NCBI GenBank assembly: GCA_027492915.1
Contig: JAPUDW010000327.1
Span: 92,366-156,365, forward strand
Origin: Bacteroidota bacterium
GTDB lineage: Bacteria > Chloroflexota > Anaerolineae > Aggregatilineales > Phototrophicaceae
Length of the DNA stretch: 64,000 nucleotides
Direction of reading: 5' to 3'
In this document: positions 1 through 64,000 of the stretch, in pieces
How the letters are laid out: every line of letters begins with the position of its first letter
Numbering within the stretch: the first letter of the stretch is position 1
The notes under the pieces: generated by a model
What the model was told of the DNA's origin: nothing
What the model saw: only the letters and a program-made list of their open reading frames with translations
The model's database searches: none
Program-made: the position numbers and the translations under genes

Positions 1-1
1 T

Positions 2-2710
2 AGTATTACGAGTTCGGCAAACAATTATAGTCCTCGGCTAACTGGCGCGGCTGTAGAACATGGAATCTGGAGTACAGAGCACGCCATTAAAATTATCGAA
101 CGTCTCACTGATTTGGAAGAAAGAGCAGATGCTTGTGTTGTCATATTAGAGCATGGTGTATCTACTGAAGAATGTATTAGACTCCACCAAATCTTCTTCA
201 AAGCGCTTCAAGGTTTCAGCAATTATTATCCGGTTGTCGAGACCCTCAAAAGAATTGCACCATTGCTCGACAGTAGTTTTGTTGAAGAAGCCCTTACGCT
301 TACACAAAGTATTACTGATCTCTCCGAACGGGCAAGGGCCCTTGCTGCAGTTCTACCACATCTAGATGAAAACCGTAAGCAAATTTTGATGCGCGAGTTC
401 ATGACGCGTATCTCATTAGAAGAGGAACACACATTTCGTAGTCGTGCGCTCGCAGCTATTGCTTCTCAACTACCTAATGATTTAATTGACATGGCAATTA
501 ACATCATAAGTGAATTACGCAGTGTTGGTGAGCGTTCGCAAACGATTTCAGCACTTGCATCTCAACCGCTCACAGATGAGCAAGTGCAAAGACTATTTCG
601 AATTGCCGTTTCTCTTCAAGATGGACGCGAACGGGCAGACTCAATATCGGCGTTGGCAGCAGTCTTACCATCTAGCCTGATAGCCGAAGCTCTAACCTTC
701 GTTCAGAATGTTGATGAAATTCATGCGCGAAGTACTGCATCAGTCGATTTATATCCACGAATTGAAGAGGAGGAAACGAAAAAAGAAATTCTTGACCATA
801 TGTTTCGTGATTTACGAGATAGCAATAGCACGTTCACGCGTTCCAACTTTCCCTCAAGTTGGCTATATAGAAAACTTCCGAATAACTATCAAATTGAAGC
901 GATTAAGCTTAGTTTTGAGACTGGAACACTTATCACCTCAAGTTCGCATCGAGCAGAAGCCTACGGTTTAGCTTTATATAGACTATGTTTGCGGAATGAC
1001 AAAGAAAATTATGAGGAAATATTCGACCGCGCTTTTTACGAACTTCTACAATTAGCAGTATTTACATGTGATTCTATCGCTCAAGTGGTGCCACATTTGC
1101 CAGAAGTATACGCGAAGACCGCTATTGAAACAGTTCTAGATGTCATAGGTCTGCCTATAAATCACAAAGACGAAAGTGAAAAACGGCAGGATAAAATCGA
1201 TAGGATAACTTGGGCAAGCCGAATATTGTCATCCCCTTATCTCACAAAAAACCAGAGAGAAACTCTTCTAGATATAGTCTGGAAGATAACGCTTTCCTTA
1301 CCGCGCCAAGAGGATAAACTGAAAGCGATTAATCCCCTGGTTGAACATCTTACTGGACGCGAACTACGATATCTCTTATTAGAATTGTCCCCAATTTCTG
1401 ACTACCGCAGTCGTGCAGATGCACTGGGGCGAATCGCCAGACAACTCTCAGATTCAGCACAAAAAGAAATCGTTGAGAAAATCTTAACTTCTTATTTACC
1501 CCAAATACCAACTGATAGAGATAAAGCGTTAGCCATAATTGGAATTCGCAATTTACTTCGCGGGGAACAACTTCAAAAGTGTTTAGAAATAGTCAGCCAA
1601 TTCGAAGAGGAAATTTCGGTTGCCATAGCGTTAGCAAACATCGCCGAATCCGTTACGTCAGCGCCGGTTAATGAAATTTTTAACAGGGCGCTTAAAATGT
1701 CCGACGAAGAGGCTAAAGCCCTTATCATAGAAGCCATTTCGGCAAAGCTTACAACTGAACAAATCACAGAGTGCATGGACTTTGTAATTTCATTGTCAGG
1801 TTTTAGGCAAAAGAAAAAAATTCTAAGTTCATTTGCTACTACACCCCAGTTCACTAGAGAACAAGCTAATGACTGTTTCTCCAAAGTTCAGAATGGAAAG
1901 GAAAAGTTAATCAACTTAGGTATTGCTGCCGCATTGTTGCCGATTATGGATCCTGAAGTTAGCAATGCTTTTCAGGATGAGTGCGTTCGTACCATACTGT
2001 CTAATCCGCCGACCAGCGCTCAATTTGGTATTGCGTGGGCAGCGTCGTCTATTGCACCCTTCCTAAGAGAAGATTTAAAAGAAAAAGTTATGCAATATGC
2101 CTTACATGCGGTATGTACGAACTCGGGAAACATGTCTACCTATCCCGGGGGCAATCCTAAGACAAAAGCCTTGATAATGTTAATTCCGCAACTGAATCCT
2201 GAGATGCAACAGGCAGCACTCAGAGAAGTAGAGACTATTCCAAATTTTGGTAGCATTTCAAGGGAGGATGCCAATCCGATGTGTGAAGTATTAGAAGGCA
2301 TCGCAGCAGATTTGGAAATATCGTTATTGCCTGCCGCAGTCGAGCAATTGCGAAATTCAAATGACAACTGGAGTAAAGTAACAGCTCTAGAGTTAATCGC
2401 TGGAAGATTGCCCGAAACTGATTGGGATCAGTTTATTTCAGTCGCGAAGCAAATTGAAACCGGATGGATGCGCGCTCGTGTACTAACCGCCCTATCAGCT
2501 AAGTTTCCAAAACGGAAAATTACTAAATTAGTACAAACTGCGCTGTTGATTCATTTGCTGGAAACGCAAACACTTACGCGCAAAAATCTACTTTCGTCCG
2601 TAGATGTGAGGTTATTCAAAGCGCCATTTATGAATGAAGGAGACTTAAAACAAATTGCGAATCACATTATCGAGGTATGTGATGAGTGGGCTTGGCCGTT
2701 TCCTTCCTAA
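2..2710 (+). CDS. Helical-repeat (HEAT-like) protein, 5' part outside the window
   Basis: The frame is open from base 2 to the TAA at 2708-2710, about 902 residues, so the gene starts left of the window. A TTG at 113 is the first conventional start codon, but the codons before it continue the same repeat pattern, so it is probably not the true start. The protein is built from degenerate units of roughly 40-50 residues with a recurring core like ERADSISALAAVLP (near 630), ERARALAAVLP (near 325), SRADALGRIARQL (near 1410) and MRARVLTALSAKFP (near 2470). This suggests an alpha-solenoid that binds other proteins. No enzymatic motif, signal peptide or membrane segment is visible. Such arrays often form the C-terminal sensor part of large NTPases, but the N-terminus is not available to test that. 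The sequence is AT-rich. The 210 bp that follow (2711-2920) hold nothing I recognise. Confidence 0.75.
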   Translation, partial: SITSSANNYSPRLTGAAVEHGIWSTEHAIKIIERLTDLEERADACVVILEHGVSTEECIRLHQIFFKALQGFSNYYPVVETLKRIAPLLDSSFVEEALTLTQSITDLSERARALAAVLPHLDENRKQILMREFMTRISLEEEHTFRSRALAAIASQLPNDLIDMAINIISELRSVGERSQTISALASQPLTDEQVQRLFRIAVSLQDGRERADSISALAAVLPSSLIAEALTFVQNVDEIHARSTASVDLYPRIEEEETKKEILDHMFRDLRDSNSTFTRSNFPSSWLYRKLPNNYQIEAIKLSFETGTLITSSSHRAEAYGLALYRLCLRNDKENYEEIFDRAFYELLQLAVFTCDSIAQVVPHLPEVYAKTAIETVLDVIGLPINHKDESEKRQDKIDRITWASRILSSPYLTKNQRETLLDIVWKITLSLPRQEDKLKAINPLVEHLTGRELRYLLLELSPISDYRSRADALGRIARQLSDSAQKEIVEKILTSYLPQIPTDRDKALAIIGIRNLLRGEQLQKCLEIVSQFEEEISVAIALANIAESVTSAPVNEIFNRALKMSDEEAKALIIEAISAKLTTEQITECMDFVISLSGFRQKKKILSSFATTPQFTREQANDCFSKVQNGKEKLINLGIAAALLPIMDPEVSNAFQDECVRTILSNPPTSAQFGIAWAASSIAPFLREDLKEKVMQYALHAVCTNSGNMSTYPGGNPKTKALIMLIPQLNPEMQQAALREVETIPNFGSISREDANPMCEVLEGIAADLEISLLPAAVEQLRNSNDNWSKVTALELIAGRLPETDWDQFISVAKQIETGWMRARVLTALSAKFPKRKITKLVQTALLIHLLETQTLTRKNLLSSVDVRLFKAPFMNEGDLKQIANHIIEVCDEWAWPFPS

Positions 2711-2920
2711 ATTCTTAGTTCTCAGTAAGTTCCAATACTCTTGATAAAGGGCAAGTTGCAACACGAAGGCGATGTAACAATATATTGGGTGAAAGCGTAT
2801 CGAATTTACCGCAATTGAGCCACAATAATCGAAAGCCTAACGAGTCATTCAAATCGTATCTTGCGATTTTCTACTAGGTCTTGATCCTTGAATGTCCCTT
2901 GCGGATCCCTATACCTAATC

Positions 2921-4201
2921 TTATGCTCCTGACAAATCGGCTGTTTCCAAAATGGCGGTAGACACCTGTGCTTGCAATGGCGCAGGTTTCATAATCGCCA
3001 TAATACCTGTGGCAACTAGCGACCCACACACAATTATCACTAAAAGCACCTGATACGTCCCAAAACGGTCAAAAATGAAACTGGCTCCAACGGGTGCAAT
3101 AGTGGTTGTGACCGTCAAAAATATCGCCATCACGCTGCTAATTCGAGCATAATGCGTTGAGCCGTAGAACTCAGCCAGCATGGAGGGACGCGCTAATGTC
3201 TTTGCACCGTATGATGCCCCAAAGATCAGGATAAAAATACCGATATTGAGCGAAGATGAACCCAGCAACAAAACCAATATCGAAAGCGCTTCTAAGGCAA
3301 AGAGACTCATGGTTATCGTCCGGCTGGATATGCGGGTATCCAGCGGCGCAAAAATCACCCGTCCAGCCACTTGTAGGATACCAATTGAGCCTGCTGCTAG
3401 AGCTGCTGCGCTAGGGTCAAAACCCGCCGCAATCAAAAATGGAATGAGGTGAAAACGTATAGCGGCAGCCGTCAGGTTAGACAAACTAAAAGCAGCCGTG
3501 AGCATCCAAAACGATTTGCTATGGAGCGCGTTGCGGAGACTAACACCTATTGACGGACGCGCGACATAGGCGGCATGTTTCGTTTCCCCATCGGGCAGCA
3601 GTCCTAAGTCATCGGGACGACGGCGTAAGACAATCAAATGCAGGGGGATTGTAGTGATCGCCAGTAAAATACTCAGGATGACCAGCGCGTTTCGCCATCC
3701 AAAATGATGCAGTAAAGCGTCCGATAGCGGCACAAAAATCGTGCTGGCGAGTCCAGCGACAAAGGTAATCAGCGCTAACGCTCTGCCCCGACGCTTCACG
3801 AACCACACCGCAACCACCGCAAAGGCTGGCTCATATAACACGGCAGCCGAGCAAATACCTAGTCCAACCCAAATCAGATAGAGGGTGTTAAGATCATTGA
3901 CCAGCGACCACGCGAATACCAGCAGACTGGCAGCAATAGAACCGACTGTCATCAGCAATCGCGCCCCGTTGCGGTCAATCCACATACCAACCGGAAAAGC
4001 CATGCCACCCGCAACCAGCAGTGATAAGGAAAATGCCCCGGTCAATTCTGTTCGTGACCAGCCCAATTCATTGACCATCGGTGTGAGAAAGACCGAGAAG
4101 GCATAGTAAATAATGCCCCAAGAAATGGTCTCGGTGATGGCTAGCGTCAGGGTAATATACCAGCCGTAATAGCGTGGCTTGCTGATAGCATCTTGCGCCA
4201 T
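2921..4201 (-). CDS. MFS transporter of the arsenic cluster
   Basis: A 426-residue polytopic membrane protein with about 12 hydrophobic segments and the major facilitator superfamily layout: two six-helix halves, an early charged loop after TM2 (GMWIDRNGAR, the motif-A position) and a central basic loop (VLRRRPDDLG). It is the third gene of a minus-strand set after an ArsR repressor and a flavin oxidoreductase, which points to export of an arsenic species or of the oxidoreductase product. That is inference; the substrate cannot be read from the sequence. A GAPDH gene, the usual partner of the arseno-phosphoglycerate exporter ArsJ, is absent nearby, so I do not call it ArsJ. Eighty-four bases containing a hairpin separate it from the upstream gene. 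Confidence 0.8.
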   Translation of the reverse strand: MAQDAISKPRYYGWYITLTLAITETISWGIIYYAFSVFLTPMVNELGWSRTELTGAFSLSLLVAGGMAFPVGMWIDRNGARLLMTVGSIAASLLVFAWSLVNDLNTLYLIWVGLGICSAAVLYEPAFAVVAVWFVKRRGRALALITFVAGLASTIFVPLSDALLHHFGWRNALVILSILLAITTIPLHLIVLRRRPDDLGLLPDGETKHAAYVARPSIGVSLRNALHSKSFWMLTAAFSLSNLTAAAIRFHLIPFLIAAGFDPSAAALAAGSIGILQVAGRVIFAPLDTRISSRTITMSLFALEALSILVLLLGSSSLNIGIFILIFGASYGAKTLARPSMLAEFYGSTHYARISSVMAIFLTVTTTIAPVGASFIFDRFGTYQVLLVIIVCGSLVATGIMAIMKPAPLQAQVSTAILETADLSGA

Positions 4202-4228
4202 GAAAAACCGCCTCTAGATCACAAATCA

Positions 4229-4261
4229 AAGAGGCTTTGGCAGGGGTTGCCGCAGCCTCTT
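4229..4261 (-). terminator. Hairpin between the flavin oxidoreductase and MFS genes
   Basis: On the minus strand AAGAGGCT pairs with AGCCTCTT, with a second inner stem GGCA/TGCC around an ACCCC loop. The sequence after it is only moderately T-rich, so it may be a partial terminator or mRNA stabiliser that lowers expression of the downstream MFS gene, not a full stop. Confidence 0.4.
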
Positions 4262-4285
4262 CAAGCCCTATTAGTGAATTTCTGT

Positions 4286-5752
4286 TTAGTTACAGCAGGC
4301 CGTATCGCAGCCGCAGGTTGTCGACTTGACCCCATCGCTGCAACAGCTATCCTCACATCCACAGTCACGGGCTGCGACTTGGAGCGCGATGGGTTGCAGG
4401 ACATTGGAAAGAACAGGGATGTTAGTTAGATTTATAAGACTTGCCCCCAGCGGTACAGCTTGGTTCACGCCCGTTCCGCAGCAGCTCCCACCATCACCCG
4501 AATCACTGCTACATACACCCGTTTCAGGCAGATTAAGCTGAACATCCCGCGCGGCTTCCCAATCGCCCACCAACGCCGCCACTACTGAACGGACTTGCTC
4601 ATATCCGGTTGCTAGCAAAAAGGTTGGGGCACGACCATAACTTTTCATACCTACAATATAGAAGTCTTTTTCCGGCTGGCGCAGTTCAGCTTCCCCATGT
4701 GGGCGAACCGTCCCACAGCTATGGATATTCGGGTCAATCATCGGCCCAAGTGCGCGGGTACTTTCCAACGACGGGTCAAGGTCAAGCCGCATTTCGCGCA
4801 GCATCGCTAGATCAGGTCGTGAACCCGTTGCCGTGATAATCTCATCCACATAAACGGTTTCTTGCCCGTTGGGGGTTTCACCAATGACCGCAATACCCTG
4901 ATCGGTTGTCCTTAGTTCTCGTACACGGAACGGAGAAACAATCTGGATGTCCTGAGCATCCACATAACCTTTAATACGTGTGCCGAGTTGACCACGCGCT
5001 GGCAGCGCATCGTCAGCTTCACCGCCATACACCTGCTTCAGATTTTTACCACGCATTGCCCAATAAATGCGGGTGTCGGGCGCATCTTCTTTCAACCGCG
5101 CCAGCTCAAGTAAGGCATTGATCGCCGAGTGACCGCTGCCCACCACCAGCACCCGTTTATTCGCATAGCGTTCGCGGTAGGTGTCCAACACATCAGGAAT
5201 GCCATAAAAAATGTGGTCAGCCTGTCGCTTTTCGCCTATTGCTGGCAGTCCACCCGAACCCAATGGATTGGGTGTATCCCATGTGCCGGAAGCATCAATC
5301 ACCGCTCGCGCTTGGATGAAATCTTCTCTGCCATCGCCGTAGACCACATGCAAAACGAATGGCGCGGTTTCACGTCCTGTATCTTTCATCTTGTCAATAT
5401 TTTCACGGCTGATAGCCACAACCTTTGCACTCAGTTGAATATGCCCTCGAACACTTTCGATTTCAGCAAAGGGCAGCATGTAGCGCTCAATGAGGTCACG
5501 TCCGGTTGGAAGGTCTTTGAGAGGTGGCATTTGCCAACCTTGTGCTTCTAACAACCGTACCGCAGCCTGATCAACCGTAAACTCCCACGGTGAAAACAGG
5601 CGGACATGCTGCCAATTGCGGATATTTGCTCCAACACTTTCACCCGCTTCAAAAACGATAGGGTTTTCCCCACGTTCGATGAGATGGGCAGCCGCCGCTA
5701 GACCCACCGGGCCAGCACCAATGATGGCAATCGGGAGCGTTTGCTCGGTCAT
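4286..5752 (-). CDS. FAD/NAD(P)-dependent monooxygenase-like protein (ArsO-like) with cysteine-rich tail
   Basis: A flavoprotein of 488 residues. It has an N-terminal FAD-binding GAGPVG motif (residues 12-17), a second nucleotide-binding VVGSGHSAINAL segment near the middle and an ATGSRPDL motif, as in flavin-containing monooxygenases of the ArsO type found in arsenic operons. The last 77 residues add a tail with 11 cysteines, including CC, CGC and CC pairs, ending CDTACCN. This is not part of the usual fold and could bind As(III) or another soft metal. I start it at ATG 5752, after GGAAGG at good spacing; an in-frame ATG at 5791 lies before the operator. The operator at 5768-5785 just upstream indicates ArsR control. 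The substrate is unknown. Confidence 0.8.
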   Translation of the reverse strand: MTEQTLPIAIIGAGPVGLAAAAHLIERGENPIVFEAGESVGANIRNWQHVRLFSPWEFTVDQAAVRLLEAQGWQMPPLKDLPTGRDLIERYMLPFAEIESVRGHIQLSAKVVAISRENIDKMKDTGRETAPFVLHVVYGDGREDFIQARAVIDASGTWDTPNPLGSGGLPAIGEKRQADHIFYGIPDVLDTYRERYANKRVLVVGSGHSAINALLELARLKEDAPDTRIYWAMRGKNLKQVYGGEADDALPARGQLGTRIKGYVDAQDIQIVSPFRVRELRTTDQGIAVIGETPNGQETVYVDEIITATGSRPDLAMLREMRLDLDPSLESTRALGPMIDPNIHSCGTVRPHGEAELRQPEKDFYIVGMKSYGRAPTFLLATGYEQVRSVVAALVGDWEAARDVQLNLPETGVCSSDSGDGGSCCGTGVNQAVPLGASLINLTNIPVLSNVLQPIALQVAARDCGCEDSCCSDGVKSTTCGCDTACCN

Positions 5753-5767
5753 CAGAATGTCCTTCCT

Positions 5768-5785
5768 TATCGTATATTTACGATA
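5768..5785. promoter_or_regulatory. ArsR operator 1, TATCGTA-N4-TACGATA
   Basis: A perfect 7-bp inverted repeat with a 4-bp AT spacer, 16 bp upstream of the flavoprotein start. The same arms and spacing recur at 6126-6143 upstream of the arsR-like gene. Two identical palindromes flanking one repressor gene are strong evidence for the binding site of that repressor. Confidence 0.75.
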
Positions 5786-5815
5786 TAACAAACAAAAAAA
5801 AGAGACAGAGGGAAC

Positions 5816-6124
5816 TTAAAACAGTGTGCCAATTTGCTCTTTGAGCCAACTAATATTGCCACAATCTAGACAATAGCACATCGCCGGCCCTTCAATCGTG
5901 CCACAAATCACACCCGCATCCCGAAGCACTTTTAGGTGCTGCGAAACGGTCGCTTGAGCCAGCGGTAAGGCTTCCACAATATCACCGGTAATACATTGTG
6001 GGTTTTCACTCAAATACCGCACAATTTGCATTCGTGCCGGATGTCCGAGCGCTTTCATCATGTGCATTAATCGCTCTTCATCGGTTGTCAAACTATATTC
6101 TTTGACTGCGTGTGTTGTTTCCAT
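5816..6124 (-). CDS. arsR: ArsR-family metal(loid)-responsive repressor
   Basis: A 102-residue winged-helix repressor. The recognition region LAQATVSQHLKVLRDAGVI is typical of ArsR/SmtB. The C-terminal segment MCYCLDCGN carries three closely spaced cysteines that could form an inducer site for As(III)/Sb(III) after the wing; classical ArsR uses helix-alpha3 cysteines, so the sensing site is atypical. I start it at ATG 6124 because the in-frame ATG at 6169 would place the operator inside the coding region. With the 6124 start the operator abuts the start codon, and the promoter spacing suggests a leaderless or nearly leaderless mRNA. It is followed by the flavoprotein and MFS genes and probably represses both itself and them. 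Confidence 0.88.
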   Translation of the reverse strand: METTHAVKEYSLTTDEERLMHMMKALGHPARMQIVRYLSENPQCITGDIVEALPLAQATVSQHLKVLRDAGVICGTIEGPAMCYCLDCGNISWLKEQIGTLF

Positions 6125-6125
6125 A

Positions 6126-6160
6126 TATCGTATTTTTACGATAAAGATGGTTTTTGTCAA
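6126..6160 (-). promoter_or_regulatory. arsR promoter with operator 2
   Basis: Operator TATCGTA-N4-TACGATA at 6126-6143. On the minus strand a TTGACA hexamer (6155-6160) lies 16-17 bp before a weak AT-rich -10 region inside the operator. Repressor binding would block RNA polymerase. The predicted start point falls next to the ATG at 6124. Confidence 0.6.
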
Positions 6161-6260
6161 GGGGTTCATCGTTATCTTCCAGATTTTGCGTAGGCACTAG
6201 GGATAATCTTTCCTTAAAGAAAGTTTAACTTGCTTTCTTAAATGATGGGTATATACTTCA

Positions 6261-6288
6261 ATTCAAATTGAACCAAAATAATTTGAAT
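6261..6288 (+). promoter_or_regulatory. Inverted repeat upstream of the arsenate reductase operon
   Basis: ATTCAAATT (6261-6269) and AATTTGAAT (6280-6288) form a perfect 9-bp inverted repeat with a 10-bp spacer, ending 9 bp before the first reductase start. It differs from the TATCGTA palindrome, so a different regulator may bind it. The ArsR domain of the fusion protein encoded in this operon is the obvious candidate. Confidence 0.55.
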
Positions 6289-6296
6289 GGTTTATC

Positions 6297-6749
6297 ATGT
6301 TTAACAACATCCTTGGAAAACAAAGAGTCCTGTTTCTCTGTTCCAGCAACTCAGCCCGTTCACAAATGGCCGAAGCCCTACTTCGTCACTATGCAGGCGA
6401 CAGATTTGATGTTTATAGTGCTGGCCTCACTGCAACTGGCGTTAATCCACACGCAATCCGGGCTATGGATGAAATCGGCATTGATATACGCGGTCAACGC
6501 TCCAAAGATACAAAGGAATATATGGGGCGGGTATTTTTCCATTATGTCATAATCGTTTGCAGTATGGATGATAAGTCATGTCCGAAAGCTCTGTGGGCGC
6601 AAGGGGGTCAAAAACTGCCTTGGCCGTTTGATGATCCCGCTGAGGCAACCGGAAGTGAGGAGGAAATCATGGCAAAATTTCGCCAAGTCCGTGACCAAAT
6701 AGCGACGCGCATTCAGACGTGGTTAGCATCCGAGCAAGTACCCTCCTGA
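6297..6749 (+). CDS. arsC: Arsenate reductase, thioredoxin-coupled (LMW-phosphatase fold), copy 1
   Basis: A 150-residue cytoplasmic enzyme reducing arsenate to arsenite. It has the P-loop CSSNSARS (Cys15 to Arg21, CX5R) and the paired redox cysteines Cys88 and Cys95 in VCSMDDKSCP. Spacing of seven residues matches the Cys82/Cys89 shuttle of the Bacillus-type ArsC, so thioredoxin is the likely electron donor. ATG 6297 is the first gene after the inverted repeat. Its TGA overlaps the next ATG (TGATG at 6747-6751), showing translational coupling. It is the first of three reductases in one operon. Confidence 0.88.
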   Translation: MFNNILGKQRVLFLCSSNSARSQMAEALLRHYAGDRFDVYSAGLTATGVNPHAIRAMDEIGIDIRGQRSKDTKEYMGRVFFHYVIIVCSMDDKSCPKALWAQGGQKLPWPFDDPAEATGSEEEIMAKFRQVRDQIATRIQTWLASEQVPS

Positions 6750-7504
6750 TGACCATACAACCAGTGCAACCACTACCTGAATTTATTCGTTTACTGGCTC
6801 ACAATGTACGATGGGCAATACTCAAAGCGCTCACCATAGGCGATCATCGCGTACAAGAATTGGTCGCATTGGTGAATGAACCGATGAACCTTGTTTCGTA
6901 TCACCTCAAAAAGCTCCGTGATGATGCAATAGTCACAACACGTCGTTCAGAAGCAGACGGGCGCGATATTTACTATAGCCTTGACCTCAACCGGTTACGT
7001 CAGATGTATTTCGACGCTGGAACGGCACTGCATCCGGCTATTGGTATGAATGTGCAGTCTATTGATGTATCACGGCTTGAACGCAAACGTATCCTGTTTG
7101 TCTGCACCCATAACAGCGCTCGTTCACAAATGGCAGAAGCACTCCTTCGACATCTGAGTCAAGGCTATGTCGATGTTTTCAGTGCAGGTAGTCAGCCAAC
7201 AACTGTTCATCCTGATGCCATTCTTACAATGGACACTTTGGGGATCGAAATCAGAAACCAAGTTGCGCGTCCATTAAGCGATTTTGCTGAACAGTCATTC
7301 GACTATGTGATAACCGTGTGTGACAAAGCGCGTGAAGTTTGCCCAACTTTCCCCGGTGAAGGCCAGCAAATCCATTGGGGCTTTCCAGACCCTGTTGTGA
7401 TCGACGACAGCACAGAACGTATCGAGGCTTTTGAGGAAATCGCCAACCAACTGCAATCACGAATTCGTCTCTTTCTAACGACAGTTGCAAAGGAGAGTGC
7501 ATGA
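6749..7504 (+). CDS. arsC: ArsR-ArsC fusion: winged-helix domain plus arsenate reductase
   Basis: A 251-residue two-domain protein. Residues 8-100 form an ArsR-type helix-turn-helix (VSYHLKKLRDDAIV), and 112-250 form an LMW-phosphatase-fold arsenate reductase with Cys119-X5-Arg125 and redox cysteines Cys191/Cys198. The HTH half has no obvious metal-binding cysteine pair, so regulation may depend on the reductase half or on its thiols. I use ATG 6749, which overlaps the previous stop; an in-frame GTG at 6719 would lie inside the upstream gene. Fusions of this kind are known in arsenic loci of actinobacteria and related groups. It could repress its own operon at 6261-6288 (inference). Confidence 0.85.
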   Translation: MTIQPVQPLPEFIRLLAHNVRWAILKALTIGDHRVQELVALVNEPMNLVSYHLKKLRDDAIVTTRRSEADGRDIYYSLDLNRLRQMYFDAGTALHPAIGMNVQSIDVSRLERKRILFVCTHNSARSQMAEALLRHLSQGYVDVFSAGSQPTTVHPDAILTMDTLGIEIRNQVARPLSDFAEQSFDYVITVCDKAREVCPTFPGEGQQIHWGFPDPVVIDDSTERIEAFEEIANQLQSRIRLFLTTVAKESA

Positions 7505-7941
7505 AAAAGCGTGTCCTCATTTTGTGTACCCATAATTCATCTCGTTCGCAGATGGCTGAAGGACTCCTTCGGTATTTAGCAGACGATACGATAGAGGTCT
7601 TCAGCGCTGGCTCAGAACCATCATCAGTCAACCCTTACGCTGTTCAAGCAATGACGCTTTTGGGGATCGACATTAGGAGGCAGTCTTCAAAGTCGTTGAG
7701 CATCTATTTGAGTCAACCCTTCGATTATGTCATCACCGTATGTGATACGGCTGCTGAAAATTGTCCCTTCTTTCCGGGCAAGGCAGAACGTATTCATTGG
7801 AGTTTTCCTGATCCCTCATCTGTTAAAGGGACTGACCAAGAACGGTTAGCAGCTTTTATTACTGTTCGTGACGGTTTAAAGCAGCAGCTTTCGGATTGGA
7901 TTTCCGCGCGGGCACTCGAAACATCTCAGCAAATAAACTAA
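7501..7941 (+). CDS. arsC: Arsenate reductase, thioredoxin-coupled, copy 3
   Basis: A 146-residue single-domain reductase with the P-loop CTHNSSRS (Cys9 to Arg15) and redox cysteines Cys81/Cys88 in VCDTAAENCP. All three catalytic cysteines are present. It resembles the catalytic half of the preceding fusion protein more than copy 1, which suggests local duplication. The start overlaps the previous stop by ATGA. Together the three genes give the cell redundant arsenate reductases, perhaps with different electron donors or expression; the sequence does not tell them apart functionally. Confidence 0.87.
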   Translation: MKKRVLILCTHNSSRSQMAEGLLRYLADDTIEVFSAGSEPSSVNPYAVQAMTLLGIDIRRQSSKSLSIYLSQPFDYVITVCDTAAENCPFFPGKAERIHWSFPDPSSVKGTDQERLAAFITVRDGLKQQLSDWISARALETSQQIN

Positions 7942-7951
7942 GGAAAAACTC

Positions 7952-8677
7952 TTGGAATACATCACGATTTTTGGCGATATTCACGCTAATTTACCTGCGC
8001 TTGAGGTCGTCCTAACCGATATGGATGAACGCCATTTACAAAATCGCTATTGTTTGGGTGATTTAGTCGGCTATGGCACGTTTCCCAACGAAGTCACATC
8101 AGCTATCCGTTCATCTGGTGTCCCGTGCATCATGGGAAACTACGATCAAGGCGTAGGCAATGACAGCGATGATTGCGGTTGCGCTTATAAAACAGAAGTT
8201 GAAGAGGAACGTGGTAAACGCTCTATTGCGTGGACAAACGCGCATACAACCGCCAACAATAAGCAGTTTCTTCGGGAACTCCCTGCCCATATACCGCTTC
8301 AACTGGGCAACCGCCGCGTCCTTATAGTTCACGGCAGCCCACGCAAGATTAATGAATATCTCTATGAGAATCGTCCTGACAGCAGTTTTGAACACCTACT
8401 GGATACAACGAATATAGAAGTGCTGATTTGTGGGCATACCCACCTTCCCTATCACAAAGTATTGCCGAGTGGTCGTCACGTCATTAATGCAGGAAGTGTG
8501 GGGAAACCAAAAGATGGCGATAATCGTGCCTGCTACGTGGTGGTTTCAATAGAAGGGGAACGCCTAACCGCTGAGTTTGAGCGAGTGCCTTACGATATTG
8601 AACGGGCAGTACAGGCGATTGAAGCCAGCGATATGCCCCATGAATTTGCAGCGATGCTGCGAGAAGGAAAAGGATAA
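7952..8677 (+). CDS. Calcineurin-like metallophosphoesterase
   Basis: A 241-residue cytoplasmic phosphoesterase of the YfcE/MJ0936-like group. The metal-binding blocks are in order: GDIHAN near the N-terminus, GDLVGYG, GNYDQG, a central HGSPR, then CGHTHLPY and NAGSVGKPKDGD. These give the usual two-metal site for phosphodiester or phosphomonoester hydrolysis. The start is TTG 7952, ten bases after the arsC stop and preceded by AAGGA. Its place between arsenate reductase and aquaporin genes suggests a role linked to arsenate or phosphate stress, for instance removing arsenylated or phosphorylated metabolites. The substrate is unknown and the link is inference. Confidence 0.85.
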   Translation: MEYITIFGDIHANLPALEVVLTDMDERHLQNRYCLGDLVGYGTFPNEVTSAIRSSGVPCIMGNYDQGVGNDSDDCGCAYKTEVEEERGKRSIAWTNAHTTANNKQFLRELPAHIPLQLGNRRVLIVHGSPRKINEYLYENRPDSSFEHLLDTTNIEVLICGHTHLPYHKVLPSGRHVINAGSVGKPKDGDNRACYVVVSIEGERLTAEFERVPYDIERAVQAIEASDMPHEFAAMLREGKG

Positions 8678-9334
8678 TTGAAATCATCATTGCTGCGCCA
8701 AGCAGGAGCAGAACTCGTTGGTACTTACGCTTTGGTCACGGCGGGCTGCGGGGCAATCATGGTCAATGCTCAAACGGGCGAATTAGGACATGTAGGTGTA
8801 TCGCTGACCTTTGGATTGATAATTCTGGTTATGATCGCCGCTGTCGGGCATATCTCTGGCGCTCACTTCAATCCTGCCGTAACCATAGCCTTTGCCATAA
8901 CTCGCCATTTTCCTTGGCGCAATGTTTTTATCTATGTCACGGCTCAAATAGTGGGTGCTGTTTTAGGCGCAATGACTCTACGCTTTTTGATTGGTGATGT
9001 TGCTGGACTTGGTGTAACCCTTCCATCCGCTTCAATTGGGCAGTCCTTTGGGATGGAAAGCCTGCTCTCGGCGGTGCTCATGTTCGTAATTATCTCAGTT
9101 GCGACGGATACAAAGGCAGTCGGCGCACCCGCAGCCCTTGCCATTGGATTTACAGTTGCATTGGATGCCTTATGGGGTGGGCCGATCACTGGCGCTTCAA
9201 TGAACCCGGCTCGTTCGTTTGGTCCTGCTCTGATTGCTGGCATTTGGTCTAATCAGTGGGTTTATTGGATAGCTCCTGTTGTTGGAGCCGGTATCGGAGC
9301 AATTCTCTATCAATTGCTCCGAGAACCAACCTGA
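8678..9334 (+). CDS. MIP-family aquaglyceroporin (AqpS-like arsenic channel)
   Basis: A 218-residue channel with six membrane helices and both pore motifs: HFNPAVT (NPA 65-67) and MNPARS (NPA 176-178, with the selectivity-filter Arg179). The start is TTG 8678, directly after the previous TAA and preceded by AAGGA. Aquaglyceroporins in ars operons (AqpS type) let arsenite or methylarsenicals leave down their gradient and can replace ArsB/Acr3. No ArsB or Acr3 gene is seen here, which supports that role. The five plus-strand genes from 6297 appear to be one operon. An imperfect CCAAC/GTTGG hairpin follows at about 9346. Confidence 0.85.
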   Translation: MKSSLLRQAGAELVGTYALVTAGCGAIMVNAQTGELGHVGVSLTFGLIILVMIAAVGHISGAHFNPAVTIAFAITRHFPWRNVFIYVTAQIVGAVLGAMTLRFLIGDVAGLGVTLPSASIGQSFGMESLLSAVLMFVIISVATDTKAVGAPAALAIGFTVALDALWGGPITGASMNPARSFGPALIAGIWSNQWVYWIAPVVGAGIGAILYQLLREPT

Positions 9335-9380
9335 AATTCCTTGTATCCGACCAACAAGTTGGACATTCTATTTTAGAGAC

Positions 9381-9905
9381 TTAAGGAGCTGGTGTACTCT
9401 GAAGCACAGCAATTTGCGCTTGTAGAGCTGTAATCTGCGTTTGTAAATCCGCTAGGCTTATTTCTGCATCAGGAAATTGCAAATCACTTACTGGCTCAAC
9501 CGTGCTAAATTGTCCTTCGGCTGCGGAAAAAGATTCATCAACGGAAGTGTCATTGATCTTTCCAAACAGGCGAAAGGTATAGTCTCCGGGTCGCGTAGGA
9601 ATGAGTCTGGTCGAGTAATGCCCTGCATTATCAGGATCAGGTTCTAGTTTCAGTATTTTTTTGGCTGGCCCAAATGTAACCTCTGCCTGAAGCGTTTCTT
9701 CTGCTCCCGCAACGCCTTCAGTGGTTTTGGCAACGACAATATCAATTTCCAATTCATTGACTTGCCCTGTATATGCAGGTTCAATCTGCCAGCCTAATTC
9801 AATCTCGTAGTCGCCTACTTCTCGTCCCTCATGAGCGCTCACCGGAAATAACGCAAAAGCCATAAGCAGCAGACTAACCAAACCAATGCGGTGCAAAACC
9901 TTCAT
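9381..9905 (-). CDS. Secreted FixH/CopC-like beta-sandwich protein
   Basis: A 174-residue exported protein. I start it at ATG 9905, preceded by AAGGAG, giving a signal peptide (MKVLHRIGLVSLLLM...) cleaved near FPVSA. The mature chain begins HEGREVGDYEIELGW, a histidine at the new N-terminus as seen in some copper-binding envelope proteins, followed by a beta-rich domain with PGDYTFRLFG. The last 25 residues form a leucine-heptad coiled coil (LQTQITALQAQIAVLQ), suggesting oligomerisation. The family is not named with certainty. It is convergent with the aquaporin gene and divergent from the CmtR-like gene. A metal role is inferred from the neighbours and the N-terminal histidine. Confidence 0.6.
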   Translation of the reverse strand: MKVLHRIGLVSLLLMAFALFPVSAHEGREVGDYEIELGWQIEPAYTGQVNELEIDIVVAKTTEGVAGAEETLQAEVTFGPAKKILKLEPDPDNAGHYSTRLIPTRPGDYTFRLFGKINDTSVDESFSAAEGQFSTVEPVSDLQFPDAEISLADLQTQITALQAQIAVLQSTPAP

Positions 9906-9978
9906 TTGTATTCTCCTTGTTTCAGCGCGATAAAACTCTTCTAACCCTCTTGGCAAACCAAGGTAAAGGGGCTAGAAT

Positions 9979-10006
9979 ATATCATTACATGCTGATGTAA
10001 TGATAT
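9979..10006. promoter_or_regulatory. Operator of the first CmtR-like repressor
   Basis: ATATCATTACAT and ATGTAATGATAT form a perfect 12-bp inverted repeat around GCTG, 11 bp before ATG 10018. It is the expected binding site for the repressor encoded just downstream and lies between two divergent genes, so it may control both. Confidence 0.72.
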
Positions 10007-10017
10007 GTCGAGGTTTT

Positions 10018-10356
10018 ATGATCCTTCAAGCCCAAGTTAGTGCAGTAGAACTACAAGCAAAACTCTTCCGGGGATTTGGTGATCTTTCTCGCCTAACCAT
10101 TTTAGATACGCTCCGTAAGCGCCCAATGACAGTGACACAAATCGTTGAGGCAACGGGCCTCACCCAATCCAATACCTCTAATCACTTAAGCTGCTTAAAG
10201 GACTGCGGCTTAGTGGTTTCTCACCAAGATGGGCGCAAAGCAATCTATGAACTCAGTGATCCGCGTGTTGGACAACTATTAGATATAGCCGATGAATTAT
10301 TAGCAGACGTAGCAAAAGGTGTCTATGCCTGTACCCACTATGGAGAAGAGGAATAA
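10018..10356 (+). CDS. CmtR-like ArsR-family metal sensor, copy 1
   Basis: A 112-residue repressor. The recognition helix carries SNHLSCLKDCGLV, with two cysteines four residues apart, and a third cysteine near the C-terminus (VYACTHY). This three-cysteine pattern is that of the Cd(II)/Pb(II) sensor CmtR, so soft divalent ions are the likely inducer. ATG 10018 follows GAGG; the earlier in-frame ATG at 10000 lies inside the operator. The start also aligns residue for residue with the second CmtR-like protein at 22882. The P1B ATPase begins 5 bp after its stop, so the pair forms a sensor-exporter unit. Confidence 0.87.
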   Translation: MILQAQVSAVELQAKLFRGFGDLSRLTILDTLRKRPMTVTQIVEATGLTQSNTSNHLSCLKDCGLVVSHQDGRKAIYELSDPRVGQLLDIADELLADVAKGVYACTHYGEEE

Positions 10357-10361
10357 TATAA

Positions 10362-12515
10362 ATGGCACAATTGCTAACGGTACAATTGCCAGTGCAAGGT
10401 ATGGAATGTGCCCATTGTACGCAAACAGTCCAAAATGCAATCGCCCAAGTACCCGGTGTCCATTCGGTTCAAGTCTTGTTATCGAGCGAACGGGCAACTA
10501 TTACCCTTGATCCTGCTCAAACCGATATGCCTGCCATTCGCAAGGCTGTGGCCGATGCAGGCTATACCATCCCCGTTGAAACGACGAAAGAGGCACTTCC
10601 AGAAGCTAATTCCTTTACCAAACGTGTGCTTACCTTGTTTGGCATCGTGTTTGCCATTGTCTTATTCGTGGTTGTGTTTGGAGAATGGCTTGGTCTTTTT
10701 GATACCCTCACGGATCACGTACCATTTCCCATTGGTGTAGTCATTGTCATTCTGGCTGGGTTTCCCATTTTTCGGAATGTAATCCAAGCAGCACTGCGGC
10801 GGCAAATTATCTCTCATACGCTGATGACCTTGGGCGTGTTAGCGGCCCTAGCTATTGGGCAATGGGCAACCGCTGCCGTGATTGTCCTCTTTATGCGTGT
10901 CGGCGAGTATGCCGAACACTTCACGACAGAAAAAGCACGACAAGCGGTTAAAGGGCTGACCAATCTTGCTCCGCAAACTGCTCGTGTTGAACGCGAGGGA
11001 GAAAGTGTTGACCTGCCAATTGAAAAGGTCGTCATTGGAGATGTGGTAGTCGTGCGTCCCGGTGAAGTTATTCCGGTTGATGGTAAGGTAGTGAGTGGTC
11101 ACGCGACCATCAATCAAGCCACAATTACCGGTGAAGCAATACCTGTAGAGGCAGGAATTGGTGCAACTGTCTTTGCTGCAACTATTGCAACTCTTGGGAG
11201 CCTGCGCGTACAAACAACCCGCATCGGTAAAGACACCACCTTTGGCCGCGTGATTACGATGGTTGAAGAAGCCGAAGCCCATCGCGCGGATGTGCAACGC
11301 ATTGCGGATAAGGCATCTGCATACTATTTGCCAGTAGTCGCCGGTATTGCCCTCTTAACCTTCCTCATTCGCCGTGATCCACTCGCAACAGCAGCGGTCC
11401 TGGTCGTAGCCTGTTCTTGTTCCTTTGCCTTAGCAACACCGATTGCAATGTTGGCAACCATTGGTGCAGCTGCCAAACGCGGCTTACTGATTAAGGGCGG
11501 GAAGTACATTGAAATCTTGGCAAAAGCGGATGTGTTGTTACTAGACAAAACGGGGACCCTCACGCTCGGCAAACCACAGGTCACAGATGTGATTGCATTG
11601 ACCAGCTTGCCTGATACGGAGGTATTAGCCCTAGCTGCCTCTGCTGAACGCTATTCCGAGCATCCCCTCGCTGAAGCAGTCCGCCGTGCCGCAAAGGAGC
11701 GCAAGCTAACCATTGCCGAACCAGAGCGCTTTACTGCTCTTCCCGGTATAGGCATACAGGCACAAATTCAAGGTCAGATGATTGAAGTCGGAAGCCATCG
11801 CATTTTGGGGAGTGAGGCTATCCCACTTGCGGCACAGAAACTTGAAGGGCAAGGAAAAACCCTGCTCTATATCACCATTGCTGGTAAACCGGTGGGCGTG
11901 CTAGCCGCTTCAGATACCATGCGTGATGAGGTTCCTGCGGCCTTGAAAGCCGTCAAAGCACAGGGAATTAGTCACATTGAACTGTTGACCGGGGACAATG
12001 AGCGTAGCGCTTCAACACTAGCGACCCAGCTTGGCATTTCGTATCGAGCTAATCTGCTTCCGGAGCATAAAATTGCCATCGTCAAAGAGTATCAATCCCA
12101 AGGTCATACAGTAGTTATGATCGGCGATGGGGTGAATGATGCCCCTGCCCTCGCTCAAGCCAATATTGGGATCGCAATGGGCGTTGCTGGTACAGATATT
12201 GCCATTGAAGCTGCTCATGTGGCGCTGATGCGTGAAGATTGGTCACTCATTCCGGATGTGTTTGCGATAGCGAAACGCACGATGGGTGTTGTCCGGTTTA
12301 ATATCGGTTTTACCATCGTCTACAACATTATTGGGCTTATCTTGGCGGCTTTAGGTATTTTGCCCCCCATTCTGGCAGCAGCCGCCCAATCGCTTCCCGA
12401 TTTAGGCATTCTTGCAAACTCATCACGGTTGCTTCGGTATCGGGAGCAACAAGCTAAGACAAATACAGTAGCTGTAGTATCTCACGTCGATATAGATAAA
12501 ATAGCTGTCACATGA
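10362..12515 (+). CDS. P1B-type metal ATPase with Cys-Ser-Cys transport motif
   Basis: A 717-residue metal-exporting ATPase. Residues 8-70 are one HMA domain with Cys16-X2-Cys19. Motifs are the phosphorylated Asp395 (DKTGTLT), SEHPLAEA, and [10 protein letters not shown]. The actuator loop reads TGEA in place of the usual TGES. The transmembrane metal motif is CSC (residues 351-353, ACSCSFALATP) in place of CPC, losing the helix-breaking proline. The last helix has QSLPDLGILANSS, with an Asp where Zn/Cd ATPases have one. I recall CSC being described for a small P1B subgroup, but its substrate is not established to my knowledge. CmtR-type control favours Cd, Pb or a similar ion. Confidence 0.88.
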   Translation: MAQLLTVQLPVQGMECAHCTQTVQNAIAQVPGVHSVQVLLSSERATITLDPAQTDMPAIRKAVADAGYTIPVETTKEALPEANSFTKRVLTLFGIVFAIVLFVVVFGEWLGLFDTLTDHVPFPIGVVIVILAGFPIFRNVIQAALRRQIISHTLMTLGVLAALAIGQWATAAVIVLFMRVGEYAEHFTTEKARQAVKGLTNLAPQTARVEREGESVDLPIEKVVIGDVVVVRPGEVIPVDGKVVSGHATINQATITGEAIPVEAGIGATVFAATIATLGSLRVQTTRIGKDTTFGRVITMVEEAEAHRADVQRIADKASAYYLPVVAGIALLTFLIRRDPLATAAVLVVACSCSFALATPIAMLATIGAAAKRGLLIKGGKYIEILAKADVLLLDKTGTLTLGKPQVTDVIALTSLPDTEVLALAASAERYSEHPLAEAVRRAAKERKLTIAEPERFTALPGIGIQAQIQGQMIEVGSHRILGSEAIPLAAQKLEGQGKTLLYITIAGKPVGVLAASDTMRDEVPAALKAVKAQGISHIELLTGDNERSASTLATQLGISYRANLLPEHKIAIVKEYQSQGHTVVMIGDGVNDAPALAQANIGIAMGVAGTDIAIEAAHVALMREDWSLIPDVFAIAKRTMGVVRFNIGFTIVYNIIGLILAALGILPPILAAAAQSLPDLGILANSSRLLRYREQQAKTNTVAVVSHVDIDKIAVT

Positions 12516-12593
12516 GCACTATCATCTGTTGTGAAGGAATAAAAAGCAGATGAAGACAAAACCCACCTCGTTACCCAACGGAGTAGTATACCG

Positions 12594-13370
12594 ATGACAG
12601 ATAGCACGACATCTTTGACTGCCAATGCCCAACCTATACGTTCATCAAAACGGATGAGAACGTTTGTCCATGCCCTTTTATTTGTGTTGGGGTTCTCCCT
12701 CACATTTATTGTGGGTTGGGGAGGTGCATTTACCTTCATCGGACAGATGTTTACCCACTATAAGTTACTGCTTGGTCAGATCGGTGGGATTGTGATTATT
12801 GTGTTTGGCCTATTTAATCTCGGTATCGTCAAAATCGCTCCGTTGAATTATGACACTCGACCACAGCTAGATATTGCCAGTCATACCGGATTTGTACCTT
12901 CTATTCTGATGGGAGTCTTTTTTGCGGCTGGTTGGACACCCTGTATTGGAACGACGCTCGGTGCAATTTTGACATTGGGTTTTAGCCAAGAGACAGTAGG
13001 CCAAGCAATAGTCTTATCCAGCGGGTATTCGCTTGGCTTAGGAATACCGTTTCTCATTATTGGTTTGGGAATAGATCGGGCAACACATCTTGTGGGGCGG
13101 TTTCGACGACATATCCGTACACTTCAGATTGCTAGCGGTTTGCTGCTTATCATGATTGGTATTTTGCTCCTCACAAAACAAATGACAGTGATTGCCATTT
13201 GGGCGCAAAGTTACGGTCTCTATATTGATTTGCCAATGGGAGGAGGCACTACTCCCTCCTATCTCATTGCTATCCTTGGTGGCTTATTATCATTTCTTTC
13301 TCCCTGTGTGCTCCCACTTGTCCCGGCATACGTCGGGTATTTGAGCGGGCAAGCTGTGAGAGAACTATGA
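12594..13370 (+). CDS. CcdA-type thiol-electron transporter, circularly permuted, copy 1
   Basis: A 258-residue, six-helix membrane protein. Every CcdA block is present but the order is shifted. It begins with the normal second helix (FVHALLFVLGF, 24-34), then IGGIVIIVFGLFNLG, the fourth-helix AAGWTPCIG (Cys117), SLGLGIPFLIIG and SGLLLIMIGILLLT. It ends with the normal first helix, GLLSFLSPCVLPLVPAYVGY (Cys238). CcdA passes reducing equivalents from cytoplasmic thioredoxin to outside thioredoxins. With six helices a permutation keeps topology possible, and the basic N-terminus (SSKRMR) suits a cytoplasmic end. The start is ATG 12594 after GGAG. The gene lies between the ATPase and a small gene plus TlpA. 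A gap-free paralogue is at 26918. Confidence 0.85.
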   Translation: MTDSTTSLTANAQPIRSSKRMRTFVHALLFVLGFSLTFIVGWGGAFTFIGQMFTHYKLLLGQIGGIVIIVFGLFNLGIVKIAPLNYDTRPQLDIASHTGFVPSILMGVFFAAGWTPCIGTTLGAILTLGFSQETVGQAIVLSSGYSLGLGIPFLIIGLGIDRATHLVGRFRRHIRTLQIASGLLLIMIGILLLTKQMTVIAIWAQSYGLYIDLPMGGGTTPSYLIAILGGLLSFLSPCVLPLVPAYVGYLSGQAVREL

Positions 13371-13486
13371 CACCAAATTCTAGGCAAAAAAATATTCGCC
13401 GAATGAATAACCTGTTCTTTGCAAAATCCGAGGAAGGCTATTATGAAGAAATTGGGGTTAAAGAAGTGATGCAGTCAACTGTATGA
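13367..13486 (+). CDS. Small 39-codon gene coupled to ccdA and tlpA
   Basis: The ATG at 13367 overlaps the ccdA stop (ATGA), and its TGA at 13484-13486 overlaps the tlpA ATG at 13483 (again ATGA). The product begins MTPNSRQKNIRRMNN and ends EIGVKEVMQSTV: a basic N-terminal third, then an acidic middle. It has no membrane helix, no cysteine, and no domain I recognise. Four-base overlaps at both ends are hard to explain by chance and suggest either a real small protein or a coupling leader that feeds ribosomes into tlpA. The second ccdA and tlpA copies are not joined by such a gene. Confidence 0.5.
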   Translation: MTPNSRQKNIRRMNNLFFAKSEEGYYEEIGVKEVMQSTV

Positions 13487-14046
13487 ACGATCTTCAAGAA
13501 GCCCCAACCCTTGCTGAGCGGCGGCTTTCTACAGTCGGTTCTGTTATTCTCCTCACTGGTATTATTGTTGCAATCATTGTATTTGGTCTCGCTCTCGCTC
13601 GGCGCAATGAAACTCAACCAAAAGCTGGCCCTGCGCCTGATTTCACGCTCACAACATTTACTGGAGAACAACTTCGCCTCTCTGAACAGCAAGGAAAAGT
13701 TGTGGTGATTAACTTTTGGGCAAGCTGGTGCATTCCCTGCCGCACTGAGGCTCCTGCTTTACAAGCAACATGGGAGCGCTACAAAGACAAAGGCGTACTA
13801 TTCGTTGGCGTGGATTATACGGATACCGACGACAATGCACGGGCATTCATCAAAGAATTTGGGATTACCTACCCCAACGGGCCAGATATAGGAATTAAGA
13901 TTTTTACGGCGTATCGCGTGCAGGGTGTCCCAGAAACCTTTATCATAGATCAACAGGGTAATGTGACTCAATTTTTATTTGCTGGAGTGAACGAGAAACA
14001 ACTCAGCAGCGCGATAGATCCGTTACTCGTTCAAAGAGATGAATGA
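13483..14046 (+). CDS. Membrane-anchored TlpA/ResA-like thioredoxin, copy 1
   Basis: A 187-residue protein with a short cytoplasmic N-terminus, one signal-anchor helix (about 17-39) and an outside thioredoxin-like domain of the AhpC-TSA/TlpA type. The redox site is WCIPC (Cys83/Cys86) and the cis-proline loop is GVPETFII. Such proteins receive electrons from CcdA and reduce disulfides in apocytochromes or copper-site proteins. It follows the permuted CcdA, its expected partner. A close paralogue with the same length of anchor and the same sequence around the start codon is at 31635, so the two arose by duplication. Confidence 0.88.
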   Translation: MNDLQEAPTLAERRLSTVGSVILLTGIIVAIIVFGLALARRNETQPKAGPAPDFTLTTFTGEQLRLSEQQGKVVVINFWASWCIPCRTEAPALQATWERYKDKGVLFVGVDYTDTDDNARAFIKEFGITYPNGPDIGIKIFTAYRVQGVPETFIIDQQGNVTQFLFAGVNEKQLSSAIDPLLVQRDE

Positions 14047-14105
14047 TACATTCTGGTTGGTTTAAACCTAATCCCGCAACGTCGATACACCGTCAAGTAA
14101 CTTTC

Positions 14106-15293
14106 CTACTGTGCTCCTGTGAGTTTGTAGATGCCACCTTTATAATCAACGAGGTAGACTTCTCCACTTTCATCCTGACCGAAGGAAGTGATAATCCGTC
14201 CGGTTTGCATCCACAAGGTTTTTTGCCAAACGCCATCTGTCCCACGCACTCCTGCCCAGACATGCCCAGTACAGTAATCCCCATAGAAATACACACCATC
14301 TAAACTTGGTAAAGACGTGCCACGATAGACATAGCCTCCAATCACGGCACAGCCTTCCGCATGAGTATATTCAAAAGTAGGCATAGTGAGACTACTCTCA
14401 TCAACCGGAAGGGCCTGTTTGACATGCGGGTGTGCCCCTTCATACGCGCTCCAGCCATAATTTTGCCCGCCTTGTCCGGCTGGCTGAAAGTCTATTTCGT
14501 CATACCCCCACTGCCCGACATCCCCAATGTATAAATCCCCAGTTTGCTGGTCAAAACTGAAACGAAAAGGATTTCGTAGGCCGTAAGCCCACGTTTCCGG
14601 CTTGGCATTGGCTTGACCCACAAATGGATTATCAGGAGGCACAATGTAAGGAGTGCCATTCACATCAATGCGGAGAATTTTAGCAAGCAGTGTATCTTTG
14701 TTTTGTCCATTGCGGAGTGGATCATCCGGGTTGCCACCATCACCCAAACCAATATACAAATACCCATCTGGGCCAAAAGCGATCTGGCCGCCATTGTGGT
14801 CAGGAAAAGGTTGATTGACGGTCAATACCGTGAACGCGCTACTTGGGTCGGCCTTTTCAGGATCAGCGCTGGCCTTGTAGCGGGCGATGACCGTGTTGCC
14901 CTTCACATCGGTATAGTGGATGAAAAACAGACCTTTTTCCTTGTACTGTGGATGAAATGCGACCCCAAGCAATCCCTGTTCGGTGTACCCACCATTCACC
15001 ACCGTGGGTGGTATCAGTGAGCCAATATCGAGGAAGGGATCAAAGCTGACTTCGCCATCTTTCATGCTCCAAATTTTGCCACTTTGTTCCCAGACAAATA
15101 CTTTTCCTGTGCCATCGTTGGCCGAGACCAAACCAATCGGACTATCAAAGCCATCCGCAACCAGCGTCCATTGAAACAGCGCTGGATCAGGAATACCGGT
15201 TGGTCGAGGTTCAACTTCCGGTGTAGCCTCCTGAGCCAAGACAGTACCCATACAGAAAATGAGGATGAGTGTTACCATACAACGTTTGAACAT
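14106..15293 (-). CDS. Secreted PQQ-dependent sugar dehydrogenase-like propeller
   Basis: A 395-residue exported protein with a signal peptide (MFKRCMVTLILIFCMGTVLA) followed by a six-bladed propeller of the glucose/sorbosone dehydrogenase family. Family blocks include QGLLGVAFHP, the catalytic-His segment PDHNGGQIAFGPDGYLY, GDGGNPDDP, AYGLRNPFRFSFD and GDVGQWGYDE. Soluble aldose dehydrogenases of this type oxidise sugars with PQQ and calcium outside the cytoplasm. No PQQ biosynthesis genes are nearby. It stands convergent to the TlpA gene and downstream of the isomerase pair, separated from it by a short palindrome (CCCAAA-G-TTTGGG, 15308-15320). A direct link with metal resistance is not evident. 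Confidence 0.85.
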   Translation of the reverse strand: MFKRCMVTLILIFCMGTVLAQEATPEVEPRPTGIPDPALFQWTLVADGFDSPIGLVSANDGTGKVFVWEQSGKIWSMKDGEVSFDPFLDIGSLIPPTVVNGGYTEQGLLGVAFHPQYKEKGLFFIHYTDVKGNTVIARYKASADPEKADPSSAFTVLTVNQPFPDHNGGQIAFGPDGYLYIGLGDGGNPDDPLRNGQNKDTLLAKILRIDVNGTPYIVPPDNPFVGQANAKPETWAYGLRNPFRFSFDQQTGDLYIGDVGQWGYDEIDFQPAGQGGQNYGWSAYEGAHPHVKQALPVDESSLTMPTFEYTHAEGCAVIGGYVYRGTSLPSLDGVYFYGDYCTGHVWAGVRGTDGVWQKTLWMQTGRIITSFGQDESGEVYLVDYKGGIYKLTGAQ

Positions 15294-15338
15294 GGATTAC
15301 CTTCCGCCCCAAAGTTTGGGACATACTATGCTTCTTGA

Positions 15339-15845
15339 TTAAGAACCAGTTCCTTCTGTAGCAAGTTTCTGCTTAAGCATGGGAATGAGGCCGCCTGCTT
15401 CTAGAATTGCTTTTAACGAAGGGGAAAGTGGCGGAAATGCAAACGTGCCACCGGCACATAGAACAGTGCAGCTATCAACATCAACAGTGATGATTTCACC
15501 ATCTTGTATCGCCTCAACTGCGGTAGGACAAACGATAGGCAGTAGTCCCCCGTTCACTGCATTGCGAAAGTAAATACGGGCAATCGACTTTGCCACCAGT
15601 ACCTTCACACCCGCTCCGACCAGACAGGTTACCGCCTGTTCACGTGAAGAACCGCAGCCCCAATTCGTCCCAGCCACAACGATGTCACCGGAATTAACGT
15701 TCGATGCGAACCGGGGGTCAAGGTCTTCTAAGGCATGTTTCGCCATCTCAGATACGTCTTTGACGGTATAGGTATACTTGCCGGGAAAAATCACATCGGT
15801 ATTTACATTATTCCCATATTTCCAAGTGCGTCCTTGATAGATCAT
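15339..15845 (-). CDS. leuD: Aconitase-family small (swivel) subunit, LeuD-like
   Basis: A 168-residue swivel-domain protein. [13 protein letters not shown] and [13 protein letters not shown] are the diagnostic blocks of isopropylmalate isomerase and homoaconitase small subunits, the second being the substrate-binding loop. It follows its large-subunit partner by 46 bp on the same strand. Together they would interconvert 2- and 3-isopropylmalate in leucine synthesis, or act on a related acid such as homocitrate or dimethylmalate; the short stand-alone form is common to all. No other leu genes are in the window, so the precise substrate stays open. Confidence 0.82.
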
Positions 15846-15891
15846 TCCATATCCTTTCGAGTTTTTAATTCGGGCTTCAAATGCCGATGTC

Positions 15892-17160
15892 TTACAAGTC
15901 AGATGGGTTAATAATCACACCCGCAATTGCGCTTGCTGCAACAACAGCAGGATTGGCTAGATAAATCGGCGCATCCGATGTGCCCATCCGTCCTCGGAAG
16001 TTGCGATTCCCGCTGCTAATGGTAACTTCTTTCGGGGCTGGCACACCCATATGATTGCCCATACACGGCCCACACCCCGGCGTACCAAGAATAGCCCCTG
16101 CTTCTATCAAGGTCTGTAAATATCCAAGCTGCATCGCCTCCTGCATGACTATACTGGAGGCTGGAATAACCAACAGGCGTGTACCGGGCGCAACATGTTT
16201 TCCTTTCACTACCTCGGCAGCGGCGGCAATATCTTCCAACTTTCCATTGGTACATGTTCCAATAAACGCCTGCTGGATGGCCGTTCCTGCGACCGCAGAC
16301 AGTGGTTTCACATTGTCGGGACTTTCGGGACAGGCGACCAGCGGCTCAAGCTGGGAAACATCATAATGATATTCGGCTGCATACTGAGCATTTGCATCAG
16401 GATAGATGGGTGTATAGGGTCGGCGAGCGCGACCTTCTAAGTACGTAAAGACCGCCTCATCCGGGGGAATATAAGCAGTCTTTGCGCCAAATTCCGCCAT
16501 CATGTTAGGAATAACGGCGCGACTTGAGAGACTGAGGGAGGTGATGGCCGGGCCACTAAATTCTATCGACATATAGATCCCGCCATCTGCGCCTAAATCT
16601 CCCAGAAGCCGTAGGCAAAAATCCTTCGCGGTCACTCCAATAGGCCAGTTACCGGTAAGGATAACTTTCATCGACTCGGGCACACGCAGCCACAATTCAC
16701 CAGTTGCCCATATCGCAGCCATCTCAGAACGCCCGACACCTGCGCCAAATGCGCCGAGCCAGCCGAAGTGAGGGGTATGGCTGTCTGAACCAAGCACCAG
16801 TTCTCCGGGCAAGACCACGCCTTCCTCACTGTGAACTTGATGGCAAATCCCGCGTCCGACATCGAAAAACGTGGTGACACCTTGGTCTTTCACAAATTGA
16901 CGGACTTCAAGATGATTTTGGGCATGTTGTGTCGTCGGAGCAGGTACAGCGTGATCGAGCGTAATCGCCAATCGCGCTGGATATTTCACTTTGGTGATCC
17001 CCAACTTCTTGAAAGTTCTATAAATATCTGCTGTATTGTCATGGCTCATTGCCACATCTGGCTGGGCATCTACAATCTGTCCGGCAATTACGGATGACAC
17101 TCCAGCGGCGCGTGCCAGTGCTTTTTCGGCGAACGTATATCCCTGAGCGAGTGATGACAT
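15892..17160 (-). CDS. leuC: Aconitase-family large subunit, LeuC-like
   Basis: A 422-residue [4Fe-4S] hydro-lyase. The cluster cysteines appear in [10 protein letters not shown] and in [14 protein letters not shown]; other blocks are [20 protein letters not shown] and RNFRGRMG near the C-terminus. The length and the absence of a fused swivel domain fit the LeuC2/homoaconitase type found in archaea and many deep-branching bacteria. ATG 17160 is preceded by AAAGGAG. It forms a two-gene unit with the small subunit downstream. Fe-S dehydratases are well-known targets of copper toxicity, but placing this pair among metal genes may be accidental. Confidence 0.85.
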
Positions 17161-17243
17161 GTAAACTCCTTTTTAATATGTATGTTTGTACTCAAAAAGC
17201 GGGCTAAACAGCGTTCTTCTCTTCTGTCGATAAGGCTCCTCCG

Positions 17244-18647
17244 CTAAGGAACCCATCGTGGACTAAATGCATTGGCAGCGACCTCCGTTAAAGTGTCGGT
17301 TTGGAGGGTATACACCCAAACTCCCGGAGGTGATGTGGTGAAGCGATCCTGTACTGAGCGCTGGATCACGATTTGTGAGCCATCGGGGGACCAATAGAAA
17401 AATTCATTGAGCGCGTTTGCATCCATCTTAAGCGGGCGCGTTTGAAGCGTTGCTGTATCCACCAGATAGAGTTGGTTGCCGAAGCTATCGCCTGTCAAAT
17501 CCCGACGAGCAATCACAATCGCTTTTCCATCCGGTCTCCAAGCCGCCTTTTGCTCATCGACTAAATCAGTCGGAGTACTTAAGGGAATGGCTTTACGGGT
17601 TGCCAGATCAATAATGTGCAGATGGGAATGTGTCCCCATCACGTCCTGTGCCACTTCAGGCAAAATGATTTGGTTACCATCTGGAGACAACACACCACTG
17701 ACCCCGTAATGACTGGGAAGGGTGATTTGAATGCGACTGCCAAAATCAAAGATGCGAACCCCCGGTAATCCGCGATCATACACAGTAAGACGTTTCCCGT
17801 TTGCTGACCAGTTTGGGCCATACCCGAGGGTTTGGGCATCAGGGAAAAGTTGCGACGTTTGTGGCGGTGAAACCGTCAGATCAGCCAGCCACACCCGCGC
17901 CGGACTCAAGGGGAGTTGGAGCTTGGCAAAATCACTATTAAAATCAATCCGTTCATATGCAACAAAATTGCCTGACGGACTCCAAGCGGGATTTTCACAG
18001 CGGTTATCAAGACAATTGGTTACTTGGACAATACCACCGGTTGATACATCCAGCAGTTTAATATCAGCAAGTCCACTCGTACCATTCTGTTCTGCAAAGG
18101 CAATCTGTGTACCGTCCGCACTGGCGCTCAAACTGGTGATGCCCGATGGACTAAAGGTCAGTTGATGCTTCTCAATTGGCTCAGCAAGCGTTGTGACCCA
18201 AATATTCGCCGGAGCGCTGTTATCGGCAGGAGTTAAGTAGGTGAGGTGGGGGTTGCGAACGGTAAAGCTAAAGGAGAAGTCCTCAAGCAATTTTCGCCCG
18301 CTTTCCGCTTCGATGCCGGATTGTAAAGTAATCGTATAGTGGGTTTGCGGATGAAGCGGTTCGGTAGGACGAAATGAGAGAACTGTTCCCCTCCAATCAA
18401 ACGTGCCAACAACAGACGGTTGTATTTGAAAATGAGTGAGAACACTATTTCGGTTCATGGTTTGACTAAACCGAATGAAAACCGGACTGGTACTTGCCCC
18501 AACCTCACTCGGGGAAAAATCAGACACCACTACGCCAACATGATCCCCTGAAAGGATCGTTATAACAGTAGCGGCAATCAGCAGCCCAATAATGGTGAGT
18601 GCCGACGCATCAAATCGGTTCAGTTTGCGCGAAAAGAGTGAACTCAT
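17244..18647 (-). CDS. Membrane-anchored Ig-like plus TolB-type beta-propeller protein
   Basis: A 467-residue envelope protein. One N-terminal anchor helix (about 15-34) is followed by a bacterial Ig-like domain (FIRFSQTMNRNSV to SFRPTEPLHPQTHYTITL, about 55-125), then WD40/TolB-like repeats. The repeats include SADGTQIAFA, NPAWSPSGNFVAY, YGPNWSANGKRLTVYD, GVLSPDGNQIILP, AAWRPDGKAIVIA and FYWSPDGSQIVIQ. The fold suggests a binding scaffold; no enzymatic residue stands out. Its start overlaps the stop of the M28 peptidase gene by ATGA, so the two are coupled and may work together at the cell surface. The family has no settled function. Confidence 0.75.
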   Translation of the reverse strand: MSSLFSRKLNRFDASALTIIGLLIAATVITILSGDHVGVVVSDFSPSEVGASTSPVFIRFSQTMNRNSVLTHFQIQPSVVGTFDWRGTVLSFRPTEPLHPQTHYTITLQSGIEAESGRKLLEDFSFSFTVRNPHLTYLTPADNSAPANIWVTTLAEPIEKHQLTFSPSGITSLSASADGTQIAFAEQNGTSGLADIKLLDVSTGGIVQVTNCLDNRCENPAWSPSGNFVAYERIDFNSDFAKLQLPLSPARVWLADLTVSPPQTSQLFPDAQTLGYGPNWSANGKRLTVYDRGLPGVRIFDFGSRIQITLPSHYGVSGVLSPDGNQIILPEVAQDVMGTHSHLHIIDLATRKAIPLSTPTDLVDEQKAAWRPDGKAIVIARRDLTGDSFGNQLYLVDTATLQTRPLKMDANALNEFFYWSPDGSQIVIQRSVQDRFTTSPPGVWVYTLQTDTLTEVAANAFSPRWVP

Positions 18648-20056
18648 GGCGTAATCAGATATTCCGCCGAAAACGACCCTATCAGACCGGAGGCATCTTT
18701 AGATGCAATTGCCAGTGCTACTGTTCGCTCTGGCACAAAACCCGCCCAATCCACAAAATTGTCCCTCACTTCAAATTGTTGATACGCTGCTAACCCCGGT
18801 GGACGAATGGCAACCACATAACTGGTCGCATTCGGCATAGGTTCCCAAACGAGTTTGCGCGTGCCATCGCCGTTATCTCGCAGGGTCATATTGCGCGGAG
18901 GCTGAGGGCCATCAGCCAATACAGTCACTACCGTTAAAATCGTTTGTGTCGAAGAAACCAAATAATCAGCCTGAACATCATCAATCGTATCGCGCTCTGT
19001 ATGTCTCCTCTGAGGCTCTTCATTCATTTCAGTAAAGCGCACTGCCGCATATCCTGCGGCACTGAAAGAAAGATGATCGCCATAACTGCCTGTGCGGTCA
19101 TCTGACTCTTGAATAACAATTTCCATGCCCGGCATGTAATCTAATCCAATCAGGTTGATACTGCGGCTCAATTGCCGCGATGGTGAGCCATCCGGGCCTT
19201 CTGAAAAAAGCCGTATTTGTTTGTTGTTTACCCTCCCCTGCCCATCGGTTGAGCTGCCAATAATATCGAGATCAAGCATGGCTGTGACATCAATGTGCTG
19301 CGCTTGAAAATAGTCTTTCACAACCGCAATGCTCCCCAGCCTGCCTTCTTCTTCTGCCGAAAAAGCAACAAACAGGATTGTTGCCCGATGCTGACGAGCG
19401 CTTAGTATTCGCGCTAATTCAATTAAAGCCGCAACTCCCGAACCATTATCGTTCGCTCCCGGAGCGTAATGCGTTGCATCCTTTGGATCGGCATTTCGGC
19501 TGTCATAATGCGCGCCGATGACAATGACCCCTGCTCCACTTTCAATCCCCGGAATGATACCGATAATATTTTTAGGTGTAGAACGTATCCCATTCCATGT
19601 TACCGAGAAAGCTTGTTCTGTGGTAATAAAGCGACCTTGTGAATGGGTTTGAATGGTTTGAAACTGGCTCTGAATATAGACAAACGCTGCATTAATTCCG
19701 CGATTGAGCGAACTGGATATAGCGTTGATATTGCGAGTATAAAAATTCTGCAAGGCATCGACATGAATAATCAGACGATCTGATTCAACCTCACTTAAAA
19801 GCGCAAGCAACTCATCATGGGATGAATGCAAAGGTGTTGCGGCCTGCGTTGGCAGTTCGTCGGGGCGTAACGTGGCATAGCCAATAGTGGGTAAGAGTGT
19901 GTCAGTTACCCGAGGAACCAGACTGGGTGGGGTTTCATTAGGCGTAGCGAGTGTACAGGCTGGTAAAAGCACAAGCAGAACTACCCCGAGAAAAAATGAG
20001 GAAACACGCAGACGGTCTATGGAATAAATGATGATGTACCTATGTGGAGGTGGCAT
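18644..20056 (-). CDS. M28-family zinc aminopeptidase, lipoprotein
   Basis: A 470-residue exported peptidase. A lipobox (LLPAC, Cys34) follows a hydrophobic segment, so the protein is probably lipid-anchored outside. The zinc-site residues of family M28 are visible: His in GAHYDS, Asp in GANDNGSG, the Glu pair in FSAEEEG, Asp in DLDIIG and His in YGDHLSF. The C-terminal 90 residues look like a fibronectin-III-type domain (PPRNMTLRDNGDG). The start at 20056 sits inside a TGGGTCT/AGACCCA hairpin (20056-20074) that could limit translation, so the true start may differ. It is the first gene of a coupled pair with the propeller protein. Confidence 0.83.
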   Translation of the reverse strand: MPPPHRYIIIYSIDRLRVSSFFLGVVLLVLLPACTLATPNETPPSLVPRVTDTLLPTIGYATLRPDELPTQAATPLHSSHDELLALLSEVESDRLIIHVDALQNFYTRNINAISSSLNRGINAAFVYIQSQFQTIQTHSQGRFITTEQAFSVTWNGIRSTPKNIIGIIPGIESGAGVIVIGAHYDSRNADPKDATHYAPGANDNGSGVAALIELARILSARQHRATILFVAFSAEEEGRLGSIAVVKDYFQAQHIDVTAMLDLDIIGSSTDGQGRVNNKQIRLFSEGPDGSPSRQLSRSINLIGLDYMPGMEIVIQESDDRTGSYGDHLSFSAAGYAAVRFTEMNEEPQRRHTERDTIDDVQADYLVSSTQTILTVVTVLADGPQPPRNMTLRDNGDGTRKLVWEPMPNATSYVVAIRPPGLAAYQQFEVRDNFVDWAGFVPERTVALAIASKDASGLIGSFSAEYLITP

Positions 20057-20094
20057 GGGTCTTGTTCAGACCCACGCCCATATCCTTCTTGCCT

Positions 20095-22218
20095 TTACGA
20101 GCGCAGCATCCGTAAGCCGCTGCCAATCACAATAAATTCGCTGATTTCATGACCTAAAACGGCTATCGGAAGTGTAAATATTCCGGTTAACGCACCGATC
20201 ACAAGCGCCCCGATAACCACTGCTGAAAGCACCAGATTTTGGTTGACCACCGATGCGTTCCGCTTGGCAAGCGACAACGCGTAGACGAGCTTTTCCAAGT
20301 CATCTGCCATAAGCGCCACATCCGCTGTTTCCAAAGCAACATCCGTGCCCGCCGCGCCCATCGCAATGCCGACACTGGCTTCTGCCAAGGCAGGGGCATC
20401 ATTGACCCCATCGCCAACCATCGCTACCTGCCCATACTGCGCTGCCAGTTCACGGACACGGGTGACTTTATCCTCCGGTTTTAAATCAGCATAAAAGCTA
20501 TCGACTCCGACTTCGTGAGCAATGGCCTGTGCTGTGCGTTGGTTGTCACCTGTCAGCATGACGACTTTGACACCAGCAGCGTGCAGGCGCTCCACCGCTT
20601 TTCGAGCATTGGGACGGATGGTGTCACGGATGGCAATTAAGCCCCACGCTGCGTGGGTATCTCCAATGACAATGACCGTTTTGCCTTCACTCTGTAAACG
20701 GGTAATCTGGGCTGTACTGTCAGCCAAACTGATCTTGAGCTGACCTTCAAAGTAATCAGGACTACCCGCATAGAGCGTGGAACCATTGAACTGTCCCATA
20801 ATCCCCGCTCCGGTCATCGACTGAAAATCGGTAATGTCGGCTGGCTGGATGGTTTTAGCCTCAGCATAGCGGGTGATGGCGAGCGCTAACGGGTGTTGAC
20901 TGCGCCGCTCCAGACCAGCAGCAACAGCCAGTAAATCTGGCTCTGACCGCATACCGGTAGTGGGATTTGAGCCAAGCACAAATACATCGGTTACTTCTGG
21001 TTCGCCCCGTGTCAATGTCCCGGTTTTATCGAGGGCCACCACTTTAATTTTAGATAGCGCTTCCACATATTTGCCGCCTTTAATAAGGACACCTTTACGC
21101 GCTCCGGTTCCGAGGGTGGCAACCATCGTAATCGGTATGGAAATGACCAGCGCACAGGGGGCAGCCGCAACAATGAATACAACCGCCCGTGTCAGCCAAG
21201 TGTGCCAGTCACCACCCAACAACAGAGGGGGTACAACCGCAAACAATATACCAATGCCGAGCACGGCAGGACTATACACATGACCAAACCGTTCGATGAA
21301 GCGCTGACTGTTGCCCTTCTTTTCTTGGGCTTCCTCGACCATATGAATAATCCGGGCAATCGTGTTGTCAGCAAAGGTCTTGGTGGCACGCACTTCTAGT
21401 GCTCCCTCGCCATTGATACTTCCGGCAAAGACCTGTTCATCAACGTGTTTTTCAACCGGTATACTCTCACCGGTTACCGGAGCTTGATTGACACTAGAGG
21501 TTCCTAAAATGACCATGCCATCCGTCGGAATAGATTGACCGGGTTTAACGATGAACACATCATCAACGGCCAGTTCTTCTACCGGAATTTCCACCTCTCG
21601 TCCATCCCGTTTGACGAGGGCGACCTTTGGGGTTAAATCCATCAAAGCTCGGACAGCCGAACGGGTCTTTTCTTCGGTATAGCCTTCAGCCGCTTCCGAT
21701 AGAGAGTACAGGAAGACCAACATCGCAGCCTCGGCTGGTTCCCCCAGCAAAAGTGCTGCCACTGCTGCAATGAGCATAAGCAGTTCAATCCCGACTTCGC
21801 GCTCATGGATCAGTTCTTCGAGGGCTTCACGGCCAAAGTAGTAACCGCCAATGACAACGGCCCCAATATAAATACCGGTGGTCACGAGACCCGGTACTGC
21901 GGTTTGACTGAGGAGCCACCCGACAAGCAGCAGGACACCCGCAATAACGGCAGTAATGACTTTGGGATTACGCCAAATTTTGGGCTGCTGCGGCACACTG
22001 CGTCCTGCTTGGGGTGGAAAACCCAAGGTATCTAACTTTTCCCGTAGCATCTCAGGAGAAGCACTTGCGGGATCATATTGAAATGATACTTTGGCGGACT
22101 TCGGATAGACCCGCAGTTGGACACGCTCGGCTATATCCGCAAATCCGCGTTCGATAGCCGCTGCGTCATGCTCGCAGTCTAAATTGCCAACATAGACATC
22201 AAATTGGGCGCTTTTCAT
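20095..22218 (-). CDS. P1B-type metal ATPase with Ala-Pro-Cys motif (P1B-4-like)
   Basis: A 707-residue metal exporter. The N-terminal 70 residues have an HMA-like fold in which the CXXC site is reduced to NLDCEHD (Cys15, His17). The transport motif is AAAPCALVIS (APC, 353-355), and the last helix has GHEISEFIVIGSGLR. A His-Glu pair there is the signature of the P1B-4 (Co/Zn/Cd/Fe) ATPases, whose usual membrane motif is SPC. Catalytic blocks are TGES, DKTGTLTRGEPEV (Asp397) and [10 protein letters not shown]. It is the last gene of an operon with a CmtR-like sensor and a 73-residue membrane protein, so a soft or borderline divalent ion is the likely cargo. Confidence 0.88.
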   Translation of the reverse strand: MKSAQFDVYVGNLDCEHDAAAIERGFADIAERVQLRVYPKSAKVSFQYDPASASPEMLREKLDTLGFPPQAGRSVPQQPKIWRNPKVITAVIAGVLLLVGWLLSQTAVPGLVTTGIYIGAVVIGGYYFGREALEELIHEREVGIELLMLIAAVAALLLGEPAEAAMLVFLYSLSEAAEGYTEEKTRSAVRALMDLTPKVALVKRDGREVEIPVEELAVDDVFIVKPGQSIPTDGMVILGTSSVNQAPVTGESIPVEKHVDEQVFAGSINGEGALEVRATKTFADNTIARIIHMVEEAQEKKGNSQRFIERFGHVYSPAVLGIGILFAVVPPLLLGGDWHTWLTRAVVFIVAAAPCALVISIPITMVATLGTGARKGVLIKGGKYVEALSKIKVVALDKTGTLTRGEPEVTDVFVLGSNPTTGMRSEPDLLAVAAGLERRSQHPLALAITRYAEAKTIQPADITDFQSMTGAGIMGQFNGSTLYAGSPDYFEGQLKISLADSTAQITRLQSEGKTVIVIGDTHAAWGLIAIRDTIRPNARKAVERLHAAGVKVVMLTGDNQRTAQAIAHEVGVDSFYADLKPEDKVTRVRELAAQYGQVAMVGDGVNDAPALAEASVGIAMGAAGTDVALETADVALMADDLEKLVYALSLAKRNASVVNQNLVLSAVVIGALVIGALTGIFTLPIAVLGHEISEFIVIGSGLRMLRS

Positions 22219-22273
22219 CGGTACTTCCCTCTACATTCTTCTGGTTTAAATCCACTCGCTCGCTGTTGCTGCA

Positions 22274-22495
22274 TCACGCCATACCATGTGATGCAGTGGA
22301 AGCGTGATACAGTACAGCTCCAACAACTAACCCAAATGTCGCCACAGTCATCGCCGTTTCCATCGCTCTCACACTTATAATTTTGGGTGGCTTCTCACCA
22401 CGAGCTTCGGCTGCTTTGCGCCGTTCAATGTATTTCACATGTGAGCGAGCACCCAACGAAATCGTCATCGGTACAACCGTACAAAACAAACACAT
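22274..22495 (-). CDS. Small membrane protein of the metal-ATPase operon
   Basis: A 73-residue protein, not assignable to a family. It starts MCLFCTVVPMTISLGA, with two cysteines in a CXXC arrangement in a short hydrophobic stretch, then has a basic loop (YIERRKAAEARGEKPPK) and a second hydrophobic helix (METAMTVATFGLVVGAVLYH), ending with STASHGMA. Two membrane crossings with the basic loop inside seem likely. It lies between the CmtR-like sensor and the ATPase with short gaps on both sides, so it may be a metal-handling accessory of the pump. Confidence 0.6.
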   Translation of the reverse strand: MCLFCTVVPMTISLGARSHVKYIERRKAAEARGEKPPKIISVRAMETAMTVATFGLVVGAVLYHASTASHGMA

Positions 22496-22534
22496 CAGCT
22501 TTACTCCTTTGGCTTCGGAAAACGTGGGATTACA

Positions 22535-22882
22535 TCAATCATTTTTTTCCGGGATGTTGTAGCGGGTACAGGCATAAATACCCTGTGCCATATCTGATAA
22601 TAAACTCTCGGCTAGGCTGATTAAGTCACCTACCCTGTCATCACTCAAGCGATAGGTGGTATAGCGTCCCGTTTGTTCAGAAGTGACAAGTCCGCATTCT
22701 TTGAGGCAGGTCATATGGTTTGACACATTGGATTGCGTTAGTCCTGTCATTTCAATAATCTGCGTTACGGTGAGGGGTTGACTACGTAGTGCATCTAAAA
22801 TACTTAAACGTGACGGATCACCAAATCCACGAAAGAGTTTCGCCTTCAAACCAATTTCTAATTTTTCAGAAGATAACAGCAT
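22535..22882 (-). CDS. CmtR-like ArsR-family metal sensor, copy 2
   Basis: A 115-residue repressor closely similar to the one at 10018. It has the paired helix cysteines SNHMTCLKECGLV and a C-terminal cysteine (YACTRYN), the CmtR metal site for Cd/Pb-type ions. I start at ATG 22882, which matches the other copy exactly up to the shared AKLFRGFGD block; another ATG is at 22897. It leads a minus-strand operon with a small membrane protein and the APC-motif ATPase. Its operator (22904-22923) differs in sequence from that of copy 1, so the two may have separate regulons despite a shared sensing site. Confidence 0.86.
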   Translation of the reverse strand: MLLSSEKLEIGLKAKLFRGFGDPSRLSILDALRSQPLTVTQIIEMTGLTQSNVSNHMTCLKECGLVTSEQTGRYTTYRLSDDRVGDLISLAESLLSDMAQGIYACTRYNIPEKND

Positions 22883-22903
22883 TATTTTCTCTTTCATATC
22901 AGC

Positions 22904-22923
22904 ATATCAGCAAGTGCTGATAT
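22904..22923. promoter_or_regulatory. Operator of the second CmtR-like repressor
   Basis: ATATCAGCA and TGCTGATAT form a perfect 9-bp inverted repeat around AG, 21 bp before the sensor start. A further ATATCAGC half-site directly precedes it (22896-22903), so two dimers could bind side by side. Confidence 0.68.
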
Positions 22924-22986
22924 AATAACATAAATGCATGTAACTGGTCTAGTCTTATAGAAATATTTGCTGTCGTTCAATCTATA

Positions 22987-23016
22987 TAGTTGTGCATAAT
23001 GCAAGCTATACAACTA
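22987..23016. promoter_or_regulatory. Candidate BlaI/CopY-type operator upstream of the BlaI gene
   Basis: TAGTTGT (22987-22993) and ACAACTA (23010-23016) are a 7-bp inverted repeat with a 16-bp spacer, and a TGCAT-A-ATGCA palindrome lies inside. The ACAACTA arm resembles BlaI/CopY half-sites of the TACA/TGTA type. It is 128 bp before the BlaI start. Confidence 0.4.
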
Positions 23017-23143
23017 GGGAGCTGGCACTATATATGTGAGATTGTGCGCTAGTTTGGTTTTACAAATCTTCATATAAACCTTTAGGTTTTTGCTAATTGT
23101 CTCCTTCCCAACTAGAATCAAGATTTATTGGGAGACAAGCGTG

Positions 23144-23575
23144 ATGCCAGATAATTTATATCGGAAGGTAACAAACAAACCCGGGAAAGGGCTAGGGAAA
23201 TTTCTCGGCGAGCTAGAACTCGCAATCATGGAAGTTGTCTGGCAGCGAGAACCCATTAATGTATCTGACGTTTTAGCTGTGCTAAACAACCAAAAGCACA
23301 ATTTGGCCTATACCTCTGTAATGACAGTAATGAGTCGATTAGTAGAAAAAAAATGGCTCAAAGCTGAAAAACGTGGAAGAGCGTTTTTCTATTATTCCGT
23401 ATATTCGCGTCAAGAAGCTGAAGCTGTAGCAGTTGGTGACGTTGTTAGAGCGTTATTAAATGACTTTGGCGATGTAGCAGTAGCAGAGTTCATCAAAGAA
23501 TTAGATGAGATTTCTCCTGAAACCCTCACTCGTTTAGCTGAACTCAGTCGTGAAGCTGAGGACAACAATGACTAA
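23144..23575 (+). CDS. BlaI/CopY-family repressor
   Basis: A 143-residue winged-helix repressor of the penicillinase-repressor family: LGELELAIMEVVWQ at the start of the domain, TSVMTVMSRLVEKKWL as recognition helix, and a C-terminal dimerisation helix pair. CopY proteins of this family end in a metal-binding CXC; none is present, so inactivation by proteolysis by the adjacent M56 protease is more likely than direct copper binding. ATG 23144 follows GGGAG; a TTG 54 bp upstream is in frame but has no ribosome site. It overlaps the next gene by 8 bp. The genes downstream are mostly copper and thiol proteins, which would be its regulon. Confidence 0.85.
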   Translation: MPDNLYRKVTNKPGKGLGKFLGELELAIMEVVWQREPINVSDVLAVLNNQKHNLAYTSVMTVMSRLVEKKWLKAEKRGRAFFYYSVYSRQEAEAVAVGDVVRALLNDFGDVAVAEFIKELDEISPETLTRLAELSREAEDNND

Positions 23576-24365
23576 AAAGGCTAACGTTTTTTATCGCTTG
23601 TTCTTTATCGGATTACTTACATTAGTTTTAGCCTGTACCTTTTCCGGTATTATATGCAATTGGGTAATGAGTTGGTGCAGTAGTTCAGTATCCTTTAAAC
23701 CGATAGCCTTTGCCGCAGTTTTAGGCATCATTTTTGTATTTGCGATCATCAGACAAATCTGGAAAACACATCAGTACACCCAACAATTTTTTTATATTGT
23801 ACAGGTTAACCTACCCTTAGCTGTCCAAGAAATGATCGCGAATTTAGAAATCGACATAGCTAAAGTCGTTCTTGTGGAGTCGTCAATCCCTATTGCCTTT
23901 TGTTTTGGTTTTTTTCATCCTCGGATATGCTTGAGCACTGGACTTCTTGACTTGCTTTCAACGTCCCAACTGCGAGCAACTCTTTGTCATGAGGATTTTC
24001 ATTGCCGACATTTTGATCCCCTTCGTATTTTACTTATCGAAGCCATTAGTACGACATTGTTCTTCTTGCCTGCTGTTAGAGAATGGCGATCTTTAGTCAA
24101 AATAAAACTCGAACTTGATGCCGATGAATATGCTGCTCTTAAAGTAGGAAAACCTGCGCTAGCAGGTGCTCTACACCGCTTATTGACTCATCCCTCTAAA
24201 TCACGACCAATTGTCGTAGGTACAGCTACTGTTGGTCTGAGCGCCAACACGGCTCGTATTGCTGCTCTATTGGGAGAGCGTGTTACCCCTCAAGAAATTT
24301 CCCGTATGAGTTTCATTGTAAGCATTCTGATTGTTGTAGTACTCTGCCTTATTTTCATGCTGTAA
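23568..24365 (+). CDS. M56-family membrane zinc protease (BlaR1-like, short)
   Basis: A 265-residue membrane metalloprotease. The zinc motif HEDFH is at residues 141-145 and the third ligand is probably Glu182 in ELDADEYA. There are two N-terminal helices, a catalytic cytoplasmic domain and a final C-terminal helix (MSFIVSILIVVVLCLIFML). In BlaR1/MecR1 this domain cleaves the BlaI repressor after an outside penicillin-binding domain senses the signal. Here the protein ends at the last helix and has no sensor domain, so the stimulus must act on the membrane part or through a partner. ATG 23568 overlaps the blaI stop. Confidence 0.85.
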   Translation: MTKKANVFYRLFFIGLLTLVLACTFSGIICNWVMSWCSSSVSFKPIAFAAVLGIIFVFAIIRQIWKTHQYTQQFFYIVQVNLPLAVQEMIANLEIDIAKVVLVESSIPIAFCFGFFHPRICLSTGLLDLLSTSQLRATLCHEDFHCRHFDPLRILLIEAISTTLFFLPAVREWRSLVKIKLELDADEYAALKVGKPALAGALHRLLTHPSKSRPIVVGTATVGLSANTARIAALLGERVTPQEISRMSFIVSILIVVVLCLIFML

Positions 24366-24422
24366 ACGCAATCTTAGCTGCACGTACTCATTCTCCACTA
24401 ATTTGACACTCTCACATCCAAA

Positions 24423-24440
24423 TACTACAATCGCGTAGTA
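24423..24440. promoter_or_regulatory. Candidate BlaI operator upstream of the SCO gene
   Basis: TACTAC and GTAGTA form a 6-bp inverted repeat with a 6-bp spacer. The half-sites match the TACTAC/GTAGTA type known for BlaI repressors. It lies in the 120-bp gap before the SCO-like gene, the first place after the regulators where a new promoter could control the downstream run. Confidence 0.45.
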
Positions 24441-24485
24441 GGTAGGATTTGTAATTTGCTTGGATCTTTATGAGTGGGTAAGTAC

Positions 24486-25160
24486 ATGCGCGATTTTGTT
24501 ACGTACATTTCTAACCTACATCTCACACAAGTTGGGATTTGTGTATCTTTGTGTGTAGCTGGTCTGGTTCTCACCAACTGCACAACATCGTCGCAAGCCG
24601 CTTATTCATCAACATTTTATGAGGGTACTCAACTAGATGGCCTGGCTCCTGATTTCAAGCTTACAGACCAAAATAACCAAGTCATCTCGCTACACGATTT
24701 GAAAGGGAGTATCGTCGTATTAACATTTTTGGATAGCCAATGCCAAGATGTATGTCCATTGACATCCGCTCAACTGATAAAGACCAATCAAGCTCTTGGG
24801 ACTACCGCTGACTCTGTTACTTTTCTCAGTGTGAATGTCAATGAAAAAGCCAACACTTCAGAAGATGTAAGGCTGGCAAGCCAGCAGTGGCATTTGGATG
24901 AGATTAAAACATGGCATTTCTTAACCGGAAGTTCCGCCCAGTTGAAACCGATTTGGAAATTTTACAATATTGAAGTAGAGACCTCATCGGAACCTAAAAG
25001 TGAATTACTCCATACGATGGGAGTCTATTTGATCGACAAAAATAGACAATTTAGCTGGTACATTTCGCCTCCCTTTGTTGGAGTGGATACCCCTGCGCCT
25101 TCCTTACCTCTAAATGAATTACTCGTGAAGCATATACAAGAACTTTTACTCAGCAAATAA
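24486..25160 (+). CDS. SCO1/SenC-type copper chaperone, lipoprotein or membrane-anchored
   Basis: A 224-residue exported thioredoxin-fold protein. The SCO copper site is complete: Cys86-X3-Cys90-Pro (CQDVCP) and His176 in LLHTMGVYLID. SCO proteins deliver copper to cytochrome oxidase CuA or keep its cysteines reduced. The N-terminal hydrophobic stretch ends at a cysteine (VLTNC, Cys32); Asn before the cysteine is unusual for a lipobox, so anchoring by an uncleaved helix is also possible. The start is uncertain: ATG 24486 is chosen over a GTG at 24474. It begins the envelope run controlled by BlaI. No cytochrome oxidase gene is in the window. Confidence 0.82.
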   Translation: MRDFVTYISNLHLTQVGICVSLCVAGLVLTNCTTSSQAAYSSTFYEGTQLDGLAPDFKLTDQNNQVISLHDLKGSIVVLTFLDSQCQDVCPLTSAQLIKTNQALGTTADSVTFLSVNVNEKANTSEDVRLASQQWHLDEIKTWHFLTGSSAQLKPIWKFYNIEVETSSEPKSELLHTMGVYLIDKNRQFSWYISPPFVGVDTPAPSLPLNELLVKHIQELLLSK

Positions 25161-25175
25161 TTCTTACATTACACA

Positions 25176-26138
25176 ATGACAAAAAAAACTTCATCCAACA
25201 AACAAGCAAAGAGCAAAAACCTGATCAATAGGAGCGTAGCGATTAGCGCGTTAGCGCTTTTTGTTGTTCTCTTCAGCCTCTGGTATTTCACCAATAGGCC
25301 ATCCACTGACAATACTCAAAATGTTCAATTTGCCCACTTGCACGGTATGGGGTTTTCCTCAAATGGTGGTCAACTCTTCGTGACAGCTCATGATGGTTTC
25401 AGGGTTTATGAAAAAGGCCGTTGGCTAATCCCAGATCTTCCCATCAACGATTATATGGGTTACAGCCCTACTAATAGCGGTTTTTATAGCAGCGGTCATC
25501 CTGGGCCAGCATCTAAACAAATTAATCCTCTAGGTTTAGTGAAAAGTACCGATGGTGGTCAGACACTCACTGCATTGGGATTTGTCGGTCAAAGTGACTT
25601 TCACTTAATGGGCGTTGGATACGAAACGCACGCCATATATGTTTTAAGTCCCGAGAGAAACGCAATCCTCAACGTCGGATTATCTTACAGCCTTGATGAT
25701 GGAAAGACTTGGCATCAAAGTCAAGCTGGTGGGGTGGTTGGCAACATACTTCAGATCGCGGTTCATCCAACGAAAGATAACATTGTTGCACTCGCAACTG
25801 ACGGTGGATTATTCCTATCCACTGATTATGGTCAAAAATTCAGCCAGATTAGCAACACTATCCCTGTAACGTCAGCTTCATTTGCTCCAACAGGAAATCA
25901 TCTATTTTTTGGCTACCAAAATGTATATGCTCACGACCTGATGACAGGAAAAACTGATGCCTTAAAAAGCCCCACAATCACTGGCAATGATGCAATCGCT
26001 TACATTGCGGTTAATCCAATATCCGGTGAGATTGCCATTGCCACTTTCAGTAAGGACATGTATCTGTCTAACGATCAGATTCAATCTTGGAAACAAATTG
26101 CGCAACAGGGGACTGGCAAAAACGAAGTATCTGGCTAG
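25176..26138 (+). CDS. F510_1955-type exported BNR-repeat propeller
   Basis: A 320-residue protein with an N-terminal anchor helix (about 20-40) and a propeller carrying Asp-box-like turns: STDGGQT, SLDDGKTW and STDYGQKF. The segments AHLHGMGFS, DYMGYS, FYSSGHPGP and NPLGLVKSTDGG match the family annotated as F510_1955 glycosylhydrolase, often found beside copper and thiol genes. Glycosidase activity has not been demonstrated for the family as far as I know. The conserved histidines (HLHG, SGHP, DFHLMG) could bind metal. It begins 15 bp after the SCO gene and ends 5 bp before the next start, so co-transcription is clear. Confidence 0.75.
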   Translation: MTKKTSSNKQAKSKNLINRSVAISALALFVVLFSLWYFTNRPSTDNTQNVQFAHLHGMGFSSNGGQLFVTAHDGFRVYEKGRWLIPDLPINDYMGYSPTNSGFYSSGHPGPASKQINPLGLVKSTDGGQTLTALGFVGQSDFHLMGVGYETHAIYVLSPERNAILNVGLSYSLDDGKTWHQSQAGGVVGNILQIAVHPTKDNIVALATDGGLFLSTDYGQKFSQISNTIPVTSASFAPTGNHLFFGYQNVYAHDLMTGKTDALKSPTITGNDAIAYIAVNPISGEIAIATFSKDMYLSNDQIQSWKQIAQQGTGKNEVSG

Positions 26139-26143
26139 TTAGA

Positions 26144-26869
26144 ATGAGAGCGCTTGAATTGAAACTTGAACCCAGAATCATAAAGCCACAGTACAAACAA
26201 AGTACTTTTCCTTTTATTGTAATCGGACTACTTGTGCTGGGTCTTGTTGCCAGTTTTGCCTTCATCTATTTTTCAAATCTCTTGCCCAGTTCAAATACTT
26301 CTGCGACACTTATATTCACCGCAGGAACAAGGTTGTCAATGACAGCAAATCATCTTGAACCCACCAATACGCTCGGTGTCAAAGCCCCTCTCGTTATTGA
26401 AGCCTTACCAACTTCAATCTCCTATCCGCTTCCAAGTCTAGCAATAGGTCAACCAGCTCCCAATTTCACGCTCAATAATTTAGAGGGTAAGAGGGTTTCC
26501 CTCTCGGATTATGCCGGACAGGTGGTGCTAATCAATTTCTGGGCAAGTTGGTGTCAGCCCTGCCGCGTTGAAACCCCTGAATTAGTAAAAGCATATGAAA
26601 CGTACCGAAAAAATGGCTTTGCGATTCTAGGTGTAAATTTAACTGATCAAGATCAAATGCCTGACATAACGGCATTTGTGGGGGAATTTCATGTGTCCTA
26701 TCCAATTTTGCTGGACTCTGAGGGAACTGTTTCAAACAAACTTTACTATTATCCCGGCATACCCATGAGTGTATTTGTAGATCGGAAGGGGAATATTGAT
26801 CAAGTACAAATCGGTGCAATGTCGAAACAGCAGATTGAAGATGGCGTAAATGCCTTATTAAAGAAATGA
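26144..26869 (+). CDS. TlpA/ResA-like membrane-anchored thioredoxin, copy 3 (longer linker)
   Basis: A 241-residue protein with an anchor helix (about 22-45), an outside linker of some 55 residues and a TlpA-type thioredoxin domain with WCQPC (Cys137/Cys140), NLTDQDQMPDI and GIPMSVFVD. ATG 26144 is 5 bp after the preceding stop. It differs from the two close TlpA paralogues (13483, 31635) in its redox-site dipeptide, QP against IP, and in the long linker, so it may serve another substrate. The permuted CcdA immediately downstream is its probable electron source. Confidence 0.85.
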   Translation: MRALELKLEPRIIKPQYKQSTFPFIVIGLLVLGLVASFAFIYFSNLLPSSNTSATLIFTAGTRLSMTANHLEPTNTLGVKAPLVIEALPTSISYPLPSLAIGQPAPNFTLNNLEGKRVSLSDYAGQVVLINFWASWCQPCRVETPELVKAYETYRKNGFAILGVNLTDQDQMPDITAFVGEFHVSYPILLDSEGTVSNKLYYYPGIPMSVFVDRKGNIDQVQIGAMSKQQIEDGVNALLKK

Positions 26870-26917
26870 ACAAATGAAGCCAAAAACCAACTCCTTAACC
26901 AGCAAAGAAACGTGACT

Positions 26918-27694
26918 ATGACCGATAGCGCTCCATTTTCGTCTGCAAATGCTCTTAATATGGGTTCATCAAAACGGATGAGAACTTTTGTCCACGCCAT
27001 TCTATTTGTGTTGGGATTCTCTATCACATTCGTTGTTGGCTGGGGAGGGGCATTCACGGTCGTCGGACAGATTTTTAGCGAATATAAATCACTGTTAGGG
27101 CAGATTGGTGGGATCGTCATTATTGTATTTGGTCTGTTTAATCTGGGTATCGTCAAAATTGAATCTTTAAATTATGACACGCGACCTCAGCGGAATGCTG
27201 GTCACCGCTCTGGAGTAGCGTCATCGCTTTTAATGGGAGTCTTTTTCGCCGCCGGGTGGACACCCTGTATTGGAACAACATTGGGCGCAATCTTGACTCT
27301 AGGTTTCAGCCAGCAGACGGCAGGGCAAGCGATGGTATTGTCCAGTGGATATTCACTCGGACTGGGAATCCCTTTTTTGATTATCGGTTTAGGAATAGAC
27401 CGTGCAACCCATTTAGTGGGCCGGTTCCGACGACATATTCGTAAACTTCAGATTGCCAGCGGTTTGCTCCTTATCCTGATTGGCGTATTACTCTTGACGA
27501 ACCAGATGTCGGTGATTTCCATTTGGGCGCAACGTTACGGCCTCTATATTGATTTGCCGCTAGGGGGAGCAAGCACCCCGAACTATCTCATCGCAATCAT
27601 TGCCGGATTATTGTCATTTCTTTCGCCCTGTGTTTTACCGCTTGTCCCGGCATATGTTGGGTATCTAAGCGGGCAAGCTGTTAGAGAAATGTGA
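26918..27694 (+). CDS. CcdA-type thiol-electron transporter, circularly permuted, copy 2
   Basis: A 258-residue membrane protein that aligns without gaps to the copy at 12594. It has the same shifted order: FVHAILFVLGF first, AAGWTPCIG (Cys117) third, and GLLSFLSPCVLPLVPAYVGY (Cys238) as the last helix. The number and spacing of residues are unchanged, and the two redox cysteines of CcdA are retained. The start ATG 26918 matches the start of copy 1; a GTG six bases upstream is possible. Its stop overlaps the start of the DUF2085 gene (GTGA). Substitutions between copies are mostly conservative, so both are probably functional. Confidence 0.85.
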   Translation: MTDSAPFSSANALNMGSSKRMRTFVHAILFVLGFSITFVVGWGGAFTVVGQIFSEYKSLLGQIGGIVIIVFGLFNLGIVKIESLNYDTRPQRNAGHRSGVASSLLMGVFFAAGWTPCIGTTLGAILTLGFSQQTAGQAMVLSSGYSLGLGIPFLIIGLGIDRATHLVGRFRRHIRKLQIASGLLLILIGVLLLTNQMSVISIWAQRYGLYIDLPLGGASTPNYLIAIIAGLLSFLSPCVLPLVPAYVGYLSGQAVREM

Positions 27695-28488
27695 TTGAGA
27701 AGTATATGGCAGATCAAGCAGTTATCGAACGAACGACCATTTCATCCCAACGCACAACGAAAGCGCTTCGTGCCATATTGTGGGGTCTCGATCATTGGAT
27801 TATTATCCTTTCAGTCGGAATGGGAGTGCTGGTCATTGCGCCGTTCCTCGCCCCACTTTTCATGCACGTAGGTTGGACGGTTCCAGCCCAATTCATTTAT
27901 GGCATTTACAGCACCTTGTGCCATCAAATGGCTCAGCGATCCTATTTCCTATTTGGTTCACAACCGATGTACAACATGGCTCAATTGCCCCTTCCGCTTA
28001 CGGGGAAAATGCTGTCCGACACCCTGTTACTACGCGGATTTATCGGCAACGACAACCTTGGTTGGAAGGTAGCATGGTCAGATCGTATGGTCTACATGTA
28101 TGGGGGAATATGGATTGTAGGCATGGTCTATGGATTGTTACGTCAGCGTCGTCGTATTCGCTCCTTGAACATCATTGTACTGGGTTTATTGCTTCTGCCC
28201 ATGCTTGTTGACGGACTAACCCACACGCTGAGTGACCTATCCGGTGGGTTAGCAAGTGGCTTCCGCTACAACAATTCTTGGCTTGCCGAACTGACGGCAA
28301 ATCGGCTACCGAGTTGGTTCTATGTGGGTGATGCTTTTGGCTCTTTTAACTCATGGATGCGTCTCATCAGTGGAATAACGTTCGCAGTTGGTATCGTCTG
28401 GTTTGCCTATCCTTACATTAACCAAGCTCTGACCGAGTCGGCAGAAAAACTGCGCTGGAAGCTCATGAATGCCACGAACGTCACTTAA
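27691..28488 (+). CDS. DUF2085 membrane protein
   Basis: A 265-residue polytopic protein. The diagnostic DUF2085 block is STLCHQMAQRSYFLFG (near residue 75), followed by the arginine-containing RMVYMYGGIW helix and LPMLVDGLTHTL. The conserved Cys-His-Gln and the later His suggest a metal or heme site in the membrane, but the function of the family is unknown. Four or five hydrophobic helices are visible. It begins with GTG 27691 overlapping the ccdA stop; an ATG at 27706 is an alternative start. Its coupling to CcdA and its place in a copper/thiol run suggest that it takes part in envelope metal or redox handling. Confidence 0.72.
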   Translation: MIEKYMADQAVIERTTISSQRTTKALRAILWGLDHWIIILSVGMGVLVIAPFLAPLFMHVGWTVPAQFIYGIYSTLCHQMAQRSYFLFGSQPMYNMAQLPLPLTGKMLSDTLLLRGFIGNDNLGWKVAWSDRMVYMYGGIWIVGMVYGLLRQRRRIRSLNIIVLGLLLLPMLVDGLTHTLSDLSGGLASGFRYNNSWLAELTANRLPSWFYVGDAFGSFNSWMRLISGITFAVGIVWFAYPYINQALTESAEKLRWKLMNATNVT

Positions 28489-28529
28489 AAATTTAAGTCT
28501 TATGCTCCAATAGAAAGCGAAAGAATGCG

Positions 28530-29303
28530 GTGAACCAGCACGATAAAGTTCAAGAGCAATTCAATAAGCAAGCAGCCATTTTCAGTCAACAGCCAACGAT
28601 TGCGAACCCGGATTATACGCAGTGGATGCTGGATCATATTGAGTTGAAACCAGAAGACAAGGCACTCGATGTCGCGGCAGGCACAGGCCATTTCAGTCGT
28701 GCAATTGCGCCTTATGTGCGACAAGTGACCGCGCTGGACTTAACCAAGGCAATGATTGAACAGGGAAAACTCGAAACGCAGAAAGCCGGTCTTACCACTG
28801 TCCATTTTGAACAAGGTACTGCTGAAAATCTACCTTTTCCTGATGCCGTTTTTGATCTGGTCGTGACTCGGTTTTCGCTGCACCACTTTGAAAAACCCTC
28901 TGAAGCTCTGCTCGAAATGCATCGTGTGCTGAAGGTCGGTGGACGAATTGCAGTCATTGATTTGGTGAGTCCAGACAACCTCGAACTCGCGGAAACGTAC
29001 AACCATTTTGAGCGTCTGCGTGATCCTTCGCATACGACTGCTTTTGCTCCCCAGGCACTGATAAATATAGTAGCTGAGGCAGGATTTGACGAGGTGCATG
29101 GAACAGCGCGAGACATTGAGGTTGATCTGACACGCTGGCTCAATTTAACGCAAACGCCACCTGAAGCAAGAAAGCTCATCCAAGATAACGTTGGAGCCGA
29201 ACTAAGAGATGGCAACATGACCGGGATGCGACCTTTTAGGCACGACAATACGGTCATGTTTCTGCATAGGTGGATGGTTGTAACAGGTATCAAAAAATCA
29301 TAA
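28530..29303 (+). CDS. Class I SAM-dependent methyltransferase (UbiE-like)
   Basis: A 257-residue cytoplasmic methyltransferase. Motif I is LDVAAGTGHFS, followed by VTALDLTKAMIEQ, a DLVVTRFSLHHFEKP motif IV region and RVLKVGGRIAVIDLV. It contains no cysteine at all, which rules out an ArsM-type arsenite methyltransferase that needs several. The acceptor may be a small molecule or quinone. The start is GTG 28530 in the 41-bp gap after DUF2085, without a strong ribosome site. The presence of two different methyltransferases in the BlaI-led run is unexplained. Confidence 0.82.
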   Translation: MNQHDKVQEQFNKQAAIFSQQPTIANPDYTQWMLDHIELKPEDKALDVAAGTGHFSRAIAPYVRQVTALDLTKAMIEQGKLETQKAGLTTVHFEQGTAENLPFPDAVFDLVVTRFSLHHFEKPSEALLEMHRVLKVGGRIAVIDLVSPDNLELAETYNHFERLRDPSHTTAFAPQALINIVAEAGFDEVHGTARDIEVDLTRWLNLTQTPPEARKLIQDNVGAELRDGNMTGMRPFRHDNTVMFLHRWMVVTGIKKS

Positions 29304-29352
29304 CCCAGTCGAATTCCGTAAAAATCAATCGAGATTAACAAAGTAAGTTAAT

Positions 29353-30213
29353 ATGGCATCTGATCCCACTATCCAACAACCAATTGGCGATCAAGAAAAG
29401 TTAGTCCCTGAAATTATACCTGAGCAATTACCAAGTCCCTATGCAGAAGAGGGTGCGCTCATTGTTATTCCAAGAACAACTTTCAATTACGTGATTATTG
29501 GACTGGCTTGTCTGGCTGTTGGTATTCTGCTCGGCACAACAGTCTTTAATCCAATGCGCGGTAACGAACTTACCCTTCAGACGATTTCCCAAGCAGTCGC
29601 AGATGGAATCAGTAAGTCGCCAACCGTGCAAACGGCACAAAATCAGGCGGTGCCGCAAAATATTAACGTCAGTGCCGACGACGACCCTTTTTGGGGGCCT
29701 AAAGATGCACCTGTGACGATTGTTGAATTTTCCGATTTTCAATGTCCCTACTGTGGGCGCTTCCACAAGGACACCTATGAGCAGCTTCGCAAAAATTATG
29801 AGGGCAAAATTCGGTTTGTCTATCGTGATTTTCCAATACTGAGCTTACATCCTTATGCGGAAGTTTCCGCTCAAGCCGCAGATTGTGCCAACGAGCAAGG
29901 AAAATACTGGGAATATCATGATCTATTGTTGAGCAATCAAGACAAATATCTTCCAGCCGACTTAACTAATTTTGCTTCTCAACTCAATTTAGATGGGACA
30001 GCATTCACAACATGTATAAGTACTGGACGCTACAAGCAGGAAATCGCCAAAGATGTCCAAGACGGTGAAAGCTATGGCGTTACCGGAACACCCACATTCT
30101 TTATTAACGGTCAAGCACTCGTTGGGGCACAGCCCTACACCGTTTTTGCATCAGCGATTGACGCGGAATTGGCAAAGGCAAACACGTCTGAAACAATACT
30201 TGCACCCGGATAG
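29353..30213 (+). CDS. Membrane-anchored DsbA-like thiol oxidoreductase
   Basis: A 286-residue protein with a cytoplasmic N-terminal tail, one anchor helix (about 45-65) and an outside DsbA-like domain (Thioredoxin_4/DSBA family). The redox site is CPYC (Cys131/Cys134) in FSDFQCPYCGRF and the cis-proline loop is GVTGTPTFFING. Two further cysteines (AADCANE and TTCISTG) may form a structural disulfide. Such proteins act as oxidases or isomerases with a vitamin K epoxide reductase-like partner; no such partner gene is seen. Set with TlpA and CcdA proteins, it gives the module both an oxidising and a reducing arm. Confidence 0.86.
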   Translation: MASDPTIQQPIGDQEKLVPEIIPEQLPSPYAEEGALIVIPRTTFNYVIIGLACLAVGILLGTTVFNPMRGNELTLQTISQAVADGISKSPTVQTAQNQAVPQNINVSADDDPFWGPKDAPVTIVEFSDFQCPYCGRFHKDTYEQLRKNYEGKIRFVYRDFPILSLHPYAEVSAQAADCANEQGKYWEYHDLLLSNQDKYLPADLTNFASQLNLDGTAFTTCISTGRYKQEIAKDVQDGESYGVTGTPTFFINGQALVGAQPYTVFASAIDAELAKANTSETILAPG

Positions 30214-30270
30214 TGTCGAGCTATGAGCATTTCACATCCTAACTTCGCTTCAAAAATTGGATAAAACAAC

Positions 30271-31341
30271 ATGAATTTTGTTGTTATTTTTCTGACCGGG
30301 CTAACCACAGGCGGGCTGACCTGCCTCGCTGTTCAAGGCGGCTTATTGGCAACTACCTTGGCGAAACAAGTAGCGGTAATCAGTTCAAAGGGCCAATCAC
30401 ATTCAGGTAATCAAAACAATCAGACATTGACGGGTATTCAAGTCGCGCAAAATCTTTGGCCTGTTGTTTACTTTATGACCGCCAAACTGCTCGCTTATAC
30501 GTTGTTTGGCTTCTTGTTAGGCGCGCTGGGGTCGGTTATTCAAATCACTCCTGTAATACGTGCTGCGATGCAAATGCTGGCGGGACTATTCATGTTGGTG
30601 ACAGCATTAAACATGCTCAATGCCCATCCAATTTTCCGTTATGCTGTAATTCAGCCACCAAAAGTCCTCACCCGTTTGGTTCGTAACCAGTCGAAAAGTC
30701 AAGAAGTCTTTGCACCGATTGTGCTGGGTCTGATGACCATTTTGATACCGTGCGGTACTACACAAGCGATGGAAGTATTAGCTATTACTTCAGGTAGTCC
30801 CTTCCTAGGTGCTTTAGTGATGTTTGTCTTTGTTCTCGGAACTTCACCGACCTTTTTGATACTGGGCTTCTTGGCAACACGTATGCGCGGCAAATACCAA
30901 CGCTTGTTCGGTGCCATAGCAGCATTGGCAATTTTGTTTGTCGGTCTGGTATCGCTGGACGGTGGTTTAAATCTGATTGGGTCTCCCCTCGCTCCGAGTC
31001 GCATGTTGGCATCTCTGGTGCAGCCGAGAGGATTGAACCTCGCAAATCAAGTTGTGAAAGCTACTGTTGTCAATGGTGTACAGGAAGTGAACATCAACGC
31101 TGAAAATAACGGCTACTTTCCCAATTACTTTGGCGCTCAAAAAGAACAGCCAATTCGTGTAAAAGTCTCAACTAACAATGTCTACGGATGTACGCGAGCT
31201 TTTGTTATTCCAAGTATGGGCATACAAGAAATTCTTCCAGAAACCGGAGAAAAGATAATTGATTTACCCGCTCAGTCATCTGGAACAATTTACTTCACCT
31301 GTGGAATGGGAATGTATAACGGAGCCATTATTATCCAATAA
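30271..31341 (+). CDS. DsbD_2/SafE-type transporter fused to a cupredoxin domain
   Basis: A 356-residue protein. The first 240 residues form about six helices of the UreH/SafE (DsbD_2) type, beginning FLTGLTTGGLTCLAVQGG and containing the IPCGTTQAMEVLA helix with a conserved Pro-Cys-Gly. The C-terminal 90 residues are a cupredoxin-like beta-domain with YGCTRAFVIPSMGI and a terminal FTCGMGMY loop, where Cys, Met and probably a second Cys would bind copper outside the membrane. This fusion suggests copper import or delivery coupled to the outside face. The downstream gene is a CopZ-type chaperone on the cytoplasmic side, which fits metal passing across the membrane. Confidence 0.8.
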   Translation: MNFVVIFLTGLTTGGLTCLAVQGGLLATTLAKQVAVISSKGQSHSGNQNNQTLTGIQVAQNLWPVVYFMTAKLLAYTLFGFLLGALGSVIQITPVIRAAMQMLAGLFMLVTALNMLNAHPIFRYAVIQPPKVLTRLVRNQSKSQEVFAPIVLGLMTILIPCGTTQAMEVLAITSGSPFLGALVMFVFVLGTSPTFLILGFLATRMRGKYQRLFGAIAALAILFVGLVSLDGGLNLIGSPLAPSRMLASLVQPRGLNLANQVVKATVVNGVQEVNINAENNGYFPNYFGAQKEQPIRVKVSTNNVYGCTRAFVIPSMGIQEILPETGEKIIDLPAQSSGTIYFTCGMGMYNGAIIIQ

Positions 31342-31390
31342 GTTTAAACGTAAAAACCCAACCCATCTAAAGGAGAAAGGTGGCAACAAC

Positions 31391-31612
31391 ATGATTAAAA
31401 AGAGGTTTCAAATTCAAGGGATGCATTGTGTCGCTTGTGCAATGACTATTGATGGGGCGATAGAAGATTTACCGGGAGTGAAGTCAGCGACGACACACTA
31501 CGCGCGACAGATTGTTGATGTGGAATACGATGACCGAAAACTGACCGATGACCAGATCATTATAGCTATTCAAGAGTCAGGGTATGAGGCCGTTGCAAAC
31601 AGTCGAGATTAA
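31391..31612 (+). CDS. copZ: CopZ-like copper chaperone (HMA domain)
   Basis: A 73-residue cytoplasmic HMA protein: MHCVACAMTIDGAIEDLPGV with Cys13 and Cys16, then a typical second half (VEYDDRKLTDDQIIIAIQESGYEA). It binds Cu(I) and hands it to ATPases or repressors. The start is ATG 31391, preceded by AAAGGAGAAAGG. It lies 49 bp after the DsbD_2-cupredoxin gene and 22 bp before a TlpA gene. A different HMA protein is encoded at 41914, so the window carries two stand-alone copper chaperones. Confidence 0.88.
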   Translation: MIKKRFQIQGMHCVACAMTIDGAIEDLPGVKSATTHYARQIVDVEYDDRKLTDDQIIIAIQESGYEAVANSRD

Positions 31613-31634
31613 AAAGAATTGATGTAGTCAACCA

Positions 31635-32201
31635 ATGAATGATTTTCTTGAAACACCAACCGCTTCAGAGCGCCGACTTTCTAATTTCGGCACAATCGTT
31701 CTCATCATTGGCATTGTGGTCGTTGTAGCCGTTTTTGGTCTCGCCTTAGCTCGACGCAATGAAACTCAACCCAAATCTGGCGCCGCCCCTGATTTCACCC
31801 TAACGACATTTAATGGAGAACAATTTCGTCTCTCCGACCAGCGAGGTAAAGTTGTTGTCATTAATTTCTGGGCGAGTTGGTGCATTCCCTGTCGCGATGA
31901 GGCTCCTGCTTTACAAGCAACTTGGGAACGCTACAAAGACAAAGATGTGTTATTCGTTGGCGTGGATTATGCGGATACCGACGATAACGCCCTTGCATTC
32001 ATCAAGGAATTCGGGATTACTTATCCGAATGGCCCAGATGTGGGGATAAAGATTTTCACTGCTTATCGAGTGCAGGGTGTTCCAGAAACGTTTGTTATAG
32101 ATCAACAGGGTAATGTTGCGCAGTTCTTATATGCAGGGGTCAACGAAAAACAACTTGGCAGCGCCATTGATTTACTACTGGTTCAGAAGAACGAGCCATG
32201 A
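31635..32201 (+). CDS. Membrane-anchored TlpA/ResA-like thioredoxin, copy 2
   Basis: A 188-residue close paralogue of the protein at 13483: same anchor, ALARRNETQPK linker, WCIPC site (Cys83/Cys86) and GVPETFVI loop, with only scattered substitutions. The bases before both start codons are also similar (GATG-AGTCAAC), showing recent duplication of DNA including the translation start region. Here the neighbour is CopZ, while copy 1 follows a permuted CcdA, so the ccdA and tlpA paralogues have been split in this run, 4 kb apart. Confidence 0.87.
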   Translation: MNDFLETPTASERRLSNFGTIVLIIGIVVVVAVFGLALARRNETQPKSGAAPDFTLTTFNGEQFRLSDQRGKVVVINFWASWCIPCRDEAPALQATWERYKDKDVLFVGVDYADTDDNALAFIKEFGITYPNGPDVGIKIFTAYRVQGVPETFVIDQQGNVAQFLYAGVNEKQLGSAIDLLLVQKNEP

Positions 32202-32281
32202 GTTCTGATTACCTATTCGTAATACGCCTTTTAGACTGTTCCAGCTCGTCAATGGATCTCATACCTCAGGCTAACAAATAA
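32198..32281 (+). CDS. Possible 27-codon microgene after tlpA copy 2
   Basis: An ATG overlapping the tlpA stop (ATGA) opens a frame MSSDYLFVIRLLDCSS that closes with TAA 2 bp before the next gene. It has one cysteine and no recognisable domain. The four-base overlap is suggestive, but a frame this short can occur by chance. Confidence 0.22.
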   Translation: MSSDYLFVIRLLDCSSSSMDLIPQANK

Positions 32282-32283
32282 TC

Positions 32284-33147
32284 ATGCCTGAGATCGATAA
32301 AACGCAGTATAGCGAGGAACAAAATCGAACGCTAGAGCATTTCAATGAACTGAGCGATTATTGGTACGAGGTTTACCGAGATGAGTATTTATTTGCAAGC
32401 TATGCCTTGCGAAAACAACATCGCTTTGTTTTAGACTTGGTACAACGAACAAAAGGCGCAAATCGCATTTTGGATGTAGGTTGTGGAGCTGGAGTGACAG
32501 CACTAGAGCTAGCCCAGATGGGTTATGAAGTCGATGGTCTAGACATCGCACCCAAAATGATCCAGCGGGCGCAAAACGAAGCTCAGCACCGAAACCTTGA
32601 ATGTGAGTTCAAGGTTGGGATAGTCGAGCATTTACCTTACCTCGATCAGTATTATGATGTCGTGATCGCTTTAGGTTTATTGGGCAATATTTTAGACGAT
32701 AGATCGGCCTTAGAGGAGATAACTCGCGTCCTTAAGCCGAAAGGACGCTTGATCTTGACCATACCTAATCTCCTAGCGCTGGATTTGTTAATCGCTTTGC
32801 CGAAATCGTTACCCATCATGTTAGGAGCTACACGGTTCAGGCAACCGCTGCGCGTGGTCGGTAATCTTGGGCGCCGTTTGATCCGACGTGACATTAAAGA
32901 TATATCAGCACTACGTTTTAACCAATGTGTGATGCCACAAAAGTTCGTGAAACACTTACAACAACATGGGTTCCGTGATGTGAAATATTATCCGCTGACT
33001 TTCGGGCCAATCATGCCTTTTGGCCTACAGGTGTTACGCGATCAGAATTCCATCCGCATGAGTGAGAAAATTGTGCACTGGGTCTCTACAATAAAGCCTT
33101 TAGGGATGATGGGGACAATGATGGTTTACGATGGATGGCGCATTTGA
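32284..33147 (+). CDS. Class I SAM-dependent methyltransferase
   Basis: A 287-residue cytoplasmic methyltransferase of another subgroup than the one at 28530. Motif I is ILDVGCGAGVTALELA, with VDGLDIAPKMIQRAQ, YYDVVIALGLLGNI and EITRVLKPKGRLILTIPN. The C-terminal 110 residues (LIALPKSLPIMLGATRF onwards) are hydrophobic and basic and may hold the acceptor, perhaps lipid-like. The acceptor is unknown. It is the last plus-strand gene of the BlaI-led run, and a hairpin follows the stop. Confidence 0.8.
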   Translation: MPEIDKTQYSEEQNRTLEHFNELSDYWYEVYRDEYLFASYALRKQHRFVLDLVQRTKGANRILDVGCGAGVTALELAQMGYEVDGLDIAPKMIQRAQNEAQHRNLECEFKVGIVEHLPYLDQYYDVVIALGLLGNILDDRSALEEITRVLKPKGRLILTIPNLLALDLLIALPKSLPIMLGATRFRQPLRVVGNLGRRLIRRDIKDISALRFNQCVMPQKFVKHLQQHGFRDVKYYPLTFGPIMPFGLQVLRDQNSIRMSEKIVHWVSTIKPLGMMGTMMVYDGWRI

Positions 33148-33163
33148 GTTGATTTGAAAAAGA

Positions 33164-33190
33164 AGCGCACATTTTGGTTTGATGTGCGCT
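33164..33190 (+). terminator. Hairpin ending the BlaI-led run
   Basis: AGCGCACAT and ATGTGCGCT make a 9-bp stem with a 9-base loop, 17 bp after the methyltransferase stop. No long T-run follows, so it is a moderate terminator candidate. The next gene is on the opposite strand. Confidence 0.5.
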
Positions 33191-33336
33191 CACTGTTTAG
33201 ATTGACAGCTTGAGTATTACTGGTCATTTACTCATTCAATCACTTTTGCAGCAGTCATCAAACCACCCCAAATTAGCTCAATTGTTGGCTGTATGATGCA
33301 GGCTGTGATAGTTAGCAAAAGCTTGATACTTATGAG

Positions 33337-33969
33337 TTACCCTGCCAGCATTTTCTCCATCATATCAATCTCAGCCGTTTGGTTGGTAATGATGTCTTGC
33401 GCCAATTTGAGTAAGTCAGGATGGCCCTGAGGATCACGCTGCAACAGTCGTTGCGACATATGAATTGCATCATCATGATGATCAATCATTGATTCCAGAA
33501 ATGCAACTTCATAATCTTTGCCCTCTAACCGATTAAGCCCAGCCATCATACCCATCATCATCGTTGGGTCAGTCGCAGGCATAGTCATACCGGCCATGCT
33601 ACTAGGCGTTGCTGTGCCATTCATGTCCATAGCACCCGTGTTGCCCATACTCATCATATCGGCCATTGGCATGGGTTTATAGTCGACGTTGTACCACTTC
33701 AGCAAATAACCTTCCATGGTTGTTATTTCAGCGGTCTGTGCCGTAATGATGTCTTGGCACATTTTTAGGACAGACTCTGTCTTAGCCTTCATCAGGCAAT
33801 CCTGTGACATATCGAGCGCCATTTGATGATGATCCATCATTCCTTCAAGGAAACGGACCTCAGCTCGTCCGGCTCGCCCTTCTATAGGTGCATCAGCCAA
33901 TGCTGAGGGTAATACCGAGGCCATCAAAACAAATGCAAATAATCCAAAAACTATGTAACGAACCTTCAT
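33337..33969 (-). CDS. DUF305 exported copper-linked protein
   Basis: A 210-residue protein with a signal peptide (cleavage near PSALADA). Two DUF305 half-repeats carry the family motif: LEGMMDHHQMALDMSQ and LESMIDHHDDAIHMSQ, each followed by an ITAQTAEI/ITNQTAEI helix. The central linker is methionine-rich (MPMADMMSMGN, MAGMTMPATD, MMMGMMAG). His-His and Met-rich elements outside the cell fit copper binding or storage. The family function is not established. ATG 33969 follows GGAG. It ends an operon with a two-component system and a small Met-rich protein, so copper-induced expression is likely. Confidence 0.83.
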   Translation of the reverse strand: MKVRYIVFGLFAFVLMASVLPSALADAPIEGRAGRAEVRFLEGMMDHHQMALDMSQDCLMKAKTESVLKMCQDIITAQTAEITTMEGYLLKWYNVDYKPMPMADMMSMGNTGAMDMNGTATPSSMAGMTMPATDPTMMMGMMAGLNRLEGKDYEVAFLESMIDHHDDAIHMSQRLLQRDPQGHPDLLKLAQDIITNQTAEIDMMEKMLAG

Positions 33970-34001
33970 GATCAGACTCCCTATCAAATTGAACTAAATA
34001 A

Positions 34002-34214
34002 CTAATGATTCATCCCCGGCATGTTGGCTGGCATTGTCGAAGTCGCTTGTGCTGACATATTCATACCAGGCATAGAACCTTTGCTAGGTCTTATGACGAA
34101 TGTTTGGCTCGCGCTGTAAACGATCCAGACAATTAATGCGATCACAATAGCAGCCACTAGCCATTTCATAGATATTCCCGTGCGCCCCAGCGGTTTTTGT
34201 TCCATCAGTACCAT
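34002..34214 (-). CDS. Small membrane protein with outside methionine-rich tail
   Basis: About 70 residues: a short basic start, one membrane helix (WLVAAIVIALIVWIVYSA) and a C-terminal tail with repeated Met motifs and a final His (SMPGMNMSAQ, then MPANMPGMNH). The tail would face outside and could bind Cu(I) or Cu(II). The start is uncertain: ATG 34214, ATG 34205 or TTG 34232 are all in frame, without a clear ribosome site. It lies between the histidine kinase and DUF305 genes. It may assist the kinase or buffer copper near it. Confidence 0.62.
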   Translation of the reverse strand: MVLMEQKPLGRTGISMKWLVAAIVIALIVWIVYSASQTFVIRPSKGSMPGMNMSAQATSTMPANMPGMNH

Positions 34215-34293
34215 TTTTCTTATGTCTGCCAAAAGGTGATGAACATATCAAACAACATTAAAATCCATGTCGACCAACGTAGCCGAGACATTG

Positions 34294-35454
34294 CTACAGG
34301 ATGCGTCGTGTTATTGAAGCACATATGTCAGTTGTATGAAGTTTTGATGAAGTTTCTACTTGTGGCAATGTAAAATAGAAAGTGCTGCCCGTGTTTAGAC
34401 CAGCGCTTTCGACCCAAATCCGTCCCTTATGAGCCTCAATTATGTATTGAGCGATAGTCAGACCAATTCCACTACCGCCTCCAGCTCGTGAACGAGATTT
34501 GTCTACACGATAAAATCGTTGAAAGACGCACTTAAGGTCAGTAGCATCCAATCCAATTCCTGTATCTCGTACAACAAAACGAGCAAATTTATCATGTTGC
34601 TCGACAAATACAATGACATTCCCACCTGTTGGTGTATATTGCAGCGCATTTCCCAGTAAATTAAGAAGTACCTGCCGGATGCGGTCAAAATCTCCAAGCA
34701 CATTCACGGAACAATCTGATAGACAGACAGTTAGAGATACCTTTTTGTCCTCAAACTGTGGTTGCAACCAATCTGCGGCTGCTTTTATAATCCGAATTGG
34801 GTTTTGAGGGGAAATATCCATTTGTAATTGCGAAGCTTCTGCCCGGGAGAGTTCTTGTAGATCGTGAACGAGTCGTTGCAAACGATCTACTTCACGGCGA
34901 ATAATGCGAAATGTATCTTGTGACGGCGCAATTACACCATCCTGCAAACCCTCCATATAGCCTTTTATACTGGCTAAAGGGGTTTTCAATTCGTGACTCA
35001 CATCTCCAATAAGTCGCTGCCGCATGGCCTCTGTTTCAGCGAGAGATGCGGCCATGCTGTTAAAGCTTCGTGTTAGCTCACCTAATTCTCCAGTTTCGTG
35101 CGTGCTGAGTCTTTCGCTATAGTGGCCCTCAGCGATATATTGACTCGCATTCACGATTTTTTGTATTGGACGAGTAATTCTCAAACTGATATACCAACTG
35201 GCACCAACCGCCGCAACTATTGCCGTTATGCCTGCGACAAGAAGTGCGCCGTTCAAAGTTTCACGAAAACGTGCATTAAGATCATCTTTGACGCTCTGCT
35301 GCTCACGGCTTGACATCATGGACATATTACTCATATGTTCAACGTGGCTGGAAAAAGCAGCCGGTGCAATCAATAGGGTGGTAACGGCGACGACCATCAA
35401 ACTGATTACGATAACAAAGAAATGCGAGAAAAATAATTTCCAATTCAATGTCAT
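34294..35454 (-). CDS. Copper-type sensor histidine kinase (CusS/BaeS-like)
   Basis: A 386-residue membrane kinase. Two helices (about 8-30 and 70-92) enclose a short outside loop containing HVEHMSNMSMM, a His/Met cluster suited to copper. Then come a HAMP domain, the phospho-acceptor His154 in GDVSHELKTPLASI, and an ATPase domain with NLLGNALQYTP, DTGIGLD and GGGSGIGLTIA. The small loop lacks the large sensor fold of CusS, so metal would bind directly to the loop. The start overlaps the response-regulator stop by ATGA. Signals pass to the regulator at 35451. Confidence 0.87.
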   Translation of the reverse strand: MTLNWKLFFSHFFVIVISLMVVAVTTLLIAPAAFSSHVEHMSNMSMMSSREQQSVKDDLNARFRETLNGALLVAGITAIVAAVGASWYISLRITRPIQKIVNASQYIAEGHYSERLSTHETGELGELTRSFNSMAASLAETEAMRQRLIGDVSHELKTPLASIKGYMEGLQDGVIAPSQDTFRIIRREVDRLQRLVHDLQELSRAEASQLQMDISPQNPIRIIKAAADWLQPQFEDKKVSLTVCLSDCSVNVLGDFDRIRQVLLNLLGNALQYTPTGGNVIVFVEQHDKFARFVVRDTGIGLDATDLKCVFQRFYRVDKSRSRAGGGSGIGLTIAQYIIEAHKGRIWVESAGLNTGSTFYFTLPQVETSSKLHTTDICASITRRIL

Positions 35455-36140
35455 TGGGGTTCATCTTCAAATTTATAGCCTACACTGCGAACAGTGAGCA
35501 CATGTTTCGGATTTACCGGATCATGTTCAAGTTTTTGTCGGATACGACCAATATGAACATCAACTACTCGTTCATCGCCATAAAAATCGTATCCCCATAC
35601 TTGTTCAAGTAATTGCTCACGAGTTAAAACCTGTCCTGAATGGAGCGCTAGCACTTTTAGGAGCTTAAATTCCAATGCTGTCAAATCCACTTCCTGCTCA
35701 TCACGCCATATCTTATGACGCTGGCTATCGATCCGAATACATGGAAAAGACAGAATACTATCTTCATTGCGAGATGCACTGCGATCACGTCTTAAAATCG
35801 CTTTCACGCGAGCAACTAACTCACGCGGGCTGAAAGGCTTTGTCAGATAATCATCGGCACCCACCGTCAAACCGACAATACGATCTGTTTCTTCAGATTT
35901 TGCTGTAAGTAAAAGAACATAAACATCAGACTCGCGTCGAAGTTGTTGTAAAATTTCAAGCCCATCCATACCGGGCAGCATAATATCTAAAATGATCAAA
36001 TTTGGCTGATGGCGACGAAATAATGTTAAACCCTGTTTTCCATCGCTAGCTTTGTAGACAATATAACCTTCTGCTGCAAGGTATGCCTCAACCAGATTGA
36101 GAATATTTTCCTCATCGTCCACAATTAAAATATCTGCCAT
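35451..36140 (-). CDS. OmpR-family response regulator (CopR/CusR-like)
   Basis: A 229-residue regulator. The receiver domain has the acidic pair DDEEN, phospho-acceptor Asp52 (LDIMLPGMDG), and the KPFSPREL lysine. The C-terminal winged helix (QEVDLTALEFKLLKVLA to VVDVHIGRIRQKL) is of the OmpR/PhoB type. ATG 36140 follows AGGG; the upstream ATG 36164 is a weaker start. It is divergent from copB, and the 150-bp gap between them holds a CGCCA-AA-TGGCG palindrome, so self-regulation and copB control from one site are likely. Confidence 0.88.
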   Translation of the reverse strand: MADILIVDDEENILNLVEAYLAAEGYIVYKASDGKQGLTLFRRHQPNLIILDIMLPGMDGLEILQQLRRESDVYVLLLTAKSEETDRIVGLTVGADDYLTKPFSPRELVARVKAILRRDRSASRNEDSILSFPCIRIDSQRHKIWRDEQEVDLTALEFKLLKVLALHSGQVLTREQLLEQVWGYDFYGDERVVDVHIGRIRQKLEHDPVNPKHVLTVRSVGYKFEDEPQ

Positions 36141-36209
36141 CAGAACCCTATTACACTCATCCATAAATTCACTTTACGAATCCTAGCTAATTTCTCGGTG
36201 TCTGTAACC

Positions 36210-36221
36210 CGCCAAATGGCG
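36210..36221. promoter_or_regulatory. Copper-regulon palindrome 1, CGCCA-AA-TGGCG
   Basis: A 12-bp palindrome between the divergent response-regulator and copB genes. The same arms with a TA or TT centre occur at 38617-38628 (copA) and 42193-42204 (HMA chaperone/GT39). All three sit in promoter gaps of copper genes. Confidence 0.65.
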
Positions 36222-36293
36222 CATGCTTGGTGGGCTGATAATACGTAAGATGATGATTGAAATAAAAAGCAAAGCGTTGCGAGGGTCGGAAGT

Positions 36294-38465
36294 ATGGATA
36301 ATTCTCCTAACAGCACAAAGCGGATACCAAATGAACAGCAACATGATGACCAGCACGCGGAACACAGTGATCGCACCAATATAAAGCCTAAGGTAATGGA
36401 TATGGAGGCAATGGATCACTCCGCTCATGCTGGACATAGCAATCACGACGCACATACCGGACATGGAGTGATGCACGAAGGTCACGCCACTATGATGCGA
36501 AATCGGTTCTGGATTTGTGTGCCACTGACATTCATCGTATTGCTTTATTCCCCTATGATTCAGACCTGGTTTCACTTCACGGCACCGCAATTTCCCGGCA
36601 GTCAGTTGATTGCGCCGATTATCGGCACAATTATCTTTGTAGTGGGCGGTTTCCCTTTCCTCAGCATGGCGCGGCAGGAATTAGCAATCCGCCAACCGGC
36701 CATGATGACCCTGATTTCTCTGGCAATCACAACGGCCTATCTTTACAGCATGGGCATTTTTCTGTTCCCGATAAGCGATACAGCAATGCGTTCTGGAGGT
36801 ATGACCGACTTCTTTTGGGAATTGGCAACGCTCATCACCATTATGCTGCTCGGACATTGGATTGAACTCCGCAGCGTTGGTCAAGCACAGGGCGCTCTGC
36901 GGGAACTGGCAAAGCTCTTACCCGACCAAGCAGAACGTATCCTCCCCAATGGTCAGACAGAAAATGTTATCGTCAGCCAACTCCGCTCCGGAGATCGCGT
37001 TTTGATCCGACCCGGCACGAGTATTCCTGCGGATGGTGTCGTATCAGAAGGTGATAGTAGTGTCAACGAGGCCATGATTACCGGTGAAAGTAAACCTGTA
37101 GATAAACACATAGGTGATAAAGTAATTGGAGGAACAGTCAATTTATCGGGATCACTCCGTGTGGAGATCCAACAGGTCGGAGAAAGTACGGCGCTAGCTG
37201 GCATCATGCGCTTAGTTGAAGAAGCGCAAAAGAGTCAATCACGTGCTCAAACCCTTGCTCAACGTGCTGCTTTTTACCTGACTGTTGTCGCGATTGTCGC
37301 TGGCATTTTGACTTTCATTGGCTGGATCATTTTCACGGGCAATGTCTCCGATGCGGTGCGCTTTACGGTTGGGGTGCTAATCATCGCGTGCCCACATGCA
37401 TTAGGGTTGGCGGTTCCTCTGGTTATTTCGATCTCAACAACACTCTCAGCACGCAATGGATTACTGATCCGCAAGCGTGTTGCACTGGAAAGCGCGAAAG
37501 ATCTGAACTATATCATTTTCGACAAAACCGGTACGCTGACTAAAGGCGAACAGGGAATCGTAGATACTGCGACCACTGGAATCAGCGCAGACGAAGCATT
37601 GAGCATTGCTGCGGGGATTGAAGGCGACAGTGAACACATCATTGCTGAAGCCGTTCTCAAGTATGCTCAGTCGAAAAGTATCCAACCATCACCAGTTAGC
37701 AATTTTGAAAGTCTAGCTGGACGAGGTGTGAAGGCCGTGGTGAACGGAGCAACCTATTTTGCGGGTGGCCCCCGTTTGCTGGAGCAACAAAAATGGACAG
37801 TACCAGCCATGTTACAACCTTCACTACAGAAAGCTGAAGCTGCTGGACAATCGGTGATCTATCTGGCGGATGAAAAAGGGGTTGTAGCGCTGTTTGCAGT
37901 TGCCGATGTCATCCGCGAGGAAAGCCGACAGGCTGTAAAGCAACTTCATGATCTTGGATTGAAGGTTGCTATGCTAACCGGCGATAGTGAAGCAGTAGCG
38001 AAAGCAGTGGCCCAGGAACTCGGTATTGATACCTATTTTGCACAGGTACTTCCTGAAAACAAAGCGGATAAAGTTCGCGAGTTGCAGCGCGGCGGCAATA
38101 AGGTCGCAATGGTTGGCGACGGCGTGAACGACGCACCTGCATTGCTCACAGCCGATGTGGGCATTGCCATTGGTGCAGGGACAGATGTAGCCATTGAAAG
38201 TGCCGGAATTATATTAGTCCGCTCTAACCCGCTCGATATTGTCAAGATTATCCGCCTGAGCCGCGCGACCTATCGTAAGATGATTCAGAATTTGGTGTGG
38301 GCGGCAGGCTATAACGTATTCGCTATCCCCTTGGCAATGGGTGTTCTCGCGCCGATTGGCATTACGCTTGATCCAGCCATTGGGGCAGTTTTCATGTCAG
38401 CCAGTACAGTCATTGTGGCAATCAACGCCCAGCTTTTGCGCGGACTAATTTTGTCAAATGCATAG
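36294..38465 (+). CDS. copB: CopB-type P1B-3 copper ATPase (CPH motif)
   Basis: A 723-residue copper pump. The N-terminus (17-64) is histidine-rich (DHSAHAGHSNHDAHTGHG) and has no HMA domain. The membrane motif is CPH (366-368, IIACPHALGLAVP), the mark of P1B-3 ATPases that export Cu(II) or Cu(I) and sometimes Ag. Catalytic motifs are TGES, DKTGTLTKGE (Asp410), SEHIIAEA and [14 protein letters not shown] replaces the usual SEHP at the nucleotide-binding site, a small deviation. It is divergent from the CusR-like regulator and shares with it the palindrome at 36210. Confidence 0.9.
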   Translation: MDNSPNSTKRIPNEQQHDDQHAEHSDRTNIKPKVMDMEAMDHSAHAGHSNHDAHTGHGVMHEGHATMMRNRFWICVPLTFIVLLYSPMIQTWFHFTAPQFPGSQLIAPIIGTIIFVVGGFPFLSMARQELAIRQPAMMTLISLAITTAYLYSMGIFLFPISDTAMRSGGMTDFFWELATLITIMLLGHWIELRSVGQAQGALRELAKLLPDQAERILPNGQTENVIVSQLRSGDRVLIRPGTSIPADGVVSEGDSSVNEAMITGESKPVDKHIGDKVIGGTVNLSGSLRVEIQQVGESTALAGIMRLVEEAQKSQSRAQTLAQRAAFYLTVVAIVAGILTFIGWIIFTGNVSDAVRFTVGVLIIACPHALGLAVPLVISISTTLSARNGLLIRKRVALESAKDLNYIIFDKTGTLTKGEQGIVDTATTGISADEALSIAAGIEGDSEHIIAEAVLKYAQSKSIQPSPVSNFESLAGRGVKAVVNGATYFAGGPRLLEQQKWTVPAMLQPSLQKAEAAGQSVIYLADEKGVVALFAVADVIREESRQAVKQLHDLGLKVAMLTGDSEAVAKAVAQELGIDTYFAQVLPENKADKVRELQRGGNKVAMVGDGVNDAPALLTADVGIAIGAGTDVAIESAGIILVRSNPLDIVKIIRLSRATYRKMIQNLVWAAGYNVFAIPLAMGVLAPIGITLDPAIGAVFMSASTVIVAINAQLLRGLILSNA

Positions 38466-38616
38466 TGAGTTGTACTTTTAGATGAAGCGAAGTCCAGATA
38501 AATGATAGCTTCGTCTGATTCACAACTTGAATTCCATCAATGTAACCACAATAAGGAACTTAGCAATTTTGCCAATTGCAAATCAGATATGTGATGCAAA
38601 ATCGATTGCCCTAACA

Positions 38617-38628
38617 CGCCATATGGCG
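38617..38628. promoter_or_regulatory. Copper-regulon palindrome 2, CGCCA-TA-TGGCG
   Basis: A perfect 12-bp palindrome 73 bp before the copA start at 38702. The copB-copA gap (38466-38701) also holds a weak hairpin, GATGAAGC/GCTTCGTC (38481-38515), without a T-run, possibly the end of the copB message. Confidence 0.65.
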
Positions 38629-38701
38629 CGTATCATGCTAACAGTTTTCGTTTATCTTCAAACTGTTGAACTAAATGAGTAATTTCAATCAGGGAACTAG
38701 A

Positions 38702-41242
38702 ATGTCGAATAACATAACCCAAGAAGTTGAACTCCCTATCACAGGCATGACCTGTGCGAGTTGTGTTCGTAATGTTGAACGTGCGCTCACCAAAGCCAAC
38801 GGTGTTGTCAGCGCAACTGTTAACCTAGCAACTGAACGTGCATCAGTAACCTATGATCCCGCCCAAATTAAGTTAGATCAAATGATAGACCGTGTTTCCG
38901 GTGCTGGATACGGCGTGGTTCAAGCAACTATCGAGCTTCCTATCACGGGCATGACCTGTGCGTCATGTGTACGAAGTGTCGAGCGCGCACTTTCAAAGCC
39001 ATCGGGTATTCTGTCAGTAAATGTCAATCTCGCCACTGAGAAAGCAACCGTTTCTTATTTGCCGGGTAGAGTTCGTCGATCTGATTTGGTCAAAGCAGTA
39101 GAAGCAGCCGGTTACGGCGTAATTGATCTCTCAACTGCGGAGCAACCAGAAGACGCGGAACGTGCAGCTCGTGAGGCCGAAACCCAACGTCAACGACGAT
39201 TGGTCATTATCGGCGCTTTATTCACCATCCCTCTGTTCATCTTAAGTATGACTCGGGATCTATTAATGCTGAGTGCTGTTCCGACTAGCAATATGTCTGG
39301 TATGACAATGAGTGGGACAGCCTTACCTTGGTTTATGTGGGTAGGCTGGCCGTTCGTATTTGGACTGCTTGCCACACCCGTACAAGTTTTGCTTGGTCGG
39401 CAGTATATCGTCGGCGCGTGGAAAGCCGCTCGCAATCGTACCGCCAATATGGATACGCTGATCGCGTTAGGCTCACTGGCCGCTTACACTTACAGTGTCG
39501 TCGTATTGATTGGAACACTGCTCAATAGCAATGGCCTCTCCGGGCATGTCTATTTTGAAACCGGCGCGGTCATTCTGGTACTCATCACTTTCGGCAAGTT
39601 ACTTGAATCACGAGCTAAAGGGCGTACCAGCGAAGCCATTAAGAAACTAATGGGCTTGGCTCCACGTACCGCGACATTGCTACGGGATGGGCAAGAAACT
39701 GAAGTGAGTGTCGATGATATTGTCGTCGGTGATATGCTGGTCGTACGCCCCGGCGAACGGATTCCTGTGGACGGTGTGGTTGTCGAAGGCCGTTCGTCAG
39801 TGGATGAATCTATGCTTACAGGCGAAAGTCTGCCCGTTGGCAAAAGTGCTGGTAGTAATGCTATCGGCAGCACCATCAATAAACAGGGACGGTTGATAAT
39901 CGAAGCCCAGCGCGTAGGCAGCGAAACTGCGCTGGCACAAATTATTCGTCTGGTCGAGCAGGCGCAAGGCTCAAAAGCACCCATCCAGCATGTCGCCGAT
40001 CAAGTGTCGAGTGTTTTTGTCCCGATTGTACTCGCTCTGGCAGCAGTGACGTTCTTGGGGTGGTTAGTATTGGCGCATGGCGATTTTACAACCGCCATGA
40101 TGCACGCTATCGCAGTACTGGTCATCGCTTGTCCATGTGCTTTGGGTTTGGCCACTCCAACAGCCATTATGGTTGGGACTGGACGTGGCGCGGAAATGGG
40201 AATCCTATTTAAGAACAGCGAAGCTCTGGAAAATGCTCATCGCATCAAGGTGATTGCCCTTGATAAAACAGGCACGATTACGCGCGGTGAACCCAGTGTG
40301 ACCGATGTCGTCCCGACTATCGATTTCACGAGCGAACGGTTACTCCAAATTGCTGCCTCTGCCGAGCGAGGCAGCGAACATCCGCTGGCACAGGCGATTG
40401 TTCAGAAGGCGCAAGCCCAAAAACTCACCCTCATGCAACCGCAAGATTTTCAGTCCGAAGCCGGACGCGGCATTCAAGCGCTGATTGATGGTCAATCGGT
40501 GCAAATCGGTAGTCCCCGCTATATCAGTGAGTTAGGTATTGATCTGGGTAAGACAGTTGCCGAGGTCGAAAACTTGCAGGCGAAAGGCCGCACAGTTGTG
40601 ATGGTCATGGTAAACGGCAAGTATGCGGGTATGATTGGTATTGCCGATACTGTGAAACCTACTTCAGCCACTGCGATTGCTGCTCTCAAGGCGCTGGGCT
40701 TAGAGGTGGTTATGATTACGGGCGACAATCAACGCACGGCACAAGCCATTGCCGCAGAGGTTGGGATTACACGTATTTTAGCTGATGTACTGCCTGCCCA
40801 GAAATCTGAGGCTGTAAAATCCCTTCAATCGGGTGGTCAAAAGGTGGCGATGGTAGGCGATGGCGTAAACGATGCGCCCGCACTGGCTCAAGCCGATGTA
40901 GGTATTGCTATTGGCACAGGTACAGACATTGCAATAGAAGCCTCTGATATAACGCTCGTGAGTGGTGACTTGATTGGCGCAGCACGAGCAATCAAATTGA
41001 GCAAAGCCACCATGCGAACAATCTATCAGAATCTCTTCTGGGCTTTCATCTACAACATCATCTTAATCCCGGCGGCGATATTCGGTGTACTGGCTCCCGT
41101 ACTTGCCGCAGCGGCTATGGCTTTTTCGTCCGTCTTCGTTGTTAGCAACAGTTTGCGTTTGCGCCGAATCCGTTTGGAGAATGAAAAAGCTGACTATCAA
41201 TCCCAAACTAGGGTTTTGAAAGCTACGCCCGAACTTCAGTAA
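38702..41242 (+). CDS. copA: CopA-type P1B-1 Cu(I) ATPase
   Basis: An 846-residue Cu(I) exporter. Two N-terminal HMA domains each have GMTCASC (Cys18/21 and Cys86/89). Then come the eight-helix core with CPC (477-479, [12 protein letters not shown]), [15 protein letters not shown] (Asp521), SEHPLAQA and [11 protein letters not shown] methionine-rich outside loop ([10 protein letters not shown]) after the first core helix may help release copper. ATG 38702 is preceded by AGGGA; another ATG 27 bp upstream is in frame. Palindrome 2 lies upstream. With CopB it gives two pumps of different ion preference. Confidence 0.92.
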
Positions 41243-41368
41243 TTCCGGGATACTGTTCGATTTGTCAATGAGCGACAACCGGGGTTGCCAATGTGCATCC
41301 CCTTATCATTTAGGTGACTGTAAGCAGCCTTCTGTAATGTGTCATTACTATAAATATTGGAGGCTATC

Positions 41369-41854
41369 TTGTCGCGCAAACGCAAAATTGCAACAGCATT
41401 AGTTGGGATCGTCGTTGTTGGTTTTCTTATACTACAAGTGCTTCCAGTAGGAAGTTTTCGTGACGTGCTTCAGCGTAAGGCTAATCCGTCCGTCATAGCT
41501 ACGATTGATTGGAATTCGCCCGATACGGAAAATTTGGTAAAGAGAGCCTGTTTCGATTGTCATAGTAACGAAACAATATATCCTTGGTATGCCCAAGTTG
41601 CGCCTGTTTCTTGGTTAGTCACTCGCGACGTGAACAAAGGACGCGCAGCGATGAATTTTTCTGAGGATGCGGCAACGGAATATGACTTAAATGATTTGGA
41701 ATGGCATCTTTATAACGATATGCCTCCCCGCATCTATTTGGTTATGCATCCAGAAGCCAAGTTAACCGATGAGGAAAGAAAAACACTTCTCGAAGGGTTT
41801 CAAGATACATTCACCCAAGCGTCACATGAAGGCATGGATATGAGCGGGGGATAG
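41369..41854 (+). CDS. Heme-binding-domain (Haem_bd) membrane-anchored protein
   Basis: A 161-residue protein with one N-terminal helix (7-27) and a c-type heme motif CFDCH (Cys61, Cys64, His65). The block YPWYAQVAPVSWLVTRDV and the later MNFS are typical of the Haem_bd family. A methionine-rich end (HEGMDMSGG) suggests additional metal binding. The start is TTG 41369 after GGAGG; an earlier TTG (41357) overlaps that site. Heme attachment would need a cytochrome maturation system, which agrees with the CcdA/TlpA proteins elsewhere in the window. Position after copA suggests a role in copper or electron transfer outside the cell. Confidence 0.8.
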   Translation: MSRKRKIATALVGIVVVGFLILQVLPVGSFRDVLQRKANPSVIATIDWNSPDTENLVKRACFDCHSNETIYPWYAQVAPVSWLVTRDVNKGRAAMNFSEDAATEYDLNDLEWHLYNDMPPRIYLVMHPEAKLTDEERKTLLEGFQDTFTQASHEGMDMSGG

Positions 41855-41863
41855 CAAGAGAAA

Positions 41864-41900
41864 AACACGCTACTTATTTCAAGTAACGTGTTCTTTTTTG
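41864..41900. terminator. Bidirectional terminator between Haem_bd and HMA genes
   Basis: AACACG and CGTGTT, continued by an inner TACTT/AAGTA stem, followed by TCTTTTTT on the plus strand and TTTTTCTC on the minus strand. It can end both convergent transcripts. Confidence 0.8.
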
Positions 41901-41913
41901 CAGTAGACAGTAC

Positions 41914-42123
41914 TTATACCGGTGCAGGTGCGTAATCAATCTCAACGAGCTTGCCTTCAATACCGCCCCATGAAGCTGGCGCATCCCACTCAACTGTAAC
42001 CATCTTCGTGTCGACATCCGCATCGACCTGTTTCACACCCGGAAGCTGACTTACTTCGGTCTTAATTGTATTCACGCAGCCATCGCAACCAATAGCCGGC
42101 ACTTGAAATGTTTTACGCTCCAT
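41914..42123 (-). CDS. copZ: CopZ-like HMA metallochaperone
   Basis: A 69-residue HMA protein. The metal loop is IGCDGCVNTI (Cys13/Cys16), with Ile-Gly in place of the usual Met-x before the first cysteine. The rest (EVSQLPGVKQVDADVDTKMVTVEW) has the expected fold. It would carry Cu(I) to CopA. It is divergent from the GT39 gene, and palindrome 3 lies 70 bp upstream, consistent with copper control. It is less similar to the chaperone at 31391 than two recent duplicates would be. Confidence 0.85.
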   Translation of the reverse strand: MERKTFQVPAIGCDGCVNTIKTEVSQLPGVKQVDADVDTKMVTVEWDAPASWGGIEGKLVEIDYAPAPV

Positions 42124-42192
42124 GAAAAATCTCCTTTAGTATCGTCAAAATCTGACAAAGAAAGTTTACTATACGCCGTGATGAAATATATA

Positions 42193-42204
42193 CGCCATTT
42201 GGCG
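42193..42204. promoter_or_regulatory. Copper-regulon palindrome 3, CGCCA-TT-TGGCG
   Basis: A 12-bp palindrome in the 150-bp divergent gap between the HMA chaperone (starts at 42123) and GT39 (starts at 42275). The flanks ATA and GTAT extend the symmetry with one base offset. Confidence 0.65.
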
Positions 42205-42274
42205 GTATTTATACATTGTAGACATGTGTTAGTGTGAGTAGTTAGGGGTTTTCTCACAAAGGGGCTTTTCAAAA

Positions 42275-43858
42275 ATGGCGACGGTTGTCACTGAAACAGA
42301 TCACAGTTTAAAGAATGACATTGCTAATTTCGCAGTGCAAGCTATACAATTTTTTCGACATTACGCACCAATGATAATTATTGTATTTGGCATTCTGATC
42401 CGACTTCCACTGACCTTTTTGCCCCTTACCTATAGTGCAACCGATACATGGCGACAAGCCGATACGGCATCAATCGCGCATAACTTTGTGGATGGCGGCA
42501 ACATTCTATATCCTCAGATTGATTGGGGAGGGACTGGGCCGGGTTACGTCGAAGCAGAGTTCCAACTCTTTCCGTTCATTGTTTCAAAATTATATAAGTG
42601 GTTTGGAGAGCAAGTTGGCCTAGGTCGTTTAGTGGCACTAGTGTTTACAACAGGTGCTTTCATATTTTTCTATTTGCTGGCACGTCGAATAGTCGCACCA
42701 AAGGCTGCTCTTTGGGCACTATTTTTCTTGGTTGTATCACCGCTATCCATCCGATACAGCGTGGCATTCATGCCCGAGGCAACTGTTTTCTTTTTCTATA
42801 TAAGCGCACTTTATTTTTTCGACAAGTGGTTAGAAAAGGAAACGCTTACACTCCTTCTCGCATCTGGTGTATGTACTGCATTTGCGATTCTCGTTAAACC
42901 CACCTCGATTCACATAGGATTGATATTCCTGCTCTTAGTCTTAATCCGTCATCGTTTAGGGGTCTTTAAGCGTCTTGATTTATGGTTGTTTGCCATTGTC
43001 AGTTTGCTTCCCAGTATCCTGTGGTACTTACATGCCCGCAATCTTTACCTTGAATATGGGAACACTTTTGGCGTAATTTCAGGTGGCGATAGCAAACTAG
43101 GTAACTTCAGCTATTGGCTTAGACCCGGCTTTTACCTAAATCTTGCGCGGCTCGATTTTAAATGGATATTCGCAGCAACAGGAATCATACCCTTTCTAAT
43201 TGGTCTAGGAATAGTGATCCGAAAACGCCAACTGCTGCTTCTGATTTTTGGGATTATTGTCATTCCTATTTATTACATGATTGTTGCCCGTTATGCACAG
43301 GCAGAATGGGGAATTCAGTATCACATTTATGCGTTGCCCTATGCGGCAATTGGGGTCGGATTAGGTTTGGAATGGTTATTTGAGCAGCTTAACAAGCGAG
43401 TCTCAATTCGCGCATTTATCCGTTCACCATATATTTTAGTAGGTGTCGCAACTCTTGCTTTTATGGCGATAATTTCGCTTCGGATTTATCGAAGCGAATT
43501 GTTAGTGCCTGTTGCACAACCGCTTGCGGAATGCGCCAAATCGGTTGCTTATCTTGTGCCTGAAGATTCTCGTATCATAGTTGGTACTGAGTCTGTCGCT
43601 AATGAGAATGGCACTCCAAATAACTATCAAGAACCAAATATATTCTTTTACAGCCATCGCTATGGCTGGAGTCTACCTGCTGATTGGTACACACCTGAAA
43701 AGGTTGAGGAATTCCGGCGGGATGGTGCTGCTTATCTCATTGTGCCTGATGACCATATCGTGCCAGCATTAACAGATTACCTTGGAGAAAATGCCACACA
43801 GATTGGACCCGGTGTTGAATCAAGATGCGGCATATACGAGTTCAAGAAAAACGCTTGA
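42275..43858 (+). CDS. GT39-family membrane glycosyltransferase (PMT_2/ArnT-like)
   Basis: A 527-residue polytopic enzyme with about ten membrane helices. The first outside loop has DTWRQADTASIA, the Asp-bearing catalytic loop typical of lipid-phosphate-sugar-using transferases of the PMT_2/ArnT group, followed by a GPGYVEAEFQLFPFI segment. The C-terminal 110 residues form a soluble outside domain. It would move a sugar from a polyprenyl carrier to a protein or lipid at the outer face. No sugar-activation gene is next to it, so its acceptor is unknown. The palindrome upstream suggests copper control of a surface modification. Confidence 0.8.
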   Translation: MATVVTETDHSLKNDIANFAVQAIQFFRHYAPMIIIVFGILIRLPLTFLPLTYSATDTWRQADTASIAHNFVDGGNILYPQIDWGGTGPGYVEAEFQLFPFIVSKLYKWFGEQVGLGRLVALVFTTGAFIFFYLLARRIVAPKAALWALFFLVVSPLSIRYSVAFMPEATVFFFYISALYFFDKWLEKETLTLLLASGVCTAFAILVKPTSIHIGLIFLLLVLIRHRLGVFKRLDLWLFAIVSLLPSILWYLHARNLYLEYGNTFGVISGGDSKLGNFSYWLRPGFYLNLARLDFKWIFAATGIIPFLIGLGIVIRKRQLLLLIFGIIVIPIYYMIVARYAQAEWGIQYHIYALPYAAIGVGLGLEWLFEQLNKRVSIRAFIRSPYILVGVATLAFMAIISLRIYRSELLVPVAQPLAECAKSVAYLVPEDSRIIVGTESVANENGTPNNYQEPNIFFYSHRYGWSLPADWYTPEKVEEFRRDGAAYLIVPDDHIVPALTDYLGENATQIGPGVESRCGIYEFKKNA

Positions 43859-43883
43859 ATTACAGTGGAGAGATAATCGAATC

Positions 43884-44519
43884 ATGATACGGATTTTATT
43901 AGCTGAAGATCATAAAATTGTTCGTCAGGGGACCCGCCTCTATTTGGAAAGCATGGGAGTAGAAGTGGCAGGCGAGGCTACAACGGGCCGAGAAGCCGTT
44001 GATATGGCACGCTCACTGAAGCCAGATGTGATAATCATGGATATTCATATGCCTGAACTCACTGGTATTGAGGCAACACGCCGCATCCTTCACGAGAACA
44101 GGGACATTCGTATTCTGGTGCTGACGGCTTACGATAATCCGGTTTATGTTCATGCGCTGCTAGATGCTGGCGCTGATGGCTTTGTTCTGAAAACAGCAGA
44201 ATTATCAGAACTTTATCAAGCCCTGATTGAAGTTTCTAGTGGCCGCACAGCATTTGATCCCCAAGTTGTTGAAAAGGCCAATCAAAGTTATCAGCCGTTA
44301 GTTGAAAGCTTGACTGAAAGAGAAATAGCCGTCCTTACTCAAGCCGCACACGGTTTAACCAATAAGGAAATTGGAAAGTCTCTGTTCATTTCAGACCGTA
44401 CCGTTCAAGGACATCTTCAGAACATCTATCAAAAACTTGGTGTGGGTACACGCACTGAAGCCGTTACAATGGGTCTCGGTCGGGGCTTAATTCATCTGAA
44501 TGAGGATTTACCACTATGA
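43884..44519 (+). CDS. NarL/LuxR-family response regulator
   Basis: A 211-residue regulator. The receiver has acidic EDH near residue 8, the phospho-acceptor Asp53 (IMDIHMPELTG) and a conserved Lys in FVLKTAEL. A LuxR-type helix-turn-helix (LTEREIAVLTQAAHGLTNKEIG, then SDRTVQGHLQNIY) follows. I start at ATG 43884, 25 bp after the GT39 stop; frames upstream overlap GT39. Its stop overlaps the kinase start by ATGA. It is the partner of the YHS-domain kinase. NarL-type regulators bind inverted or direct repeats; the copper palindromes are candidate targets. Confidence 0.87.
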   Translation: MIRILLAEDHKIVRQGTRLYLESMGVEVAGEATTGREAVDMARSLKPDVIIMDIHMPELTGIEATRRILHENRDIRILVLTAYDNPVYVHALLDAGADGFVLKTAELSELYQALIEVSSGRTAFDPQVVEKANQSYQPLVESLTEREIAVLTQAAHGLTNKEIGKSLFISDRTVQGHLQNIYQKLGVGTRTEAVTMGLGRGLIHLNEDLPL

Positions 44520-45583
44520 CCGAACCTTTATGGTTGTGTGCGTTTCTGCTTGTCATGCTATTTGTAGTCAATACTTGGCTTATCTGGCGAGTATTAGGCC
44601 CATTACACCGCTTGGCTGGGCAAGCGGAGCGTCTTACACAAGGGGACTTAGTCTCTCTTGAATTGACTTGCGGTGGCATTTCTGAAATTGATGCACTACG
44701 TCGCTCGATGATGGCGATGGTAGGACATGTACGCCGTTCACAAGAACAAAGCCATCTTTATGCGGGTGTATTAACCAATGGTCAGGAAGCCGAGCGCACA
44801 CGAATAGCACGTGAACTGCATGATGAAACGGTTCAACTGTTTATTGCTATCGCCCAAGAAACAGACCTAACGCGCTCGCTGGTTGAGAAACATCCTACAA
44901 AAGCGATTGAAATGCTGAAGACTATACGGAATCAAGCAACCGACGCTGTGGATAATTTACGCCATCTGATTGCTGATTTAAGACCCCCTGCATTGGAAGA
45001 ACTCGGATTAGTAGCGGCATTAAAAATGCTGGCAGAGAATCCATCTCATGCCACAATCAATGTCGAAGTTGAAGGGGTCGAACGTCGGCTAAAAGAGAAA
45101 TACGAACTCGCTTTATTTCGCTGCGCTCAGGAGGCCGTCAACAACGCTCAACATCACAGCACAGCGAACGATATTCTCATCAAAGTAACTTACCAACCGG
45201 ATCAAATTCTGCTTACAGTTGAAGATAATGGAACGGGCTTTAGTGTACCATCTGATTTCAGTTGTTTAGCCTCCAAGGGGCATTATGGTTTACTTGGAAT
45301 CCATGAACGGGTTCAAAGTTTAAACGGCACACTTCAGATGAGCAGTCGACAAAACACAGGTACACAACTCAAAATCGCGATCCCCTGTCTTGAAGAGGAT
45401 CAGCCAGAGAATACTGTTCACGATCCTGTTTGCAATGCTGTGATTAAACCTCATCAAGCTTATGCACATGTTCAATATAAAGGTAAATCCTTCTATTTTT
45501 GTTGTCCGGTATGCCAAGGGGCGTTTCAGAAAAATCCCACGATTTATGTACAGAGTGGTGAGCAACTAGTACAGGAAAATTAG
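44516..45583 (+). CDS. NarL-type histidine kinase with a C-terminal YHS metal-binding domain
   Basis: A 355-residue kinase. One helix at the extreme N-terminus (about 3-24) is followed by a HAMP-like segment, the HisKA_3 motif RTRIARELHDETVQ, and an ATPase domain with FRCAQEAVNNAQHH, VEDNGTGFS and GHYGLLGIHERV. The last 53 residues (from 303) form a YHS domain: DPVCNAVI (Cys306), FYFCCPVC (Cys329, Cys330, Cys333) and FQKNPTIY. YHS/TRASH domains bind soft metals. There is no outside sensor domain, so sensing through the cytoplasmic YHS domain is the simplest model. The gene is coupled to the regulator by ATGA. Confidence 0.85.
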   Translation: MTEPLWLCAFLLVMLFVVNTWLIWRVLGPLHRLAGQAERLTQGDLVSLELTCGGISEIDALRRSMMAMVGHVRRSQEQSHLYAGVLTNGQEAERTRIARELHDETVQLFIAIAQETDLTRSLVEKHPTKAIEMLKTIRNQATDAVDNLRHLIADLRPPALEELGLVAALKMLAENPSHATINVEVEGVERRLKEKYELALFRCAQEAVNNAQHHSTANDILIKVTYQPDQILLTVEDNGTGFSVPSDFSCLASKGHYGLLGIHERVQSLNGTLQMSSRQNTGTQLKIAIPCLEEDQPENTVHDPVCNAVIKPHQAYAHVQYKGKSFYFCCPVCQGAFQKNPTIYVQSGEQLVQEN

Positions 45584-45641
45584 ATATTTGACATGCCACA
45601 GGTCAGATATGTGACCGCGACATTCGGAAGTCATGTATATT

Positions 45642-45655
45642 TCGACTAAAGTCGA
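45642..45655. promoter_or_regulatory. Palindrome upstream of the PaaK-like gene
   Basis: TCGACT-AA-AGTCGA, a perfect 14-bp inverted repeat in the 159-bp gap after the kinase gene. It may be an operator for the PaaK-like gene, 88 bp downstream; the binding protein is unknown. Confidence 0.35.
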
Positions 45656-45742
45656 TGTGCCGCATCTGATTGATATGGTGACCGAAACAGGCGACAATCG
45701 GAACACATATAAGGCTGCGCTTTTCGAGACAGGAGCTGCATG

Positions 45743-47143
45743 ATGAGTATAGCAACGATCTTGACAGTGTTAACGACTCTACGCCAACTGCGACAGCGTG
45801 AATATTGGACCCGCGAACAATTGGAGACAAATCAGACTCAGGCGTTGAGCCAGCTTCGAGAGTGTGTCTATAAACACTCGCCGTTTTATCAGCAGTTTCA
45901 CCAAGGGTTGATGGATCGCCCACTGCATGAGCTTCCCATACTGACGAAAACCATGATGATGGAACATTTTGACGACCTCGTGACAGATCGCCAAATTCGC
46001 CTAAAGGACATTCGAACGCATATGACCGCACTGCAAGGCGATCAGCATTACCTGGATCGTTACTGGGTCACGGCGACTTCGGGCAGCACCGGGCAACCCG
46101 GTATTTTCCTGTTTAATCGCGCTGAATGGGCAACGGTCATTGCCTCGTTTGCGCGCGGTCAGGACTGGGGAGGTCTCAAGGTAGATTTGCGGCATCGTCG
46201 GAAAATGGCTATGGTCTCATCCACTGCTTCCCTGCATATGTCGTCCCGCGTCGGCTTGACCGTTCAAAGTCCCTGGATTTCAACGCTGCGATTAGCGGCT
46301 GCGGAACCCCTTCCAACCATCGTCCAGCAGCTCAACGACTTCCAGCCCGATATTCTCGTCGCCTACGCTTCAATGGCACGCATTTTGGCAGAGGAGCAGC
46401 ACGCCAGACGGCTTCAGATTAAACCCACTGTCATTTTCACCAGTTCAGAAGTGCTGACTGATGAAACGCGGCGGCGCGTGGAAGATGCTTGGGGCAAAGT
46501 CCTCTTCAACCAATATGCTGCCACTGAGAGTGGTGGACTAGCAGCAGAACGAAGTGACCATCGTGGGTTGTATCTGTTTGAAGATCTTGTCATTTTTGAG
46601 GTCGTGGATGCAGAAAACCGACCGGTGCTGCCCGGTCAATACGGGGACAAGGTGCTGCTTACAGCGCTCTTTAAGCGCACACAACCGCTGATCCGCTACG
46701 AGCTGCACGACAGTGTACGGCTGGCATTAGAACCCAATGTATCGGCGTCGCCTTTCGCCTTGATTGACGGCATTCAGGGGCGTACAGAAGATATCCTCTA
46801 CCTTCCCAGCCTTGCCGGAGGGGAGATTGCAGTCCATCCCAACATCTTTCATCAGATCATGGATACAGTGCCCGCAAATGGCTGGCAGGTCGTTCAAGGA
46901 GCCGATGGACTGACACTGCTCCTCAGCGGTCTCCGTGAAACCTTTGAGGACGACACACTGGTGAGCCAGGTGCGCAATGCTTTGACCCAACAAGGTATTG
47001 TTGTACCCACCATAGCCGTGCAGCGGGTGACTGCCATTCCTAAGGGCGCAGGTGGGAAAGCGCCGCTCATCAAGTCGAACCGCACCCCCGCTCCCACTAT
47101 CGAGAACCCCTTGCCAGACTCACATGAGGAAACGTCGTCATGA
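45743..47143 (+). CDS. PaaK/CapK-like AMP-forming acyl-CoA ligase family protein
   Basis: A 466-residue cytoplasmic enzyme of the adenylate-forming superfamily, phenylacetate-CoA ligase branch. The phosphate-binding loop is ATSGSTGQPG, followed by VYKHSPFYQ-type N-terminal sequence typical of PaaK, QYAATESGGLAAE (motif A5), QPLIRYELHD and a C-terminal GRTEDI loop. It would activate an aromatic or other acid as acyl-AMP; the substrate is unknown. ATG 45743 is the better of two adjacent ATGs given AGGAG at 45731. It is coupled by ATGA to a small membrane protein. The base composition is more GC-rich than the metal regions, suggesting a change of history here. Confidence 0.78.
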   Translation: MSIATILTVLTTLRQLRQREYWTREQLETNQTQALSQLRECVYKHSPFYQQFHQGLMDRPLHELPILTKTMMMEHFDDLVTDRQIRLKDIRTHMTALQGDQHYLDRYWVTATSGSTGQPGIFLFNRAEWATVIASFARGQDWGGLKVDLRHRRKMAMVSSTASLHMSSRVGLTVQSPWISTLRLAAAEPLPTIVQQLNDFQPDILVAYASMARILAEEQHARRLQIKPTVIFTSSEVLTDETRRRVEDAWGKVLFNQYAATESGGLAAERSDHRGLYLFEDLVIFEVVDAENRPVLPGQYGDKVLLTALFKRTQPLIRYELHDSVRLALEPNVSASPFALIDGIQGRTEDILYLPSLAGGEIAVHPNIFHQIMDTVPANGWQVVQGADGLTLLLSGLRETFEDDTLVSQVRNALTQQGIVVPTIAVQRVTAIPKGAGGKAPLIKSNRTPAPTIENPLPDSHEETSS

Positions 47144-47559
47144 ATTTTAAGCCTTACTCTTCGACTCTACTGACGGTGTGCGGGATCATCTTGATGGGAA
47201 TAGGCCTCTACTTTGCGCTCATTCGTCCCGAATTGTTGCCCGAAGATTTCCGATATATGGTGTTATCTCCAGAGCAGCTTCAAGTGACAGCACCCGGTCT
47301 TCTCAACTGGTTAGACAAGGTGTTTTGGGTCATGGGATGCTATGTGTTTACGACGGGTCTCTTGACCAGTTACCTTGCACAGACGGCGTTTCGGGATCGT
47401 CGGCGAGGGATTTTGAGTGTCGTTGGGTTGGCGGGAGTGTTCTCAATCGGTTTGATGGTGTTTATAAACTTTCTAATCGATTCGGATTTCAAATGGCCGT
47501 TAGTCATCATCGCCGCTTTTTGGTTAACTGCAATGGGACTTTTTCTGCGACAAAAATGA
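47140..47559 (+). CDS. Four-helix membrane protein, unknown
   Basis: A 139-residue protein with four hydrophobic helices (LLTVCGIILMGIGLYFALI, VFWVMGCYVFTTGLLTSYL, ILSVVGLAGVFSIGLMVFI, LVIIAAFWLTAMGLF) and short loops. I do not recognise a family or catalytic motif. Its start overlaps the stop of the PaaK-like gene, so the two are translated together and may form a functional pair, for example an activating enzyme and a membrane component. The 225 bp after it, convergent with pdxR, show no clear terminator. Confidence 0.7.
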   Translation: MNFKPYSSTLLTVCGIILMGIGLYFALIRPELLPEDFRYMVLSPEQLQVTAPGLLNWLDKVFWVMGCYVFTTGLLTSYLAQTAFRDRRRGILSVVGLAGVFSIGLMVFINFLIDSDFKWPLVIIAAFWLTAMGLFLRQK

Positions 47560-47784
47560 ATCAATCCTAGGCATATTGTTCATCAAGTATTACCAATCTG
47601 AGGTAAGAGTATGTTGGTGAAGACCCCGTTTGTGGGATAGAAATCGATCTCAAGGAATCTACCGGAATATCGAACCATCAGGGACAATCCTACTATTGCT
47701 GTTGACCTGTCTGCTACGGGCGTTCCAAAACTTCTATTATGGTATGTAGAGAGTGCTGCAACCGATGCCGGTAGAATAGCTAAG

Positions 47785-49206
47785 CTAACATGCCAACCAT
47801 GCTGTCCACAAGCGGCGTATGCCCTCTTCCAAAACGGGAGGCGCGTAGCTGGTGAAGTTTAGGCGCAGATGACACGGCCAACTGGCATTCGGCGAAAAGC
47901 TCGCCCCGATGGCAAAATCCACGCCCAAATCGACTGCTTTTTGCAGAAGTTCAACTGCCGTCGGGCCAGTGGATGGGATTTCGATCCAGATGTACAAGCC
48001 GCCCATCGGTGTCGTCCATGACCACTTGCCGCTGGCATATCGTTTCAGCGCGGCCAACAGCGCATCACGGCGGTGTTTGCAGGCATGGCGCACCACTTCG
48101 AGATGCGCGTTTAGCTGCCCGCTGCGGAGCAGTTCGGTCATGGCACGCTGGTTCAGCCCCGGCGTACATACATCGGCGGCCTGCTTCACCCGGCTAATGC
48201 GGGTATACAACTGTGGGCTGCTGATCAAATAGCCGATGCGCGTACCGGGTACCACCGTCTTTGAAAATCCACTGGCATACAAAACCATTCCGGTTTCATC
48301 CAGCGCCCGCAGTGATGGCAGCCCTGCATCCTCATAATCAAAACCGTCGTATACACCGTCTTCCAAAATGGGCAGTTGATAAGTCGCCGCCAGAGACAGT
48401 AGCTGCCGCCGCTGCCGCATCGACAGTACCGCGCCAGTTGGATTGAGGAAGGTGGTCATCAGATAGAAAAGGTGCGGATGCCGTTCGCGAATAATCGCTT
48501 CGAGACTGGTCAAATCAATCCCTTGATCTGACCAGGGAATGGTGATCAATTCCAGATTGCGCGTGCGGGCAATGTCGATCAATCCGATATAGGTTGGGTC
48601 GGTCGTCAACAAGATACCGTTGGGCGGAACCAGCGACTGCACCGCCAGATCAATCGCTTGCTGGCAGCCGCCTGTCACCAATACTTCATCGGTCTTGACG
48701 TTCATGCCACGTGAATGGAGTTGGTCTGCAATCGCGCGCCGCAGCGGCTTATAACCTTCGGTCGGTTCATAACCCAGTGCTGCCCCTGCATCCCGATCCA
48801 GCACTGCATTTAAGGCGCGGCGCATGGCTTCAACCGGCATGAAGTCCAGCGGCAAGCTGCCGACGCTCAAGCTAATCAGCGATGGGAATTCCTGATTGTC
48901 GGATACATTCGATGCCGCCGATGGCATGAAATCACCATCACTCAGCATCCAGTCGGCGTACACGGTCGGGAGCTTATCGACCACGAAAAGCCCCCGCCGT
49001 TCGCGACTGACAATCAACCCGGCGTTTTCAAGGGCGCTGTAGGCGTTGACGACACTGGTACGGCTGATGTCCAGTTCCTCTGCCAGCGCACGACTCGCCG
49101 GAAGCCGTTTTCCGGCTTTCATGGCTCCGCTGAGAATCTGTTCCTTAAAGTAATTGAAAAGCTGCTGATACAGCGTTTCCGGCACATCACGGTTGAGCGT
49201 AATCAT
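47785..49206 (-). CDS. pdxR: MocR/GntR-aminotransferase regulator of vitamin B6 genes
   Basis: A 473-residue regulator. Residues 1-75 are a GntR winged helix (YQQLFNYFKEQILSG, LPASRALAEELDISRTSVVNAY), and the remainder is a fold-type I aminotransferase domain with the PLP lysine in ASGFSKTVVPGTRIGY. MocR proteins of the PdxR type activate pdxST when PLP is low. It lies directly downstream of pdxS and pdxT on the same strand and overlaps the end of pdxT by 20 bp, an arrangement that supports the PdxR role and autoregulation. The sequence is GC-richer than the metal regions. Confidence 0.85.
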   Translation of the reverse strand: MITLNRDVPETLYQQLFNYFKEQILSGAMKAGKRLPASRALAEELDISRTSVVNAYSALENAGLIVSRERRGLFVVDKLPTVYADWMLSDGDFMPSAASNVSDNQEFPSLISLSVGSLPLDFMPVEAMRRALNAVLDRDAGAALGYEPTEGYKPLRRAIADQLHSRGMNVKTDEVLVTGGCQQAIDLAVQSLVPPNGILLTTDPTYIGLIDIARTRNLELITIPWSDQGIDLTSLEAIIRERHPHLFYLMTTFLNPTGAVLSMRQRRQLLSLAATYQLPILEDGVYDGFDYEDAGLPSLRALDETGMVLYASGFSKTVVPGTRIGYLISSPQLYTRISRVKQAADVCTPGLNQRAMTELLRSGQLNAHLEVVRHACKHRRDALLAALKRYASGKWSWTTPMGGLYIWIEIPSTGPTAVELLQKAVDLGVDFAIGASFSPNASWPCHLRLNFTSYAPPVLEEGIRRLWTAWLAC

Positions 49207-49768
49207 AGCGCTCGATCATTTTCAGGAAACGCCGATGAAAGCCTAAATCGTCGGTCAGTTCAGGGTGGAACGAGGTCGCCAGCAGATGCCCTTGTTGAGC
49301 TGCTACAATCCGCCCATCGTCCAGCGTGGCGAGTATATCGACACCCGCTCCGACGGATACTATCAACGGCGCACGGATGAACACCGCTTCATAACTTTCG
49401 TCGTCAATATGCAGCGTCGTCACAAAGCTGTTGATCTGCCGTCCGAAGGCGTTGCGTTCCACCGTAATGTCCATCACGCCTAAATGCGCGGCCTGACCCA
49501 CAATTGCCTTTGCCAGCATGATTGCTCCGGCGCATGTTCCCCATGTCGGATGCTTGTCTGAGAATGTACGCAGTGGTTCCATTAAGCCATACATATCCGC
49601 CAATTTCCGCAGCGTCGTGCTTTCGCCGCCGGGGATAATCAGCCCATCTAAACCGTCGAGCTGCTGCGGAAGCCGTACCTCGACGGCCTCCGCGCCCACA
49701 CCCTGTATCGCCTTTTTATGCTCGGCGAAATCGCCTTGGAGCGCCAATACACCGATGCGCTTCACCAT
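49187..49768 (-). CDS. pdxT: Pyridoxal 5'-phosphate synthase glutaminase subunit
   Basis: A 193-residue class I glutamine amidotransferase that releases ammonia for PdxS. The active-site triad is visible: Cys79 in GTCAGAI, His168 and Glu170 in SFHPEL. The PGGEST block (47-52) and the [10 protein letters not shown]-terminus are typical of PdxT. It overlaps the end of pdxS by 7 bp, so the two subunits are made together, as expected for a complex of 12 PdxS and 12 PdxT. Confidence 0.94.
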
Positions 49769-50697
49769 CCACGCCCCGCCATCCGTTGTGAATCCGGTAA
49801 ACTGCTTACGTTAATCCCCACCATTGCCTCGCCTAGATTACGGCTAGCTTCCACCAACAACTTCGGATCATTGAAGTGTGTGGTGGCCTTCACAATCGCT
49901 GCCGCACGTTTGGCCGGATCGCCACTCTTGAAAATGCCGCTGCCCACGAACACACCATCCACCCCAAGCTGCATCATCAAGGCGGCGTCCGCAGGAGTTG
50001 CCACGCCACCCGCCGCGAAATTGACCACCGGTAAGCGACCGAGTTTGGCGGTTTCCACCACCAGAGCATACGGCGCACCAATTTCTTTTGCAAATGTGAA
50101 CAGTTCGTCTTCGTCCATGCTGGTCAAACGGCGAATTTCGGAATGTACCTGTCGGGCATGGCGAACCGCCTCGACCACATCACCGGTACCGGCCTCTCCT
50201 TTAGTGCGGATCATAGCCGCGCCTTCGCTGATACGGCGTAGGGCCTCGCCCAGATTGCGGCAGCCACACACAAACGGCACTTGGAACTTATGCTTGTTGA
50301 CGTGGTTGGCTTCATCAGCAGGAGTCAAGACTTCGCTTTCATCAATATAATCAATGCCCAAGGCTTGTAGAATTTGTGCCTCCACGATGTGACCAATGCG
50401 GCATTTCGCCATCACCGGAATTGAGACGGCGCTCATAATGCTCTCAATCATATCGGGATCACTCATCCGCGCCACACCCCCTTGAGCGCGAATGTCGGCG
50501 GGTACACGTTCCAATGCCATAACTGCACACGCCCCCGCGTCTTCAGCAATTTTAGCCTGCTCCGGGGTGACGACATCCATAATTACGCCGCCCTTGAGCA
50601 TTTGCGCTAATCCACGCTTCAGCAAATGTGCTTGTTCAAGTGTGTCGGCGGCTTCTATCTTTTTTTCTGCTAAATGCGCCCCATTGTTTTTACTCAT
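49762..50697 (-). CDS. pdxS: Pyridoxal 5'-phosphate synthase subunit PdxS
   Basis: A 311-residue (beta/alpha)8 barrel making PLP from ribose 5-phosphate, glyceraldehyde 3-phosphate and ammonia. Highly conserved blocks include [58 protein letters not shown] and [11 protein letters not shown]; lysines in MAKCR and the GVIMD region are the imine-forming residues. ATG 50697 follows AAAAGGAA; ATG 50712 is also in frame. It is the first gene of pdxS-pdxT-pdxR, a core metabolic operon, and it marks the edge of a GC-richer block. Confidence 0.95.
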
Positions 50698-50739
50698 GAT
50701 TTTCCTTTTCATAGACCTACATAGTGGATTAGTGAGCGT

Positions 50740-50788
50740 ATTGTAGGGGCTAAACTTTGGTATGTGATAAGGCCAGAAGATGCCAGAA
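50740..50788 (-). promoter_or_regulatory. Candidate pdxS promoter with MocR-type direct repeat
   Basis: On the minus strand a -10-like TACAAT (50740-50745) lies downstream of a direct repeat TTCTGGC-ATC-TTCTGGC (50772-50788), with no good -35 between them. A direct repeat just upstream of a weak -35 suits activation by PdxR. The site is inferred from position only. Confidence 0.38.
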
Positions 50789-50959
50789 ATCGGCTGTGGA
50801 AATCGTAAAACTTTCTATGCGGACAAATGTAGGACTTTGGTTCTATTGTTACAATATTCATAACTATGTATCTTTTGACATTACGAATTCTTCAAGTTAG
50901 ACAATTGTTTCGACCATTTTTCACAACCGTATAAAGTCGTAGTCAAGTGGTGAAATCCT

Positions 50960-51619
50960 ATGATATACAACATGTTCTGGCTTGAAAGCAACCTGCTGTT
51001 GGTGCCTATCCATCTTCCCATTGAGACCAAAAGATTGATCAATAATGTTGATGCACTGCTAGCTAATAAGTTGCCAAAACGCGACCCTAATCCTGCGATT
51101 TTAGTAGACGCTAATGAACTTCGTCCGCCGCTAAATGAGACAGCTCTAGAAGATTTCCAAACGGTGCTCATAAATCTAGAATCGCGAGGCTTGGTTGTCA
51201 TTTATGGCTTGCCAAGCCTCGTTGAGCAGTTGCTAAAACGCACGCTTTTCAGCCATCCGATTTCAAGGTACCCGGTGCACTTCGCAGCTAATCAAGATGA
51301 GGCCATCAAAATTATTCAGCAGCAGCAATCGATCAATATCGCTAAACAATTCAACATTTCTCCGTCTAGCCAAAAGTTGCCACAGGGCGAAAAAGCAAAA
51401 TTCCGTAATAGTCAAACGGAACACCTGTATAAGGCCTTTGTAAGCGATCCGGAGCGGTATCGTACTTGGCGTAAGCTCGTAAATAGTTTGTATGAGGATG
51501 GCGAAATTGCGTTTGAAACTGTGATGTTTGCCCAACTCCATCAATTGGGCGATACACACGATTTATCCATCGATTGGGATCAGGTAATTATGGCTTTATT
51601 GTACGAAACCGATGTGTGA
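50960..51619 (+). CDS. Hypothetical protein, possibly STAS-like at the N-terminus
   Basis: A 219-residue soluble protein. Residues 10-125 alternate strands and helices in a pattern reminiscent of STAS/anti-anti-sigma domains (AILVDANELRPPL, LINLESRGLVVIYGLPS, YPVHFAANQDEAIKII), but the key phospho-acceptor serine cannot be placed with confidence. The C-terminal 90 residues are helical with charged ends (EHLYKAFVSDPERYRTWRKL). I do not assign a function. It lies 51 bp before the LuxR-type regulator and may act with it. The base composition is distinctly more AT-rich than in the pdx genes upstream. Confidence 0.55.
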   Translation: MIYNMFWLESNLLLVPIHLPIETKRLINNVDALLANKLPKRDPNPAILVDANELRPPLNETALEDFQTVLINLESRGLVVIYGLPSLVEQLLKRTLFSHPISRYPVHFAANQDEAIKIIQQQQSINIAKQFNISPSSQKLPQGEKAKFRNSQTEHLYKAFVSDPERYRTWRKLVNSLYEDGEIAFETVMFAQLHQLGDTHDLSIDWDQVIMALLYETDV

Positions 51620-51670
51620 ATTCACGAATTCGGTTCTATGGCGACCCATATAAGAATTTAGAGGATATTT

Positions 51671-54355
51671 TTGAATCGAATGAATGAAAAAGAACCTCTA
51701 TTGCTCACAGGCAAATTTCGTATTCCACAGAGTATTACTGGTGTAATAAATCGCGCTGATCTTGAAACACGCTTATTGAAAGCCTTGGATAATGTTTCTA
51801 TTTGTTTAATCACTGCACCTGCTGGTTTCGGTAAAACCACATTAGTCAGCCAATCGCTTAGTAAATGGGATTATCCAGTTGCTTGGTTACAGTTAGATAC
51901 TGAAGACAATGATCCCATTCAGTTTTGGGCCTATCTTACAGCGGCATTGCGAATGATTCATCCCGCTCTGCCTAACTACTCGCAGTCAATCGTGATGTCG
52001 CCGGATAACAATGAGCCACTTATCAAAATCGCAAATTTCCTTGAAACAATCAAAGAACCTTTTGCACTCGTGTTAGACGATTTTCACCATGTTGTTTCAG
52101 AAGTGGTTTACCGTCAGTTGGAATGGTTTATCAATCGTGAATTGCCATGTTTGCGTTTGATCTTGCTTTCACGAAACGAAAATCCGCTGAATTTAGCGCG
52201 CTTACAAGTCCGTCATCACTCAGAAATCATAACTAGCGATTCGTTACGATTTACCCCAAATGAAGTTAGAACATTTCTCAAGCAAACAATGGTTCTTGAT
52301 GTTGACAATACTCTTGTAAATCATCTATCGCATCTTGCTGAAGGTTGGCCGGCTGCTTTGCATCTCATGGCGTTACGTTTACGGCATCAACCAAAAGAAC
52401 GATTCAGTATCGAACAATTCACTTTTCCGGATGCCAACGTTACACATTATTTTGATGAAGAGATTTTTGATCCACTGCCTCGTGAGGTTCAAGATTTCCT
52501 TCTCCGCACTTCGATATTGAAGGATATTCAGCCCGACCTCTGTCGAACAGTCGCGGGTATAGATGGTCAATATTTTCTAGAGCAGTTGACTCGCAATCAG
52601 TCATTTGTTACGCAGATGGATAGAAGCGGTAAGCATTATCGTTATCACAGTCTGTTTAGTGAATATCTACAGGCTCGTCTGAAGCGTGATCATCCAGATT
52701 GGTTCCAAACAGCCCATCTACAAGCAGCGGCTTATTTCCAGCAACATAACATGATCGAGCTAGCGGTTGAACACACTATTGCATCTGGTGATCTGACTCA
52801 TGCGGAAACTTTGATTAGCGAAGCGGCTTGGAACTTCGTAAGTCTTGGCAGGCGCGATACAGTAAGAACCTGGATCGAAAGCATTCCAGCGGAGCGACTG
52901 GAACACAATCCGCGACTAAGTGTCCATTATGCATGGGTCCTTTACTTACAAGGACATTTTGATCGTGTCGAACATTATCTGCTACTTGCCGAGCATTGGT
53001 TATCGCACAAAGCACATTTGTTATCCAAACATGATAGCCAAGCATTGAGCGGGGAGATCCACACCATTCGCGCTTTGCTGGCTCACTTAAGCGGTAACCT
53101 TAAATCCGCTATCGAACACTCCCAACAGGCACTACAATTATTGCCATTGGATCAGACATTTATACGCGGATGTGCGCTTGGCAACTTAGGTTATTCTCAG
53201 TGGTTAGACGGGGATACAAACTCAGGTCAACTTTCCATTGAAAGTGATTTTCTACCCCCGCATCCTCTGGACGAACTAACACGCCTCATTTTTCAGTGTA
53301 ATCAGGCAAACCTGCTTATTTTAATTGGCCAGTTACATGAAGCAGCTCAACTCTTGAGGAACATACTGGCAATTGCAGAAACTGATCCTAAAGCATATCA
53401 AATCGTTACCGCAATGGCCTACTTTGGTATTGGAGTATTGGAATTCGCTTGGAATAAATTAGATCAAGCGGCTGACCACGTTCGAGAAGGGCTGTTGCTT
53501 GGACAACCTTGGATTTATTTGAATGGGCTATTGCCCGCCTATCTCACCTTAGCGGGGATTGAAAATATAAGGCACCATTATCAGGCGGCTGATCAGGCCC
53601 TTTCTGAGATGGAAAGTCATATTCAAGCCGGTGGACTGACACATATGCGCGAACTTTTGGAGATCAATCGCATCCGCTTAAAAATGGCACGAGGTGAAGT
53701 TAAATCGGCGCGAAGATGGGTTCTTCGTTTACAAAATGATGATCCGATTGAGCCGAATAGCACGGCAATTTGGCGTCACATTACACACGCTGAGATCCTC
53801 ATTACTCAGAATCAGGCCGAGCAGGCTCTCGAACTCCTGCGTCGTTTGAATGCCTTGTGTGGACTTCTTTCATTAGAGTGGATGCGGTTGGATGTACAAC
53901 TATTACAATCTATTGCCCATTGGAACCTTGGACAACAAGTTGCTGCGCTAACCCTGTTGCAAGAAATATTGGTTCGTGCAGAACCGGAAAGCCATATCCG
54001 CTTATTTTTGGATCGAGGCAGTGTCGTTGAAAACATGCTACGCCATTTATATAGTCCTACCGATTCAGTCGGCTACATCAGTGACTTATTGAAGGCATTC
54101 GAAGATGAGACCCGCCGTTCGGGAGAGGTTATCTCGGATATGAACGGTGTGACAATAGGAGAAAAGCTCAGTTCCCGTGAATTAGAAATCTTATCTCTCA
54201 TCGCCCAAGGAGCCACCAATAAAGATATAGCCGACAAGCTTGTTATCTCTGAAGGTACAGTCAAAACACATGTCAAACACATCCTCAGTAAGCTAGATGC
54301 CCAGAATCGTACGGATGCCATTGCAAAGGCTCGCTCACGTTCCTTGCTTGACTAA
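51671..54355 (+). CDS. MalT-like (LAL) ATP-dependent LuxR-family regulator
   Basis: An 894-residue STAND-type transcription activator. Near the N-terminus is a Walker A motif (APAGFGKTT), then a Walker B-like region (ALVLDDFHHV) and the winged-helix region of the NTPase (LPREVQDFLLRTSIL). The middle 450 residues are TPR-like helical repeats that bind an inducer or partner. The C-terminus carries a LuxR helix-turn-helix (LSSRELEILSLIAQGATNKD, then SEGTVKTHVKHI). The start may be TTG 51671 or ATG 51680. Its target genes are not evident. It sits in the AT-richer block between pdxS and the recombinase and could be cargo of the integrated element. Confidence 0.88.
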   Translation: MNRMNEKEPLLLTGKFRIPQSITGVINRADLETRLLKALDNVSICLITAPAGFGKTTLVSQSLSKWDYPVAWLQLDTEDNDPIQFWAYLTAALRMIHPALPNYSQSIVMSPDNNEPLIKIANFLETIKEPFALVLDDFHHVVSEVVYRQLEWFINRELPCLRLILLSRNENPLNLARLQVRHHSEIITSDSLRFTPNEVRTFLKQTMVLDVDNTLVNHLSHLAEGWPAALHLMALRLRHQPKERFSIEQFTFPDANVTHYFDEEIFDPLPREVQDFLLRTSILKDIQPDLCRTVAGIDGQYFLEQLTRNQSFVTQMDRSGKHYRYHSLFSEYLQARLKRDHPDWFQTAHLQAAAYFQQHNMIELAVEHTIASGDLTHAETLISEAAWNFVSLGRRDTVRTWIESIPAERLEHNPRLSVHYAWVLYLQGHFDRVEHYLLLAEHWLSHKAHLLSKHDSQALSGEIHTIRALLAHLSGNLKSAIEHSQQALQLLPLDQTFIRGCALGNLGYSQWLDGDTNSGQLSIESDFLPPHPLDELTRLIFQCNQANLLILIGQLHEAAQLLRNILAIAETDPKAYQIVTAMAYFGIGVLEFAWNKLDQAADHVREGLLLGQPWIYLNGLLPAYLTLAGIENIRHHYQAADQALSEMESHIQAGGLTHMRELLEINRIRLKMARGEVKSARRWVLRLQNDDPIEPNSTAIWRHITHAEILITQNQAEQALELLRRLNALCGLLSLEWMRLDVQLLQSIAHWNLGQQVAALTLLQEILVRAEPESHIRLFLDRGSVVENMLRHLYSPTDSVGYISDLLKAFEDETRRSGEVISDMNGVTIGEKLSSRELEILSLIAQGATNKDIADKLVISEGTVKTHVKHILSKLDAQNRTDAIAKARSRSLLD

Positions 54356-54476
54356 CAGAAATACCCCCTGAGGTTCATTTGAATACCCCTTTTGAGAGAT
54401 GTATACACTTTAAAAAAAGAATAATATGCAATATATGCAGATTAATAGTATTCATGTTGAAGCAAAGCAATAAACA

Positions 54477-54662
54477 ATGGATGAATATTCACGACGACAA
54501 GAAATTCTGCATCGCATCGCTGAACTCATAGGAGAAATTCCTGAGGATGTTTTACTACAACTCATTAAACGCTGGGAAGCTGAATTAACTGAATTATTTG
54601 CTGAAAATTCTATACCCACATCTGAGATTGATAATAAAAGCTACGCATCCGATAAACCTTAG
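54477..54662 (+). CDS. Small hypothetical protein
   Basis: A 61-residue acidic, helical protein (MDEYSRRQEILHRIAELIGE to LIKRWEAELTELFAENS) with no known domain. It has no clear ribosome site. The helical heptad-like pattern and its location between the regulator and an XRE repressor make a small DNA-element protein possible, but it could be spurious. Confidence 0.35.
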   Translation: MDEYSRRQEILHRIAELIGEIPEDVLLQLIKRWEAELTELFAENSIPTSEIDNKSYASDKP

Positions 54663-54680
54663 TACGTTGAGTTTGTTTCT

Positions 54681-55022
54681 TCAGCTCGAATTATCAGTAC
54701 GTTCGTGCATTGTCAGTGCCATGTTTTCAAGCATCTGAAGCACGAATTCGAGGCGATCATTAGGAAACATATTGAGAATTGCAAGTGCTCGTTCGTGAGG
54801 ATCAATATCCTCTTCGACAAAAAAGTACATAATTGGTTTATTCAGTATCTCCGCCCACAACGGCAAGTCAGGCACATCAATGGTGGAAACTCCCGTTTCT
54901 ACATTCGAAATAACACCTTGACTAATCCCCAGTCTCTCTGACAATTCCCCTTGCGTCATATTCGCATCGCGCCGGGCTTTACGGATTCGTTCTCCTAAGC
55001 GTTTTTTGCGTTCGTCAGTCAT
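54681..55022 (-). CDS. XRE-family (Cro/cI-like) repressor
   Basis: A 113-residue protein with an N-terminal helix-turn-helix (MTQGELSERLGISQGVISNVETG) and a helical C-terminal part ending in ENMALTMHERTDNSS. I start at ATG 55022, preceded by GGAG; longer frames start at 55043 and 55073. It is divergent from a small HTH gene, and two ACAAT/ATTGT inverted repeats lie in the gap. This is the typical layout of a switch controlling excision or transfer of a mobile element. Confidence 0.82.
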   Translation of the reverse strand: MTDERKKRLGERIRKARRDANMTQGELSERLGISQGVISNVETGVSTIDVPDLPLWAEILNKPIMYFFVEEDIDPHERALAILNMFPNDRLEFVLQMLENMALTMHERTDNSS

Positions 55023-55063
55023 CGTATCCACTCCGTACTCCATTATCAAAACCGCTATCCATA

Positions 55064-55120
55064 ACAATGACATTGTGATAGTAGACCTGATATTTTACCC
55101 AACAATCTAATAATCATTGT
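55064..55120. promoter_or_regulatory. Candidate operators in the XRE/HTH divergent gap
   Basis: ACAATG-A-CATTGT is a perfect palindrome at 55064-55076, and ACAAT (55102-55106) with ATTGT (55116-55120) is a second inverted pair. Matching half-sites on both sides of the divergent promoters fit repression by the XRE protein. Confidence 0.45.
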
Positions 55121-55186
55121 GGCAGATCAGAAAATTCAGTGTTATATTAGATTTATGGGTATTTAATCAGTTTTATAGAGGTTGAC

Positions 55187-55420
55187 ATGACAAAAAGACC
55201 ACTAAAGACTTTCTTAATGCAGCTAATCGAACGTGATCACGCTAAGACTGTCGAACAACTCATGTTAGAAGCTTTTCAACAGTATGGGACGGAAAGAGGT
55301 GCTTCAAATGCCATCGGCATCACTCAACAAACTTTCAATGTCTGGAAGTACCGCCTTGGGCTGGCTAATGAAATAGATAATATCCGTCAAATGCTGTTGG
55401 AACAGGCAGCAGAATCATGA
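55187..55420 (+). CDS. Small helix-turn-helix protein of the mobile element
   Basis: A 77-residue protein. Residues 23-65 (EQLMLEAFQQYGTERGASNA, then ITQQTFNVWKYRLGL) resemble a transposase-type or Fis-like helix-turn-helix with a conserved TQQTFNVWK recognition helix. ATG 55187 is preceded by GAGG. Its stop overlaps the next start (ATGA). It lies upstream of the serine recombinase and could be an excisionase-like or copy-control factor; this is inference from position and size. Confidence 0.6.
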   Translation: MTKRPLKTFLMQLIERDHAKTVEQLMLEAFQQYGTERGASNAIGITQQTFNVWKYRLGLANEIDNIRQMLLEQAAES

Positions 55421-55620
55421 AAGATTACATACCACCAGAACAACTCCTGACGCGCATACTTCAGGTCGCCCAACTTCTGACTTATACGCAACCTTTGCAA
55501 CCCGATAAAGTCCCGGCAAAACAGTGTATTGAGCCTACTATGCCCTCCATTATAGTGGGTAACGATAAATCAGGTGAAAATGTAGAAAAAACTACTCGAC
55601 CGAGAGTGGATGTAAAGTAG
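55417..55620 (+). CDS. Small hypothetical protein of the mobile element
   Basis: A 67-residue protein coupled to the preceding HTH gene by ATGA. It has a short helical N-terminus (YIPPEQLLTRILQVAQLLTY) and a charged, proline-rich tail. No family is recognised. It ends 36 bp before the recombinase start, so the three genes probably form one transcript. Confidence 0.5.
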   Translation: MKDYIPPEQLLTRILQVAQLLTYTQPLQPDKVPAKQCIEPTMPSIIVGNDKSGENVEKTTRPRVDVK

Positions 55621-55656
55621 AGCACTCAGCAACGACAAATTTGATGATTACATATT

Positions 55657-57437
<1,781 letters not shown>

Positions 57438-57444
<7 letters not shown>

Positions 57445-57466
57445 CAATCACCCGCGCCCCGATCAA
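57438..57466 (-). promoter_or_regulatory. tRNA-Lys promoter
   Basis: On the minus strand TTGATC (57461-57466) and a perfect TATAAT (57438-57443) are separated by 17 bp, and the tRNA begins 11 bp after the -10 box. The recombinase frame ends inside the -10 box, another sign that its tail is not native. Confidence 0.82.
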
Positions 57467-57567
57467 GCCTCGACTTCCTGCCGCAAACCTCAATGCCGAC
57501 TGCTATTACCCTCGCTTAATCTCTGGTATGATGAACTACATCATCTGAAAGCAGGAGTCATTACGCA

Positions 57568-59958
57568 TTGGCCTCTCAACAATTCACCCATAAAGGTTTA
57601 ACTGCCGCCGAAGTTGCCGAGCGTATCCGCCGGGGCGAAACGAACGCCTTCAAGGCGCGTGTGGGGCGCACCTACTGGCAAATTCTGCGGGACAATATCC
57701 TTAATATATTCAACATCGTTTTCTTTTTGCTCATGATCGTCGTTTTCGCCTTAAGGGATTATTCCACCGCCGTTTTCGCTGGCTTCAGCGTCGTCACCAA
57801 TTCCATCCTTGGCATGTTTCAAGAAATCAGCGCCAAGCGGAAGCTCGACCAACTGGCCGCGCTGGCTGCCAAAGATATTCTTGTCTGGCGCGATGGGCAG
57901 CTTATCGGCATACCCATCCACGACATTGTTAAAGATGATGTCATGCCCATCGAACCCGGTGATCGCCTTGTGGTGGATGGACGCATCATCGAAAGCGATA
58001 GTTTGGAAATGGACGAGTCGCAGTTAACGGGTGAATCCGACGCGATCTTTAAGGAGGCCGGGGCGGAAGTCCACTCCGGTTCCTTTTGTACGGCGGGTAC
58101 GGGCGTCATGCTGGTCACCCGTGTGGGCAAAGACAGCACCATCAACAACCTGTCCACCATCGCCAAAGTTTACAAAAATGTTTTGACACCCACGCAGCGT
58201 CGCTTGGCCGCCGTGGTTCAGGTCGCGCTCATCGTCATGCTGATCGTGATGCCGATGTTGTTGATCGCCGGTTATCTGGCTGAACTCAACGGTTTGGAAA
58301 TCGTTCGCAGCTTAGTGGTGTTCGTCAGCAGTATCGTTCCACAGGGGTTGGTGCTAACCGCTATCCTGTCACTGACCATCGGCGCGATCAGCATCAGCCG
58401 CTTTCAAACCCTCATTCAGCGTGTGAATGCGGTCGAGTCGATGGCGAATGTGACCGTGCTGTGTTTCGATAAGACGGGTACCCTGACGCGAAATCTGCTT
58501 ACAGTCAGCGAAATCATCCCTCTCAATAACCGCGCAATGCCGGATTTGCAGGCTGACCTCCGACGTTACACAAGCAGCTTATCCTATAAAAACCGCACGG
58601 CTGCCGCAATTGCCGAGGTGCTGCCCCCTTCAAACAGCGGCGAGGCGCAGGTCAAACAGGCTGAAATCCCGTTCAATTCCAGCCGCAAGTGGGGCGCAGT
58701 CAGTTTTGCCGACAGCACCCTAATTCTTGGCGCACCGGAACGGGTTATTAACGCGACCAAGAATGCCGAAGCCGCCGAAAAAGCTAAAACGCTGGCTGAA
58801 CAAGGGATGCGCGTTTTGGGGTTTGCCCGTGCGGGTGAACTGCCGGTAGATGGGCAACTGAACGGCAGCACCGAGGCGCAGGCGCTGATCGTGCTGAATG
58901 ACCAGATTAGGCCGGATATTCAAGATACGCTGGCTGCCTTCCGCCAGCAAAATGTGGCGCTCAAGGTGATTTCGGGCGACAACCTTGAAACCGTTCGCTC
59001 GATTGCGACGGCTTCCGGTATGCAAATCCGTAAGGCGTACACAGGCGACCAACTCGAAGGTATGAACGACAACGAACTTCAAGCAGCGGTGGTCAATGCC
59101 GATCTGTTCGCCCGTATCGAGCCGGATACCAAACGACGTATTATCGCCGCCCTCAAGCGCGAAGGTGAATATGTCGCAATGGTGGGTGATGGTGTGAATG
59201 ACGTGCCAGCGCTCAAAGAGGCGCACCTCGCCATCGCCATGAATGACGGCGCACAGATCGCGAAGGATGTGGCCGAAATTGTCCTGCTGAACAATGCCAT
59301 GTCCACGCTGCCGAAAGCTTTCGAAGAGGGTAAAGAGATTACCCAGACTATTTTCAGCAGCATCAAGTTATTCCTCGCGAAGAACTTTTACACCATCGTC
59401 CTCATTTTCTTCGTCGGCTTTATGACGCTGCCATTCCCCACCAGCCCTGTCCAGATTAGCTGGGTGACGCTGGGTACGGTCAACATTCCGGCGACGTTGA
59501 TTGCCTTCAAGATCATTCGCCCCAAACCGATGGCGAAGTTCCGCAAAGATGTGCTGGAATACGTGATTACCGCCGGAACAATCGGGGCGGTCATTGTGGC
59601 GTTGATGTATGTGGTGGCCTATTACGGGTCGGGGGAAAATGTACACGCCGCCCGCAGCGTTGTGACGATGTTTATCGCTCTCTTTGGTACGCTCATCTTC
59701 TGGAATACGTGCGGGGTCGAAATTTTCGAACCACATACCTATGCCCCCCGCTGGCGAATTATGGTGCTGGGTATCATCCTCACAGTCTTGACGATGATCG
59801 TGCCGTTTATTCTGTCCGAGTTCTTCGCCTTTGTACCCCCTGACGGGTTGTTGTGGGCGCTCATCCTATCCTGTTTCTTGTTAACCGCTGCGTTTTTGCA
59901 TGTTTTCACCCGTAACCGCAGCATCATCGAGCAGTTATGGGAGTTGTTCAAGCCGTAG
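57568..59958 (+). CDS. CtpE-like P-type ATPase (probable Ca2+ or other hard cation)
   Basis: A 796-residue P-type ATPase without a soft-metal HMA domain or CPx motif. It has LTGESDAI, DKTGTLTRN, and GDGVNDVPALKEA. The N-terminal block (TAAEVAERIRRGETNAF, ILRDNILNIFNIVFF, MFQEISAKRKLDQLAAL) and length match mycobacterial CtpE, which has been linked to calcium uptake. A proline in the fourth core helix (SIVPQGLVLTA) stands where P2-type pumps have PEGL, with Gln replacing Glu. The start is TTG 57568 after AGGAG. The gene is GC-richer and lies beyond the tRNA, outside the element. A strong terminator follows. Confidence 0.85.
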   Translation: MASQQFTHKGLTAAEVAERIRRGETNAFKARVGRTYWQILRDNILNIFNIVFFLLMIVVFALRDYSTAVFAGFSVVTNSILGMFQEISAKRKLDQLAALAAKDILVWRDGQLIGIPIHDIVKDDVMPIEPGDRLVVDGRIIESDSLEMDESQLTGESDAIFKEAGAEVHSGSFCTAGTGVMLVTRVGKDSTINNLSTIAKVYKNVLTPTQRRLAAVVQVALIVMLIVMPMLLIAGYLAELNGLEIVRSLVVFVSSIVPQGLVLTAILSLTIGAISISRFQTLIQRVNAVESMANVTVLCFDKTGTLTRNLLTVSEIIPLNNRAMPDLQADLRRYTSSLSYKNRTAAAIAEVLPPSNSGEAQVKQAEIPFNSSRKWGAVSFADSTLILGAPERVINATKNAEAAEKAKTLAEQGMRVLGFARAGELPVDGQLNGSTEAQALIVLNDQIRPDIQDTLAAFRQQNVALKVISGDNLETVRSIATASGMQIRKAYTGDQLEGMNDNELQAAVVNADLFARIEPDTKRRIIAALKREGEYVAMVGDGVNDVPALKEAHLAIAMNDGAQIAKDVAEIVLLNNAMSTLPKAFEEGKEITQTIFSSIKLFLAKNFYTIVLIFFVGFMTLPFPTSPVQISWVTLGTVNIPATLIAFKIIRPKPMAKFRKDVLEYVITAGTIGAVIVALMYVVAYYGSGENVHAARSVVTMFIALFGTLIFWNTCGVEIFEPHTYAPRWRIMVLGIILTVLTMIVPFILSEFFAFVPPDGLLWALILSCFLLTAAFLHVFTRNRSIIEQLWELFKP

Positions 59959-59990
59959 GCCAGAAGAATACCTCACCAACCGTTTCTTGC

Positions 59991-60022
59991 AGGGGAGCAC
60001 CTATGTGTGCTCCCCTATTTTT
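59991..60022 (+). terminator. Rho-independent terminator after the P-type ATPase
   Basis: AGGGGAGCAC and GTGCTCCCCT form a perfect 10-bp stem with a CTATGT loop, followed by ATTTTT. It is 33 bp after the ATPase stop. Confidence 0.9.
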
Positions 60023-60077
60023 GTCTTTCGTAGAGAATGGTCTCAGAGCATGTTGAAAAAGATCGAATTGGAATTTT

Positions 60078-60100
60078 GTAGGGGCGCAAGGCTTGCGCCC
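60078..60100. repeat. GTAGGG-hairpin repeat, copy A
   Basis: GTA followed by GGGGCGCAAG-G-CTTGCGCCC, a 9-bp perfect stem. It shares the GTAGGG prefix, but not the stem sequence, with copies B-E. Confidence 0.72.
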
Positions 60101-60132
60101 TCCGCATCATTAACCACAAACATTTTCTATTC

Positions 60133-60157
60133 GTAGGGAATGGTCTCAGACCATTCC
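60133..60157. repeat. GTAGGG-hairpin repeat, copy B
   Basis: GTAG then GGAATGGTCT-C-AGACCATTCC, a 10-bp stem. It is nearly identical to copy E at 62083 including flanks (TTCGTAGGG before, CCGTT after). Confidence 0.75.
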
Positions 60158-60305
60158 GTTTCTCGAAAATATGCGGGGCAACGGCTTTTAAACGCCCTCT
60201 CAGCCCCAAGTTATCTATATGATCTACGGTTGTTTACTGCGGACTATTTAATCCCCGATCTCGCGTTATACTCGCTAAAAATTACGAACCAACAAGAGCT
60301 AAAAA

Positions 60306-61082
60306 ATGAGCTTATTGAACATTGTTGTTATCTTTGTCGCGGCGATGCTTGCCGGAGCGCTCAATTCGGTGGCGGGTGGCGGCAGCTTCATCTCGTATCC
60401 GGCGCTGGTTTTCGGCGGGGTGCCGCTGATTAACGCCAACACCACCAGCACAATTGCCCTGTGGCCGGGGACAGTCGCCAGTGTATTCGCCTACCGCAAA
60501 GAAATCGCCAACGAACGGGCTGGCATGTGGCCTTTACTGGTCGCCAGTTTCTTCGGTGGGCTTATCGGCGCACACATCCTGCTGCATACCACCGAAAATA
60601 CCTTCGCACGTCTGCTGCCTTTCCTGCTGCTGCTGGCAACGCTGTTGTTTGCCTTTAGCAAGCGCCTCAGTGGTTGGGTTCGTAAGTCGATTTCCGGCAC
60701 CAAACTTCCCGCTTCCACGCTGAAGGGCGGCGTAGTCGTTTTTCAATTCATCATCGGCGTGTACGGCGGCTTCTTTGGCGGCGGCATCGGGATTATGATG
60801 CTGGCAGCATTCGGTTTGCTGGGCATGGATAACATCCACCGGATGAATGGGCTTAAGACGGTCATGGCGACCATCATTAACGGTGTCGCGGTCGTCCTGT
60901 TTGTCATCAACGGCGTGATCTATTGGCCGCAGGCGGTGGTGATGATCGTCGGTGCCATCATCGGTGGCTATGCGGGCGCCACCTTTGCCCAGCGGCTTAA
61001 TCCGGCGCGGGTGCGGCAGTTCGTGATCGTGGTCGGCTGTGTGATGACCTGTATTTTCTTCTACCGCACGTATTTGGCGTAA
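60306..61082 (+). CDS. TauE/SafE-family membrane transporter
   Basis: A 258-residue protein with about eight helices. The two family half-repeats begin GALNSVAGGGSFISYPALV and GVYGGFFGGGIGIMMLAAFG, glycine-rich motifs typical of TauE/SafE anion exporters (formerly DUF81). Substrates in the family are sulfur oxyanions or organosulfonates; which one applies here cannot be read. It stands alone between repeat-bearing gaps, and its GC content matches the P-type ATPase upstream. It is distinct from the DsbD_2-cupredoxin fusion at 30271. Confidence 0.88.
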   Translation: MSLLNIVVIFVAAMLAGALNSVAGGGSFISYPALVFGGVPLINANTTSTIALWPGTVASVFAYRKEIANERAGMWPLLVASFFGGLIGAHILLHTTENTFARLLPFLLLLATLLFAFSKRLSGWVRKSISGTKLPASTLKGGVVVFQFIIGVYGGFFGGGIGIMMLAAFGLLGMDNIHRMNGLKTVMATIINGVAVVLFVINGVIYWPQAVVMIVGAIIGGYAGATFAQRLNPARVRQFVIVVGCVMTCIFFYRTYLA

Positions 61083-61170
61083 AGAGTCGTCAGTCAAAAC
61101 ATTACAAATCTCGGTAGTGATCATCTTGTAAGTGATCCAAGTTAAAGGTAATAAATGGTACGCTCACTAT

Positions 61171-61194
61171 GTAGGGATGAGGCGTGCCTCATCC
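61171..61194. repeat. GTAGGG-hairpin repeat, copy C
   Basis: GTAG then GGATGAGGC-GT-GCCTCATCC, a 9-bp perfect stem, in the 203-bp gap between TauE/SafE and the next gene. Confidence 0.72.
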
Positions 61195-61285
61195 GCTCCA
61201 CTCCATTCAGTCATTTAATCTCTGCCCTTCAACTGCCTTTGTCTTGTATTTAACTTGAAACTTGTCACTTGCAACTTCAAACTCA

Positions 61286-61774
61286 TCACTCGATATTGTA
61301 TTCCAACCACTTCATTAACCATTGGGTAGATTGTTTGAGATACTCATCATTACTCTCTAAATAGTGCTGATAAAGGGGTAATCCGAGCCTAACTTTGTCT
61401 CGAAGGCTCCGTGCCCATGAGAGGTACTTAGATTGCTCCATAGCCCCAACCCATTGATGGTAATACTCATAGATACAAAGATCGGCTAACAAATCGATAA
61501 GGTGATAGATTTTGTTTGTAGATTTCGTTTCTTGGAGTATTTCGATAAGAACCGGTGTGACTTGATGCGGTAAATCATTTTGCATCATGCGCGTTGGCCC
61601 ACCCCAATCCTCATGATCTGCAATTCCCTGTGGATAAAGAAGCTCGCTTAATTCCGCAAACGCATTTGAATATATTTCTCCTTTTGCGTCATGTTCGTGA
61701 ATGGCACGAATTAACTGCGGCACTTGCTCTGCGCCCAATTGTTTCCAATCAATACGATCAAGGTTGGTTAACAT
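61286..61774 (-). CDS. Hypothetical helical protein
   Basis: A 162-residue soluble, mainly helical protein (VPQLIRAIHEHDAKG, YSNAFAELSELLYPQG, LIDLLADLCIYEYYHQW). The spacing of helices hints at HEAT- or TPR-like repeats, and tryptophan and tyrosine are frequent. No family is recognised. Proteins of this size and style occur as orphan immunity-like or adaptor genes, but nothing beside it supports that. An inverted repeat upstream (61805-61821) may control it. Confidence 0.6.
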   Translation of the reverse strand: MLTNLDRIDWKQLGAEQVPQLIRAIHEHDAKGEIYSNAFAELSELLYPQGIADHEDWGGPTRMMQNDLPHQVTPVLIEILQETKSTNKIYHLIDLLADLCIYEYYHQWVGAMEQSKYLSWARSLRDKVRLGLPLYQHYLESNDEYLKQSTQWLMKWLEYNIE

Positions 61775-61804
61775 GGCTCGACACCCTTATCTACAACGAT
61801 AATG

Positions 61805-61821
61805 ATCATTTGATAAATGAT
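61805..61821. promoter_or_regulatory. Inverted repeat upstream of the 162-residue protein gene
   Basis: ATCATTT-GAT-AAATGAT, 7-bp arms, 31 bp before the gene start, overlapped by the palindrome AATGATCATT (61801-61810). It could be an operator or a promoter-proximal AT-rich structure. Confidence 0.35.
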
Positions 61822-61855
61822 ATTTCCTGATGCAAAAAATTGTAGATGCTCATTT

Positions 61856-61879
61856 GTAGGGACGCATCGTGCTGCGTCC
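61856..61879. repeat. GTAGGG-hairpin repeat, copy D
   Basis: GTAG then GGACGCA-TCGTGC-TGCGTCC, a 7-bp stem with a 6-base loop. Confidence 0.7.
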
Positions 61880-62828
61880 ATCTCTCCATCTCCACACCCA
61901 ACGCTTAAACCTCATCTCACGAAAGTTTGAATCCACAAACCTTTTCTACCTAAAACCAACCATCCACCAACCTTCTTAACACACTTCATCCCTCAAAATG
62001 GTTAATACCAACAGCGCTTAAAAGCTACCAAATGTTCTTCCAAATGGTCACCCTTTCGCTGTTCACATCTGCTATGCTTTTCGTAGGGAATGGTCTGAGA
62101 CCATTCCGTTGACGTGGTTTTCTCACCCACATGCAACTTAACAACCACAGCTGCAAAATGCGCACCAAATCGTCACTTATTTCGCGCCGCCTCTGCCGCT
62201 TGTTCCGCTTATTTGCCTTTGACTGTTGACTGTCGACTAAAGACTAATTTTGCAGCAAACATTGCAGCAGCACTCTACCGTCTACCGCTGCAAATAAAAA
62301 GTTTGGCAATCTTGGCGGCAGCACACTTAATGACCGTTTTCGCCAACTTTGCCAATAATTTAGCCGAAAAGTATGGTTGATGGCATGAAAATTGCCAATT
62401 GAAATTGCCGAAATCGGTACGTGCCAACTTTGCCAACTGTCTTAACTCCCTGTTACTACGGGCTATCGCGTACTGAGCTTGCGAAGGTAGCCGATGTGGG
62501 TTGGGGATGGGGTTTCCGACATTTCTGACATTGACGACATTTGTGACAAATCGAGGATTCTCAACAGCAACAACAGCATTATTTAAGGGAGAAATATTGA
62601 GAAAGATGAGAATAAAAACTGCAACAGTTGCAACTTTTTCAACATTTCGAACTTTTATGGCGGAAAAAAGGTTTATGTCGTCGCCGACTTCGCCGACATA
62701 AAAACTGCTCTTGTCTGGAGCAAAAAGCCAATCGCTAATTGCTAACTGCTCTTGAATTGACTGGCGACTGATAGCTGATGACTTTGATTGGAGCTAAAAG
62801 CCAATCGCTAACCGCTAAAAGCTGCTTG
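61880..62828. other. Long intergenic stretch with short degenerate repeats
   Basis: About 950 bp without a credible gene; short open frames here have no ribosome sites and odd composition. It contains copy E of the GTAGGG repeat, a 14-bp direct repeat GCCAACTTTGCCAA (62342-62355 and 62423-62436), a 9-bp tandem GACATTNNN (62518-62545), and two related segments near 62716 and 62789 sharing AAAAGCCAATCGCTAA. It looks like decayed or repeat-grown spacer, not a gene. Confidence 0.6.
62083..62107. repeat. GTAGGG-hairpin repeat, copy E
   Basis: GTAG then GGAATGGTCT-G-AGACCATTCC, a 10-bp stem nearly identical to copy B, 1.95 kb away. Confidence 0.75.
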
Positions 62829-63608
62829 CTACACCATCACGAGGTAAACACCCCGCTCGCGGATTTGTTCGGCGGTGTCGCTGTCCAAGCTGGTATCCGT
62901 CACCAGCGTGTGAATGGTTTCGAGGGTGGTGACCTGCGCCAGCGCCGACTGCTCGAACTTGCTGCTGTCGGTCACAACAATGACGTGATCGCCAATCGCC
63001 ATGTAAGAGCGGAACAACTCGGCCTCCTCTGGCGTTTCGGCACTGATGCCGCGCCCCACCGAAATCCCCTTCGCGCCGATAATCACCTTATCCACCTGCA
63101 ACTGTGCCAACACCGTGCGCGAAAGGGTTCCCCGAACCGCCTGCTCTTCGGGGTCAACTGTGCCGCCGAGCATAATCACCTTATGCCGTTCCTGCTGGAG
63201 CAGTTCGACCACCACCAGCAGCGAATCGGTCACAATGGTCAGGTCGTGGTGCTGACCCAGATGCCGCGCGACCGATAACCCCGTACTGCCACCGGAGATC
63301 AGCAGCGTTTCGCCATCCTGAATGAGACCAGCCGCAGCCTGCCCGATACGCGCTTTTTCGGCAGCATGGCTTTTCTGGCGCAGGTCAATCGGCGTTTCGC
63401 GCGTGGCAACCGATTGCAAACGCATGACACCGCCATGTACCCGTTGGACGGCGTTCTGGGCAGCAAGGGTCGCTAGATCGCGGCGAATGGTGGCATCGCT
63501 CACGTCAAACATTTCGCTGAGTTCCGGTACGCTGATCCGACCGCGTTCACTCACCAGTTGGATGATATGGTTCTGGCGTTCCAGTGAAACAAAATCGGTG
63601 TGGGTCAT
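62829..63608 (-). CDS. DeoR-family sugar-metabolism regulator
   Basis: A 259-residue regulator. The N-terminal helix-turn-helix (ISVPELSEMFDVSDATIRRDLATL) and the following VQRVHGGVM are diagnostic of the family. The C-terminal DeoRC domain has GETLLISGGSTG, TIVTDSLLVV, VIMLGGTVDPEE and ADSSKF-like TDSSKFEQSAL, the phospho-sugar effector site. It probably represses the divergent amidohydrolase operon at 63826. The 217-bp gap between them holds repeated AAACGCGCATAATA elements. Confidence 0.9.
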   Translation of the reverse strand: MTHTDFVSLERQNHIIQLVSERGRISVPELSEMFDVSDATIRRDLATLAAQNAVQRVHGGVMRLQSVATRETPIDLRQKSHAAEKARIGQAAAGLIQDGETLLISGGSTGLSVARHLGQHHDLTIVTDSLLVVVELLQQERHKVIMLGGTVDPEEQAVRGTLSRTVLAQLQVDKVIIGAKGISVGRGISAETPEEAELFRSYMAIGDHVIVVTDSSKFEQSALAQVTTLETIHTLVTDTSLDSDTAEQIRERGVYLVMV

Positions 63609-63740
63609 ATCAGACTGCCTTTTCGTTCAATCATCATTTAAGCGGGTTTGCCGACGGCAAAATCCCTACAAGTCGTCGTGGTGTCATATCTTTTCAGCAT
63701 TTTATCATTAATCTTGCGCGAAATGCTTGCACAAATTTTA

Positions 63741-63785
63741 AAACGCGCATAATATAAGCGCAAATGAACACAAACGCGCATAATA
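63741..63785. promoter_or_regulatory. Direct repeats upstream of the amidohydrolase gene
   Basis: AAACGCGCATAATA occurs exactly at 63741-63754 and 63772-63785, 31 bp apart (three helical turns), with a related GCGCAAATG between. This suits cooperative binding of a DeoR-type repressor or a repeated promoter element. Confidence 0.5.
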
Positions 63786-63825
63786 GATTGCCTATTCATG
63801 CACACATCGCGCGAAGGATGCTGCT

Positions 63826-64000
63826 GTGGACACACCTCAACCCCAACTCGCACTTGATGATTTTCACCCTGTACCGCGCCTATCGGTCAAAACGACGACC
63901 GTACTGACGCCGCGCTTCCCAGTCATTGACGCCCACAATCACTTAATGGCACCTTTTGGTGGCGGTTGGGATAAAAAGCCGTTATCCCAACTCCTCGATA
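63826..64000 (+). CDS. Amidohydrolase-family protein, N-terminal part
   Basis: The gene runs off the right edge. From GTG 63826, preceded by GAAGGA, the frame reads MDTPQPQLALDDFHPVPRLS and then FPVIDAHNHLMAPFGGGW. VIDAHNHL is the first metal-binding strand of amidohydrolase-family TIM barrels. Only 58 codons are visible, so subfamily and substrate are open; family members near DeoR regulators often act on sugar-derived or aromatic acids. It is divergent from the DeoR gene. Confidence 0.75.
   Translation, partial: MDTPQPQLALDDFHPVPRLSVKTTTVLTPRFPVIDAHNHLMAPFGGGWDKKPLSQLLD

Follow-up and report, generated by a model that had tools for sequence, protein, structure and literature searches.

An ArsR-type repressor, a P1B ATPase, a CcdA and a TlpA-like protein are encoded one after another in the 64,000-nucleotide stretch of DNA analysed here (the window), and these genes probably form a metal-induced export operon in which the thiol pair may be auxiliary. 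The pump lacks the proline of the CPC membrane metal motif and shares this trait with a large clade. This CSC pump is a new form within P1B that departs from the signatures of P1B-1 to P1B-5, and its most likely role is that of a Cd/Pb-type exporter under a CmtR-like sensor. The window is part of a 6.9-Mb draft genome of the phylum Chloroflexota.

All four genes are co-directional. The first encodes an ArsR/SmtB repressor of the CmtR type (10000-10356, +), which, as judged from the sequence, is likely to be translated from the ATG at 10018. It stops 5 nt before the gene of the pump (10362-12515, +). A gap of 78 bp separates the pump from a circularly permuted ccdA (12594-13370, +), and 112 bp lie between ccdA and a tlpA-like gene (13483-14046, +). 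These two intergenic gaps were scanned for terminator-like sites, and none was detected. A perfect 12-nt inverted repeat, ATATCATTACAT-GCTG-ATGTAATGATAT, at 9979-10006 (strand-neutral) is a putative operator. It is unique within the 64-kb window, with a chance expectation of 0.01 matches. The repeat abuts a predicted sigma-70-like promoter (TTGGCA-17-TAGAAT; 9950-9978, +), although the number of such sites in the region equals that in shuffled sequences. Just upstream of the operon, 6297-9334 is probably an arsenic cluster; it includes a protein that combines an ArsR-type HTH with a low-molecular-weight phosphatase/arsenate-reductase-like domain (6719-7504), similar reductase-like genes at 6297 and 7501, and an aquaporin gene (8678-9334).

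The pump ORF is intact and encodes 717 amino acids, in which HMA, E1-E2 ATPase and HAD hydrolase domains all exceed the Pfam cut-offs. It scored 545.6 bits against the NCBI general heavy-metal ATPase model TIGR01525, whose cut-off is 346. The features of a P1B heavy-metal ATPase were all found, namely E1-E2 plus HAD, DKTGT, TGE, and a metal motif in the helix that precedes the P domain. The membrane metal motif is CSC (aa 351-353; 11412-11420, +) and the actuator loop is TGEA (aa 256-259; 11127-11138, +), in agreement with the earlier note, which had regarded both as unusual. Serine does replace proline in CSC, but this is a trait of a whole clade and not of a single protein. C-[SAT]-C with both cysteines occurs in 53 other clade loci, which rules out a chance change or a sequencing error. 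The alanine of TGEA proved to be ordinary, and a functional oddity was ruled out: the fourth residue of TGEx varies among 33 clade representatives (S 20, A 8, P 4, F 1), and the solved ATP7B structure 7xuk likewise has TGEA.

In a phylum sample of 301 Chloroflexota genomes, matches to the pump at 46–67% identity formed a separate group, and other P1B pumps reached at most about 43%. The loci extracted, the window aside, had C-S-C (46), C-A-C (5) or C-T-C (2), and three sisters had CPC. The clade is found mainly in Chloroflexota and sporadically in other groups. Plasmid-borne members were found in Shinella, Diaphorobacter, Streptomyces and Mycobacteroides (56–63% identity). A scan of genome contigs with the pump alignment, which relied on motifs common to P-type ATPases, gave at least two more clade members beyond the phylum sample (L120 and L121), in an Armatimonadetes MAG (65%) and in Longimonas (52%). 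One Burkholderiales genome has a clade member, and a second, G352, has CPC sisters. At E 1e-145, no clade member was found in the genome samples of Alphaproteobacteria and of Actinomycetes; members do occur on plasmids from both groups.

A tree of 73 pumps was built by a quick method with SH-aLRT supports. The 33 rows without the proline formed one group (support 98), and the CPC rows were their sister (99). Because the proline-free rows are one group with CPC sisters, a single loss of the CPC proline at the base of the clade is probable. The clade was separate from both ZntA/CadA and CopA, and from the SPC and CPH rows, and it joined the CopA side with a support of 96 by this quick method. 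A P1B pump with CSC (VSCSCGLALSVP) was also observed at locus L093, outside the clade and in the part of the tree towards ZntA; therefore the proline change also happened independently elsewhere.

Both cysteines of the motif are invariant in the 33 clade representatives. N-x6-YN is present in TM7 throughout, with Y in 31 and F in 2, and Pro679-Asp680 and Asn686 are present in TM8 of 33 of 33. In the window pump the TM8 Pro-Asp (aa 679-680) lies at 12396-12401 (+). This pair is common to the CPC sisters; among the remaining 38 pumps, the two columns hold no Pro and one Asp. The Asp aligns with a serine of CopA and not with the aspartate of ZntA.

The P1B-1 signature consists of CPC, YN(x)4P in TM7 and MxxSS in TM8, that of P1B-2 consists of CPC, T(x)5QN(x)7K in TM7 and DxG(x)7N in TM8, and the substrates of P1B-6 and P1B-7 are undefined (PMC4932525). 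The clade has each of the first two signatures in part only. The window pump resembles P1B-1 (Cu+; CopA, ATP7B) in the TM7 N-x6-YN and in TGEA, which ATP7B also has, but differs in having CSC instead of CPC, YN without the P of YN-x4-P, QSLPD without MxxSS in TM8, and no adjacent copper-type regulator. It resembles P1B-2 (Zn/Cd/Pb; ZntA, CadA) in domain order, in the DCxxC-type N-terminal metal domain of most clade members, in the Cd/Pb/Zn-type regulators and in an acidic TM8 residue. It differs from P1B-2 in CSC, in YN replacing the TM7 lysine, in a DxG with another spacing to N, in the place of the TM8 Asp, and in belonging to a separate clade. P1B-3, P1B-4 and P1B-5 have a CPH, SPC or TPC-type motif, whereas the clade motif is C-[SAT]-C. 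Among the open-licence papers searched, none paired CSC with P1B ATPases. The CPC proline characterises the P1B metal site, and a large clade without it and with an invariant TM8 Pro-Asp is a natural experiment on the role of this proline.

The likely metal was assessed from the regulators and the metal-binding domains. The window ArsR has SCLKDCG and a C-terminal GVYAC, matching the C-x3-C in the DNA-recognition region of CmtR and its third cysteine near the C-terminus. Its score against NCBIfam NF047906 (CmtR) was 62.5 bits, under the cut-off of 150, and it is classed as CmtR-like and not as an equivalog. The earlier proposal of a CmtR-type Cd/Pb sensor was thus borne out by the cysteines, and such a sensor is the usual partner of the clade. 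An ArsR gene lies directly upstream on the same strand as the pump at 23 loci, including the window and two CPC sisters; 20 of these repressors are CmtR-type and three are CadC-type with ELCVC. Strict C-x3-C was found in 19 adjacent ArsR, and L083 has C-x3-C with one changed neighbour. Strict C-x3-C together with GVYxC was present in 14, and several more showed close variants.

In the MerR-type neighbours of the plasmid members, Cys takes the place of the Cu(I)-sensor Ser. By the CueR/ZntR rule, Cu(I) sensors have Ser where divalent-metal sensors have Cys. Most HMA domains in the clade carry GMDCxxC, a form that resembles ZntA. Soft divalent ions are favoured because of the Cd/Pb/Zn-type ArsR, the MerR-type Cys and the DCxxC-type HMA of most members. 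These motifs suggest that the pump is most likely a Cd/Pb/Zn-type divalent exporter, and this core of the best explanation is held with reasonable confidence.

The pump could instead be a Cu(I)/Ag(I) exporter, a relative of CopA in which CPC became CSC and which acts with TlpA and CcdA in extracytoplasmic copper handling. This reading is made possible by the TM7 motif, which is the N-x6-YN of Cu(I) pumps with the P1B-2 lysine absent, by the position of the clade nearer CopA in the quick-method tree, and by the neighbourhood of the Shinella plasmid members, which are surrounded by the copper-linked genes PCu(A)C, SCO and multicopper oxidase. The copper/thiol cluster from which the ccdA-tlpA copy probably came also speaks for copper, and the column of the TM8 Asp, at the CopA serine, speaks against the divalent-exporter reading. 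However, the adjacent ArsR are all of Cd/Pb/Zn types, YN-x4-P and MxxSS are both absent, and the MerR-type neighbours resemble divalent-metal sensors. A copper or silver exporter is rather unlikely.

The divalent-exporter reading can be compared with the cmtR-pacL2-ctpG operon of M. tuberculosis, which has an APC-type pump and confers Cd tolerance (PMC13043812). In both, a CmtR-type repressor precedes a P1B pump whose TM6 motif is altered. CtpG has APC, with one Cys only, and is PacL2-dependent, and its operon is without ccdA-tlpA (PMC13043812, PMC9045314). The window pump has CSC, and its operon has the ccdA-tlpA pair.

Nothing else at the locus is as unusual as the permuted CcdA. Its helix order is TM2 to TM6 followed by TM1 with SPCVLPLVP, the first membrane helix having moved to the C-terminus, and not the standard TM1 to TM6. 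It gave two swapped matches to the ordinary CcdA profile, of 207.7 bits (residues 16-201 to model 45-229) and 46.5 bits (residues 222-256 to model 7-41). After rotation by 213 residues, a single match of 256.5 bits was obtained. The two redox-Cys motifs of DsbD_TM, in TM1 and TM4, are both present. PF02683 was matched at 41.6 bits, and the family profile matches 5vkv at 170 bits. Like CcdA (5vkv, 2n4x) and the DsbD membrane domain, the protein has a redox-Cys helix with SPCxxPLxP and another with W[TS]PC[IV]G, and it shares their set of membrane segments, but it differs in its C-terminal TM1 and in its probable topology. Both termini would be cytoplasmic in the natural topology, and the basic RSSKRMR close to the N-terminus agrees with this. 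The predicted structure had a modest pLDDT of 68; its best aligned chain was CcdA 5vkv (Z 6.1, 175 residues), which supports a CcdA fold weakly, and Foldseek with this model gave no match at E 0.001 or better. A truncated ccdA with a second copy running on was ruled out: no further CcdA sequence lies 3', and a second copy in the window and homologues within single contigs have the same layout.

The permuted order is common to 17 aligned proteins from several families, both window copies included. In G005 and G112, permuted CcdA lies within single contigs of 4.1–4.4 Mb. The Actinomycetota genome G1142 has a permuted CcdA (L235, 5495-6283) whose TM4 contains CIGCIG and whose C-terminus has SPCFFPLIP. 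Ordinary CcdA mostly match just TM2-TM6 of the window CcdA query, and the IMG/VR and Armatimonadota matches with readable helix order were ordinary CcdA. In the tree of rotated sequences the permuted forms did not all fall together (p-AU 0.044, borderline, with long branches present), so that more than one origin of the permutation is possible. Permuted CcdA-like proteins of another type were observed at L220 (8084-8920), L222 (7316-8200) and L223 (8105-8968), apart from the window form in the tree, and a second permutation event is possible for them. Permuted ccdA in related genomes often lies near genes for histidine kinases, response regulators, DsbA-like, rhodanese-like and TlpA proteins, and large P1B pumps; these neighbour names were read from the sequence, save those of the copper/thiol cluster in the window. 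The open-licence papers searched contained no description of a permuted CcdA. A naturally permuted six-helix electron transporter offers a direct test of CcdA folding and electron conduction, and of how the ends of a membrane protein switch sides.

The product of 13483-14046 has the N-terminal anchor, the AhpC-TSA/Redoxin fold and the WCxxC, here WCIPC, of TlpA/ResA proteins. The Pfam AhpC-TSA and Redoxin models were matched over the cut-off, and the NCBIfam ResA model under it. Both thiol genes have second copies 14–18 kb away on the same contig: a permuted CcdA gene at 26912-27694 (+), 81% identical, and a TlpA-like gene at 31635-32201 (+), 82% identical. The second copies bracket a DUF2085 protein, a methyltransferase, a DsbA-like protein and a DsbD_2-cupredoxin fusion, and SCO1 and another TlpA precede the second ccdA in this copper/thiol cluster (24474-32201). 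In the fusion (30271-31341), a DsbD_2 transmembrane domain and a cupredoxin-like domain are found in one protein. The nucleotide match to the second ccdA starts immediately past the pump stop codon. Because such similar genes lie so near, the association of the pump with ccdA-tlpA looks recent and local, and the pair is probably a recent capture, a local addition. The simplest account would be a duplication from the copper/thiol cluster in which the genes between the pair were lost.

The DNA flanking the clade loci, up to about 10 kb and less on small contigs, was searched with CcdA of both the ordinary and the permuted kind and with several TlpA, DsbA-like and DsbB sequences. Within these flanks, ccdA was found in none of the 53 other non-Pro loci. 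DsbA/DsbB or TlpA within about 5 kb was found in six of the 53. In Diaphorobacter a DsbB and a DsbA-like gene adjoin the pump; their distance from it is 3–4 kb in Shinella and about 4 kb in L069, L072 and L073. TlpA lies 2.7 kb from the pump in L224, and L084 has a single weak TlpA match. The earlier note had tied the pump to CcdA-TlpA. The order pump-ccdA-tlpA on one strand stands, but it is no trait of CSC pumps. The note had also named a lack of thiol-redox neighbours at most CSC-type pumps as evidence against its idea, and such a lack is what the survey found.

The chance is nearly even that ccdA-tlpA is unrelated to the pump, being a chance copy with its own promoter and a general thiol-reduction module. 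The 81–82% identical copies elsewhere on the contig, the absence of ccdA from the other surveyed loci, and the gaps past the pump and before tlpA are in line with this. However, the two genes are both intact and on the same strand with no terminator-like site between, and other thiol-redox genes occur near the pump in the six loci, adjacent in one. A functional tie of the thiol pair to the same stress as the pump is proposed tentatively. A tightly coupled machine, in which the pump passes metal to thiols kept reduced by CcdA-TlpA, is very improbable. The operon-like order in the source genome and the DsbB and DsbA-like gene beside the Diaphorobacter pump agree with it, but the CcdA pairing occurs once in the clade and the pair is probably a recent copy. 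DsbA/DsbB pairs, moreover, usually oxidise thiols and do not reduce them.

In the preferred reading, an export operon with an auxiliary thiol pair, Cd(II), Pb(II) and perhaps Zn(II) would bind the CmtR-type repressor, the palindrome at 9979-10006 would be freed and the operon would be transcribed. A soft divalent ion would be held by the two TM6 cysteines, perhaps with the TM8 aspartate, and exported by the pump. The copied ccdA-tlpA behind the pump would be co-induced in the source genome. Electrons would flow from cytoplasmic thioredoxin through the permuted CcdA to the extracytoplasmic TlpA, which may keep or restore protein thiols blocked or oxidised by exported or external metal. The pair would serve an auxiliary repair function outside the pump cycle. 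A stronger form is a purpose-built unit, in which a P1B subgroup with proline-free CxC and the TM8 Pro-Asp exports Cd/Pb, and a CcdA permuted on more than one occasion, with both termini cytoplasmic, feeds TlpA for the regeneration of extracytoplasmic thiols hit by the same metals. This form is quite improbable.

Three further P1B-like pumps were observed less than 30 kb from the CSC pump, at 20095-22218, 36294-38465 and 38675-41242. The second of these has CPH, and the third has CPC and two HMA domains. A histidine kinase (44516-45583; HisKA_3, HATPase_c) with a C-terminal YHS domain adjoins a LuxR-type response regulator, and the two are possibly a metal-sensing two-component system.

Follow-up and report, generated by a model that had tools for sequence, protein, structure and literature searches.

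The gene at positions 12594–13370 of the window (the whole stretch of 64,000 nucleotides that was analysed) encodes, with a probability that we estimate at about 0.85, a naturally circularly permuted CcdA, which most likely works like CcdA, its function being inferred. In this protein, TM1 of CcdA follows TM2–TM6 and closes the chain. The permuted CcdA is real, conserved, and functional-looking, and the permutation took place within the family, is common, and is probably recurrent. The features of the gene, hereafter called copy 1 or P0001, are listed below.

12594–13370, + strand: permuted CcdA copy 1 (P0001), from ATG to TGA, 258 aa, helix order TM2-3-4-5-6-1
12651–13193, + strand: residues 20–200, equivalent to residues 36–206 (TM2–TM6) of 5vkv by phmmer
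12942–12944, + strand: codon of Cys117 (WTPCIG), the redox cysteine of TM4, invariant in 41 of 41 alignment rows
13173–13256, + strand: linker from TM6 to TM1, residues 194–221, predicted to lie outside
13257–13361, + strand: C-terminal TM1 helix, residues 222–256, of which residues 224–256 match 5vkv residues 6–38
13305–13307, + strand: codon of Cys238 (SPCVLPLVP), the redox cysteine of TM1, invariant in 41 of 41 alignment rows

When copy 1 was compared with the PDB sequences with phmmer, residues 224–256 matched residues 6–38 of the T. thermophilus CcdA chain (5vkv; i-Evalue 2e-5) and residues 20–200 matched residues 36–206 of the same chain (2.4e-19). These two matches are in swapped order and together span residues 6–206 of the 232, so all six helices of copy 1 are homologous to CcdA. 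The standard TM1-to-TM6 order of known CcdA/DsbD_TM members is not met, and copy 1 was therefore filed as a permuted variant and not as a standard CcdA member. The Pfam profile DsbD_TM (PF02683) matched copy 1 and a second permuted gene, copy 2, above its cut-off of 27.1 bits (41.6 and 46.4 bits, respectively). Because the best stretch in copy 1 (residues 17–195 on profile positions 38–217) begins at profile position 38, the N-terminus of the protein lacks the start of the profile. A preliminary description of this DNA had proposed that TM2–TM6 precede TM1, and three lines of evidence bear this order out: the 5vkv alignment, the conservation of a colinear family, and sub-profiles that cover TM1, TM2-3, and TM4-6. 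Its assignment of Cys238 in SPCVLPLVP as the TM1 cysteine is confirmed, and this residue comes after Cys117 (WTPCIG) of TM4 in the chain. The N-terminus is complete, as had also been claimed: the TGA stop codon of the upstream ATPase gene, at 12513–12515, leaves 78 bp ahead of copy 1. A frameshift or a missing N-terminus upstream of the gene was ruled out with the ORF coordinates and a six-frame motif scan of the window, in which the SPCVLPLVP helix occurred at 13299 and 27623 only. Two cases had been named beforehand that would refute the permutation. An added seventh helix beside a normal first helix was sought in the 211 proteins having all three parts and was absent in 211 of 211, none of them having two TM1 matches. 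A sequencing error or frameshift is excluded, since colinearity is seen in 46 of the 55 related loci, one of them in a complete genome.

The 55 related loci were obtained by scanning species genomes with patterns derived from P0001 and, because the patterns come from P0001 itself, the set leans to close relatives. Colinearity with P0001 holds over the matched length (L004–L048, L053), and the remaining nine loci have the canonical order (L049–L052, L054–L058). Among the colinear loci, 42 are complete, three are truncated at the end of a contig (L041, L043, L048), and in one (L033) an in-frame TAA separates TM6 from TM1. The complete genome is that of Leptolinea sp. HRD-7 (L017, to which L018 is nearly identical), and the permuted order was also found in single-contig genomes, e.g., G010, G027, G213, G228, G236, and G251. 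In alignment A1, which contains 41 rows with 47–81% identity to P0001, both cysteines and the motifs WxPC and SPCVxPLVPAY are invariant; Cys117 and Cys238 are also invariant in 50 of 50 junction rows. In three sequence pairs, dN/dS was 0.08, 0.05, and 0.04 for TM1 and 0.09, 0.11, and 0.07 for the core, with several synonymous distances near saturation. The C-terminal TM1 is thus under purifying selection, like the core. Residues 1–19, ahead of TM2, gave values of 0.66, 1.01, and 0.19 in three pairs and are loosely constrained.

Most of the loci come from metagenome assemblies, and in L033 and L127 TM1 is split off, so an assembly artefact, or a decayed gene that reads in the permuted order by chance, had to be considered. 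The occurrence of the order in a complete genome and in single-contig genomes and the purifying selection on TM1 contradict this explanation, which we regard as scarcely credible; for the helix order itself, it is refuted. The separation of TM1 from TM2–TM6, by the in-frame TAA at 4983–5774 of L033 and by a frameshift at 3368–4381 (minus strand) of L127, is either a split gene or a sequence error, and TM1 may have turned into a separate subunit in these two cases.

In the class to which the window genome belongs, a search of 298 genomes with A1 gave matches in at least 238, many of them canonical. The sub-profiles for TM1, TM2-3, and TM4-6 indicated that long proteins (300–414 aa) of other families are also permuted. 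The 211 proteins with all three parts comprised 126 permuted, 84 canonical, and 1 partial. How widespread the permuted order is, which the preliminary description had left to a profile search, was determined with a profile of the TM6–TM1 junction, A2. When a match reaching at least model position 147 of 157 was taken as the criterion, 111 permuted proteins were counted in 103 of the 298 class genomes, under 16 family codes. A2 separated both orders cleanly, and the rows below the threshold were canonical or cut by contig ends: G078 (contig end at 137) was excluded from the census, and G030, at 140, is canonical (L191). Outside the class but within the phylum, at least four permuted proteins were found (G335, G380, G478, G489; L130–L133). 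Samples of 295, 188, 247, and 249 genomes from four other phyla contained CcdA matches and one permuted protein, L022 (LAKY01000076.1), on a contig binned as Clostridiales PH28_bin88. Over 10 kb, this contig shares 94–95% identity with contigs of Leptolinea/Levilinea, which makes mis-binning likely. Among 72,556 plasmid records, 199 matched, one of them with a query cover of at least 80%, and none of the 60 matches listed of these 199 passes query residue 210. Canonical and permuted CcdA coexist in genomes, including that of the window. In the family of the window genome, permuted CcdA was present in only 2 of the 14 sampled genomes, G000 (the window genome) and G252, and the two congeners of the window genome lack it. 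This patchy family distribution hints at horizontal transfer, possibly together with the metal-resistance region.

Both termini of permuted CcdA are predicted to face the cytoplasm on the basis of loop charges and the absence of TlpA fusions, without any topology experiment. The number of K+R per A1 row was 2.5 at the N-terminus, 3.4 in loop 3/4, and 4.3 in loop 5/6, and 1.2 in loop 2/3, 0.0 in loop 4/5, and 1.3 in the 6/1 linker. The wider set of 126 likewise had more positive charge on the N-terminal side than in the linker. In this set, the C-tail that follows TM1 is neutral (K+R 0.81, D+E 0.85), and because it is not positively charged, the C-in topology rests on the helix count and the other loops. 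The earlier proposal of an inside N-terminus is accordingly supported strongly by the TM3-4 and TM5-6 loops and only weakly by the short C-tail. Among distinct proteins, 13 of 73 canonical and 0 of 105 permuted ones were seen to carry a C-terminal TlpA fusion, although these counts are not independent, several being from one clade or from Bacillota. The canonical CcdA of the window genome is itself a CcdA-TlpA fusion of 541 residues (L001). The TlpA domain of canonical CcdA sits outside; with a cytoplasmic C-terminus, therefore, no such fusion would be expected in the permuted protein.

The structure of P0001 was predicted with AF2, and the model was of middling quality (pLDDT 71.6, pTM 0.68). 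In the model, the SPC motif interrupts the TM1 helix (residues 223–233 and 242–256), and TM1 is likewise broken (10–23 and 33–42) in the model of the canonical control L050 (pLDDT 74.3). For both models, 5vkv was the best solved match. The Foldseek search with the P0001 model gave an E value of 4.8e-3 and no match below 0.001. With VIA-align, residues 19–218 of the P0001 model were superposed on 5vkv 36–224 (Z 6.8, rmsd 5.0, 183 aligned), and residues 9–241 of the L050 control on 5vkv 1–212 (Z 8.4, rmsd 4.2, 201 aligned). A sequential aligner can align the permuted model only from TM2 onward (TM2–TM6). The Z values of both alignments are middling by the standard of helical proteins, and they do not fix where TM1 lies in the fold. 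The fold search also matched transporters and ABC exporters, which we attribute to unspecific similarity among helical proteins.

The surroundings of copy 1, together with copy 2 and its gene cluster, are as follows.

10000–10356, + strand: ArsR-type regulator-like ORF upstream of the ATPase gene, named from its sequence without a profile search
10362–12515, + strand: heavy-metal P-type ATPase, upstream of copy 1
13483–14046, + strand: membrane-anchored thioredoxin (CIPC) resembling TlpA/ResA, downstream of copy 1, with an inferred role as electron acceptor
24474–25160, + strand: SCO1/SenC-type protein of the copy 2 cluster
26087–26869, + strand: TlpA/ResA-like thioredoxin (CQPC), upstream of copy 2
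26912–27694, + strand: permuted CcdA copy 2, 260 aa, 81% identical to copy 1
27691–28488, + strand: DUF2085 membrane protein; its GTG start codon and the copy 2 stop codon overlap (GTGA)
29353–30213, + strand: DsbA-like thioredoxin of the copy 2 cluster
30271–31341, + strand: DsbD_2 membrane domain fused to a C-terminal cupredoxin-like domain
31635–32201, + strand: second TlpA/ResA-like protein, resembling that at 13483–14046

Copy 2 has the same helix order as copy 1. To examine gene context, we used 71 permuted and 47 canonical loci, after the removal of duplicates and of loci with less than 1.5 kb of flank. Of the 71 permuted loci, 39 have a separate TlpA-like gene in their vicinity, and by one query 29 such genes lie within 300 bp on the same strand.

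CcdA works by an elevator mechanism, and TlpA and Sco take part in copper-site assembly. CcdA and DsbD are described as relaying electrons of cytoplasmic thioredoxin to CcmG/ResA outside the cytoplasm (PMC4460558), and the CcdA proteins of streptococci are reported to reduce lipoproteins of the thioredoxin-like type in vitro (PMC7034828). Both redox cysteines are kept in permuted CcdA, and a CcdA-type role in electron transfer is therefore inferred for it. The proposed chain would start after helix 1 and end with helix 1, retaining the six helices and both redox cysteines. A linker outside the membrane would tie the old helix 6 to the old helix 1, leaving both ends in the cytoplasm, and the helices are inferred to close into the same ring as in canonical CcdA. 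Cytoplasmic thioredoxin would reduce the pair Cys117/Cys238, and the electrons would be handed to a TlpA/ResA-type thioredoxin outside, presumably the product of 13483–14046 or, for copy 2, that of 26087–26869. The transfer may serve the maturation of cytochrome c or of copper sites, the substrates being inferred as well.

We considered whether the permuted protein might instead be a transporter of metals or arsenicals that is no longer an electron carrier. Copy 1 comes after a heavy-metal ATPase, and copy 2 matches the ArsG model NF040495. The score of this match, however, is 39.2 bits and does not meet the cut-off of 200 bits; copy 1 did not match the same model at E 0.01. (Nor did copy 2 meet the cut-off of the DsbD model NF001419, with 17.4 bits against 330.) The invariance of both CcdA cysteines, CcdA as the best solved relative, and the frequent TlpA-like neighbors also oppose a transporter, which we consider improbable.

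To infer whether the permutation arose once or several times, unrooted trees were built from TM2–TM6 only. From 210 rows, two that were cut by contig ends and those with >72% identity were dropped, leaving 108; the removal of 12 divergent rows gave a set of 96, and the removal of 36 (the same 12 and 24 by thinning) gave a set of 72. The 108-row tree has seven order changes and does not unite the permuted proteins. The 96-row tree also has seven, and one permuted clade was rejected (delta lnL 110, p-AU 2.2e-8). In the 72-row tree, eight changes were counted (7–9 in bootstraps), of which supported branches force at least four; a single permuted clade was rejected (delta lnL 134, p-AU 6.7e-5), and a single order change occurred in 0% of 200 bootstrap trees. 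Judged from the sequences of these shared helices, the permuted order is non-monophyletic. The clearest mixed clade unites permuted L100, L183, L189, and L190 with canonical L108, L121, and L209 at a support of 100/100, and its permuted linker bears the motif of the canonical tail, e.g., NALLSGTPEWIAEF vs. NAFFIGITPEWLTQYL.

Because the trees do not unite the permuted proteins, repeated permutation is favored, and we lean, with some reserve, to the inference that TM1 is a movable module: the same TM1–TM2 cut would have arisen repeatedly and independently in Chloroflexota, each time flipping both termini. One event followed by recombination is kept open. According to this explanation, which we hold to be possible but doubtful, there was one ancient permutation, and the mixing in the trees reflects gene conversion over TM2–TM6 between canonical and permuted copies. 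The two kinds of gene do share genomes, e.g., that of the window. In addition, the 35 columns of TM1 favor the core topology with one permuted clade over the free core topology by 19 log units, which is not significant, since these columns reject neither (p-AU 0.157 and 0.843). However, TM2-3 (p-AU 0.023) and TM4-6 (p-AU 1.6e-4) each reject one permuted clade, so conversion tracts would need to cover the whole core several times, and the trees of TM1 itself lean against one clade at a borderline p-AU of 0.051. The linkers also bear on this point. By eye, the permuted linkers of clade X (L100, L183, L188–L190) resemble the canonical tails of the same clade, and the linker GFDLETQVLG of clade V (L088, L090, L091) resembles FSIDLEEQVVG of canonical L001; across all pairs, however, the correlation of linker–tail likeness with the core was not significant (Spearman 0.059, reached by 340 of 2000 shuffles). 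Some of the order switches could alternatively be reversals, if the permuted order goes far back in Chloroflexota and some of the canonical genes there arose anew from permuted ones. This is rather unlikely: although the counts of changes cannot separate gain from loss and the tree is unrooted, the matches from outside the phylum are canonical apart from the mis-binned contig, and the canonical order is for this reason the likely starting point. As to the route, the permuted genes are inferred to have originated, probably more than once, by an in-frame tandem duplication whose outer parts were then lost. This route, already suggested in the preliminary description, remains plausible but is not demonstrated, with no tandem CcdA pair among 217 loci and no seven-helix intermediate; only L033 and L127 have TM1 split off. 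A further split, suspected upstream of L158/L162, turned out to rest on a spurious partial match.

Circular permutation is well known in soluble proteins and scarcely documented in helical membrane proteins. No published permuted CcdA was found in the open-access literature, in agreement with the earlier statement that none was known to have been described (subscription papers were not covered), and two papers on the detection of circular permutation (PMC12667903, PMC11757225) do not mention membranes or CcdA. Permuted CcdA resembles CcdA (5vkv; PF02683) in its six helices, SPC (TM1), WTPC (TM4), homology over the whole length, and TlpA/ResA-type genes nearby. It differs in that TM1 is last instead of first, that both termini are predicted to be inside whereas those of CcdA are outside (as inferred from DsbD and the TlpA fusions), and that no C-terminal TlpA fusion was seen. 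The beta domain of DsbD and ScsB are homologous transmembrane electron carriers; in DsbD, two outside domains flank the eight helices (PMC4460558), and permuted CcdA has no such domains. The nearest precedent is VKOR/DsbB, thiol-redox membrane families related by circular permutation, for which the accessible text of PMC4555120 gives a model of duplication and deletion and describes itself as the first report of circular permutation in helical membrane proteins. A later paper, as far as its available sections go, states that none has been observed in such proteins, and discusses the SWEET and PnuC transporters as topological isomers relatable by permutation (PMC7162841). VKOR and DsbB are far diverged and their permutation is seen by structure, whereas permuted CcdA belongs to one alignable family, whose two orders occur together in one genome and switch within a phylum. 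Circularly permuted GTPases (YRG, cpRAS), on the evidence of a partial text (PMC2430557), are likewise permuted naturally inside a family, but they are soluble and have no membrane insertion to invert.

If our reading is true, a polytopic membrane protein has been circularly permuted in nature repeatedly, inside one alignable family. Since the two orders are alignable residue by residue, occur in the same genomes, and switch within a phylum, natural pairs make it possible to test questions that are mostly confined to engineered proteins and that bear on the order of insertion in folding, on a change of side of the termini without loss of function, and on the fixation of permutations. For CcdA, the connection between TM1 and TM2 would be dispensable, and TM6 could be joined to TM1. 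Profile annotation and sequential structure aligners hide the permutation: the gene is called DsbD_TM and its order goes unnoticed.

Several minor observations were also made. The permuted proteins of 300–414 aa (L093–L107, L178–L197) have an insert between TM3 and TM4, and such an insert is also present in canonical CcdA-TlpA fusions (L001, L198–L203). DUF2085-like genes lie near 34 of the 71 permuted and 19 of the 47 canonical CcdA loci, a proximity that suggests DUF2085 as a functional partner of CcdA. In the window, the TlpA/ResA genes at 13483–14046 and 31635–32201 are closely similar, the latter closing the copy 2 cluster, and the clusters of copies 1 and 2 look as if they were duplicates of each other. 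The P-type ATPase at 10362–12515 carries VVACSCSFALATP at the position where copper ATPases usually have CPC.
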